Source: Sphingobium sp. (lineage in GTDB: Bacteria; Pseudomonadota; Alphaproteobacteria; Sphingomonadales; Sphingomonadaceae). From it: 43,331 nt of DNA. Positions 1 to 43,331 of the stretch are shown here, in pieces (the first letter of the stretch is position 1; each line of letters opens with the position of its first letter). Under the pieces are notes generated by a model. It was not told the origin of the DNA, searched no databases, and saw only the letters and a list, made by a program, of their open reading frames with translations. The position numbers were made by a program, and so were the translations under genes. The DNA lies in contig JACESO010000014.1 of the NCBI GenBank assembly GCA_013911745.1, forward strand, positions 1 to 43,331. The letters run 5' to 3'.

Positions 1-128
1 GCATTAGACTGACAGCACCGCCAGACTCAGTTTTCGGGGGTCCGCAACAGTCCGCCGATCTCGACTTTTTCTCCATGAGTACCAACGCTTAGTTCGCCAG
101 TTCGGCTTCGGCTGATAGCGACCGGCCG

Positions 129-456
129 TCATTGCCATGATCAAGACCATCTTTGCGCAGGAAACCGCCGAAGCGGCTCACCAGCGGTGGCAGCAGGTGG
201 CCGATGCCTTGCGCGAGAAGTTCCCGAACTGGCCGACATGATGGAATGATCGCGCGAGGACGCGCTCGCTTAGATGACCTTCCCGAAGGACCACTGGGCA
301 GAACGCGTCCACCAACCCACTGAAAAGGGTGAAACGAAGAGATCAAGCGCAGGGCCGATGTCATCGGCATCTTCCCCAACGATGCCGCCGTCGTCCGCCT
401 CGTCGGCGCACTGATGCTGGAGCAGAATGACGGGTGGGTCCAAAGCTGGTCACGAA
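129..456 (+). pseudogene. Decayed IS256-family transposase, C-terminal remnant
   Basis: Three blocks in different frames together spell the end of an IS256/Mutator-type transposase. From 137 the frame reads MIKTIFAQETAEAAHQRW. From 274 it reads MTFPKDHWAERV. From about 354 it reads [20 protein letters not shown] followed by MLEQNDGW. The family's STNPLxRxNxEIKRR block lies between the last two but is broken by single-base shifts near 310 and 332. Another shift near 222 and in-frame stops at 247 (TGA) and 271 (TAG) confirm decay. No terminal inverted repeat was recognised, so the element's ends are unknown. I see nothing identifiable in 1-128 or in 457-544, the latter being only the leader of nasT. 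The relic is a scar of past insertion at the edge of the nitrate island and cannot encode a working enzyme. Confidence 0.78.
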
Positions 457-544
457 TGGAGCCCCCGCCCGTCAGAATCCCACCTTGTGCTTGCGGTAGA
501 TGTTGTACGGAATTTCCTGCTATGGACCGCATAAGGGGGCGGCG

Positions 545-1126
545 ATGCGGATTGTCATTATCGATGATAGCGGTTTGCGCGCAACGGTCCTCGAAGAAGG
601 CCTTCGTGACGCGGGCTATCACGATATCCACATCGTCCCGCCGCGTGGCGCGTTCGTCGCCCGGCTGGAGCGCATGGCGCCCGACGTCGTGCTCATGGAC
701 CTAGGCAGTCCGAGCCGGGATACGCTGGAGGAAATGCTGACCGTCAGCCGCGCGCTGGCCCGCCCCATCGCCATGTTCGTCGATCAGTCGGACGAGGCGA
801 TGATTGGCGCGGCGATCGACGCGGGCGTCTCCGCCTATGTCGTGGACGGGCTGCGCAAGGAGCGGGTGAAGCCGGTGCTCGAACTCGCCGTCCGCCGCTT
901 CAATGCCTTTTCGAAGATGCAGGCCGAACTGGACGAAGCGCGCACCGCTCTTTCGGACCGCAAGATCATCGACCGTGCCAAGTCGATCCTGATGAATCAG
1001 CGCGGCCTGTCGGAACAGGATGCCTATGCGCTGTTGCGGTCGAGCGCCATGAACCAGGGCAAGAAGATCGTGGATGTGGCGCAGGCGCTGATAACGGCGA
1101 GCGACCTGCTCGGAGGGGGACTATGA
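545..1126 (+). CDS. nasT: NasT-type ANTAR antiterminator (nitrate/nitrite response regulator)
   Basis: The 193-residue protein has a receiver-like domain (about 1-115) with acidic residues D7/D8 and D52 at the usual phosphoacceptor strand ([12 protein letters not shown]). A helical linker follows (about 118-138), then a C-terminal ANTAR RNA-binding domain (about 139-188; [20 protein letters not shown], with the Ala and aromatic positions typical of ANTAR). The family binds paired hexaloop hairpins in leader RNA and stops an intrinsic terminator forming; such leaders lie at 5124 and probably 2378. I chose the ATG at 545 because it gives the correct receiver start and has AAGGGGG a few bases upstream; an in-frame ATG at 500 would add an unrelated tail. 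It overlaps nasS by ATGA, which indicates translational coupling to its partner. Confidence 0.93.
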
Positions 1127-2331
1127 CGACGCACCTCAAAATCGCCTTTCTGCCGCTCAACGACGCGGCGGTGCTGGTGGCGGCACGCGAGAAGGGCTTT
1201 GCAGAAGGCGAAGGGCTGAGCATCGACCTCGTCCGCACGACGAGTTGGGCGACGCTGCGCGACCGGCTGGTGTTCGGGCAGGTCCATGCCGCGCAGATGC
1301 TGGCCCCGCTCGCCGTCGCCGTGACCTTGGGGCTGAGCCAGCAACCTGCCGCGCTCGCCGCCCCCTACAAGCTGGGCGTCAACGGCAACATGCTGGTGAT
1401 GGCGAGCGATTTCGCCAAGGCGCTGGAGCCGGATCTCGCTGCACGCGTGTCCGACCCGCTCGGCACCGCGCATGATTTCGCTGCCGCCATCGGATTGTGG
1501 CGGCGCAAGCCGGTGATCGGCGTCGTCCATCGCTTTTCAAGCCACGCCATCATGTTGCGCTACTGGCTGGCGAGCGCAGGTGTCGATCCTGACCGCGATG
1601 TGCTGCTGCGCGTGCTGCCGCCTTCCCTGACGGTCGAGGCGTTGCGAGCCGGCGAAATTGACGGCTTCATTGCGGGCGAGCCGTGGGGCAGCGCGGCGGT
1701 CGAGGCAGGCTTGGCCGAAGCGGTCGCGATCGGCGAGCGCATCTGGCGGCGCGGCGTGGAGAAGGTGCTGGCCTTCCGCGAAGCATGGCTGGAGGAGCAT
1801 TCCGACATCGTTGATCGGCTATTGCGAGCGCTGGCGCGGGCCGCGGCCTGGTGCGACGATCCGGCCAACCATCCCGCCTTGGCCGAACTGCTGGCCGACC
1901 CGCGCTATGTCGATCAGCCCGCCGACCTGATCGCCCGTGCATTGGAAGGGCGTATCGTGGCGCGAGCCGGGGATGCGCCCATCGCCAATCCCGACTTCAT
2001 GCTGTTCAGTCGCGAGGCTACCCCCTTCCCCTGGCGTAGCCAGGCGCTCTGGATCTACTCGCAAATGGTGCGCTGGAAAATGGTGCCGCACGATGCCGCG
2101 ACGATGGCGAAGGCAGGCGCGGTCTTCCGCCCCGATATCTTCCGCCGGGCACTCGCCGATAGCGACATGCCGATGCCTGGTGCCAGCATGAAGGTGGAAG
2201 GCGCGGTCGCCCATCCACTGGCCGTGGGTTCACGCAAGGGAGAACTGACGCTGGGGCCGGATCGCTTTTTCGACGGACGGACGTTCGATCCCGAACGCAT
2301 GGACGAATTTCTGGCTGGCTTCTCCCGCTGA
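1123..2331 (+). CDS. nasS: NasS-type cytoplasmic nitrate sensor
   Basis: This 402-residue protein belongs to the NrtA/NasS group of periplasmic-binding-fold proteins. The start [20 protein letters not shown] shows no signal peptide, lipobox or Tat motif, which separates the cytoplasmic sensor NasS from the exported ABC-transporter subunit NrtA. Family-typical stretches include the LGLSQQPAALAAPYKLGVNG region, IGVVHRFSSHAIMLRYWLA and IDGFIAGEPWGS. No ABC permease or ATPase gene is nearby, which also argues for a sensor. In characterised NasS-NasT pairs, NasS binds NasT without nitrate and frees it when nitrate or nitrite binds; that role here follows from the family and the nasT neighbour. The start codon overlaps the nasT stop (ATGA). 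Confidence 0.9.
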   Translation: MTTHLKIAFLPLNDAAVLVAAREKGFAEGEGLSIDLVRTTSWATLRDRLVFGQVHAAQMLAPLAVAVTLGLSQQPAALAAPYKLGVNGNMLVMASDFAKALEPDLAARVSDPLGTAHDFAAAIGLWRRKPVIGVVHRFSSHAIMLRYWLASAGVDPDRDVLLRVLPPSLTVEALRAGEIDGFIAGEPWGSAAVEAGLAEAVAIGERIWRRGVEKVLAFREAWLEEHSDIVDRLLRALARAAAWCDDPANHPALAELLADPRYVDQPADLIARALEGRIVARAGDAPIANPDFMLFSREATPFPWRSQALWIYSQMVRWKMVPHDAATMAKAGAVFRPDIFRRALADSDMPMPGASMKVEGAVAHPLAVGSRKGELTLGPDRFFDGRTFDPERMDEFLAGFSR

Positions 2332-2377
2332 CATTTTGTGCCTTGCAACATGACGCATATTGCGGGATGATTATCGA

Positions 2378-2428
2378 GTCGCGCGACGAAGCGTGACGCA
2401 TTCGGATGCGCCGTCCCAGGGTGGGGAT
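2378..2428 (+). promoter_or_regulatory. Candidate NasT (ANTAR) target hairpins in nitrate transporter leader
   Basis: Within the nasS-narK gap a 7-pair stem GTCGCGC/GCGTGAC (2378-2397, one G.T pair) closes a six-base loop GACGAA. A second stem GTCCC/GGGAT (2413-2428, one G.T pair) closes the six-base loop AGGGTG. The linker is 15 nt, the same as in the clearer nirB leader. Loop 2 has the A1/G4 pattern required by ANTAR proteins; loop 1 has G4 but G instead of A at position 1. An alternative first hairpin, CGCAT-TCGG-ATGCG (2397-2410), competes with it. The terminator just downstream makes an antitermination role likely. The identity of hairpin 1 is uncertain. Confidence 0.55.
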
Positions 2429-2454
2429 CGTGCCTCCTCACCAGTTTCGCAGCA

Positions 2455-2508
2455 AAGCCGCTGACCGGGTTCGTCCGTCAAGGACGACATTCGGGCTGCG
2501 GCTTTTTT
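2455..2508 (+). terminator. Leader intrinsic terminator before nitrate transporter
   Basis: The outer stem AAGCCGC (2455-2461) pairs with GCGGCTT (2498-2504) and runs into T's to 2508. An inner hairpin TCGTCC/GGACGA (about 2471-2488) stacks within. It lies 36 bp before the narK start codon, after the last nasS stop and behind the candidate ANTAR hairpins. A terminator ahead of the gene it would silence is the expected layout for NasT-controlled attenuation. Confidence 0.75.
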
Positions 2509-2544
2509 CGTGTCCATTTTTCGTCAGAATATGGGGGACATACT

Positions 2545-3789
2545 ATGGCAACCGCTTATTGGGACCGCGAAGGACAGGATGCTTCGGCGTCCGGCGCGAC
2601 CAGCTTCTGGAAGGCCGGCCATATGCCGACCTTGATCGCCGCCTTTCTCTATTTCGACCTCGCCTTCATGGTGTGGGTGCTGTTGGGGCCGCTGGCGCCC
2701 GCCATTTCCAAGACTTTGGCGCTGACCCCGGCGGAAAAGGGGCTGATGGTCGCGACGCCGACCCTGGCCGGTGCGCTGCTGCGGGTCGTGAACGGCTTGC
2801 TGGTGGATCGCATCGGCCCCAAATCGTCGGGCGCGATCAGCCAGTTGATCGTCATCGCGGGCCTGTTCACCGCCTGGGTGATGGGCGTCAACAGCTTTGG
2901 CGGAACGCTGGCGCTGGGCGTTATCCTGGGCTTTGCCGGCGCGAGCTTCGCGATCGCGCTGCCGCTCGCCAGCCGCTGGTATCCGCCCGAGCATCAGGGC
3001 AAGGCGATGGGTCTTGCCGGCATGGGCAATTCGGGAACCGTGCTGGCCTCCCTCTTCGCGCCCGGTCTGGCGAAGCTGTTCGGCTGGAACGCGGTGCTGG
3101 GGCTTGCCTGCATTCCGCTCTCGATCGTGTTCGTCGCCTATATGCTGATGGCGAAGGATGCGCCCAACGCGCCAGCGCCCAAGCGCATGATCGACTATTT
3201 CGAGCCTTTGAAGCAGGCAGACGCCTGGTGGCTGATGGCCTTCTACGCCGTCACCTTCGGCGGCTTCGTGGGCCTGGCCGCCAGCCTGCCCATCTACTTC
3301 ACCGACCAGTTCGGCCTTACCCCGGTGATCGCGGGCTACTGCACCGCCGCCTGCGTCTTCGCCGGATCGCTGGTGCGGCCGATGGGCGGCGCGCTCGCCG
3401 ACAGGATCGGCGGGTCGAAGGCGCTGATGATCGTCTACGCCGTCGCGGCGGTGGCGCTGGCAGGCGTCGGCTTCGCGACGAGCCTGGCAGGGGCGCTTGG
3501 CCTGTTCGTCCTCGCCATGCTGGCACTCGGCACCGGCAACGGATCGGTGTTCCAGTTGGTGCCCCAGCGCTTCCAGGCGGAGATCGGCGTGATGACTGGC
3601 CTTGTCGGAATGGCTGGCGGCATTGGCGGCTTCTATCTCGCCAGTTCGCTGGGCCTCGCCAAGCAGTGGACCGGCAGCTTCGCGCCCGGCTTCCTGATCT
3701 TCGCCGCGCTGGCCATCGTCGCGCTGATCGGCCTCACGCTGGTCAAAGGCAAATGGCGCGCCAACTGGACCAGCGGCGCGCGTATCTGA
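2545..3789 (+). CDS. narK: MFS nitrate/nitrite transporter (NarK/NasA family)
   Basis: The 414-residue protein has about 12 hydrophobic segments and the nitrate-porter features of the NNP family. These include an N-terminal FDLAFMVWVLLGPL segment, the conserved Arg in TLAGALLRVVNGLLVDRIGP on the second helix, and two glycine-rich nitrate-signature-like stretches (GFAGASFAIALPLASRWYPP and GLVGMAGGIGGFYLASSLG). It sits in the inner membrane and would import nitrate, or exchange nitrate and nitrite. AUG at 2545 follows a GGGGGAC ribosome site. It lies behind its own attenuator leader and is followed after 76 bp by an outer-membrane barrel gene, so the pair probably forms one uptake unit. The exact substrate preference cannot be read from sequence. 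Confidence 0.92.
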   Translation: MATAYWDREGQDASASGATSFWKAGHMPTLIAAFLYFDLAFMVWVLLGPLAPAISKTLALTPAEKGLMVATPTLAGALLRVVNGLLVDRIGPKSSGAISQLIVIAGLFTAWVMGVNSFGGTLALGVILGFAGASFAIALPLASRWYPPEHQGKAMGLAGMGNSGTVLASLFAPGLAKLFGWNAVLGLACIPLSIVFVAYMLMAKDAPNAPAPKRMIDYFEPLKQADAWWLMAFYAVTFGGFVGLAASLPIYFTDQFGLTPVIAGYCTAACVFAGSLVRPMGGALADRIGGSKALMIVYAVAAVALAGVGFATSLAGALGLFVLAMLALGTGNGSVFQLVPQRFQAEIGVMTGLVGMAGGIGGFYLASSLGLAKQWTGSFAPGFLIFAALAIVALIGLTLVKGKWRANWTSGARI

Positions 3790-3865
3790 ACGGAGAGGAG
3801 GGCGGCGGGATCGACATGATCATCGCCGCCCCGAAACCATCACGCATCCGAGGGGGGATGAATTC

Positions 3866-5074
3866 ATGAAATATCTGTTTGCGACGGCGGCCATGATGGC
3901 CGTCGCCGGACCTGCCTGCGCGCAGGAAATTCTGCTGAAGCCCGTAGCCGAAGCGCGCCTGCGCTACGAACATGCCGATCAGGCGGGCTTGCCGATAGAC
4001 ACGTCGGACGCTGTCACGGCCCGCGTCCGCGCCGGCGCGATGGCGAGCAGCGGCGCGCTGTCTGCCACGGTCGTCGGACAAGGCACCCTGTCGATCCTGG
4101 ATCGGCGTTATGACGGCCTCAATGGCGCGGCGACCCGACCCCTGATCGCCGATCCGGAGAATGTCGCGCTCTACATCGCGCAACTTCAATATCGCAGCAA
4201 GGCGCTGACGCTGACCGGCGGGCGGCATCATAGGTCTGCCCGTTGTCGCGAAAGGCGACGTTGCCGACGAACCGCTCGTCGTCCAGCGCGATCTTCTGCC
4301 GCCCGGCTGGAACTGGTTCCGGCGAAGGCGCTGAAGATCGACATCGCCTATGCCTGGAGCGCGCGGACCATCTGGGGCTTTCAGGGGCGCGGTGCGCGGC
4401 AGCAGGCCGTCAGCGGCGACAACATTTTCGCCAACCTGTCCTACGCGACGCCGGTCGGCACGCTGACGGGCTTTGCCTATCTGGTCGATCAGGACGAGGC
4501 GGCGGTTCAGGGCTATCGCCTGTCGAGCCAGACCTATGGCGCGCGGCTGGCTGGAGCCTTGCCGATTTCTCGCATCGCCAAAATTTCATACCAGCTCAGC
4601 CATGCGCGTCAGTCGGACTATCATCGCAACCCGAACGATTATCGGGCCGACTATTGGCTGGCGGACGCGACACTGGACGTCAAAGGCTGGAAGCTGAATG
4701 CCGGCTATGAGGTGCTCGGTGCGGATCGGGGGGCGGCGCTCACCAGCTTCCAGACGCCGCTTGGCACCAACTTCAAATTCCAGGGCTGGGCCGACAAGTT
4801 CCTGACCACGCCCGCCAACGGCGTGCGCGATCTCTACGCAGGCGGCGGCTATGGCTGGAAGCGATTGGGGCCGCTGACGGGTGTCTCCTTGCTGGCGACA
4901 TGGCACCGGTTCGACAGCGACCGGCTCGACCAGCATTATGGCAATGAATGGAACCTGCTGGCATCGGCGAAGGCAGGGAAGACCATGCTGTCCGCGCGCT
5001 ACGCCCATTATGACGCGAAGGCATTCGCGACCGATACCGAAAAGCTGTGGCTCCAGGCCGACTGGACGCTCTGA
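3866..5074 (+). CDS. Alginate-export-like outer-membrane beta-barrel protein with an internally inverted segment
   Basis: The 402-residue protein has a signal peptide (MKYLFATAAMMAVAGPACAQ, cut after ACA) and a barrel-type body of alternating strands ending in WLQADWTL. It resembles the alginate-export porin family often found in sphingomonad nitrate clusters, and is probably a channel for nitrate or another small solute (inference). Residues 121-144 do not fit: 11 of 24 are Arg and two are Cys. Reverse-complementing 4228-4296 turns this block into QKIALDDERF followed by VGNVAFRDNGQTYD. That matches the GRQ..LDDxRFVGNVxFRxNxQTYDAxR motif of the family and leaves the frame downstream unchanged. 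The reading frame therefore stays open in both orientations, but the present orientation should damage one strand or loop. RBS GAGGGGGGA precedes the ATG. Confidence 0.85.
   Translation: MKYLFATAAMMAVAGPACAQEILLKPVAEARLRYEHADQAGLPIDTSDAVTARVRAGAMASSGALSATVVGQGTLSILDRRYDGLNGAATRPLIADPENVALYIAQLQYRSKALTLTGGRHHRSARCRERRRCRRTARRPARSSAARLELVPAKALKIDIAYAWSARTIWGFQGRGARQQAVSGDNIFANLSYATPVGTLTGFAYLVDQDEAAVQGYRLSSQTYGARLAGALPISRIAKISYQLSHARQSDYHRNPNDYRADYWLADATLDVKGWKLNAGYEVLGADRGAALTSFQTPLGTNFKFQGWADKFLTTPANGVRDLYAGGGYGWKRLGPLTGVSLLATWHRFDSDRLDQHYGNEWNLLASAKAGKTMLSARYAHYDAKAFATDTEKLWLQADWTL
4219..4305. repeat. 9-bp inverted repeats bounding a 69-bp in-place inversion
   Basis: CGGGCGGCA at 4219-4227 and its reverse complement TGCCGCCCG at 4297-4305 flank 69 bp (exactly 23 codons). 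Read as given, the interior encodes an Arg-rich stretch; read inverted, it encodes the family-like GRQKIALDDERF motif in the right frame. Both arms encode the same residues in either state (GGR on the left, AAR on the right). The structure is either a switchable segment, a fixed inversion from template switching at a short palindrome, or an assembly error. No site-specific recombinase gene lies in the window. Confidence 0.85.
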
Positions 5075-5123
5075 CGTTTTAAGGGTTGAGCGGCGGCGCG
5101 AATCGCCATATGCTGCACTGCAA

Positions 5124-5174
5124 GGGACAAGGATGTCCCACCGACATAGCGGACGCGGTTCAGGGTAGAACCGC
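5124..5174 (+). promoter_or_regulatory. NasT/ANTAR two-hairpin RNA target in nirB leader
   Basis: Hairpin 1 is GGGAC-AAGGAT-GTCCC (5124-5139) and hairpin 2 is GCGGTTC-AGGGTA-GAACCGC (5155-5174), separated by 15 nt. Both loops are exactly six bases with A at position 1 and G at position 4, the consensus for ANTAR-domain antiterminators. Both stems are fully Watson-Crick. A strong intrinsic terminator begins 18 nt downstream and the nirB start lies beyond it. With nasT at 545 this is almost certainly the NasT binding site controlling the reductase operon. Confidence 0.88.
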
Positions 5175-5192
5175 CGATGCGCTCATGATGGC

Positions 5193-5251
5193 AAGGCCGC
5201 CATTCAGACTTTTGGATTTCATGTCCAAGGGTCCGGATGGCGGCCTTTTTT
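5193..5251 (+). terminator. Attenuator terminator in nirB leader
   Basis: A perfect 11-bp stem AAGGCCGCCAT (5193-5203) / ATGGCGGCCTT (5237-5247) is followed by a run of T's to 5251, with a smaller TTGGA/TCCAA hairpin in the loop. It lies 19 bp before the nirB ATG, so without antitermination transcripts would end before the reductase genes. It could also end the preceding barrel-gene transcript. Confidence 0.9.
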
Positions 5252-5270
5252 GTTTCCGAAAGGACCGGGG

Positions 5271-7778
5271 ATGGAACTTCAAGTCAGGAATGACGATCGC
5301 ACGGAAGATGTCGAGGATGCGCTGGTCCCGTTCGAGGATGTCCGCGAGCATCTGGTCGTCGTCGGCAACGGCATGGCCGGCTGCCGCGCGGTGGAGGAAT
5401 TGCTGGCACGCGATGCGGGCCGCTATCGCGTCACCATCTTCGGTGCCGAACCGCATGTGAACTATAACCGCATCATGCTCTCCCCCGTCCTGGCGGGCGA
5501 AAAGAGCTTCGAGGACATCGTCATCAATCCCCGCGCCTGGTATGACGACAATGGCATCGACCTGATCGTCTCCGATCCGATCGTCACGATCGACCGCGCC
5601 GCCAAGAGCGTCACCGCCCGCAGCGGGCGGACGGTCCATTATGACCGGCTGCTGATCGCAACCGGGTCCGATCCCTTCATCATCCCCGTGCCCGGCAAGG
5701 ATTTGCCCGGCGTCATCAGCTTCCGCGACATGAAGGATGTCGACACGATGCTGGATGCCGCCGCGACCGGCGGCAGCGCGGTCGTGATCGGCGGCGGGCT
5801 GCTCGGTCTGGAAGCAGCGCATGGCCTGACGCTGCGCGGCATGAAGGTGACGGTGATCCACCTGATGGACACGCTGATGGAGCGGCAGCTGGATGAAGCG
5901 GCCGGCTGGCTGCTCAAGACCGCGCTGGAGGCGCGCGGGCAGACCATCCTGACCGGTGCCGACACGGCCGAGATTTACGGCGAGGGCAAGGTCGAGGGCG
6001 TGCGGCTCAAGGATGGGCGCGAGATTCCCGCCAGCCTCGTCGTCATGGCGGTCGGCATCCGCCCCGCAACGGCGCTGGCGAAGGAAGCCGGACTGGCGGT
6101 CAATCGCGGCATCCTGGTCGACGATCATATGGTCACCAGCGACCCCAATGTGCTCGCGGTCGGTGAGTGCGTCGAGCATGACGGCAATGTCTATGGCCTC
6201 GTCGCACCGCTGTGGGACATGTGCCGCAGCCTGGCCGACGGCCTGACCGACCGGCACACGGGCTATCGCGGCTCGGTGACCTCGACCAAGCTCAAGGTTG
6301 CAGGCCTGGACGTCTTCTCCGCAGGCGACTTTTCCGGCGGCGACGGGTGCGAGGACATCGTTCTGCGCGACGCCTCCCGGGGCGTCTACAAGCGCGTCGT
6401 CGTCAAGGACGACCGCATCGTCGGCGCGGTGCTTTATGGCGATACGGCCGACGGCGGCTGGTATTTCGACCTGCTGAAAAAAAGCGAGAATATCGCCGAC
6501 ATTCGCGACCTGTTGATCTTCGGCCAGGGTTACGCCTCGGGAGGAGGCGCGCTGGACCCTAAGGCGGCCGTTGCGGCGCTCTCGGACGATGCCGAGATTT
6601 GCGGCTGCAACGGCGTCACCAAGGGCCAGGTCGTGGCCTGCATCGAAAAGGGCGCGTGCAGCCTCGACGCCGTGCGCGCCACCTGCAAGGCGTCGGCCAG
6701 CTGCGGCAGTTGCACGGGCCTCGTTGAAAATCTGCTGGCCGCTGTGCTGGGCGAGGATGTGCAATCCGGCCCCAAGACGATGTGCAAATGCACCAGCTTC
6801 ACCCATGACGATGTGCGGCGGGAAATCGTGGCGCAGAACATGCGCTCCATCCCCGAAGTCATGCAGCGTCTCCACTGGACCACTCCTGATGGCTGTTCCT
6901 CCTGCCGTCCCGCGCTCAACTATTACCTCCTCTGCGCGCTGCCGGGCGAATATCAGGACGACCAGCAGAGCCGCTTCGTGAACGAACGGATGCACGCCAA
7001 CATCCAGAAGGACGGCACCTATTCGGTCGTTCCGCGCATGTGGGGCGGCCTCACCAATCCGCGCGAACTGCGCGCGATCGCCGATGTGGTCGAGAAGTAT
7101 AACGCCCCGATGGTCAAGGTGACGGGCGGCCAGCGGCTCGACATTTTCGGGATCAAGGGCGAGGATCTGCCCGCCGTCTGGGCGGACCTGAACGCCGCCG
7201 GCATGGTCTCGGGCCACGCCTATGGCAAATCGCTCCGCACGGTGAAGACCTGCGTCGGGTCCGAATGGTGCCGCTTCGGCACGCAGGATTCGACCGGCCT
7301 CGGCGTCAAGACCGAGCGGATGACCTGGGGATCGTGGATGCCCCACAAGTTCAAGATTGCGGTGTCGGGCTGCCCGCGCAACTGCGCCGAAGCGACGATA
7401 AAGGATTTCGGCATCGTCTGCGTCGACTCCGGCTATGAGCTGCATGTCGGCGGCAATGGCGGCATCCATGTCCGCGCCACTGACTTGCTGTGCAAGGTAT
7501 CCACCGAGCAGGAAGCGCTCGATTACTGCGCCGCCTTCATCCAGCTCTACCGCGAGGAGGCCCGCTACCTGGAGCGGACCGCGCCTTGGATCGAGCGAGT
7601 CGGCGTCGAGTACATCAAGAGCCGGATCGTCGAGGATGATGCGGGTCGCGAGGCGCTGCGCGCGCGCTTCCTCTATTCGCAGAGCTTCAGCCAGGACGAC
7701 CCCTGGGCCGAGCGCGCGGCGGGCGGCAACGCCGAACTGCACCAGCCCCTCGCCCCTATTGCCATCGCCGCGGAGTAA
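5271..7778 (+). CDS. nirB: Assimilatory nitrite reductase [NAD(P)H], large subunit
   Basis: This 835-residue enzyme reduces nitrite to ammonium in the cytoplasm with NAD(P)H. In order: an FAD-binding fold (LVVVGNGMAGCRAVEELL, about 28-45); an NAD-binding fold (VVIGGGLLGLEAAHG, 171-185); a BFD-like [2Fe-2S] domain with CGCN and CGSC cysteine pairs (about 443-495); a second cysteine-rich BFD-like module (CKC and CSSC, about 504-545); a nitrite/sulfite reductase ferredoxin half-domain (about 565-650); and the sirohaem/[4Fe-4S] domain with TCVGSEWC and GCPRNC supplying the four cysteines (about 660-705). Length is normal. ATG at 5271 follows an AAAGGA/GGGG ribosome site; a TTG at 5250 would lie in the terminator's T-run and was not chosen. 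nirD follows after 5 bp. Confidence 0.96.
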   Translation: MELQVRNDDRTEDVEDALVPFEDVREHLVVVGNGMAGCRAVEELLARDAGRYRVTIFGAEPHVNYNRIMLSPVLAGEKSFEDIVINPRAWYDDNGIDLIVSDPIVTIDRAAKSVTARSGRTVHYDRLLIATGSDPFIIPVPGKDLPGVISFRDMKDVDTMLDAAATGGSAVVIGGGLLGLEAAHGLTLRGMKVTVIHLMDTLMERQLDEAAGWLLKTALEARGQTILTGADTAEIYGEGKVEGVRLKDGREIPASLVVMAVGIRPATALAKEAGLAVNRGILVDDHMVTSDPNVLAVGECVEHDGNVYGLVAPLWDMCRSLADGLTDRHTGYRGSVTSTKLKVAGLDVFSAGDFSGGDGCEDIVLRDASRGVYKRVVVKDDRIVGAVLYGDTADGGWYFDLLKKSENIADIRDLLIFGQGYASGGGALDPKAAVAALSDDAEICGCNGVTKGQVVACIEKGACSLDAVRATCKASASCGSCTGLVENLLAAVLGEDVQSGPKTMCKCTSFTHDDVRREIVAQNMRSIPEVMQRLHWTTPDGCSSCRPALNYYLLCALPGEYQDDQQSRFVNERMHANIQKDGTYSVVPRMWGGLTNPRELRAIADVVEKYNAPMVKVTGGQRLDIFGIKGEDLPAVWADLNAAGMVSGHAYGKSLRTVKTCVGSEWCRFGTQDSTGLGVKTERMTWGSWMPHKFKIAVSGCPRNCAEATIKDFGIVCVDSGYELHVGGNGGIHVRATDLLCKVSTEQEALDYCAAFIQLYREEARYLERTAPWIERVGVEYIKSRIVEDDAGREALRARFLYSQSFSQDDPWAERAAGGNAELHQPLAPIAIAAE

Positions 7779-7783
7779 AAGAC

Positions 7784-8119
7784 ATGACCGACTGGATCGA
7801 TATCGGCACGCTGGACGACATTCCCCAGCGCGGCGCGCGCACGGTGCAACTGCCGGGTGAAAAGGAGATCGCCATATTCCGCACCGGCGACGATCAGCTC
7901 TTCGCTCTCGTGAACGAATGTCCGCACAAGAAGGGACCGCTCAGCCAAGGCATCGTCCATGGCCACAGCGTCGCCTGCCCGTTGCACAACTGGAACATTG
8001 CCCTGAAGACGGGCGAGGCGCAGGGCAATGACGAAGGCTGCACGCCGACGATCGCGGTCAGACAGGATGCAGGCCGCATCCTGATCGCGCGTCCCGCCAC
8101 CGTGCGGGCCGCTGCCTGA
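7784..8119 (+). CDS. nirD: Nitrite reductase small subunit with intact Rieske ligands
   Basis: The 111-residue NirD/NasE-type protein has a Rieske fold. Unlike enterobacterial NirD, whose cluster ligands are lost, this one keeps both halves of the Rieske motif: CPHKKGPL (C-x-H) and CPLHNW (C-x2-H). It should therefore bind a [2Fe-2S] cluster and act as an electron carrier as well as a structural subunit, as in NasE proteins. It follows nirB at 5 bp, and its stop overlaps the start of nasA (TGATG), so nirB, nirD and nasA are translated as one coupled set. Confidence 0.92.
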   Translation: MTDWIDIGTLDDIPQRGARTVQLPGEKEIAIFRTGDDQLFALVNECPHKKGPLSQGIVHGHSVACPLHNWNIALKTGEAQGNDEGCTPTIAVRQDAGRILIARPATVRAAA

Positions 8120-10731
8120 TGGGGAACGCGGTCCGCACCACCTGCGCCTATTGCGGCGTCGGCTGCGGCATTTCCGCGGCGCCGACCGGCCCGCGTGCAG
8201 TCACGATCAAGGGGGATGAGGCGCACCCGGCGAATGCCGGCCGCCTGTGCTCGAAGGGTACGCATCTGGGCGAGACGGTGGGCCTCACCGGCCGCCTCCT
8301 CCACCCGATGATCGGCAACAGGCGGGCAAGCTGGGACAAGGCGCTCGACCTCGTGGCCAGGCGCTTTGCCGAAACGATCGAGCGGTACGGCCCCGACAGC
8401 GTCGCCTTCTACGTCTCCGGCCAATTGCTGACCGAAGATTATTATGTCGCCAACAAGCTGATGAAGGGCTTCATCGGATCGGCCAATATCGACACCAACA
8501 GCCGCCTTTGCATGTCTAGCGCGGTCGCAGGGCATAATCGCGCCTTCGGCGAGGATATCGTGCCCGCCACCTATGCCGATCTCGACGAAGCCGATCTCGT
8601 CATCCTCGTCGGATCGAACACGGCCTGGTGCCACCCCATCGTTTACCAGCGCATCCAGGCCGCCCGCGCCGCGCGCGGCACGAAGCTGGTAGTGATCGAT
8701 CCGCGCCGCACCGAGACCTGCGAAGGCGCGGACCTGCATCTGCCGGTAAAGCCGGGCACCGACGTCGCGCTGATGAACGGGCTGCTCGCCTGGATGGACG
8801 CGAAGGGGCTGACGGACGCCGCCTATCTGGCCGATCATGTCGCCGCACCCGATGACTTCTGGGGCCATATCCGCGCCGGGCACGACCTCTGGACGACCGC
8901 GAAGACGTGCGATCTGCCGCCCGCATCGCTCCAGCAATTTTTCGAGCTGTTCGCCGCCACGCCGCGCACCGTCACGCTGTTCAGCCAGGGCATCAACCAG
9001 TCGATCCGCGGCACCGATCAGGTCAACGCGATCCTCAATCTGCATCTGGCGACAGGGCGCATCGGAAAGCCGGGTGCAGCGCCCTTCTCCATCACCGGCC
9101 AGCCCAATGCGATGGGCGGGCGCGAAGTTGGCGGCCTCGCCTCGACGCTGGCCGCGCATATGGATTTCGCGCCGGAGAATGTCGCACGGGTCGGACGCTT
9201 CTGGGCCGCGCCCGCCATGGCGACGAAGCCGGGACTGAAAGCCGTCGATCTGTTCCGCGCGATCGGAGAGGGCCGCGTCAAGGCGCTGTGGGTGATGGCG
9301 ACCAACCCCGCCGTGTCCTTGCCGGACGCAGGCCGGGTGCGGGACGCGCTGGCTGCCTGCCCGTTCGTCGTCATGTCGGACGTGATCACTGACACAGACA
9401 CCGGCGCTCACGCCCATGTCCGCCTTCCCGCCGCCGCCTGGGGAGAGAAGGACGGCACCGTTACCAACTCCGACCGCACGATCAGCCGCCAGCGCCCCTT
9501 CATGGCGCTGCCCGGCGAAGCGAAACCGGACTGGTGGATCGTCACGCAGGTCGCTCGCCGGATGGGCTGGCAGGGCGCCTTTGCCTATGACCGGCCTGCG
9601 GACATCTGGCGCGAACATGCTCGGTTGACGGCCTATCAGAATGACGGAAAGCGCCTGCTCGACCTGCGGTCGCATGCGACCATCGGCAACCACGCCTATG
9701 ACGCGATGGAACCGTTCCGCTGGGGCGGCGCGCATCCTTTTGCGGATGGAGGTTTCAGCACCCCGGATCGCAAGGCGCGGCTCGTCACCGTCAGGCAGAT
9801 GGACGTGCAGGCGCCCCTGCGCGACTGGCCGATGACGCTCAACACCGGGCGCTATCGCGATCAATGGCACACGATGACGCGCACCGGCTTGTCGCCCAAA
9901 CTTGCCCGCCATCGCGAAGAGCCGCTGGTCGAGATTCATCCCGCAGATGCTCAGGCGCTTGGCATAGCGGACGGCGATCTCGCCCGCATATCCACGCCGC
10001 AGGGGGACAGCATCTTCCGCGCCGCGTTGAACGAGGGTCAGCGCCGGGGCGACATCTTCACGCCGATCCACTGGACCGACCAGATTTCAAGCGGGGGCCG
10101 CACCGGCCTGCTGCCCCGTCCGCTGACCGACCCGCATTCAGGCCAGCCGGGTTTCAAGTCCACGCCTGCCGCCGTGCAGAAGGTGGCGACCGAATGGAAA
10201 GGCTTTCTGATCCGGCGGGGCGACGATCCGGTCGGCCTTCCCTGTCTGTGGGCGACGCGGGTCACGGTGCCAGGCGGCGCGCTCTATGAAATTGCGGGCA
10301 ACGGCGATCCGGCGCGGTTGGAAGCCGCCCTGCCCAAGGGGGACAGGGTCGAAGCGATCGATCCGGCGCGCGGGACGCGACGGTTGGCGATCATCAGGGA
10401 CGGCAAGCTGTCAGCGGTGTTGTTCGTGACGCGCAGCGGCCTCTTGCCATCGCGCGACTGGCTGATTGCCCAGTTGGCTGCCGATGATGTCGGACCGGCC
10501 GTTCTGGCCGCGCGGGGGCCGGGGCGGCAGACGGACAAGGGCGCGACCATCTGCGTCTGTTTCGACATCGGCCTCAACCAGATCGTGGCCGCCATCCGGT
10601 CCCAGCAGCTTATCGACGTGCCCGCCATCGGCAAGGCTATCGGCGCAGGAACCAATTGCGGATCGTGCCGCCCCGCCCTTGCCAACATCCTGATCCAGAC
10701 TTCGCAGGAGACGCTCCATGCAGCCGAATGA
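8119..10731 (+). CDS. nasA: Assimilatory nitrate reductase, catalytic molybdopterin subunit
   Basis: The 870-residue enzyme reduces nitrate to nitrite in the cytoplasm; no Tat or other signal is present. The N-terminus holds the [4Fe-4S] site C9-x2-C12-x3-C16 and C44 (CAYCGVGC, RLCSKG). The molybdopterin-oxidoreductase body follows (SRLCMSSAVAGHNRAFG, LVGSNTAWCHPI, GQPNAMGGREVGG). A molydopterin dinucleotide-binding domain (about 570-690; LNTGRYRDQWHTMTRTG) is next. A C-terminal BFD-like [2Fe-2S] domain (CVC near 812, CGSC near 852) ends the protein and resembles the C-terminal module of Klebsiella-type NasA. No separate NasC-like flavoprotein gene is visible, so the electron donor is unknown; the nirD Rieske protein or NirB are possibilities (inference). 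It overlaps cobA by 14 bp. Confidence 0.95.
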   Translation: MGNAVRTTCAYCGVGCGISAAPTGPRAVTIKGDEAHPANAGRLCSKGTHLGETVGLTGRLLHPMIGNRRASWDKALDLVARRFAETIERYGPDSVAFYVSGQLLTEDYYVANKLMKGFIGSANIDTNSRLCMSSAVAGHNRAFGEDIVPATYADLDEADLVILVGSNTAWCHPIVYQRIQAARAARGTKLVVIDPRRTETCEGADLHLPVKPGTDVALMNGLLAWMDAKGLTDAAYLADHVAAPDDFWGHIRAGHDLWTTAKTCDLPPASLQQFFELFAATPRTVTLFSQGINQSIRGTDQVNAILNLHLATGRIGKPGAAPFSITGQPNAMGGREVGGLASTLAAHMDFAPENVARVGRFWAAPAMATKPGLKAVDLFRAIGEGRVKALWVMATNPAVSLPDAGRVRDALAACPFVVMSDVITDTDTGAHAHVRLPAAAWGEKDGTVTNSDRTISRQRPFMALPGEAKPDWWIVTQVARRMGWQGAFAYDRPADIWREHARLTAYQNDGKRLLDLRSHATIGNHAYDAMEPFRWGGAHPFADGGFSTPDRKARLVTVRQMDVQAPLRDWPMTLNTGRYRDQWHTMTRTGLSPKLARHREEPLVEIHPADAQALGIADGDLARISTPQGDSIFRAALNEGQRRGDIFTPIHWTDQISSGGRTGLLPRPLTDPHSGQPGFKSTPAAVQKVATEWKGFLIRRGDDPVGLPCLWATRVTVPGGALYEIAGNGDPARLEAALPKGDRVEAIDPARGTRRLAIIRDGKLSAVLFVTRSGLLPSRDWLIAQLAADDVGPAVLAARGPGRQTDKGATICVCFDIGLNQIVAAIRSQQLIDVPAIGKAIGAGTNCGSCRPALANILIQTSQETLHAAE

Positions 10732-11497
10732 TCTCATCACGCCCGGAACGGTTTGGCTGGTAGGCGCGGGGCCGGGCGATCCCGATCTCCTGACCCGCAA
10801 GGCGGAACGGTTGATCGGCGCGGCGGACGTGGTTTTCTACGATGCGCTGGTCGGACCGGGCGTGCTGGATCTGGTCCGGCCGTCCACTCAGATGGTGAGT
10901 GTGGGCAAGCGCTCCGGCCGCCATTCCAAGGCGCAGGAGAGCATCAACGACCTGCTCGTCGCAGCGGCGCGGGTGGGCAAGCGGGTCGTGCGGCTCAAGG
11001 GCGGCGACCCCACCCTATTCGGACGCGCCACGGAGGAAATGGAGGCCTTGGCCGATGCGGGCATCGCCTGCTTCCTCTGTCCCGGCATCACGGCCGCCAC
11101 GGCTGCCGCGGCAAGTGCTCGGTTATCCCTGTCGCTGCGCGGCGTTTCCCGGCGCGTGCAATTTGCGACCGCCCATGTGCGCAAAGGCGAAAGCCTGGAT
11201 TTGGACTGGGCTGGCCTGGCGGACCCCAAGGCGACGACCATATTCTACATGGGACGTTCCGCCGCCCGCGATATCAGTTCCAATCTGATCAAGATGGGTC
11301 TTTCCGGAGCCACCCCGGTCATGATCGCCTGCGACATAAGCCTGCCCACGGAACGGTTGCTCTATACCCGCCTGGATTTGCTGCCCCTGTCGGCAGGGGC
11401 GATGGATGAGGGCCAGCCCATGTTGATCCTGGTCGGAGAAGCGATCGGCATCCGTCAGCGCGCGGACCTCGCCTTGGCGACATGGGAGGAGGTTTGA
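10718..11497 (+). CDS. cobA: Uroporphyrinogen-III C-methyltransferase (sirohaem synthesis)
   Basis: The 259-residue SAM-dependent methyltransferase makes precorrin-2 from uroporphyrinogen III, the first step to the sirohaem needed by NirB. It shows the family's N-terminal VWLVGAGPGDPDLLTRKAERL, the conserved DALVGPGVLDL region, VRLKGGDPTLFGR, and a PGITAATAAAA segment. Length fits a stand-alone SUMT; there is no CysG-type oxidase/chelatase half, so those steps must be encoded elsewhere. The start overlaps nasA by 14 bp, and its stop overlaps the next small gene (TGATG), placing it inside the nitrite/nitrate reductase operon. Confidence 0.94.
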   Translation: MQPNDLITPGTVWLVGAGPGDPDLLTRKAERLIGAADVVFYDALVGPGVLDLVRPSTQMVSVGKRSGRHSKAQESINDLLVAAARVGKRVVRLKGGDPTLFGRATEEMEALADAGIACFLCPGITAATAAAASARLSLSLRGVSRRVQFATAHVRKGESLDLDWAGLADPKATTIFYMGRSAARDISSNLIKMGLSGATPVMIACDISLPTERLLYTRLDLLPLSAGAMDEGQPMLILVGEAIGIRQRADLALATWEEV

Positions 11498-11769
11498 TGC
11501 CGATCTCAGGTCGGATTGACATCTGGTTCAACAAGTTTCTTGCTTTCATGGGATCATGCGATGGCAGCGAGTATGTCGAAATTGCGGATATTGCGGCGCA
11601 AGTGGACAGACTTCACAACGAAGTGACGAGGTTGCACCGGGAGAATGCGCGGCTGATCACTCTGCTGGTGCCTGGCGTCACGTCGGAGGGGCGGCATGAT
11701 TGCGACGTTGCCCCTATGCCCTCTGTCAGGTCCGGCAGCGCAGAGTGGCGAGCGCAGCCAGAAACATGA
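11497..11769 (+). CDS. Small leucine-zipper protein ending the nitrate operon, unknown function
   Basis: I do not recognise this 90-residue protein. The start ATG shares its A with the cobA stop (TGATG) and has GGAGGAGG just upstream, so it should be translated by coupling. Residues 36-57 form a clean zipper: V36, L39, V43, L46, N50, L53 and L57 occupy successive a/d positions, with Asn at one a position as in parallel dimeric zippers. The N-terminal 20 residues (MPISGRIDIWFNKFLAFMGS) are amphipathic or weakly hydrophobic. The C-terminal tail is polar and disordered-looking. Its last 44 bp overlap the 3' end of the convergent sugar transporter gene. A small dimeric regulator or adaptor of the reductases is possible but is pure inference. 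Confidence 0.62.
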   Translation: MPISGRIDIWFNKFLAFMGSCDGSEYVEIADIAAQVDRLHNEVTRLHRENARLITLLVPGVTSEGRHDCDVAPMPSVRSGSAEWRAQPET

Positions 11770-13243
11770 CCGCGCCGGCAAAGGCCATGGTCCAGATCGG
11801 CTCAGTCGGGAAAAACTGGTGCATGATCGTGCCCATTACCGTTGCCACCAGCAATTGCGGAATGACGACGAAGGCATTGAACAGCCCCATATAGATGCCA
11901 AGCTTGCTCTGCGGCACGCTGGACGCGAGCATCGCATAGGGCATGGCGAGGGTGGACGCCCATGCGATCCCGATCGCCACTTCCGACAGGAGCAGCGCGT
12001 GCGCATCGCGCAGGACAAGGAAGGACAGGAAGCCGAGCGCGCCGAGCGTCAGCGCCAGCGCATGGGTCTGCGCCTGTCCGATGCGGCGGGCGAGCGGCTG
12101 GAGCAGGAAGGGCGCAGCGAAGGCGGCGACGCCATTATAGGTGGCAAAGAGGATGCCGACCCAATTGCCCCCCGCATTATAGGCAGCACTGGTCGGATCC
12201 GCTGAGCCGAAGACATATTGAGCGACGACCGGCGTGGTATAGATCCACATGATGAAGAGAGCCGACCAGGTGAAGAACTGGACCAGCGCCAGCTTCTTCA
12301 TCATGGGCGGCATGGTCGCGAAATTGCCGACTATATGCCCAAGCAAAGTGTCAGTCTGGCCGCGTGCCATCATGCGGGCCAGTCCATAAGCGGCGATCAG
12401 GCCGCCGAGCAGATAGAGTTCCTTCTCCAATGCCCAGCCCCAGACCGCGGCAATGATGGCAAGGCCGGCGATCATCCACATGGGGCCGCCGGCGGGGACC
12501 GGCGGGGCCTCCTCTTGCGGTGCAGCTTCGTTGGCCTGGGTAAAATCCGCCATTTGTCCGGGCGAATATTCGCGGGTGGTGAGGACCGTCCAGAGCACGG
12601 CCAGGAACAGCGCCGCGCCGCCGATGTAGAAGCTGACCCGCACGGTGTCGGGGATCATGCCGGCGGGCGCGACGTTGGAGACGCCCATCCGGTCGAGCAG
12701 CCACGGAGTCGAAGAGCCGATCACCGCACCGGCGCCGATGAAGGCGGTCTGGATCGCATAGCCCGCCATATGCTGTTCCTTCGCCAGCATATCGCCGACA
12801 AAGGCGCGGAACGGCTCCATCGAGACGTTGAGCGAGGCGTCGAGGATCCAGAGCATCAAGGCGGCGGCGAGCAGGCCCGGCGCATTGGGCATGCCGAACA
12901 GGGCGAGCGCCGCAAACAACGCACCAGCGAAAAAATAGGGCCTGCGCCGACCGAAGCGGCACCATGTGCGGTCGCTATAATGGCCGATCACCGGCTGGAC
13001 CAGAAGGCCGGTCAGCGGCGCGGCGATCCACAGCAGGGCAAGATTGTCGAGACTTTCCCCCAGCGACTGGAAGATGCGCGACATATTGGCGTTCTGCAGC
13101 GCGAAGCCGATCTGGATGCCGAAGAAGCCGAAGCTGATATTCCACAGCCCCCAAAAGCCCTGGCGCGGTCGGCCGTCGGACATCGTGGGGCCTGCTTCCA
13201 GCCCGCTTGCCAGCCCTGTGTCGTTCATCCCGGCCATTCCCAT
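11726..13243 (-). CDS. MFS sugar transporter, GPH/sucrose-maltose type
   Basis: The roughly 505-residue inner-membrane protein has about 12 hydrophobic segments. It resembles the GPH/SUC-type transporters used by caulobacters and sphingomonads for maltose or sucrose. Marks are WNISFGFFGIQIGFALQNAN on helix 1, the helix 2-3 loop QPVIGHYSDRTWCRFGRRRP and the WILDASLNVSMEPFRAFVGD segment. A central hydrophilic, Glu/Pro-rich loop (about 230-255) separates the halves. It would import the maltose or maltodextrins released in the periplasm by the neighbouring amylase. A second in-frame ATG at 13228 is also possible. It is transcribed in the same direction as the hydrolases but lies 150 bp from the last of them. 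I see no copy of the LacI operator before it. The ligand is inferred from context. Confidence 0.88.
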   Translation of the reverse strand: MGMAGMNDTGLASGLEAGPTMSDGRPRQGFWGLWNISFGFFGIQIGFALQNANMSRIFQSLGESLDNLALLWIAAPLTGLLVQPVIGHYSDRTWCRFGRRRPYFFAGALFAALALFGMPNAPGLLAAALMLWILDASLNVSMEPFRAFVGDMLAKEQHMAGYAIQTAFIGAGAVIGSSTPWLLDRMGVSNVAPAGMIPDTVRVSFYIGGAALFLAVLWTVLTTREYSPGQMADFTQANEAAPQEEAPPVPAGGPMWMIAGLAIIAAVWGWALEKELYLLGGLIAAYGLARMMARGQTDTLLGHIVGNFATMPPMMKKLALVQFFTWSALFIMWIYTTPVVAQYVFGSADPTSAAYNAGGNWVGILFATYNGVAAFAAPFLLQPLARRIGQAQTHALALTLGALGFLSFLVLRDAHALLLSEVAIGIAWASTLAMPYAMLASSVPQSKLGIYMGLFNAFVVIPQLLVATVMGTIMHQFFPTEPIWTMAFAGAVMFLAALATLRCRT

Positions 13244-13393
13244 CCTTCGCCTTAACTTCCCATATTTCCCGCAGATTTCGTCATTTTGTTGCGAGCGCCT
13301 GATCCTATCGGAATGTCCACCTGTATGCGGTTACGCAGCCTGACGGGACCGGGCGGGATAGGACAGCCGGGGCGTCTCCCGCACCGATCCGGC

Positions 13394-15451
13394 CTAGCGT
13401 TTGCGCTTGCTCCCGCTGGCGACGAAGCGGATCGCCTGACCGCCACCCGGCGCCAAGTCGAGGCTCAGGACATCGCCCTTCTTCACCTGCTTTTTTTCGA
13501 TGACGATCGCGTGCCGCCCTTCGGTACGATAGTCGGCACCGGGGCCGTCGCGATAGATTTCGGCCGTATAGCTGCGGCCGGCATCGAGGAAGTCGAGCGT
13601 CACCTTCGACGAGCGGGACTGCTCATCGCCCACCGCGCCCAGATACCAGTCGTCGCTCCCCCTGGCCTTGCGCGCGATGGTGACATAGTCGCCCACCTCG
13701 CCATTGAGCGCCCGCGTGTCGGACCAGTCGGTCGGCACATCCTTGATGAACTGGAAGGGGCCGGGATATCTGGCGTAATTTTCCGGCGTATCGGCGGCCA
13801 TCACCACAGGCGAATAGAGGACGACGTAGAGGGCAAGCTGCTTGGCGATGGTCGAATGGATCGTGCTGCCTTCCGAACCCGACAGGCTGAGCACGCCGGG
13901 GGTGAAGTCCATCGGCCCGCCCAGCAGCTGGGTGAAGACCAGGTTCGCCTCATGCTCGGGCGGGTTCTTGCCGCCGACCCAGGCATTATATTCCATGCCC
14001 CGCCCGCCTTCGCGCGCGACCCAGTTGGGATAGGTGCGGCGCAGGCCCGTATCCTTGACCGGTTCATGACTGTCGATGCTGACATGATATTTGGCGGCGG
14101 TCTGCACAACGCGCAGATAATGGTTCACCATCCACTGGCCTTCATGCCATTCGCGATGCTTCGATCCATCGGCATCGACCCGTTCGATCTGCCCCGCATC
14201 GGTGACATAGCCGGTCTTCACCACCTGCTCGCCATGGTCAGCCGCCCAGTTGAAGGCGGTATCGAGTTGCCCGTCATAATGGCTGGCCGATCCGCCGGTT
14301 TCATGATGGCCGATCAGCGTGACGCCTTTCGACTTTGCATAGGCGGCAAGTCCATCGGCATCAAAGTCCTCGGTGGGTCGCGAGAAGTTCATGTCGTTGC
14401 CGTTGCCGAACCAGTTGCCGTCCCAGCCGACATTCCAGCCTTCGACCAGCACGGCAGGGATGCCGCTGGCCGCGGCGAAATCGATGTAGCGGCGGACATT
14501 GGCGGTTGTGGCGCCATGTTTGGGGCCGCGCGCCCAGGTCCAGTCGCCCTTGATCATGTTCCACCACACGCCGACGAACTTGCCCGGCTTGATCCAGCTG
14601 GACACGTCACCGAGCTTGTTCGGCTCGTTCAAGTTCAGGATCATGTGGTTCATGTAGAGGCCGGCGGCATCGTCCGCGATGGCGATGGTGCGCCAGGGGG
14701 TGGAGAAGCCGGCGTCGCGCGACACCTTCGGCCCGCCCGAACCGGGCGTCAGCGAAGCGCGGAAGACGGTGCCTTCGGCACGGGCGAGATTCATGGCCGA
14801 ATAGTCGACCAGCGCCGCCTCATGCAGGGCGACATGGGTGCCATCGGCCAGCTTCACCGTCATCACCGTCTGCGCGGTGCCGACCGCGTCGAGCGGGGTG
14901 CGGTTGTAGAGATATTCCTCGCGATTCCATTCATAGGCTGGCTTCCACCAGGCGGTGCCGCCCTGCGCGAAGGCGAACTGGGTCAGCTCCTCGGCGATGT
15001 TGGCGTGATGGAGATTGGCCTGGTCCGGCAGCGTGTAGCGGAAGGCGACGCCATCGTCGAACAGGCGGAAGGTCACGTCCATCTCGCGCTTGAGATCCCC
15101 CTTCTCGCGGAAGCTGAGCTTCAGCTCATTATGATGGTCGCGGATCGTGGCCCATTCGCCCCAGGGCTGGCTCCAGCTTGTGTCGCTGCTGGCCTGCTTG
15201 CTATCCGCAAGCGTCAGGTTGCGCTCGATCTTGGGCGCGTCGGTGAACATGAAGCCCAGGCGGCTGTCGACGATCAGCGGCTTGCCGTTGCGCTGCACGG
15301 CATAGCTCGGGCGGCCCTCCCCATCGAGGCTGATGGAGAGGGTGATATGGCCATCGGGCGAGGATGCCTGGGCCACCACATCGGCCCGGGCGGCTGCGGG
15401 GGCGAGCGCCAGGGCTATGAGAGGCAGGGCGAGCGCGGTCAGTCGCTTCAT
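13394..15451 (-). CDS. Glycoside hydrolase family 97, alpha-glucosidase-like, exported
   Basis: The 685-residue enzyme has a signal peptide (MKRLTALALPLIALALAPAAARA, cut near 23). A GH97 N-terminal beta-sandwich, a catalytic TIM barrel and a C-terminal beta domain follow. Family blocks are VLVEGWNVGWDGNWFGNGND, LIGHHETGGSASHYD, SIDSHEPVKDTGLRRTYPNW, GMEYNAW and PPEHEANLVFTQLLGGPMDF. Glu at 463, 487, 499 and 501 fall in the blocks that carry calcium-binding and catalytic Glu in inverting, SusB-like GH97 enzymes; a retaining alpha-galactosidase-type member is less likely. It should release glucose from maltodextrins in the periplasm or at the outer membrane. The longer upstream frame overlaps the previous gene, and MKRLT is the only start giving a signal peptide. 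It lies 10 bp after the GH13 gene. Confidence 0.93.
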   Translation of the reverse strand: MKRLTALALPLIALALAPAAARADVVAQASSPDGHITLSISLDGEGRPSYAVQRNGKPLIVDSRLGFMFTDAPKIERNLTLADSKQASSDTSWSQPWGEWATIRDHHNELKLSFREKGDLKREMDVTFRLFDDGVAFRYTLPDQANLHHANIAEELTQFAFAQGGTAWWKPAYEWNREEYLYNRTPLDAVGTAQTVMTVKLADGTHVALHEAALVDYSAMNLARAEGTVFRASLTPGSGGPKVSRDAGFSTPWRTIAIADDAAGLYMNHMILNLNEPNKLGDVSSWIKPGKFVGVWWNMIKGDWTWARGPKHGATTANVRRYIDFAAASGIPAVLVEGWNVGWDGNWFGNGNDMNFSRPTEDFDADGLAAYAKSKGVTLIGHHETGGSASHYDGQLDTAFNWAADHGEQVVKTGYVTDAGQIERVDADGSKHREWHEGQWMVNHYLRVVQTAAKYHVSIDSHEPVKDTGLRRTYPNWVAREGGRGMEYNAWVGGKNPPEHEANLVFTQLLGGPMDFTPGVLSLSGSEGSTIHSTIAKQLALYVVLYSPVVMAADTPENYARYPGPFQFIKDVPTDWSDTRALNGEVGDYVTIARKARGSDDWYLGAVGDEQSRSSKVTLDFLDAGRSYTAEIYRDGPGADYRTEGRHAIVIEKKQVKKGDVLSLDLAPGGGQAIRFVASGSKRKR

Positions 15452-15461
15452 GGGAACGTCC

Positions 15462-17060
15462 TTAAACTTGGAAGGCGGCGACGAAGCCGGATGCGGGAGC
15501 GAAATTCCAGTCGGCAATGATCCCGGTCGACAGCGTGACCTGCCAGCGCTCGGCATCTGCCGGTTGCCAGGCGACGGAGCTGTCACCCAGGTTGAAGACG
15601 CAGAGGCATTGCTGCCCGTCTTGCGTCCGTTCGAAGGCGAGCAGGTCGCCGGGCGTATCGAGGAAATCGATAGTACCTCTGCGCAGCGGCGGCGTGGCAT
15701 TGCGCAGCGCCAGCACCTTGCGCGTCCAATGCAGCAGCGAGGCAGGATCGGCTTCCTGCGCATCGACGGCAAGCGGGCGGTGCGCCTCCCCCACTGGCAG
15801 CCAGGGCTTGGCGTCGGAGAAGCCGAACCAGGGTGCCGCGCTGGTCCACGGCATCGGCGTCCGGGCGCCGTCGCGCGACAGGGTTAGCGGCCAGTTGGCG
15901 ATCGCTTCGGGATCCTGCAAATCCTCGAACGCGATCTCGACCTGCGGCAGGCCCAGTTCCTCGCCATAATAAAGGAAGATGTTGCCGCGCAGGCAACCGA
16001 GCAGCAGCATCTTCATCCGGCAATAGGCATGGGGGTCGATGTCGCCGGCCCAGCGCGAAACGGCGCGCGGCGCATCATGATTTTCGAAAGCCCAGCTTGG
16101 CCAGCCAATCCCCTGCTCCGCCGGCCAGCGCGACAGCACGCTTTTCAGGAACGGCGCCGACAGCTTTGGTGCATAGAGAAAGTCGAAGCCATAGGCGGTG
16201 TTGAGGCGATGATCGCCCTGCGTGAACGCCTTCATCTCCGCGTCGCTATTGTCGCCGCCCACTTCGGCGACTGTGAAGCGGTCGGGATATTCATCGAACA
16301 CGGCGCGGACCTTTTCCAGGAACAGCGGAATGTCCGGATGGCTTTGGCTGTAGCGCCTGATCTGGAAATCATAGGGCCGCGTGCGGATGCGGCCGTCCTC
16401 CGGCGCGGGCGGATTGTCGCGCAATTGCGGGTCGGGCATCGAATGGTTGATCGCGTCGATGCGGAAGCCATCGACCCCGCGGTCGAGCCAGAAACGCACG
16501 ATGTCCAGCACCGCTGCCTGCACCTTTTCATTGTGCAGGTTGATCTGCGGCTGCTCCTTCAGGAAATTGTGCATATAATATTGGCGGCGGCGCGCGTCCC
16601 AGGTCCAGGCCGGGCCGCCGAACACGGACTGCCAATTGTTGGGCGGGGATCCGTCCGGCTTTGCATCGGCCCAGACATACCAGTCGGCATGGTCGTTGCC
16701 GCGACTGGAGCGGCTTTCGATGAACCAGGGATGCTGGTCGGATGTATGCGCCCACACCTGATCCACGATGATGCGCAGGCCAAGATCATGGGCGCGGGCG
16801 ACCAGCGCGTCGAAATCGGCGAGCGTGCCGAAGATCGGATCGACATCGCAATAGTCGGACACGTCATAGCCGAAGTCGCGCATCGGGCTTCTGAAGAAAG
16901 GCGAGAGCCAGATGGCATCGACGCCAAGCGAGGCGACATAGGGGAGATGCGCCGTAATACCGGCGAGATCGCCGATGCCATCGCCATTGGAGTCGGCAAA
17001 GCTGCGCGGGTAGATCTGGTAGATGGTGGCACCGCGCCACCAGGGAGCTTTATCCGTCAT
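15462..17060 (-). CDS. GH13 alpha-glucosidase, cytoplasmic
   Basis: The 532-residue protein starts MTDKAPWWRGATIYQIYPRS without a signal peptide, as in GH13 alpha-glucosidases of the oligosaccharide-cleaving subfamilies (GH13_23-like in alphaproteobacteria). Catalytic residues are visible: nucleophile D202 in GFRIDAINH, acid/base E266 in FTVAEVGG and the third carboxylate D329 in FENHDAPR. The calcium-loop-like DSNGDGIGDLAGI is also present. It should hydrolyse maltose and short alpha-glucans imported by the MFS transporter. It sits between the amylase (4-bp ATGA overlap upstream) and the GH97 gene (10-bp gap downstream), so all three are one operon. Confidence 0.95.
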   Translation of the reverse strand: MTDKAPWWRGATIYQIYPRSFADSNGDGIGDLAGITAHLPYVASLGVDAIWLSPFFRSPMRDFGYDVSDYCDVDPIFGTLADFDALVARAHDLGLRIIVDQVWAHTSDQHPWFIESRSSRGNDHADWYVWADAKPDGSPPNNWQSVFGGPAWTWDARRRQYYMHNFLKEQPQINLHNEKVQAAVLDIVRFWLDRGVDGFRIDAINHSMPDPQLRDNPPAPEDGRIRTRPYDFQIRRYSQSHPDIPLFLEKVRAVFDEYPDRFTVAEVGGDNSDAEMKAFTQGDHRLNTAYGFDFLYAPKLSAPFLKSVLSRWPAEQGIGWPSWAFENHDAPRAVSRWAGDIDPHAYCRMKMLLLGCLRGNIFLYYGEELGLPQVEIAFEDLQDPEAIANWPLTLSRDGARTPMPWTSAAPWFGFSDAKPWLPVGEAHRPLAVDAQEADPASLLHWTRKVLALRNATPPLRRGTIDFLDTPGDLLAFERTQDGQQCLCVFNLGDSSVAWQPADAERWQVTLSTGIIADWNFAPASGFVAAFQV

Positions 17061-18889
17061 TGTGAATGAGCGCTCCGTACAGCGCAGACGCTGTAGCCAA
17101 GGGGAGGAAGGTCGATGGCGAGACTGCCGGGTGCGGAGACCTGCGGGGCGCAGTCCGCGCCGACAAGGGTAACGAAGGCGGTCGACGCGCTGTCCACCTG
17201 AACCTGCGCCCGGACGGACACGGTCGATGTGTTGAAGGCGATCAGATATTCGGCGCCCGTTTCGGGATCGAAGCGCGAGACGGCGAACAGGCCCGGTTCG
17301 TCACCGCGCGCACGGATCGTCTCGCTGCCCCGGCGCAGCGCCGCATGGCCGCTGCGCAGGCGGGCAAGCGCCGCGATCTGCCGATAGAGAGGATGGGCCG
17401 GATCGAAGCGCGGCGTGGCGGTGGTCGCATCGCTGCCCAGCAGGCGATTGTCGTTGTAGCTCGCCACCTTGCTGCCGAACATGTCCTCGCGGGCGTCCTG
17501 ATCGCCGCCGTCGCCGACGAAGCCCTGCTCGTCGCCATAATAGATGGTCGGTACGCCACGCAGCGTCAGCAGCATGGCGTTGGCGAGCATCACGCGGCGC
17601 AGCACCTCATCCTCGCTGGCCTGCGGAAAAGCGCGGCGGACGAAGGTGGCGAAGCGCCCGGCATCATGATTGCTGACGAAAGTCGGCAACTGGCGCGCGG
17701 TGGCGGCTCCCCCCTGATAGAGGGCGTCACCGCTCAACATCCGTTCCCAGGTGGCGGTCGCCGCCTTCCCCGCCACGGTTTCCAGCGCCGCCTGGCGGAA
17801 GGCGAAATCGAGCACGGCAGGCAAGCCCCCTTCGCGGGTGTGCCAGGCAAGCGGGCCGGCATCGACCGTCTCGATATAGACTTCGCCGAAGATGTGGAAA
17901 TTGGGGATGCCGCGCGCCCTGGCCCGCGCCTGCATGGCCGGCACGAACTGCTGCCAGAAATGCGGATCGACATGGCGGGCAGTGTCGATGCGGAAGCCGT
18001 CGATGCCGAAGCGGTCGATCCAGCCACCGAAAATGTCGATCATGCCCGCGATCACGCGGGGATGCTCGGTCATCAGATCGTCGAGCCCGGCAAAATCGCC
18101 CATGGTCGCGCTCTCGCCCGAATAGGTCGTTTCGCCACGATTATGGTAATAGCGCACGTCGTTGAGCCAGGCCGGGTTCTTCACCGTTCGCTCGCCCTTG
18201 GGCACGAAGGGCGTATAGGCATAGGCCGGGTCGGTGAGCCTCGCGAAATTGGCGTCGCCATGGTCCGTGTCGCCGGAAAAGCCGGGATTGATCGCCGCGC
18301 CGGCCACGCCGCCGCGCCGCTGATAGGGATAGTCGGCGCGCGAGCGATAGGGACAGGACCGGTCGGCGCATTCGCGATAGCGGATCACGTCCGCCGTGTG
18401 ATTGGCGATGATGTCCATATAGACCTTCATCCCCCGGCCATGGGCCGCCTTCACCAGCGCGGCGAAATCGGCGTCGGTGCCGAAATGCGGATCGACATGC
18501 TCGAAATCGGTGATCCAATAGCCGTGATAACCCGCGCTTTCCTGCCCCTTTGGACCTTGCACCGGCTTGTTGCGGAAAATCGGGCCGACCCAGATGGCGG
18601 TGGCGCCCAGCCCCTGAATATAATCGAGCCGGCGGATCAGCCCTTTGAGGTCGCCGCCGTGGTAGAAGCCCTTGGACACGGGGTCAAAGCCGGTCTGGAG
18701 CCGGTCGCCCTTCAGCCCGCCCTGGTCGTTGGCGGGGTCGGCATTGTCGAACCGGTCGGGCAGGACGAAATAGATGACTTCATCTTCGGGCAGACGGGTG
18801 CGGAAGCCACCCTCCTGCGCGAAGGCCGGAGCAGGAAGCGCGCAAAGCGCGGCCAGCAGCATCGCCGTTCGTCCGCGCATGGCCTTCAC
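17057..18889 (-). CDS. Exported GH13 alpha-amylase
   Basis: The 610-residue protein has a signal peptide (about 1-24, AAFA-like cut in LPAPAFAQEGG). Its barrel is typical of a SusA/cyclomaltodextrinase-like amylase: VIYFVLPDRFDNADPANDQG, YHGYWITDFEHVDPHFG and YMDIIANHTADV. The catalytic triad is D302 (GFRIDTARH), E336 (IFGEVYIE) and D409 (VSNHDAGRF). A C-terminal beta-sandwich domain follows. It should cut starch or maltodextrin in the periplasm or at the surface. It is first in a leftward operon amylase / alpha-glucosidase / GH97 and divergent from lacI across a 138-bp gap holding one operator. An ATG four codons in (MRGRTAML) is an equally good start. Confidence 0.94.
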   Translation of the reverse strand: MKAMRGRTAMLLAALCALPAPAFAQEGGFRTRLPEDEVIYFVLPDRFDNADPANDQGGLKGDRLQTGFDPVSKGFYHGGDLKGLIRRLDYIQGLGATAIWVGPIFRNKPVQGPKGQESAGYHGYWITDFEHVDPHFGTDADFAALVKAAHGRGMKVYMDIIANHTADVIRYRECADRSCPYRSRADYPYQRRGGVAGAAINPGFSGDTDHGDANFARLTDPAYAYTPFVPKGERTVKNPAWLNDVRYYHNRGETTYSGESATMGDFAGLDDLMTEHPRVIAGMIDIFGGWIDRFGIDGFRIDTARHVDPHFWQQFVPAMQARARARGIPNFHIFGEVYIETVDAGPLAWHTREGGLPAVLDFAFRQAALETVAGKAATATWERMLSGDALYQGGAATARQLPTFVSNHDAGRFATFVRRAFPQASEDEVLRRVMLANAMLLTLRGVPTIYYGDEQGFVGDGGDQDAREDMFGSKVASYNDNRLLGSDATTATPRFDPAHPLYRQIAALARLRSGHAALRRGSETIRARGDEPGLFAVSRFDPETGAEYLIAFNTSTVSVRAQVQVDSASTAFVTLVGADCAPQVSAPGSLAIDLPPLGYSVCAVRSAHSQ

Positions 18890-18968
18890 CCCTCCCCTGC
18901 CGCTTGTGCCTGATTGCCGCGACTTGGCTCCTTCTTAGTCGGCGGTTACCGGCCGGGCCAAGGGGCCG

Positions 18969-18980
18969 GCATACGTATTC
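18969..18980. promoter_or_regulatory. Probable LacI-family operator GCATACGTATTC (amylase/lacI)
   Basis: GCATACGTATTC is a near-palindrome centred on ACGT. The identical 12-mer occurs at 23071, upstream of the TonB-dependent receptor, and I found no other copy in the window. Here it lies between two divergent starts, 48 bp before lacI and 80 bp before the amylase start, so one site could control both. LacI proteins bind palindromes with a central CpG of this kind. Assignment to this regulator rests on context. Confidence 0.75.
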
Positions 18981-19027
18981 AAAGCCGCCGCCTTCCCAAT
19001 CCGAGCGCGGAGGCGTAAAGTTCGGCG

Positions 19028-20050
19028 ATGGCCGGCAACGACAAAGTGACATCCTTCGACATCGCCACGCTGGCCGGCGTGTCCCAGCCGACCGTGTCGC
19101 GCGCGCTGCGCGGCGACAAAACGGTAAGCGAGGGGACACGGCTGCGGGTCGAGGCGATCGCCCGGCAGCTCAACTATACGGTGGACAAGAATGCGTCGTC
19201 GCTGCGGCGGGGCAAGAGCAACACGCTGGCTCTGCTGTTCTTCGAGGATCTGCTGCCCGACGAAAGCTGGATCAACCCCTTCTTCCTGTCGATGCTGGGG
19301 CCGATCCTGCAGACATGCGCCAAGCGCGGCTATGACCTGCTCACCAGTTTCCAGCAGTTGTCGACCGACTGGCATGTCGATTATGAGGACAGCCGCAAGG
19401 CCGACGGCATCATCCTGCTGGGCTATGGCGATTATGAAATCTACCGCAGGCGGCTGGAGCAACTGGTGGCGCAGGGCACGCATTTCGTCCGCTGGGGATC
19501 GGTGGACCAGCATGCGCTTGGGATGACGATCGGTTGCGACAATCGGCTTGGCGGGCGCGATGCGGGCGCGCATCTGATCGCGCGGGGACGCAGCCGGATC
19601 GCCTTCCTGGGCGACGCGTCGAGCCATTATCCCGAGTTTCGCGATCGGTATGCCGGCCTGTCCGAAGTGCTGCGCGAGGCCGGGCATCCGGTCGATCCGG
19701 GCCTGCATGTCGATGCGCTGTCAACCGAGCAGTCGGGCTATGAGGCGGCCAGCCGCCTGATCGCGCGCGGCGTGCCGTTCGATGCGATCTTCGCCGGATC
19801 GGACCTGATCGCGATCGGCGCGATGCGGGCGCTGGACGAACATGGGCTGTCGGTCCCCGACGATGTCGCGCTGATCGGTTTCGACGACATCCCCGCCGCC
19901 AGCCTGACGCGACAGCCGCTGACCACCGTGGCGCAGGACTATCTGCGCGCGGGCGAAGTGCTGGTCGATGCCCTGATCGGCCAGATCGACGGCAAGCCTG
20001 GGACGCCCACCCTGTTGGCTCCCCGGCTGGTCATGCGGATGACGGCCTAG
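19028..20050 (+). CDS. LacI-family transcriptional regulator of the maltodextrin locus
   Basis: The 340-residue regulator has an N-terminal helix-turn-helix (about 8-27: SFDIATLAGVSQPTVSRALR) and a hinge with LNYTVDKNASSLRRGKSNTL. A periplasmic-binding-like effector domain follows (SRIAFLGDAS, GVPFDAIFAGSDLIAIGAM, DDVALIGFDDIPAAS). The minor-groove hinge helix normally reads NxxAxxL, and NASSL fits that. It is divergent from the amylase operon with one operator between them, so autoregulation is likely. The effector is probably maltose or a maltodextrin (inference). Its 3' end converges on the TonB-dependent receptor gene. Confidence 0.93.
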   Translation: MAGNDKVTSFDIATLAGVSQPTVSRALRGDKTVSEGTRLRVEAIARQLNYTVDKNASSLRRGKSNTLALLFFEDLLPDESWINPFFLSMLGPILQTCAKRGYDLLTSFQQLSTDWHVDYEDSRKADGIILLGYGDYEIYRRRLEQLVAQGTHFVRWGSVDQHALGMTIGCDNRLGGRDAGAHLIARGRSRIAFLGDASSHYPEFRDRYAGLSEVLREAGHPVDPGLHVDALSTEQSGYEAASRLIARGVPFDAIFAGSDLIAIGAMRALDEHGLSVPDDVALIGFDDIPAASLTRQPLTTVAQDYLRAGEVLVDALIGQIDGKPGTPTLLAPRLVMRMTA

Positions 20051-20108
20051 GGATTTTCAAAGCCTACGAACGGCAAACCATGCGCTTCCCTCTCGCCCCA
20101 AGGAAAAG

Positions 20109-20174
20109 CGGACCGCCCTCCCCTCAAAGGGGTGGCGGTCCGGGGAGGAGGATTGCCCGCGTGCAGTCGGGCAA
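20109..20174 (-). terminator. Hairpins between convergent lacI and TonB-receptor genes
   Basis: A long stem CGGACCGCC (20109-20117) / GGCGGTCCG (20134-20142), extended inside by CCCCT/AGGGG, is followed on the minus strand by CTTTTCC. That makes it an intrinsic terminator for the receptor gene. A second hairpin TTGCCCG/CGGGCAA (20153-20174) precedes it on that strand. On the plus strand the big stem is not followed by T's, so lacI termination there is less certain. Confidence 0.7.
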
Positions 20175-20191
20175 CCCGGGGGAAGGCTGGG

Positions 20192-22972
20192 TCAGAATTT
20201 ATAGGTCAGGCCCAGATAATAATCGCGGCCATAGCGCTGATAGTCGATGACCTGGCGCTTATCGTCATTCTGGTAGGTGACGAACGGCTGGTCGGTAAGG
20301 TTCTTGCCCTGCAACAGGATCGACAGGCCGGTGAGCGGACCGGACTGGAATTCATAGCCGATCTGCGCGTCCAGAATGCCCTCCGCCTTGGCCGTGCGGA
20401 AGGTCGGCGCGGCCGAGAGCCCAGCGACTTCGCCCAGGAAGGAAGAGCGATAACGATAGGAGACGCGCGCCTGGAAACCGCTCTTTTCATAATAGGCGGT
20501 GCCGCTGGCGACCCATTTGGACAGGCCCGGCAGGGTGACGACGTCGGTCGGATTGCTGCCATATTTGACTGCGCTGTGGGTGTAGGAACCGCTGGCGAAG
20601 ATGCCGAAGCCGTCGAGCGTTTCGCTGAACACCTTGAACGGCAGTGACGCAGTGCCCTCCACGCCCATGATCGTGCCCTTGCCGGTGTTGGCCGGGGCCT
20701 TCAGCAGGCCGATGAAGCTGCCGTCGGCGACGATCTGGTCGCGAATGGGGGCAGGCAGGGACGGCAGCACGCCCGAAAAATCATAGGCGATATTGTTGTT
20801 GGGATCGACGAAGTCGGTCAGGTTCTTGAAGAACCCCGCAAGCGAGAGATAGCCGCCGCCCGGGAAATATTTCTCGATCGACAGGTCGATGTTGGTCGAC
20901 TGATAGGGGCGCAGCGCGATGTTGCCGCCGTTCGAGCTGAACGGGCTATATTGCGGATCGGAACCCAGGCCCACATTGGCCAGGTTGAAATTATACTCCT
21001 GGTTGACGCGTTCCTGGTCCATGCGTGGGCGCACCATCGTCTGCGCCGCGCCGATCTTCACGAAGAAGCCGGGTTCCAGCTCGACCGACAGCTGGGCGCT
21101 GGGCAGGAAATCGGTGAAGCTCTCCTTGCCCGAAGCCGGAACGACCGTGACGACGCCATTGGCGAAGTTGGAAATGGTGCCGGTCGACGCCTGGCGGGTG
21201 TGGATCACCTGCAGGCCGATCGCGCCCTTCAGCGGCTTGCCGCCCAGATCGCCGTCCAGCGTCATCTTCGCATAGCCGGTGAAGACATCCTCCTTCACCA
21301 CATTGTCACGCACCAAGGAGGACGGCCGGTTGTCGAAGACCGCATCAAGGACATTGTCGTAGAGATAGAGCGGGTCGAGCGTCAGCATCGCCGGCACGCC
21401 CAGATAGTCGAGCGAGACATTCTTGCCGAGCAGCGCCTGCTGCGGCACCGCGGCCGAACCGGGCGTGCCGTTGGCTATGGTGCAATCCGTGCCGCCGGTG
21501 GGGCAGAGGAAATAGCTGGTATAGGCGCTGGTCTTCTTGCGCCGGCTGTAATTGCCGCCGACTTCCCAATTGCTGAAGATGCTGCCGGAAATATCGCCGA
21601 TCAGGTTCGCGCGGAACGACTTCAGGTCGTCGGTGAACTTGGGCCGGTTGAGGAAGCCCGCCTGCACAACGGCGCTGGTGCCGTTATAGCCCCAACCATT
21701 GGGATCGGTCAGGCTGATGATGTTGGTATTGGTATAATCGAGCGTCGGCACGATGCTGAACAGGCCGTTCGACTGGCGCTCGACGCGCACGGTGTCCGGC
21801 ACGCCGGAACGCAGATAGCCAGTGCCCGAATAGGTTTCGAGCAGGAAGTCGGTGCGCTTGGCGCGCGACCAGCTGGCATCGACGTTGAGCTTGAGACTAT
21901 CGTTCAGGCGTATGGCGTTGTTCCAGCCGAGCGAGATGGTGTCGGCCTTGCGCTTGTTATAGTCGTTGCGCTGGACGCCGTAGACGTTGGAGAAGGTGGC
22001 GCCGGTGACGAAGCCATTGTCGACCATCACATTGCTCACGCCGACATTGCTGCCCCAGACGAGCGGAAATTCGATGCCGCGCAGGCGCTGCACTTCCTCG
22101 AAATGCGACGCCAGGACGTCGAAGGTCGAATGGAAAGTGTCGCTCGGCTGCCATTCCAGCGTGCCGACCACGCCGTAGCGCTTCAGGAGGTTCGACTGCA
22201 CATAGGGCTTGGCGCCGCCGATGATCAGGTTGCCGTTGGCATCGGTGGGATAGCCCCAGGCATTGAACCGCTCATTTTGCGACGGGGTCTGGGAAGCGGC
22301 AAAGCCCAGCGACAGGCCCAGCGTGTCGTTGGCGAACTGATCGACATAGGTGGCAGACGCACGATAGCCATAGCGCTCGCCATCGGGATTGAGCTTGTCC
22401 ATGCCGTTCATCTGGCCGCGCAGCGACACGGCCAGGATGCGGTCGTTCTTGTCGAGCGGACGCAGCATCCGCAGGTCGACTGTGCCGGATATGCCGGCGG
22501 CGATCAGCGCGGCATCGGCACTCTTGTAAACATTGACGTTCTGGAAGAATTCGGACGGATATTGGTCATATTCGACGCCGCGATTGTCGCCGACGGTCAC
22601 CTGTTCGCGGCCGTTGAGCAGGGTGGTCGAGAAATCCGGGCCAAGGCCGCGGATCGACAGGCGCTGGTCACGGCCTTCGAGGCGCTGCGCGGTGACGCCG
22701 GGAAGACGGGCGAGCGAGTCCGCGATCGACACGTCCGGCAGCTTGCCGACATCTTCGGCCGAGATGGAATCGACGATCAGCACGGAATCGCGCTTCACCT
22801 TGGCGGCGGAGGCAAGCGAGGCGCGGATGCCGGTGACGACGATGGCGTCGGGCTCGTCGGCAGCGGGGGCTGCGGTTTCAGGTCCGGTCTGCGCATGGGC
22901 GACCTGTGCGACGGAGAAGGAAACCCCTGCCAGCAGCGCGGCGCGCAGGACGGTGTGACGGAATTGATGCAT
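20192..22972 (-). CDS. TonB-dependent receptor, maltodextrin-type
   Basis: The 926-residue outer-membrane receptor has a signal peptide (MHQFRHTVLRAALLAGVSFS..., cut after AHA). A TonB box lies in EPDAIVVTGIRASL, then a plug with DVGKLPDVSIADSLARLPGV and RLSIRGLGPDFSTTLLNGRE, and a 22-strand-type barrel ending YYLGLTYKF. The plug matches the carbohydrate-type receptors (MalA of Caulobacter and relatives) typical of sphingomonads. The start at 22972 has GGGGAGGA eight bases upstream; a longer frame to 23074 runs through the operator and lacks a signal peptide at its start. A LacI operator 99 bp upstream and the adjacent amylases imply uptake of maltodextrins. Confidence 0.92.
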   Translation of the reverse strand: MHQFRHTVLRAALLAGVSFSVAQVAHAQTGPETAAPAADEPDAIVVTGIRASLASAAKVKRDSVLIVDSISAEDVGKLPDVSIADSLARLPGVTAQRLEGRDQRLSIRGLGPDFSTTLLNGREQVTVGDNRGVEYDQYPSEFFQNVNVYKSADAALIAAGISGTVDLRMLRPLDKNDRILAVSLRGQMNGMDKLNPDGERYGYRASATYVDQFANDTLGLSLGFAASQTPSQNERFNAWGYPTDANGNLIIGGAKPYVQSNLLKRYGVVGTLEWQPSDTFHSTFDVLASHFEEVQRLRGIEFPLVWGSNVGVSNVMVDNGFVTGATFSNVYGVQRNDYNKRKADTISLGWNNAIRLNDSLKLNVDASWSRAKRTDFLLETYSGTGYLRSGVPDTVRVERQSNGLFSIVPTLDYTNTNIISLTDPNGWGYNGTSAVVQAGFLNRPKFTDDLKSFRANLIGDISGSIFSNWEVGGNYSRRKKTSAYTSYFLCPTGGTDCTIANGTPGSAAVPQQALLGKNVSLDYLGVPAMLTLDPLYLYDNVLDAVFDNRPSSLVRDNVVKEDVFTGYAKMTLDGDLGGKPLKGAIGLQVIHTRQASTGTISNFANGVVTVVPASGKESFTDFLPSAQLSVELEPGFFVKIGAAQTMVRPRMDQERVNQEYNFNLANVGLGSDPQYSPFSSNGGNIALRPYQSTNIDLSIEKYFPGGGYLSLAGFFKNLTDFVDPNNNIAYDFSGVLPSLPAPIRDQIVADGSFIGLLKAPANTGKGTIMGVEGTASLPFKVFSETLDGFGIFASGSYTHSAVKYGSNPTDVVTLPGLSKWVASGTAYYEKSGFQARVSYRYRSSFLGEVAGLSAAPTFRTAKAEGILDAQIGYEFQSGPLTGLSILLQGKNLTDQPFVTYQNDDKRQVIDYQRYGRDYYLGLTYKF

Positions 22973-23070
22973 GACGGTTATCCTCCCCAGGACGCATCTT
23001 GAGCGTTTCTTGCCGACATGTGTCGGTCCGCTTCCAATACCGTCGCCCCTGTCGCTCTGCACAGAATCCA

Positions 23071-23082
23071 GCATACGTATTC
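23071..23082. promoter_or_regulatory. Probable LacI-family operator GCATACGTATTC (TonB receptor)
   Basis: An exact copy of the 12-mer found at 18969 lies 99 bp upstream of the receptor start, a typical promoter-region position. It links the receptor to the same LacI regulator as the hydrolase operon. Confidence 0.75.
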
Positions 23083-23431
23083 AGGGGAGCGGCAAGGCCG
23101 TGCGCCTGCCGTCAGGAGGTCGATCGCAGTCGCGACGCTTGAGCGCCGATCCTGCCGGTAATGGGCTGGCCTTGCGGCGGCCGTGAGAACCGACCGAAAT
23201 TCGAGGGTCTGGCGCTCAAGGTCCGAGTTGGCCGATGCGGCAAATGCCTTTGACATCGATCCAAATGAACGCAGGTCGACCGGAACCCGACCGCTCCGAC
23301 AGCGTCCTCATGTCCTTGCCGCCCGCGCCGCCTTTCCCCTATCTTCAACCCATCATGGCGACCGCGACGAACCCGATATCGTAGCCGCTTCGTTGCTATC
23401 GCATGTTGCACCACACAGGAGAGGACCGACC
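23083..23431. other. Intergenic region, no gene recognised
   Basis: These 349 bp separate the maltodextrin receptor from the divergent carboxylesterase. I find no convincing small gene. The rightward part holds a weak sigma-70-like pair, TTGCCG near 23317 and TATCTT near 23341 (18-nt spacer), and the carboxylesterase ribosome site AGGAGAGGA just before 23432. An in-frame upstream extension of the esterase through this region has no family similarity. Confidence 0.4.
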
Positions 23432-24823
23432 ATGAGATCACGCCCGACTATCTTCTCATCGGTGATCGCCGCATGTCTCGCGCCGGCGCTCGCCGCGGCG
23501 CAGCCTGTGGCGCCTACCGCTCGAACCGAATCGGGCATGGTGCGGGGTGCGAGCGAGGGAGGGTCGATCGCCTGGAAAGGCATCCCCTATGCCGCCAGCA
23601 CCGCCGGGCAAAATCGCTGGAAAGCCCCACAGCCCGCGCCCAGGTGGGACGGCATACGCGATGCCACCCACTACGGTGCCGACTGCATGCAACTTCCCTT
23701 CCCCAGCGACGCCGCGCCGCTGGGAACGACGCCATCTGAAAATTGCCTGTTCGCAAATATCTGGCGGCCCAAGGCGGCAGGCGCTCGACGCCTGCCGGTG
23801 CTGTTCTGGATCCACGGCGGCGGATTCGTGAATGGCGGCTCGTCTCCGCCGACCTATTCGGGCGCCCGCCTTGCGGAGCAGGGCATAATCGTCGTCAGCA
23901 TCAACTATCGGCTGGGTCGCTTCGGCTTCATGGCCAATCCCGCCTTGGGCCAAGGGGACGAGCGCCAGCCCTATTCCGGCAACTATGCATTACTGGACCA
24001 GGTCGCGGCGCTGGAATGGACGAAGCGCAACATCGCCGCTTTCGGCGGTAACCCCGACGACATCACGCTGATGGGCGAAAGCGCCGGCGGCATGTCCGTC
24101 AACATGCTGCTCACGTCCCCGCTCACCAAGGGCAAGTTTGCCAGAGCCATCATCATGTCGGGCGGGGACGGCCGCATGGGACAGGATGCCGCCCTGACGA
24201 CCGCCGAGCAGAAGGCGCGAGCGTTCGCAGAGGCGCATGGTGCCTCTGCCGATGCGGACAAGCTGCGCCGGCTTACGCCGGACGCGGTGATCGACAAGCT
24301 GAACCTCGCGACGCTCGGCGGGCCCAGCCCGACCTACTCCGGTCCCTATGTGGACGGCATTGTGGTCAATGAACCCCGCCCCGTTCTCCAGGCGTCGCAG
24401 CTCCGGGGAACGAGTGTCATGATCGGTGCGACGAGCGCGGATATCGGCGGTCCGTCGGGATTCATGATTGCCGGCGCCAGCGAATTGGGCGGGCTCCTGG
24501 CCCGCCAGGGAGCGGCCGTCTATCCCTATTGCTTCTCCTATGTCGCGCAGTCCTTGTCAGCCAAGGGCGCCTCGCACGCCAGTGACATTCCCTTCTTTTT
24601 CAACACGCAAGACATCAAATATGGAAACGCCGTCACGTCGCGCGATCAGGCCATGGGTGCGACCATCTCCAGATATGTCGCCAATTTCGTCAAGAACGGG
24701 AATCCAAACGGATCCGGTCTCCCGGAATGGCAAAAGCTCGCTGCGAAGGGTGAGGGCGGGATCATGGACTTTTCCGATCGCGGCGTCGCGGAACCCGGAT
24801 CGAAAGCCTGCGGCGTGGAGTAG
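23432..24823 (+). CDS. Type-B carboxylesterase, exported, with a shortened middle
   Basis: The 463-residue alpha/beta hydrolase has a signal peptide (MRSRPTIFSSVIAACLAPAL..., cut after AAA). It shows the carboxylesterase blocks SENCLFANIWRP, the oxyanion HGGGF, NYRLGRFGF, nucleophile GESAGG and the catalytic-His block GASHASDIPFFF. The acidic triad position, usually Glu in a TSDEG-like motif, reads TSADIGG here, so Asp may serve. Compared with the family's usual order, about 40-50 residues seem missing between GATSADIGG and PYCFSYVAQ, where cap helices and a phenylalanine/proline-rich block normally occur. The frame stays open, so this looks like an in-frame deletion or a divergent short member. 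Substrate is unknown; ester side groups on plant polysaccharide would fit the GH74 neighbour (inference). Confidence 0.85.
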   Translation: MRSRPTIFSSVIAACLAPALAAAQPVAPTARTESGMVRGASEGGSIAWKGIPYAASTAGQNRWKAPQPAPRWDGIRDATHYGADCMQLPFPSDAAPLGTTPSENCLFANIWRPKAAGARRLPVLFWIHGGGFVNGGSSPPTYSGARLAEQGIIVVSINYRLGRFGFMANPALGQGDERQPYSGNYALLDQVAALEWTKRNIAAFGGNPDDITLMGESAGGMSVNMLLTSPLTKGKFARAIIMSGGDGRMGQDAALTTAEQKARAFAEAHGASADADKLRRLTPDAVIDKLNLATLGGPSPTYSGPYVDGIVVNEPRPVLQASQLRGTSVMIGATSADIGGPSGFMIAGASELGGLLARQGAAVYPYCFSYVAQSLSAKGASHASDIPFFFNTQDIKYGNAVTSRDQAMGATISRYVANFVKNGNPNGSGLPEWQKLAAKGEGGIMDFSDRGVAEPGSKACGVE

Positions 24824-25293
24824 GACGATGCCGGTCGGATTCGTTCGGCCGCCCTTCGGCACGAGCAAAAGCTGCCTCGATGATTCCGTTCCAGCGAGCC
24901 GTCGCTCTGCTGGAGAGGGAGGTCAAGCGGAACGGCACTGCACAAATCCGGGATTGATCCACGGCCACGCGCACAAAAGTCCTTGTGCTTTTCGCCACGC
25001 CGGGCGTCAGAAGCACCGCTATCGGTGCGAGCATCGCGCCGATGGTGCGTTTTGGCGCGGCAAGGATCAGAGCGCTGGCGAAGGGGGATGATGACTCCGC
25101 CAGCGCTGTCGCAACGATCGCTCCGATCAGTCACTGAACGACGCGCGCAGGCCCCAGTCGAGTGGCAGTGTTGTTGCGCACCGCAACGCAGAATCGGCCC
25201 ACCTCGAAGCCGGCGGCGACACTGGCCCGGGCTACTGACGATTTGGGTGAAGCCAGCGAGATCGTCCCTGCCCCACGACGAAATCGGGCGACT
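24824..25293. other. Intergenic region, no gene recognised
   Basis: These 470 bp lie between the convergent esterase and GH74 genes. Open frames here are short, have no ribosome site and no family-like motif. One stretch (about 24969-25135, plus strand) reads KVLVLFATPGVRSTAIGAS and on to a stop, and looks vaguely coding, but it has no start. It may be a remnant of a lost gene. A small terminator-like hairpin is listed separately. Confidence 0.4.
24971..24992 (+). terminator. Possible terminator downstream of the carboxylesterase
   Basis: The six-pair stem GCACAA (24971-24976) / TTGTGC (24983-24988) with loop AAGTCC is followed by TTTT. It lies 148 bp after the esterase stop. The stem is short, so efficiency is uncertain. 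Confidence 0.45.
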
Positions 25294-27555
25294 TCACGGC
25301 TTTACCCCTTGGGGATCGCCGGCCATGATGCCCCGGCCGTCGGTGGCAAGATAGACGCGGCCGAAGCGCCGCGGATCGCCGCTTATCATGCGCAGGCGTC
25401 CGCCCCATTGATGGGCATCGTCGTTGATCCTTTGCCACTGCGTTCCGCCGTCGATCGAACGAAAGACGCCTCGCCTGCCCTGATCGGTGCCGATGGCGTA
25501 GAGCGCCGGCGACGATTTGCCCGGTGCGCCTTTCCCCAATCCGAAGCGCTGTACCGCGATGTCCCCGCCCGCCTTCGTCCAATGCTCCCCCGCATCGGTC
25601 GTGGAATAGAGCGACGTGCCCAGCAACAGCCATAGCGCGCCCGCTCGACCGGGCACCGCGAGCAGCGGATTGGGCGCTTCGCGTCCACGCACGCGCGCGG
25701 CGGACAGGTCTGCGGGCAGGCCTTCGCTCGCGACCTGCCGAAAATGTCTGCCGCCATCGTCGCTGCGCACGATCCGGTCGGCAGCGAAATCGATGGCGTA
25801 GAAGCGATTGGGATCTGCCTTGTCCGCCGTCACCCTGACGCGCGAAGGCAGGCCTTCGACCGCCGTCCAGCTTTGCCCCCGGTCGCTGGTTCGGATCGGC
25901 TTGTCGGTTTCGACGAGGAAAACGCGCCCGTCCGCTGAAACGGTGATCGCCGCATCGCCCGTACGCTCCGGCGGCGGCGGCGCAGCGGGATCGGACGGTC
26001 GCACCGGGACACGGAGCGGCATCCAGGTGCGAGCGCCATCGCGCGACCATGCCAGCGACGTGTCCGGCACCACCGCCGCATGGGTATTGCCGCTCCGCAC
26101 CATGATGTCGGGCGCAAGGCCGGCATAATCGAGCGTGTTGCTATTGGTCAGCATGGGATCATGGTGCACATGATCGGGCGACACCGTCAGATCATCATGC
26201 CGAAACCCGCCGAGATCGCCGAAGCCGGACACCAGCGGCGCCCCGCCGGTCGGGCTTATCAGGGTGATGATCGCCGTCTGTTCGATGCCGCGCGTCCATG
26301 GCGCCCATTGCATCTGGCCCACCTTGCCAAATTCATGGGTGGCATAGAGCGTCGCGCCGGTGACATAGGCGGCATGATCGGCATCGAAGGGATCGATCGC
26401 CAGCCCCGCGATCCAGTGGCCGAAATCAGCCTTCTTCTCAAAATTCAGGAAGGGCGTTTCGCTCACGTCCCGCACGCTGCGCGGCGCCAGTTCGCTCCAG
26501 GTCCGCCCGGCATCGGCCGACCGCCACACGGTGTCGCCGGGCGTGTAGCGATTGACCGTGCTGACGGCGATGACGTTCGGGTCGCGCCGCGACACGGCGA
26601 CGCCCATATAGCCGCCGGCCACGACCGCCGCGCCCTTCAGAGGCGTCACATCGGTCCAGATATCCGACTGAGTATCGAACCGCCATACCGCTCCGCGCGT
26701 GATGCCGTTCGGGCCGATCGCGTCGCAATAGCTGATGGTCAGGACGCCGTCGCTTCCCAGCGCGGCCTTGACGGGCAACATATCGGCCGATGGGCCGCCC
26801 GACAGGGCCTGCCATGTATCGCCGCCGTCGCGCGACCGGAACAGATGGGATCGCCCCGGATCGGCACTGGCGACGAAGATCGTGCCGCGGCGCGCGGTAT
26901 CGAACAGAATGAACGACAGGCCCCCATGGGTCATCCTCGGCCGGTCGGGAAGCCCGAGCCCGGCAAGAGGGAACCCATCGACCTTGTGCCAATGCGCGCC
27001 GGCATCCAGACTGCGCCACAGCCCGTCATGACGAGACCCAAAGAAAAGCCGGCGGTTGTCGTGCGGATCGACCGCCAGTCGCTCGCCAAGGCCACGGCCA
27101 TCCTCATTGCCGCCCATGGAGAAAGGCACGTCCGTCCTCTTCCAATGCGCGCCACGATCGGCGGACCGGAAGATGGCGGCCGGTCCGCGTGCGTTCATGC
27201 CTGCCGCCATATAGACCACGGCCGCATCCACCGGGTCAGGGGCGATGCTTTCGACGCCCATATAGCTGGATTCCGCTTCCCCGTCCTGCAACGGCACCCA
27301 TTGCCCCATCCTGGCGTCCCAGCGGTAAGCGCCGCCCATATCGGTCCGCAGATAGGCAAGCCCCCGCTCCGCCGGGCTAAAGACGATACCGGGCGCAAAG
27401 CCGCCTCCGCCCACCTTGACGTTGCGCCACTGATAGGGGGCCGCCGGGGTGTCGATCGCTCCGTCGCCCGCATGGACGATCGGCGACACGGCGAACGTCA
27501 GGGCAGCCATCGCCATGCCAATATGCGCCATCGCCTTACGCGCGAACCAAGTCAT
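25294..27555 (-). CDS. GH74 xyloglucanase-like exported hydrolase
   Basis: The 753-residue protein has a signal peptide (MTWFARKAMAHIGMAMAALT..., cut after VHA). A two-propeller GH74 body follows. The N-terminal GGGGFAPGIVFSP and RTDMGGAYRWD carry the first catalytic Asp region; GDLGGFRHDDL around mid-protein carries the second. At least eight Asp-box repeats are visible (for example IFRSADRGAHW, LWRSLDAGAHW, LFRSRDGGDTW, VWRSADAGRTW, IVRSDDGGRHF, VFRSIDGGTQW). Family members cut xyloglucan inside the chain or from reducing ends. ATG at 27555 has GGGAGCAG upstream and gives the signal peptide; an earlier ATG at 27600 does not. It is divergent from a TonB-dependent receptor across 283 bp. Confidence 0.9.
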   Translation of the reverse strand: MTWFARKAMAHIGMAMAALTFAVSPIVHAGDGAIDTPAAPYQWRNVKVGGGGFAPGIVFSPAERGLAYLRTDMGGAYRWDARMGQWVPLQDGEAESSYMGVESIAPDPVDAAVVYMAAGMNARGPAAIFRSADRGAHWKRTDVPFSMGGNEDGRGLGERLAVDPHDNRRLFFGSRHDGLWRSLDAGAHWHKVDGFPLAGLGLPDRPRMTHGGLSFILFDTARRGTIFVASADPGRSHLFRSRDGGDTWQALSGGPSADMLPVKAALGSDGVLTISYCDAIGPNGITRGAVWRFDTQSDIWTDVTPLKGAAVVAGGYMGVAVSRRDPNVIAVSTVNRYTPGDTVWRSADAGRTWSELAPRSVRDVSETPFLNFEKKADFGHWIAGLAIDPFDADHAAYVTGATLYATHEFGKVGQMQWAPWTRGIEQTAIITLISPTGGAPLVSGFGDLGGFRHDDLTVSPDHVHHDPMLTNSNTLDYAGLAPDIMVRSGNTHAAVVPDTSLAWSRDGARTWMPLRVPVRPSDPAAPPPPERTGDAAITVSADGRVFLVETDKPIRTSDRGQSWTAVEGLPSRVRVTADKADPNRFYAIDFAADRIVRSDDGGRHFRQVASEGLPADLSAARVRGREAPNPLLAVPGRAGALWLLLGTSLYSTTDAGEHWTKAGGDIAVQRFGLGKGAPGKSSPALYAIGTDQGRRGVFRSIDGGTQWQRINDDAHQWGGRLRMISGDPRRFGRVYLATDGRGIMAGDPQGVKP

Positions 27556-27712
27556 GTTTGCTGCTCCCCTCCCCTGCTGTGATAGCGCTGTCATCGGCAT
27601 GCATGCCTATCAGGCGGCATCACCAAAGCAAGCGCCGCCGAAGCAGATGCGCTAGCCGGTCGATGGGCAGTTTGCCGATGTGTTTGCACTCCTCCTCGAT
27701 AAGGCGGCGCAC

Positions 27713-27729
27713 ATGACAACGCAGGTCAT
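27713..27729. promoter_or_regulatory. Inverted repeat ATGAC-N7-GTCAT in divergent GH74/receptor region
   Basis: ATGAC (27713-27717) and GTCAT (27725-27729) form an interrupted palindrome about midway between the GH74 gene and the receptor. It occurs once in the gap and no regulator gene for this pair is nearby. It is a candidate operator only by position and symmetry. Nothing else is recognised in the 283-bp gap (27556-27838). Confidence 0.25.
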
Positions 27730-27838
27730 TTGAGTGACGCCATCCTGTCATCGAAATCGACTTAAACTGCCATGACATGACGCTACCCGGCCGGCTGCGC
27801 GCATCGTGCGCATCACGGATGTTGGGGGATCTTCACAC

Positions 27839-30421
27839 ATGATGGCGACTCGTTTTTCGGCCAGGACCGTTCGCTGGGCATTGCTCGCGGGCTCCGCACT
27901 TTCGCTCGGCACAATGACGCAGGCGATGGCGCGGGATGAAGCGGCCGCGCCTGAGGCCGCGCCGGCCCCGGACGCCACCCCGGATATGGGCTCGATCATC
28001 GTGACCGGCGCCAAGACGACCCGTTCCGCCACGGCGATCGTATCCAGCGAAATTCAGAAGATCCTGCCCGGCGTCGCGCCGCTGAAGGCGATCCAGACGC
28101 TGCCCGGCGTCCTTTACATCACGGCCGATCCCTGGGGGAATAACGAGCAGAACGCGCAGATATTCGTCCATGGCTTCGCCGGCAATCAGCTCGGCTACAC
28201 GATGGACGGCCTCCCATTGGGCGATCAGAGCTACGGCAATTATAACGGCCTGTCGCCGCAGCGTGCGGTGATCTCCGAAAATGTCGCCCGGGTCGTCGTG
28301 GCGACGGGCGCGGGCGATCTCGCCACGCCGTCTAACAGCAATCTGGGCGGAACGGTGGAAACCTTCTCCTCCGATCCCGAACAGGCCTTCGGCGTGCGCG
28401 CCGCCCAGACCGTCGGCAGCTACGACGCGTCGCGCACCTATCTGCGCATCGACAGCGGCGACATCGGCGGCGGCAACACCGCCTATATTTCCGGCGTGCG
28501 GCAGCGGGCGCGCGCATGGGACTTCAACGGCATCCAGAAGGGGTGGCAGGCCAACGCCAAGTTCGTGCATGACGATAGCACGGGCAAGCTGACGCTCTAT
28601 TTCGACTATAACGACATGACGCAGCCCAATGAGGACGCGACGGTCTTCTTCAAGCCGTCGGCCGGCGGTACGGCGACCGCTGTTCAGCTCTTCACGCCCT
28701 ATACCAAGCCCTTCTTCTATCCCGACTTCGACGGCTATCGTTCCAGCTACCTGACGGCACTCGGCAACAGCCCGGCGGCGGCAGGCAGCAACTATCGCAA
28801 CTATTATTCCGATGCCCAGCGCACCGACTACCTCGCCTATGCGCGGTACGACGCCCGCCTGTCGGACAAGGTCACCTGGTCGACCACCGGCTATTATCAT
28901 CATAATGACGGCGCGGGAGTCGTCGCCGGTCCGCTCGGCCAGTCGATCACGACCGCGCAGCCCTATCTCGATCCTAACTATGCCAGCCTGCCCACCAATT
29001 GCCGTTTCACGGCGAACAACAACGGCGTCCGGCCGGCCGCCTGCACCGCCCTTACCGACGCGCAGGCGGCGGCGGCCGGCACAGCTCTGGTCGCGGCGAC
29101 CGGCGGTTCGGGCCTCATCACCCGCACCACCGAATATCGCATCGACCGCGAAGGGGTGATCTCGTCGGTCAGCGTGGACGCTGGTCCCCACAAAATCGAA
29201 TTCGGCGGATGGTTTGAACATAACAGCACGACCCAGTGGCGGCGCTGGTATGCGGTGCCGGTCGGCAATCCCGCGATCAGCACGCCCTATATCCGTCCGC
29301 GCGACGTGCTGGAGCCGCTGTTCACCCAATATCAGGGCGAAGCGCGGATCAACCAGCTGCAACTCCATATCCAGGATACGTGGCAGGTCACCGATCGCCT
29401 GCTCGTCCAGGGCGGCTTCAAGACCAGCGCCCAGTGGGCGAGCGGCCGCTACCCCGTGCAACCGCGGCTCGGCTCGCTGGGCGGGACCACCGCGCTGCCC
29501 GAAGGCAAGATCGACACGAAGAACTGGTTCCTGCCGGCTCTTGGCGCCACTTATGACTTCAACGGGCATGAGCAGGTCTACGCCAACGTCCAGAAGAATC
29601 TGCGGCAGTATCAGGCCTATCTGGCGGGCGGCGGCGGCCCCTGGTTCACCGGCAGCCAGGCCGCATTCGATGCCTTCGCCGATCAGGGCAAGCCTGAAAC
29701 CAGCTGGACCTACGAAGCCGGGCTTCGCACCAACCGCAGCCTCGGCAACGGCGTGACGCTTCAGGGGCAGGTCAACTATTATCATGTCGATTTCAGCAAC
29801 CGCCTGCTGGCGATCCCGACCAATCCCGGCGGCATCGCGGGCAGCGGCATCACCGGCGGCACGTCGACGCTGGTCAATGTCGGCGACGTGAAGACGGACG
29901 GCGTCGATGCCGCCTTCACCCTTCGCTTCGGCAATCTGGCCTCGCTCTACAATGCCGTGTCCTACAATCTGTCCAAATATCGCAACGACTATACGTCTAC
30001 GGCGCAGGGGATCGGCGCAGCGACCGACAGCTGCATCGGCGGCTATATCGTCACAGGCGGCGTCGTGCCCACCTGCGGCAAGCAGCTGCCCGGCACGCCC
30101 AAATGGATGAACAAGACGGTCGCGACGCTGAACCTCGGCCCCGTCGAGGTGCAGGCGATCGGCGATTATGTCGGCCGCCGCTTCGCCACCTTCACCAACG
30201 ATGCCAGCGTGTCCTCCTACTTCCTGACCTCGCTGCGCGTTGCGGCGCGGGTGCCAGATAATATCCTGCCGCTGCAGAAGGTGGAGCTTTCGCTCAATGT
30301 GACGAACCTCACGGACAAGAAGGGCGTATCGACCCTTTCGATCGGATCGGCCACGAACAGCTATTCGGCCTATCCAATCCCGCCGCGCCAGTGGTTCCTC
30401 ACCCTGTCAGCGGCCTATTGA
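27839..30421 (+). CDS. TonB-dependent receptor, ligand unknown
   Basis: The 860-residue outer-membrane receptor has a signal peptide (MMATRFSARTVRWALLAGSA..., cut after AMA). An Ala/Pro-rich linker and the TonB box MGSIIVTGAK follow. The plug includes LKAIQTLPGVLYITADPWG, QNAQIFVHGFAGNQLGYTMD and NLGGTVETFSSDP. The barrel ends in PRQWFLTLSAAY with a terminal aromatic. Unlike the receptor at 20192 its plug is of a different subgroup, so the cargo is probably different. Divergence from GH74 suggests xyloglucan oligosaccharides, but catechol- or vitamin-type cargo cannot be excluded. The ATG at 27842 is an alternative start. GGGGGA lies about 10 bases upstream. Confidence 0.9.
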   Translation: MMATRFSARTVRWALLAGSALSLGTMTQAMARDEAAAPEAAPAPDATPDMGSIIVTGAKTTRSATAIVSSEIQKILPGVAPLKAIQTLPGVLYITADPWGNNEQNAQIFVHGFAGNQLGYTMDGLPLGDQSYGNYNGLSPQRAVISENVARVVVATGAGDLATPSNSNLGGTVETFSSDPEQAFGVRAAQTVGSYDASRTYLRIDSGDIGGGNTAYISGVRQRARAWDFNGIQKGWQANAKFVHDDSTGKLTLYFDYNDMTQPNEDATVFFKPSAGGTATAVQLFTPYTKPFFYPDFDGYRSSYLTALGNSPAAAGSNYRNYYSDAQRTDYLAYARYDARLSDKVTWSTTGYYHHNDGAGVVAGPLGQSITTAQPYLDPNYASLPTNCRFTANNNGVRPAACTALTDAQAAAAGTALVAATGGSGLITRTTEYRIDREGVISSVSVDAGPHKIEFGGWFEHNSTTQWRRWYAVPVGNPAISTPYIRPRDVLEPLFTQYQGEARINQLQLHIQDTWQVTDRLLVQGGFKTSAQWASGRYPVQPRLGSLGGTTALPEGKIDTKNWFLPALGATYDFNGHEQVYANVQKNLRQYQAYLAGGGGPWFTGSQAAFDAFADQGKPETSWTYEAGLRTNRSLGNGVTLQGQVNYYHVDFSNRLLAIPTNPGGIAGSGITGGTSTLVNVGDVKTDGVDAAFTLRFGNLASLYNAVSYNLSKYRNDYTSTAQGIGAATDSCIGGYIVTGGVVPTCGKQLPGTPKWMNKTVATLNLGPVEVQAIGDYVGRRFATFTNDASVSSYFLTSLRVAARVPDNILPLQKVELSLNVTNLTDKKGVSTLSIGSATNSYSAYPIPPRQWFLTLSAAY

Positions 30422-30814
30422 TCGACCAGCGATCCCAGGGACGGGCGGCAGGGGGATGCCAAAGCGTCCTCCTGCCCTCGCCGCCGGCCCGGGAACACAA
30501 TATCCACTTTCCGCGTGACAATGCCGCTCATTTCCCCTAAGGGCGCGCCAGCAGACCGGCGGCCAACCGCTTCCGGTCTTCCGTCCGAGACAGTCGGTGA
30601 AGGGAATCTGCCCTTCTTAATGTCCGGCCTAGACGGGGAAAAGTTCTTTGCCGGGTCGGCCTTCGCGCCGGTTCGGGTCTGCCTGTTTCCTGCTTGAGGA
30701 CCGGGCCAGTCGATCTCTCCCCTTCGGACCCAAGTGCCCCATGCCATCTGGCGTGGGTTTAGTCGTCCGCGCAAGGCTTTCATGCCCCATGCGGACCTGA
30801 AGTGGAGTAATGGC
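30422..30814 (+). promoter_or_regulatory. rplJ leader region, possible L10 autoregulatory RNA
   Basis: These 393 bp before rplJ hold no convincing gene. A strong hairpin (30447-30476, GGCAGG...CCTGCC) directly follows the receptor stop but lacks a T-run. Close to rplJ, GTCCGC (30765-30770) pairs with GCGGAC (30791-30796), ending a few bases before the GTGGAG ribosome site. Many bacteria have an L10-binding leader here, and the structured GC-rich sequence before this hairpin (from about 30728) could be one. I cannot match the known consensus by eye. Confidence 0.35.
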
Positions 30815-31330
30815 ATGGATCGTAATCAGAAAGCTGAGGTCGTTTCCGCGCTGAACGCAGAGCTGGCACAGGTCGGTGTGGTCGTCGTGACCCGCAACCT
30901 CGGCATGACGGTCGCCCAGTCGACCGTCCTGCGCCAGAAGATGCGCGAAGCCGGCGCGACCTACAAGGTTACGAAGAACCGCCTCGCCCGCATCGCCCTT
31001 GATGGCACCGCCTATACCGGCCTGAGCGACCTGCTCACCGGTCCGGTCGGCCTCGCCACCTCGGCCGATCCGGTCGCCGCCGCCAAGGTTGCGATCGATT
31101 TCGCCAAGACCAACGACAAGCTTGAGATCGTTGGCGGCGCGATGGGCGAAGTGCTGCTCGACGCGGAGGGCGTGAAGGCCCTGGCGTCGATGCCGTCGCT
31201 GGATGAACTGCGTGCGAAGCTGGTCGGCCTTCTGGTCGCCCCGGCTACCAAGCTCGCAACCGTCACCCAGGCACCGGCTGCGCAGCTTGCGCGCGTCTTC
31301 AACGCCTATGCGGAAAAGGAAGCGGCGTAA
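30815..31330 (+). CDS. rplJ: 50S ribosomal protein L10
   Basis: The 171-residue protein matches bacterial uL10: MDRNQKAEVVSALNAELAQV, VVVVTRNLGMTVAQ, LRQKMREAGATYKVTKNRLA and GLSDLLTGPVGLATS. The C-terminal helix (LARVFNAYAEKEA) anchors L12 dimers. The start at 30815 follows GTGGAG. A frame extension upstream to 30734 is not family-like. rplL follows after 69 bp. Together they form the ribosomal stalk base and arm. Confidence 0.96.
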   Translation: MDRNQKAEVVSALNAELAQVGVVVVTRNLGMTVAQSTVLRQKMREAGATYKVTKNRLARIALDGTAYTGLSDLLTGPVGLATSADPVAAAKVAIDFAKTNDKLEIVGGAMGEVLLDAEGVKALASMPSLDELRAKLVGLLVAPATKLATVTQAPAAQLARVFNAYAEKEAA

Positions 31331-31399
31331 GCCTTTCCCGACCCGATTTTTTGACCCTCATCTGACGGGGCATTCCGCCCCAAACAAGGAATAGTACAC

Positions 31400-31777
31400 A
31401 TGGCAGACATCAACGCTCTGGTCGATCAGCTTTCGGCCCTCACCGTCCTCGAAGCCGCCGAGCTCTCCAAGGCTCTGGAAGAAAAGTGGGGCGTTTCGGC
31501 CGCCGCCGCTGTGGCCGTTGCCGCCCCCGCCGGTGGCGCCCCGGCTGCTGCCGCTGAAGAAGTGAAGGACGAATTCGACGTCATCCTGACCGGCGACGGC
31601 GGCAAGAAGATCAACGTCATCAAGGAAGTCCGCGCCATCACCGGCCTGGGCCTGACCGAAGCCAAGGCGCTGGTCGAAGGCGCGCCGAAGGCCGTCAAGG
31701 AAGGCGTGAACAAGGAAGAAGCCGAAAAGCTGAAGAAGCAGCTGGAAGAAGCCGGCGCGACCGTCGAGCTGAAGTAA
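31400..31777 (+). CDS. rplL: 50S ribosomal protein L7/L12
   Basis: The 125-residue stalk protein has an N-terminal dimerisation domain ([20 protein letters not shown]), an Ala/Pro/Gly hinge (about 38-55) and the C-terminal factor-binding domain ([40 protein letters not shown]). AAGGAATAG precedes the start. rpoB, usually next, is absent; a terminator follows and then the convergent ppx gene. Confidence 0.97.
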
Positions 31778-31837
31778 TCGGACCTGCCCCGGGGCGTCAT
31801 GCTTCGGGGCGAACCGATCCGGTCCAGCCGGAAACAG

Positions 31838-31877
31838 AAAAGGGGCGGCGCCGCATGGCGACCGCCCCTTTTCTTTG
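31838..31877 (+). terminator. Intrinsic terminator after rplL (bidirectional)
   Basis: A perfect 11-bp stem AAAAGGGGCGG (31838-31848) / CCGCCCCTTTT (31862-31872) with further T's lies between the convergent rplL and ppx. The A-run on the left makes it work on both strands. Confidence 0.9.
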
Positions 31878-31896
31878 GGCACGGCGGATGGCTGCC

Positions 31897-33417
31897 TCAG
31901 TCGGCGGCGATCAGCTGATACCGCACACCCAGCGCCTGGGCGATGGCGCGCAGCCGGCGTTCGACCACCTCGCCATAGAGTTCCGCATCGTCGCCGCGCA
32001 GATAGAGATCGACCCGGTCATCATGCCGCTCCAGCCGCGAATGGGTCAGCGGCACCTCCACCCCGCCCGACAGCCGCTGGGCAAGGCGAATGGCAAGGCC
32101 CCAGAGCGTCGCGCGGCGCAGCGCATCGGCCGTGGCGAGCCGCTCGACCCCCGCGGGCGCGGACAGCCCCCCGCCGAAATGGGTATGCAGCGCCTGGCCC
32201 AGCATCGCCCGCTCGCAGGCGGTGATGCCCACCCAATTGCTGTGCAGCGCGATCTCCACGCCCCGCTCCGCGCGGAAATCGGGGTTCGCGCGCCAGCCGA
32301 CATCCGCCAGCAGGCACGCGGCCCGGCGGATGCGGCGCATGGGCGCGGCATCGTCGGGGAAGAGCGGCGCGATCCACTTGTCGATCCGGTCGCCATGGCC
32401 GCGAAAGCGCGCCTGCGCCTCCCCTTCCGCCTCCGCCGCGACCAACAGCGGATCGTGCCCGCGAATATCCTGCGGCAATGCCTCGTACAACAATCCTTCC
32501 CGTAATCCGTAGGCGGACACGACCAGCCGGCTGGATTTCAGCTGCCGCACGACGACGGACAGCAGTGCCGCAGCGTCCGGCAATGTGGGCACGCGCGATC
32601 CGGTCATGGCCGGAATCTGCTTCAGCCGCGCCTTGTCCACATGGCTGACGATGCGGGTCAGCTGCTCCGCCCGCGCGGCAGTCATCTCATATTGGTGGAC
32701 GACGGGCAGCGGAAACTCGGTCAGCTGCATGTCGAACCGGGCAAGCGCGCGCCACGATCCGCCGACCAGGTAAAAGGGCAGGCCCGGCTCCGGCCGCCAG
32801 CCCGCCTTGTCCAGCATCTTGACGACCTGCCGCTCCAGCGCGCGTGGTCCCTTCTCGCGTATCTGCGGCAGGCGCAGTACGCCCAGCGGCAGCGATATCG
32901 TCTGCTCCACCGCCCCGTCTCGCACCCGCGCCAGCTCCAGACTGCCGCCGCCCAGATCGCCGACGATGCCGTCCGCGCCCGGTATGCCCGACAGCACGCC
33001 CATCGCCGCGCCGATCGCCTCCTGCCCTCCGGTCAGCAATTCGACGGTCAGGCCCATCTCCGCCGCGCGGGCGATGAAGTCGCCGCCGTTGGTCGCGTCC
33101 CGCACCGCTGCCGTCGCGACGCAGCGTATGTCCGCCACCTTCATCGCGCGGCACAGATGGGCGAAGCGCGCGACGGCGCTCAGGCCCCGCTCCATCGCTT
33201 GCGGCTCGATCGCGCCGGTCTTCGCCAGCGACGCGCCCAGCCCTGCCATCACCTTTTCGTTGAAGAGGATGAAGGGGATGCGCCTCGGCCCGTCATAGAC
33301 GACCAGCCGGACGCTGTTCGATCCGATGTCGATGATGGCGGTGCGGGCATGTGCGGGCTCGGGCGATGTCGCCATCTGTTCAGCGACGGCCCGGACGCGG
33401 CGCAGCATGGAATTCAT
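31897..33417 (-). CDS. ppx: Exopolyphosphatase (Ppx/GppA family)
   Basis: The 506-residue protein has the actin-like ATPase-fold marks of Ppx/GppA: IIDIGSNSVRLVVYDGPRRI at the N-terminus, CVATAAVRDATNG, LLTGGQEAIGAAMG and VGDLGGGSLELARV. An HD-like C-terminal part follows, including HTHFGG. It should hydrolyse terminal phosphates from polyphosphate and perhaps pppGpp. It is the last gene of a leftward unit and starts 6 bp after ppk. An alternative start at the MATSPEPAH Met would remove 14 residues. Confidence 0.93.
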   Translation of the reverse strand: MNSMLRRVRAVAEQMATSPEPAHARTAIIDIGSNSVRLVVYDGPRRIPFILFNEKVMAGLGASLAKTGAIEPQAMERGLSAVARFAHLCRAMKVADIRCVATAAVRDATNGGDFIARAAEMGLTVELLTGGQEAIGAAMGVLSGIPGADGIVGDLGGGSLELARVRDGAVEQTISLPLGVLRLPQIREKGPRALERQVVKMLDKAGWRPEPGLPFYLVGGSWRALARFDMQLTEFPLPVVHQYEMTAARAEQLTRIVSHVDKARLKQIPAMTGSRVPTLPDAAALLSVVVRQLKSSRLVVSAYGLREGLLYEALPQDIRGHDPLLVAAEAEGEAQARFRGHGDRIDKWIAPLFPDDAAPMRRIRRAACLLADVGWRANPDFRAERGVEIALHSNWVGITACERAMLGQALHTHFGGGLSAPAGVERLATADALRRATLWGLAIRLAQRLSGGVEVPLTHSRLERHDDRVDLYLRGDDAELYGEVVERRLRAIAQALGVRYQLIAAD

Positions 33418-33423
33418 CGCGCT

Positions 33424-35562
33424 TCAGCCCCGCCCGCGCAGGCGCAGCGTCGGCACCGCTTCATTGTCGAACGCCGCGCCCCGGCCGGACAGCGACGGGT
33501 TGGTCATGAAGTAACGGTGCAGGTTGAACGGCCGGTCCCCAGCCTCCAGCCGATGATACACGCCGTCCTTGTCCAGCGACCAGCTTTGCTCGGTGTCGAT
33601 CAGGTTCGCCACCATCACCTGGTCCAATATCTGGTCATGGACGGTTTCCGTCTCCACCGGCGCCAGGAATTCCACGCGCCGGTCGAAATTGCGCGGCATC
33701 CAGTCGGCGGAGCTGATGAACACCTTCGCGCCATTGTTCGGCAGCGCCTTGCCGTTGCCGAACACGGTGATGCGACTATGCTCCAGGAACCGGCCGACGA
33801 CCGACTTCACCCGGATATTTTCCGACATGCCCGGCACGCCCGGCCGCAGGCAGCATATGCCGCGCACGATGAGGTCGATCTGAACGCCTGCATTGCTCGC
33901 CGCATAGAGTTTCTCGATGATGGCCGGGTCGACCAGACTATTCATCTTGGCCCAGATGGTTCCCGGCCTCCCCGCGCGAACATGCTCGATCTCCGCCTCG
34001 ATGCACTGGCAGAGCGTGTTGCGCAGGTCGCGCGGGCTCATCACCAGCTTCTCCAGCCGCTCCGGCTCGACATAGCCGGTGATATAGTTGAACAGCGCCG
34101 CCGCGTCGCGGCCATAGGCCGGATCGGCGGTGAAGAAGCTCAAATCGGTATAGATGCGCGCGGTCACCGGATGATAGTTGCCGGTGCCGAAATGGCAGTA
34201 GGTGCGGAACTGGTCGCCTTCGCGCCGCACCACCATCGACACCTTGGCATGCGTCTTCCAGTCGATGAAACCATAGACCACCTGCACCCCCGCCCGCTCC
34301 AGCGCGTCGGCCCAGAGGAGATTCTGCTCTTCGTCGAACCGCGCCTTCAGCTCCACGACGGCGGTGACGGACTTGCCCGCCTCCGCCGCGTCGATCAGTG
34401 CGCGGATAACCGCGGACTGCTTGCCCGCGCGGTAGAGCGTCTGCTTGATCGCGACCACGTCCGGGTCGGACGCCGCCTGCTTCAGGAAGGATATGACGAC
34501 GTCGAACGCCTCATAGGGATGATGGACGACGATGTCCTTCGCCCGGATCGCGGCGAAACAGTCGCCGCCATATTCGCGGATGCGCTCGGGGAAGCGTGGG
34601 GCATAGGGCTCGAACTTCAGGTCGGGCCGGTCGGCATCGACAATGCCGGAAAGGTCGCCGATGCCGATGAAGCCCTCCACCTCGACCACGATCGCCTCAT
34701 GCCCCTGAAGCATGTCCTGCAGCATCTCCTCGACCGGCTCGGGGATGCGCTCCTCAATCTCCATGCGGATCACGCGGCCCCGGCGACGGCGCTTGATGGC
34801 GCTGCGGAAATAGCGGACCAGATCCTCCGCCTCTTCCTCGATCTCGATGTCGCTGTCGCGAATGATGCGGAACACGCCGCTGTTGCGCACCCTGTATCCG
34901 GGGAAGAGATCGGCGGAAAAGCGGCGGATGACCGCTTCCAGCGCGATGTAGCGCGCCGGTTCGCCCGGCACCCGCACGAACCGGGCGAGCGAGGACGGAA
35001 TCATCACCAGCTCGCGGATCGGCTGCTGGTCCGACAGGCGCTCCAGGTCGAAGACGATCGACAGCCCCTGATTAGGGATGAAGGGAAAGGGATGCGCCGG
35101 GTCCAGCGCCTGCGGCGTCAGGATGGGGAAGATCTGCGTCAGGAAATGTTCGCGCAGCCATTGCGCGCACGCGCCATCCATCTGCGCGGACGGGCCGATC
35201 ACCTCGATCCCGACTTCCCCCAACTCGTCGTGCAGCGCGCCCCACACCTTCTGCTGCGCCCGCATCAGGGTGGCGGTAGCGTCGGTGATCGCGCCCAGCT
35301 GCTGCGCCGGGGTCAGCCCGTCGGCGGAGCGCAGGTCGACATCCTGCAGTTGCTGGCCCTTCAGGCCCGCCACTCGCACGGAAAAGAATTCGTCCAGGTT
35401 CGCGCCGGAGATCGACAGGAAGCGCAGCCGCTCCAGCAACGGATGGGCGCGGTTCATCGCCTCCTCCAGCACGCGCTGGTTGAAGGCGAGCCAGGACAGT
35501 TCGCGATTGAAATAGCGCTCGCCGGTGGGCGACAGGCTGGCGATGGGATCGGCTTCGGCCAC
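33424..35562 (-). CDS. ppk: Polyphosphate kinase 1
   Basis: The 712-residue enzyme makes polyphosphate from ATP. It shows the N-terminal YFNRELSWLAFNQRVLEEA, the phosphohistidine motif in CHFGTGNYHPVTARIYTD, the second conserved region near PRNFDRRVEFLAPV, and the central VAIKQTLYRAGKQSAVIRAL. Length is normal for PPK1. The apparent start is GTG (35562), 3 bp after the hdaA stop, with only a weak ribosome site, which suggests coupling to hdaA translation. It is paired with ppx, giving synthesis and breakdown in one operon. Confidence 0.96.
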   Translation of the reverse strand: MAEADPIASLSPTGERYFNRELSWLAFNQRVLEEAMNRAHPLLERLRFLSISGANLDEFFSVRVAGLKGQQLQDVDLRSADGLTPAQQLGAITDATATLMRAQQKVWGALHDELGEVGIEVIGPSAQMDGACAQWLREHFLTQIFPILTPQALDPAHPFPFIPNQGLSIVFDLERLSDQQPIRELVMIPSSLARFVRVPGEPARYIALEAVIRRFSADLFPGYRVRNSGVFRIIRDSDIEIEEEAEDLVRYFRSAIKRRRRGRVIRMEIEERIPEPVEEMLQDMLQGHEAIVVEVEGFIGIGDLSGIVDADRPDLKFEPYAPRFPERIREYGGDCFAAIRAKDIVVHHPYEAFDVVISFLKQAASDPDVVAIKQTLYRAGKQSAVIRALIDAAEAGKSVTAVVELKARFDEEQNLLWADALERAGVQVVYGFIDWKTHAKVSMVVRREGDQFRTYCHFGTGNYHPVTARIYTDLSFFTADPAYGRDAAALFNYITGYVEPERLEKLVMSPRDLRNTLCQCIEAEIEHVRAGRPGTIWAKMNSLVDPAIIEKLYAASNAGVQIDLIVRGICCLRPGVPGMSENIRVKSVVGRFLEHSRITVFGNGKALPNNGAKVFISSADWMPRNFDRRVEFLAPVETETVHDQILDQVMVANLIDTEQSWSLDKDGVYHRLEAGDRPFNLHRYFMTNPSLSGRGAAFDNEAVPTLRLRGRG

Positions 35563-35565
35563 GGA

Positions 35566-36204
35566 TTACTCGCGCTGGTCGTTGGAAGGATCGGGCGGGA
35601 CTATAGGCAGAAACGCCGCCGATTGCAGAACGGATTTCGCCATTGCGATGGAAATCTTACGCCCGGATGACAGCGCCTCCCGGTCCAGCAGCCGCGTGAG
35701 CTCGGCAATTGCGCCATAGGTCCGCTCCACCCGGCGGACCAGCCAGTCCGGCACATCGGCGGCATAGGCCGCCCCCGCCCGCTCGAAATGGCGCTGGATC
35801 AGCGCGCGGGCCAGCGCCTCGTCCGGCTCGGCTATGGCGACATGGGGCACGGCGGCAAGCCGCGATCGCAGGTCGGGCAGCGCCACCGTCCAGCTGGCAG
35901 GCGAGGTGCTGCCGACCATCAGCAAAGGCCGGCGCGCGGTCTGCGCCGCGTTCCAGGCGTGGAACAGCCGATGCTCGTCGCCCCCTTCCGCCTCGTCGAT
36001 CACGTCGCCGCCGCTCATCGCCGCGAACAGCCGGGCGAGTGTCGATCGGCCCGACCGCGGCGGCCCTGTCAGCACGCTCACCGACAGCGGCCATTCGCGC
36101 CAGCGCTCCAGATGCGCGACGGCGATCCGGTTCGCCTCGCTGACCAGGAAATCGCCGCCGTCGCTTTCCCCTTGCCACTCGAAGGGCAGGCTGATCTGGC
36201 TCAT
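35566..36204 (-). CDS. hdaA: DnaA-related regulatory inactivator (HdaA-like)
   Basis: The 212-residue protein is a DnaA-like AAA+ domain without the DNA-binding domain [12 protein letters not shown] resembles the clamp-binding QxxLPF motif of Hda. The P-loop region reads VLTGPPRSGRSTLARLFAAM (Ser replaces the usual Gly/Lys pattern partly), then DEAEGGDEHRLFHAWN and arginine-rich sensor stretches. With the beta clamp it would promote ATP hydrolysis by DnaA. The start overlaps the stop of the preceding DUF2066-like gene (ATGA). The longer frame upstream is a shadow of that gene. Confidence 0.9.
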   Translation of the reverse strand: MSQISLPFEWQGESDGGDFLVSEANRIAVAHLERWREWPLSVSVLTGPPRSGRSTLARLFAAMSGGDVIDEAEGGDEHRLFHAWNAAQTARRPLLMVGSTSPASWTVALPDLRSRLAAVPHVAIAEPDEALARALIQRHFERAGAAYAADVPDWLVRRVERTYGAIAELTRLLDREALSSGRKISIAMAKSVLQSAAFLPIVPPDPSNDQRE

Positions 36205-37466
36205 TGCCCCGTCGGCGCTGCCCGGCGGCTGATGCGCAGCGTGTTGCCCGACACCGCGACGGTGAAGCCGCGGGCGGTCAGCCCGGCGCGCAGCGCGTCG
36301 GCCGTGCCCTCGAAGCTCACCTGCATGACGGACGTGCCGCCCAGCGCCAGGCTGCTGGTGGCGGCGGACCGCACGCCCGGAACGCCCCGCACCGCCGCCT
36401 CGCCCGCGCCGACCGACGCCACGTCGGGCGTATCGAACTGGATGGAGAAGCTGGAGACGCCCGGCGCCGCCACCACCGGCAGCTCGCCGATATCGATCGG
36501 CTGCTCGCTCGCATTTTCGATGGCGAGCGCGTCGGGATCGACCGGCTCCTCGATGATCAGCGACGGGTCGGGCCGCAAGCGCCCGTCGTTCAGCGCACGG
36601 ATGTAAAGCTCGTCGATCCGCCGCGCGCCTTCGTCCATCATCTGCGCGATGCCGCTGTCGTTGGACGCGCGCAGCTGGAAGCTGCCGATCAGCCGGTCGT
36701 CCGGGCCATAGCGCGCGGTGAAAGTGCCCGTCACCGGACCGCCCGGCCAGGCGCGGTCCAGCCGCGCAATCGGGACCACCACGTCGGCCGCGCCATATTG
36801 GTCGAGCAGCACGCGCCACCACAGTCGCCCACGCCGCCCCACCTGCCCCGCGTTCAGCAGGATCGGGTCGGCGATGGAACCGGCGACGCGGACATAGTCG
36901 ATCGCGCTGTCGCCGGTGCGATAGCGCGCCCACGCCTTCTGCCATTCGTTGGTACGCTCGTAGGACACGGCCGATCCGCCATCCCACAGCACCGGGATGA
37001 CCAGCAGCGGCGGCGACCGCATCACATTGCCGCTCACGCCCAGCAGCCCGCCGGTGCGCGCCCGGTCGAACAGCACGCCCAGCGTCGCGACATAGCGGTT
37101 GGGGCCGACCTGCTCCTGCTCGATCTCCATGCCGGAAATCATGCCTTCCAGCTGCGAATCGGACAGCGCTGGCGCGCCGGTCCCGCCATGGGTGCGGGTC
37201 CACAGCATCCGCCACGCCTGCCGCTGGGCGATGCGCCACCCGGCATAGCGGGCGCTGTCGGCATCCTTGGCCATCACGTCCACCTTGACACCGCGCACCT
37301 CGAAATCGCCGCCGCTGGCGATCGGCGGCACGCCGCGTTCCCCCTCCATCTGCGCGAACAGCGCAGCGGCGGCGAGGCCGATCGCGATGGCGAGGATGAT
37401 CTGCAGCGGCCGCGACAGCAGGCGCAGGAAGGCCGGCGGGCGGAAAAGGGTCTGGCTCAGGCTCAC
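36201..37466 (-). CDS. DUF2066-like membrane-anchored protein
   Basis: The 421-residue protein is of unknown function; its order next to hdaA and divergent from purM is common in alphaproteobacteria. I start it at GTG 37466 because AAAAGGA lies five bases upstream, and because the longer frame to 37613 would overlap purM and has an implausible basic leader. A single transmembrane segment lies at about 18-38 ([20 protein letters not shown]), so most of the protein is periplasmic. Recognisable stretches are [19 protein letters not shown] and a beta-rich C-terminal half. It is the first gene of a unit with hdaA, ppk and ppx, linked to hdaA by overlap. Confidence 0.82.
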
Positions 37467-37602
37467 GCGCGTCCTTTTGGCGGGATTTGGCCGCCCTGCC
37501 AAGCCTTCCCTTTTGCCCCGCCCTGCGCGTTCCGGCGCTGATCGCATTTTCGGGTCGCGCGATGTTTCCATCCACCTCGAAAATGCTCTAGGGCGCGCAG
37601 AC

Positions 37603-38697
37603 ATGAGCGACACCGAATCCTACAGCTACGCCAAGGCTGGCGTCGACATCGCCGCCGGCAACGCCCTCGTCCGCGCCATCGCGCCGCTGGCGAAAGCCAC
37701 CCGCCGCCCCGGCGCCGACGCCGAACTGGGCGGCTTCGGCGGCTTCTTCGACCTGAAGGCGGCGGGCTATGACGATCCTTTGCTGGTCGCCGCCAATGAC
37801 GGCGTGGGCACGAAGCTCAAGCTCGCCATCGATCATGACCGGCACGATGGCGTCGGCATCGACCTTGTCGCCATGTGCGCCAACGACCTGATCGTGCAGG
37901 GGGCCGAACCGCTCTTCTTCCTCGATTATTACGCCACCGGCCGGCTGGAAAGCGGCGTTGCCGAACGGGTGATCGCCGGCATCGCCGAAGGCTGCCGCCA
38001 GGCGGGCTGCGCGCTGATCGGCGGCGAAACCGCCGAAATGCCTGGCATGTATGCCGATGGCGACTATGACCTCGCCGGCTTCTGCGTCGGCGCGGTGGAA
38101 CGGGCCAAGGCGCTGACCGGCAACCGGGTGAAGCCGGGCGACATACTGCTCGGCCTCGCCTCTTCGGGCGTGCATTCCAACGGCTATTCGCTGGTCCGCC
38201 GCCTCGCCGCCGACAAGGGATGGAAGCTCGATCGCCCCGCCTTGTTCGATAACGAAGTGCTGCTGATCGACGCGCTGATGGCGCCGACCCGCATCTATGT
38301 GAAGAGCCTGCTGCCGCTGGTGCGCGCGGGCATGATCAACGCGCTCGCCCACGTCACTGGCGGCGGCCTCCTTGAAAACATCCCGCGCGTTCTGCCGGAC
38401 GGTGCGCACGCCGTGGTGAACGCCGACGCCTGGGAACAGCCGCGCCTGATGGCCTTCCTCCAGGCGCAGGGCCATATCGAGCCGGAGGAAATGGCGCGCA
38501 CCTTCAACTGCGGCATCGGCATGGTGCTGGCCGTGGACGAAGCGCATGTCGCCGCCGTCGCCAAGGCGCTGGAGGATGCGGGCGAAACCGTCTTCACCGT
38601 CGGCGCGGTGGAGGAAGGCGACAAGGGCTGCACCGTCCGTGGCAGCGCCGAAACATGGAGCGCGCGGGCCGACTGGTCTGCGACGCATCTGGGTTGA
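37603..38697 (+). CDS. purM: Phosphoribosylformylglycinamidine cyclo-ligase (AIR synthetase)
   Basis: The 364-residue enzyme performs the fifth step of de novo purine synthesis. Marks are [68 protein letters not shown] and the [11 protein letters not shown] motif. Length is usual. The ATG at 37603 opens the family-typical N-terminus; the frame continues upstream but overlaps the divergent gene without similarity. purN follows after a palindromic spacer. Confidence 0.97.
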
Positions 38698-38710
38698 ACA
38701 ATGCCAATCC

Positions 38711-38800
38711 CCCTCCCGCTTGCGGGAGGGGTTAGGGGAGGGCATGTCGAAGGAGCCGGCCTAACTGGCCCTCCCCCGACCTCTCCTACAAGCGGGAGGG
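38711..38800. repeat. Long imperfect inverted repeat (REP-like) between purM and purN
   Basis: The left arm 38711-38743 (starts CCCTCCCGCTTGCGGGAGGG) is largely complementary to the right arm 38768-38800 (ends CAAGCGGGAGGG). The arms are 33 bp each with a 24-bp spacer containing GCCGGC. The left arm also has an internal hairpin CCCTCCCGC/GCGGGAGGG. The pattern is that of REP-type intergenic elements widespread in sphingomonads. The last GGGAGGG of the right arm is the purN ribosome site, nine bases before its ATG, so folding could hide it. Confidence 0.8.
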
Positions 38801-38809
38801 AAGTTCGTC

Positions 38810-39760
38810 ATGCAACGGGCAAAAGTCGGCGTCCTGATTTCCGGTCGCGGGTCGAACATGGCGGCCCTGCTCTACGCGGCAAAGGCGGAAAGCTGCCCCT
38901 ATGAGATCGTGCTGGTCGCCGCCAACGATCCCGACGCACCGGGTCTCGCCCTCGCCGCCGCGGAAGGGATCACGACCTTCGGCCACAGCCACAAGGGGCT
39001 GAAGCGCGCCGAGTTCGACCGCATCATCGACGCGCAACTGCGCGCGGCGGGCGCGGACTATGTCGCGCTCGCAGGCTATATGCGTCTGCTCTCGCCCGAA
39101 TTCGTCGGCGCATGGGAAAACCGGATGCTCAACATCCACCCCAGCCTGCTCCCCAAATATAAGGGGCTGGACACGCACCAGCGCGCGATCGACGCGGGTG
39201 ACAGCCATGCCGGCTGCTCCGTCCATATCGTGACGGCGGAACTGGACGACGGGCCGGTGCTCGGCCAGACGCCGGTCGCGATCCTGCCGGGCGACACCGC
39301 CGACAGCCTTGCCGCCCGCATCCTGATCGCCGAGCATCAGCTTTATTCGCGCACCCTAGCGGATTTCGTGACGCGCGAGCGGCAGCCCGACTGGCTGCTC
39401 AACAAGGTGCGCGAAATTGCGCTCGCCATGCCGCAGGCGGAAGAGACGCTGTCGCACGGCATGCCCTGCTTCGGCGTCGCCAAGGGCAAGAAGTTCGGCT
39501 GGTTCACGCGCGACCATCATGGCGACGGCATCATCGCCCTGCTGGTCAAGACCAGCGCGCCCGACGAACAGGCGACCCTGATAGAGGCCGACCCCGTCCG
39601 CTATTATCGCCCGGCCTATTTCGGCAACGACTGGATCGGCATCCGCCTGGACCTGGGCGACACCGACTGGGACCACATCACCACCCGCCTCCGCGCCAGC
39701 TGGCGCCAGATCGCGCCCAAGAAGCTGCTCGGCCTGATGGACATAGCCGAGGAATTTTGA
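38810..39760 (+). CDS. purN: Glycinamide ribonucleotide formyltransferase fused to a MmcQ/YjbR-like domain
   Basis: Residues 1-187 form a complete PurN: VGVLISGRGSNMAALLYA, the catalytic NIHPSLLP (N108, H110) and the Asp of ELDDGPVLGQ (D146 or D147). It transfers a formyl group from 10-formyl-THF to GAR in purine synthesis. Residues from about 195 to 316 are an added domain like the MmcQ/YjbR family (DUF419): VREIALAMPQAEETLSHGMP, GVAKGKKFGWFTRDHHGDGI, DPVRYYRPAYFGNDWIGIRL and WRQIAPKKLL. Ordinary PurN is about 190-215 residues, so this is a fusion in one open frame. The role of the added domain is unknown; the family has a CyaY-like fold and appears beside many enzymes. Confidence 0.92.
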   Translation: MQRAKVGVLISGRGSNMAALLYAAKAESCPYEIVLVAANDPDAPGLALAAAEGITTFGHSHKGLKRAEFDRIIDAQLRAAGADYVALAGYMRLLSPEFVGAWENRMLNIHPSLLPKYKGLDTHQRAIDAGDSHAGCSVHIVTAELDDGPVLGQTPVAILPGDTADSLAARILIAEHQLYSRTLADFVTRERQPDWLLNKVREIALAMPQAEETLSHGMPCFGVAKGKKFGWFTRDHHGDGIIALLVKTSAPDEQATLIEADPVRYYRPAYFGNDWIGIRLDLGDTDWDHITTRLRASWRQIAPKKLLGLMDIAEEF

Positions 39761-39842
39761 GAGCGCTTTGGGGTGGGAAGCGGACAGGCGGCTTACAACA
39801 TATAAATAAGAAAAGCGGTCGCTAGCTGCAGTCGGTAAAAAG

Positions 39843-40418
39843 ATGTGCATGGATCAAACCGCTATCCTCCAGACCCTCATGATGAGCGATCCGCTGCGCC
39901 GCCAAGCTCTTGAAGCGGTAGCGGAACTCGACCTGCCTGATTGTTGGATCGGCGCAGGCTTCGTTCGCGATGCGTTGTGGGCGCATCTTCACGGCAATGA
40001 CGTGACCGTGCCAAGGGGTGATGTGGATGTCATCTGGTATAACACCGCTCAGCCGGAAGAAAGCCGTGACCGCTCGATTGAGCAGAGCCTGCGCATCAAA
40101 ATGCCTTGCCTGTCGTGGTCGGTGAAGAATCAAGCTAGGATGCACCATCGCAACGGTGACGATCCTTATGCGTCCGTGTCCGACGCCATGCAGCACTGGC
40201 CCGAGACAGCGACAGCTGTTGCGGTTCGGCTTGGGCGTTCGGGGGCAGTTGAGGTCAATGCGCCTTTTGGTTTGCGTGATTTGTTCGCGCTACGATTGCA
40301 GCCAACGCCGAACTTCCTGACGACAAAGCACCCGATTTTCATGGATCGCGTAAACTCGAAACGCTGGCTTGAACGGTATCCCCTCCTGTCGCTTGGGGAC
40401 CGACATAGCGGCAGCTAG
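39843..40418 (+). CDS. Nucleotidyltransferase-fold protein (NTP_transf_6/DUF925-like)
   Basis: The 191-residue protein shows the pattern of the NTP_transf_6 family: CWIGAGFVRDALWAHLHG for the glycine loop and RGDVDVIWYN for the metal-binding D-x-D. Later stretches YASVSDAMQHWPETATAVAV and GLRDLFALRLQPTPNFL follow the family. The substrate is unknown. Codon choice is visibly less GC-biased than in purN or ftsH on either side, with more A/T-ending codons, suggesting later acquisition. It lies 82 bp after purN and converges on ftsH. A second ATG at 39849 is an alternative start. Confidence 0.8.
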   Translation: MCMDQTAILQTLMMSDPLRRQALEAVAELDLPDCWIGAGFVRDALWAHLHGNDVTVPRGDVDVIWYNTAQPEESRDRSIEQSLRIKMPCLSWSVKNQARMHHRNGDDPYASVSDAMQHWPETATAVAVRLGRSGAVEVNAPFGLRDLFALRLQPTPNFLTTKHPIFMDRVNSKRWLERYPLLSLGDRHSGS

Positions 40419-40481
40419 CGGGCCGTTCACACGCGGTTTTCAGCGTCCATTTTTGGGTCGGTAGCGGACCTCCCACACCAC

Positions 40482-40516
40482 AAAAAGGGCGAGGTCATCG
40501 ACCCCGCCCGCTTTTT
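40482..40516. terminator. Bidirectional terminator between the nucleotidyltransferase and ftsH
   Basis: AAAAAGGGCGAGGTC (40482 on) pairs with GACCCCGCCC and CTTTTT up to 40516, with one mismatch and a short loop near ATC. T-runs occur on both strands, so it serves the convergent genes. Confidence 0.8.
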
Positions 40517-40535
40517 CATCCCATTTCGCTGCGCC

Positions 40536-42491
40536 TCAGGCACCCAGCGGCGTAGGGTCTCCGAACGGCCCCTTGCGCTTGCGCGTGCGGGGGATGGAGC
40601 TGCCCGCCGCCGGGATCACCGACGGTTTGATCGTCGTGCCGTCGTCGCGGGTGATCTCGCCCTTCTCCAGCAGCGCCTTGATCTCGTCGCCCGACAGCGT
40701 CTCATATTCCAGCATCGCATTGGCCAGCAGGTGCAGCTGGTCCTCATGGCCCTTCAGCAATTCCTGCGCCCGGGCATAGCCCTGCTCCACCAGGCCGCGG
40801 ATTTCCTTGTCGATCAGCTTGGCCGTCTCGTCCGACATATGGACGCGCTGGCTCTGCGAATAGCCAAGGAAAGTTTCGCCCTGCTGCTCTTCATATTGCA
40901 GCGGCCCCAGCTTGTCGGACATGCCCCACTGCGTGACCATGTCGCGCGCCAGCTTGGTGGCGTACTGGATGTCGCCCGACGCGCCGCTCGACACCTTGTC
41001 GTATCCGAAGATGATCTCCTCGGCCACGCGTCCGCCCATGGCGACGGCCATGTTGGCGTGCATCTTGTCGCGATGATAGCTGTAGCTGTCCCGCTCCGGC
41101 AGACGCATCACCATGCCCAGCGCGCGGCCGCGCGGGATGATCGTCGCCTTGTGGATCGGGTCGGATGCCGGCTCATGGACCGCGACGATGGCATGGCCCG
41201 CCTCATGATAGGCGGTCATCTTCTTTTCATCGTCGGTCATGACCATGGAGCGGCGCTCGCTGCCCATCATGACCTTGTCCTTGGCCGCCTCGAACTCGTC
41301 CATGGCGACCAGGCGCTTGCCCCGGCGGGCGGCCATCAAAGCAGCTTCGTTGACGAGGTTGGCGAGGTCCGCGCCCGAAAAGCCCGGCGTGCCGCGCGCG
41401 ATGGTGCGCGGATTGACGTCGGGCGCCAGCGGCACCTTCTTCATATGGACGGCCAGGATCTTCTCGCGGCCCTCGATGTCGGGGCGCGGCACCACGACCT
41501 GCCGGTCAAAGCGGCCCGGACGCAGCAGCGCGGGGTCCAGCACGTCGGGGCGGTTGGTCGCCGCGACGATGATGATGCCCTCGTTCGCCTCGAACCCGTC
41601 CATCTCGACCAGCAGCTGGTTCAGCGTCTGCTCGCGCTCGTCATTGCCGTTGCCCAGGCCCGCGCCGCGATGACGGCCGACCGCGTCGATTTCGTCAATG
41701 AAGACGATGCAGGGCGCGTTCTTCTTCGCCTGCTCGAACATGTCGCGCACACGGCTTGCGCCCACGCCCACGAACATCTCGACGAAGTCGGAGCCGGAGA
41801 TGGTGAAGAAGGGCACGCCCGCCTCGCCAGCGATCGCTCGCGCCAGCAGCGTCTTGCCGGTGCCGGGCGAGCCGACCAGCAGCGCACCCTTGGGGATCTT
41901 GCCGCCCAGCCGCGCGAACTTGCTCGGATCCTTCAGGAACTCGACGATCTCCTGCAATTCCTCGCGCGCTTCGTCGATGCCGGCAACGTCATCGAACGTC
42001 ACCTTGCCGTGCTTTTCGGTCAGCAGCTTGGCCTTCGACTTGCCGAAACCCATCGCCCCGCCAGCGCCGCCGCCCTTCTGCATCTGGCGCAGCACGAAGA
42101 AGGCGATGCCGAGGATCAGCAGGAACGGCAGCGACTGGAACAGCAGATATTGCCAGAAGCTCGGCTGCTCCTGCGCCTGGCCCGAATATTTGACGTTATA
42201 ATCGTCCAGCAAGCCGGTGAGGCCCGGATCGTTCACCGGAACGGTCGAGAATTTCTGCCCGCTCGACAATGTGCCGCTGATCTTGTCGGGCGCGATGGCG
42301 ACGTCCTTGACCTGGCCTTCCTGCACCTTGGAGCGGAATTCGGAATAGGCGATGCCCGTCCCGCCGCCGGTGGCGGTGGTGTTGCCGAACATCGACACGA
42401 ACAGCAGCAGGGCGACGATCACGCCCGCCCATATCATGGCGCTCTTGATCCAGGGGTTGCCCTGCGGGTCTTTCTCGTCGTTCATCATCAC
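40536..42491 (-). CDS. ftsH: ATP-dependent zinc metalloprotease FtsH
   Basis: The 651-residue inner-membrane protease degrades misassembled membrane proteins and short-lived regulators. The N-terminus has transmembrane helices at about 17-36 and 115-135 around a periplasmic domain. The AAA+ domain has Walker A GSPGTGKT (207-214), Walker [12 protein letters not shown] (262-272) and the second-region-of-homology [20 protein letters not shown]. The protease domain carries zinc motif HEAGH (429-433). Length and order are normal. Three successive ATGs (MMM) leave the exact start ambiguous by two codons. It lies downstream of tilS with a small gene between. Confidence 0.98.
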
Positions 42492-42596
42492 TCTCTTTCA
42501 CCGGCCAAGATAGGGCGCGCCTGCAAAAGCGCAAGCGGACGGGCGTCCTCCCCCGCCCGCTTTATGGCCCGACATCTTTACGTCCGATGACCGGCG

Positions 42597-42788
42597 TCAA
42601 GCCTCCAGAAACAGCCGCGCGGCGACCCAGGCCAGCGCGATCGCCACGCCGGCGGACAGGCCGCACAGCAGATAACCGACATAGAGCAGCAGCGGCGGGT
42701 GCGGCCGCGCCATTTTCCGGTTCCGTTGCGCCGCCGAAAGGATAACGCTTGCCAACAGGCCATAGGTCAGCGCTGCAAATTCCATCAT
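42597..42788 (-). CDS. Small two-helix membrane protein, unknown
   Basis: This 63-residue frame lies between tilS and ftsH on their strand. It has two hydrophobic segments, about 4-20 (FAALTYGLLASVILSAA) and 36-60 (VGYLLCGLSAGVAIALAWVA), joined by a basic loop (QRNRKMARPH), the topology of a small inner-membrane protein. GGGGA stands about nine bases upstream. I do not recognise a family. Its position 105 bp before ftsH makes an FtsH partner or substrate imaginable, but that is speculation. Confidence 0.5.
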   Translation of the reverse strand: MMEFAALTYGLLASVILSAAQRNRKMARPHPPLLLYVGYLLCGLSAGVAIALAWVAARLFLEA

Positions 42789-42937
42789 CTACAAATTCCC
42801 CGCTTGTGCGGGCGCAGGATAGGGCAAAGGGCCGTTAAGGAAAGGTCACTGCACCGCACAAAAACGGCAGACCGTTCGGCTCGCGCGATTATCCGTGGAA
42901 CCATATCGTAACGACCGCTTACGGCAGGTATAGCTCG

Positions 42938-43331
42938 TTACCGCCGGACTGGTGCAGGCATCAGTGTCCAGCTTTCGCCGCCGGTCAGCAGCCACCCGCC
43001 CAGGCTGCTTTTGCCGCCCGCCAAGGCCTGCGCGATCGCACGATCGATGGCCTCGCCACGCGGCGCAGGCGACCCGGGATCCGCAACCGCCAGCATGTGC
43101 AGCAGCAGGCGGCGCAGATATTCGCGCGGCAGATCGGTAGGCTCCAGCCGCCAGCCCGCGCCTTCCTGCCGCACATGCGCCGCCGCCAGCGCTTCGACGC
43201 TCCAGGCCAGCGCCCCCTCCGCTTCGGCCAGCGCCGCCGCACTGCGCCCCGCCGCCTCCGCATCGATCCAGTCCACCCCCGCCAGCGCCGCGCGCAGCGC
43301 CGCCCGGTCGAACCGCCGGTCGACATTCGAA
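42938..43331 (-). CDS. tilS: tRNA(Ile)-lysidine synthase, C-terminal part (cut by window end)
   Basis: The frame is open to the window edge and reads NVDRRFDRAALRAALAGVDW, the conserved segment after the TilS catalytic domain (SNxDxRFxRxxLR). About 110 residues of helical C-terminal region follow, ending LMPAPVRR. TilS modifies C34 of tRNA-Ile(CAU) to lysidine. The N-terminal PP-loop lies outside the window. A GTG inside (43276) is not the start. tilS-ftsH adjacency is common, which supports the call. Confidence 0.85.
   Translation of the reverse strand, partial: SNVDRRFDRAALRAALAGVDWIDAEAAGRSAAALAEAEGALAWSVEALAAAHVRQEGAGWRLEPTDLPREYLRRLLLHMLAVADPGSPAPRGEAIDRAIAQALAGGKSSLGGWLLTGGESWTLMPAPVRR

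Follow-up and report, generated by a model that had tools for sequence, protein, structure and literature searches.

A candidate template-switch micro-inversion between 9-bp inverted repeats in a porin gene of a Sphingobium nitrate operon

Why does an outer-membrane porin gene in a nitrate operon of a Sphingobium sp. carry 23 arginine-rich codons between two short inverted repeats? An earlier note on this DNA had read the segment as an in-frame inversion and had named a phase switch, a template switch at a short palindrome and an assembly flip as its possible origins. We compared the locus with its relatives, and among these three options the template switch proved the best supported, whereas the phase switch gained no specific support. 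The coordinates in Table 1 refer to the window, that is, the whole stretch of 43,331 nucleotides that was analysed.

Table 1. Features of the nitrate operon and of the inverted segment in the window
Feature	Position	Strand	Remarks
ANTAR response regulator	500-1126		
MFS transporter upstream of the porin gene	2545-3789	+	PF07690; nitrate/nitrite type by context only
Outer-membrane porin gene	3866-5074	+	402 aa; predicted 18-stranded barrel, alginate-export/OprD-like; nitrate assimilation operon
Left arm CGGGCGGCA	4219-4227	+	G-G-R-Q codons
Inverted interior, 69 bases	4228-4296	-	minus-strand reading gives the conserved loop QKIALDDERFVGNVAFRDNGQTY(D)
Right arm TGCCGCCCG	4297-4305	+	D-A-A-R; exact reverse complement of the left arm
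Assimilatory nitrite reductase large subunit, downstream	5250-7778 (ORF as listed)	+	NIR_SIR, Pyr_redox_2
Molybdopterin oxidoreductase	8119-10731		nitrate reductase by context; follows nitrite reductase

The segment itself was found to be as the earlier note had described it. The two arms match in 9 of 9 positions and enclose exactly 69 bases, a multiple of 3, so that the reading frame is preserved. In the orientation given, residues 121-144 read HHRSARCRERRRCRRTARRPARSS, and we counted 11 Arg and 2 Cys among these 24. When only the interior was reverse-complemented, the same residues became QKIALDDERFVGNVAFRDNGQTYD and the frame was unchanged.

A 9-bp inverted repeat is not remarkable by itself. 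Maximal inverted repeats of at least 9 bp, with loops between 3 and 100 bp, number 49 in the window, four of them beginning within 3700-5100; 20 first-order Markov sequences gave a mean of 36 (sd 4.3). We also considered a strong hairpin as the cause and rejected it: in a single-strand DNA fold of 4200-4325 the arms did pair, but the fold was no better than that of shuffled sequences (z -0.77; 40 of 200 shuffles equal or better).

Relatives were gathered by a search of the genus (94 genomes, the source genome included, with a match of some length in 82) and from extra samples comprising 19 further stretches and a scan of named genomes (68 loci). The 118 loci pooled gave 83 distinct matched gene sequences, 82 besides that of the window; these 82 are related to one another and are hence non-independent samples. 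The inverted orientation was seen in none of them; each of the 82 has the motif, or a close variant of it, in the non-inverted order. Over the 69 interior positions the mean number of mismatches to the relatives was 12.5 for the restored sequence and 59.2 for the sequence as given, so that the inversion is far beyond chance. Similarly, in tblastn the restored protein scored better at 116 of the 118 loci, the other two (L001 and L002) being the window itself. Because the relatives carry the non-inverted order and fit the restored interior and protein better, it is the window that holds the derived state, and the earlier claim of an inversion stands. The same note had pointed out that both orientations are free of stop codons. 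This is true but not special: when the same segment was inverted in silico in the relatives, the frame stayed open in 67 of the 82, with 3-11 Arg, and an open frame both ways is therefore no evidence of design.

The arms were then compared in the same set. The window's left arm is the commonest native left arm, identical in 22 of the 82 relatives, while TGCCGCCCG occurs at the place of the right arm in none of them, the native residues there being mostly D-A-V-R. At the position where the window has Ala, the relatives have Val in 76 cases, Met in 3 and Ile, Leu and Ala in one each; the single other D-A-A-R belongs to relative L112. The relatives' own arms match each other in 3 of 9 positions in 5 sequences, 4 in 24, 5 in 29, 6 in 18, 7 in 5 and 8 in 1, and the perfect 9/9 match was found in the window only. 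When the right arm was scored as a copy of each relative's left arm or as a descendant of its own right arm, the copy was better in 67 of the 82 and the two tied in 9; in the other 6 the model of a kept arm was better, which together with the ties counts against a template switch. The mean mismatches were 1.39 of 9 to the left-arm copy and 3.37 of 9 to the native right arm. Repeating the comparison in mirror image on the left arm adds nothing, since with exactly complementary arms it comes to the same thing. The product of column frequencies, in which the columns are assumed to be independent and the relatives are not, was 1.4e-4 for the right arm and 0.14 for the left. The right arm thus looks like the homogenised one, a copy of the left arm that brought a change of V to A, although an earlier ordinary substitution is also possible. 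Beside the left junction (window 4228-4233, restored residue 143) the window has a Tyr (TAT) where 81 of the 82 relatives have Phe and one has Tyr; this may be native variation, or a further error made during the inversion event.

An inverted spacer together with a homogenised arm points to template switching between imperfect inverted repeats, a signature known in yeast, and two of its marks, a spacer that is the reverse complement of the ancestral one and perfect arms in the derived allele, are present here. Judging from these comparisons, we consider a single, recent, one-off template-switch micro-inversion in this lineage, which replaced a conserved loop, to be the best explanation, with a probability of about 0.55. 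The ancestor would have carried the GGRQ codons (GGC GGG CGG CAG) and the DAVR codons as a partly complementary pair. In the first step the polymerase, having copied the left arm, would have switched to the other strand, at the complementary right arm there, and from that point have copied in reverse first the 69-base spacer and then the left arm; in the second it would have resumed on its original template at the right arm. The outcome would be an inverted spacer, a right arm that is an exact copy of the left one (V to A) and a frame that is kept, and neither a recombinase nor reversibility would be required.

There is a precedent for the combined outcome. At REG2 of yeast the spacer inversion and the arm conversion are described as occurring at once (PMC8604942). 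Among the yeast cases set out in the same excerpt, nine of ten spacer inversions lie between arms that were already perfect and only REG2 adds an arm conversion; the arms measure 10-16 bp and the spacers 2-5 bp, with shorter spacers favoured. A 9-bp arm and a 69-bp spacer lie outside this range as reported there, which speaks against a template switch, as do the change of F to Y by the left junction, unexplained by copying of the arm, and a fold that is not unusually stable. The arms may also have become perfect first by substitution, with inversions then found preferentially at such places. In its full form this alternative holds that an ordinary substitution (V to A) made the arms perfect and that recombination or a template switch inverted the spacer later. 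D-A-A-R does occur in relative L112, and the nine yeast inversions between perfect arms (PMC8604942, in the part cited) would suit such an order. Two rare steps would be needed, however, and the right arm is about 3.4 of 9 bases away from the right arms of the relatives, so we regard arms perfected in advance as extremely doubtful.

The age of the event was judged from the state of the gene. In an analysis of 46 sequences, the window copy broke 13 of 19 invariant columns inside residues 118-150 and 1 of 118 outside them; for these outside columns the relatives, in leave-one-out runs, broke a mean of 1 and a maximum of 6. A pseudogene was considered and set aside, the gene being ordinary outside the segment. 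Its branch is not unusually long (rank 14 among 46 tips), and in the gene-only tree the closest tip is L070 (Novosphingobium fluoreni). Against the ten nearest relatives the restored interior showed 5-10 synonymous and 1-3 non-synonymous codon differences of 24. Since the differences are mostly synonymous, the ancestral frame was under selection at the protein level until recently, and by this measure the restored interior has seen no decay since the inversion. With no decay and an otherwise ordinary gene, the inversion must be very recent, or confined to part of the population, or an artefact. An in-frame stop is found in 3 of the 82 relatives, at residue 345 of 401 (L083), 216 of 382 (L089) and 153 of 392 (L108) of the matched stretch. 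Loss of the porin may be tolerated, given these stops; alternatively they may be frame or sequencing errors.

An undecayed restored version is also what a reversible intragenic inverton would show, in which a recombinase or recurrent template switching toggles the porin loop between two versions. The gene encodes a surface protein, and short inverted repeats do lie within it around an in-frame, stop-free segment; moreover, the excerpt on yeast (PMC8604942) reports spacers flipping either way. The search for a recombinase that the earlier note had suggested was positive for the genome, with 11 matches to the phage integrase family (9 above the cut-off) and 3 to the resolvase family, but none of them lies on the window's contig, and such families are common (PF00589 in 14 of 14 control genomes and PF00239 in 10 of 14). 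The architecture of the repeat is not kept in the relatives, none of the 82 having a perfect repeat or the inverted order. The 9-mer of the arm occurs 34 times in 259 kb of the genome, where about 12 occurrences are expected from base composition, yet two copies facing each other as they do here, no more than 400 bp apart, occur once in these 259 kb, at this locus. Finally, the alternative form would be Arg-rich antisense coding that breaks a highly conserved motif, and the relatives, if inverted, would likewise give 3-11 Arg. With the repeat unconserved and paired once in this order over 259 kb, and the recombinase families off this contig, we rejected the recombinase-driven phase switch of the porin, and a reversible inverton of any kind seems clearly improbable. 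A version without a recombinase can be imagined, in which coding constraint on GGRQ...DAVR keeps an imperfect repeat around loop 3 of nitrate-operon porins and template switching during replication occasionally flips this loop from its conserved form to an Arg-rich one, reversibly once the arms are perfect; we consider it very improbable.

A substantial chance, alongside the template switch in the cell, has to be given to a chimera formed in vitro. Here the gene of the cell would be normal, and reads made chimeric by annealing of the arms during end repair, PCR or whole-genome amplification would have entered the consensus. The source genome is a draft of 2.89 Mb in 147 contigs, 81% complete, and the window makes up all of contig 46; the restored order gives an ordinary gene without decay. 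The complete 87-bp event fits one short read, and low coverage could allow two junctions and a converted arm. In the part of the study cited, sonication libraries are described as yielding chimeric reads that carry an inverted sequence between nearly perfect inverted repeats; annealing and end repair are invoked, and the filter for such chimeras takes in total repeat lengths from 8 bp upwards (PMC10908179). The same text describes them as low-frequency and mostly soft-clipped, with extra-long chimeric reads also mentioned. We take such soft-clipped chimeras to be mainly of one junction, whereas this consensus has both. By our reasoning, two chimeras with one junction each would not alter the right arm, and D-A-A-R would then be the native sequence, yet Ala is found at that position in only 1 of the 82 relatives. 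We therefore hold an artefact of this kind to be a serious but less probable origin than the template switch.

Other regions of the genome were inspected for signs of the same fault. When the syntenic 8-10.8 kb of the window were compared with 11 relatives, no further coding micro-inversion turned up; nor did one in contigs C2 (about 18 kb) and C13 (about 14.7 kb), compared with two relatives, or, by eye and among the matches listed, in a 20-kb stretch of contig C1 compared with six. This argues against a generally chimeric assembly, though a single bad spot is still possible. A repeat of 9 bp is below the usual k-mer sizes of assembly. A pure flip in the assembly graph for this reason seems unlikely, and chimeric reads would be needed.

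What the template switch would mean for the protein depends on where the segment lies. Three relatives scored 20.2, 25.3 and 24.9 bits against Pfam Alginate_exp PF13372, for which the cut-off is 25.2, and the porin copy of the window had no Pfam match at E 0.001. The structure model of relative L005 (mean pLDDT 75) has 18 strands by count, and Foldseek with this model returned the porins OccK7, OprD and AlgE, with a query TM of about 0.53-0.64 and an rmsd of 6-9. In it the segment falls between the strands at 114-120 and 139-153, and by the pattern of short turns and long loops we place it in the predicted third extracellular loop, which is modelled with low confidence (pLDDT below 50 at 124-138). 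In porins the constriction is commonly formed by loop 3. The inversion would have turned the highly conserved loop 3 motif LDDERFVGN..FR.N.QTFDA into the Arg-rich stretch, and such a replacement would most likely impair the channel. The window protein as given was modelled with a mean pLDDT of 72.4, falling to 36 and 29 in blocks 121-130 and 131-140, where the model of L005 has 50 and 43. This agrees with a disrupted loop and is weak evidence, the loop being poorly modelled in both proteins. On plasmids, 17 records matched the gene; the four nearly full-length ones were 70-72% identical, so there is no plasmid copy near this species among them.

Opposite-strand matches of another kind were met in the surroundings. 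Among the 11 relatives (55 pairs, 563 kb aligned) one such match lies just before nirB in 53 of the 55 pairs, and a single pair has one further stretch, near 8.2-8.3 kb, within the gap left unaligned ahead of the nitrate reductase gene; we read both as palindromes. Just before nirB, at 5227-5248 in the region 5185-5250, there is a terminator-like hairpin with a T run. Together with the ANTAR regulator upstream, this hairpin resembles a leader attenuator for the nitrate operon; for 5185-5250 Rfam gave no match at the gathering threshold. Contig C2 has two nested opposite-strand matches, L151:18214-18310 and 8209-8246, which fall between likely genes (ORFs 16100-18199 and 18334-18819 for the former, 7072-8082 and 8316-9380 for the latter), with short overlapping ORFs present at 8209-8246. 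Both being intergenic and palindrome-like, they were rejected as signs of general micro-inversion in this genome. The match at L151:18214-18310 is a palindromic repeat with ends like CCGGGATGACGAC, is in the opposite orientation relative to G053 and has no aligned counterpart in G066; it is probably a REP-type element. The nitrate operon (517-11334) is syntenic with the relatives, unlike the region 11300-31299 of the window, which is poorly syntenic with two of them.

If real, the micro-inversion would be a clean example, from nature and in a bacterium, of a long template-switch inversion (69-bp spacer), caught before decay and with the homogenised arm as its footprint, and it would show that one step can swap 23 codons and mimic an intragenic phase switch. 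If it is an artefact, draft genomes can hold false intragenic invertons at short inverted repeats. In either case, setting the arms against their counterparts in related genes helps to tell a real inversion, a switch and an artefact apart. This locus was not found in the literature on bacterial coding microinversions, intragenic inversions or invertons, template switching and Sphingobium nitrate porins, among the matches listed. The kind of event is already known, and an example from bacterial coding sequence with a spacer of 69 bp would add to it modestly.

Among known systems, intragenic invertons (Chanin et al. 2024, as cited in PMC11868660) are described in the cited passage as gene segments that invert and recode the protein. 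The locus shares with them the inverted repeats inside a gene around a recoding segment, and differs in that one orientation is present in the consensus and the repeat is not conserved. With the library chimeras, as far as they are described in the portion of PMC10908179 used here, it shares the inversion of the sequence between short inverted repeats; those are low-frequency, soft-clipped reads of human libraries, unlike the two-junction consensus of the window. The quasipalindrome-associated mutations of E. coli (PMC7202029, in the part cited) are likewise bacterial and attributed to template switches between imperfect inverted repeats, but in the window the spacer is inverted as well. The closest likeness is to yeast REG2 as presented in the excerpt of PMC8604942, with a perfect derived repeat, a reverse-complemented spacer and one converted arm within a coding sequence; unlike the yeast cases described there, this one comes from a sphingomonad bacterium and a single consensus, and it combines a 9-bp arm with a 69-bp spacer of 23 codons.
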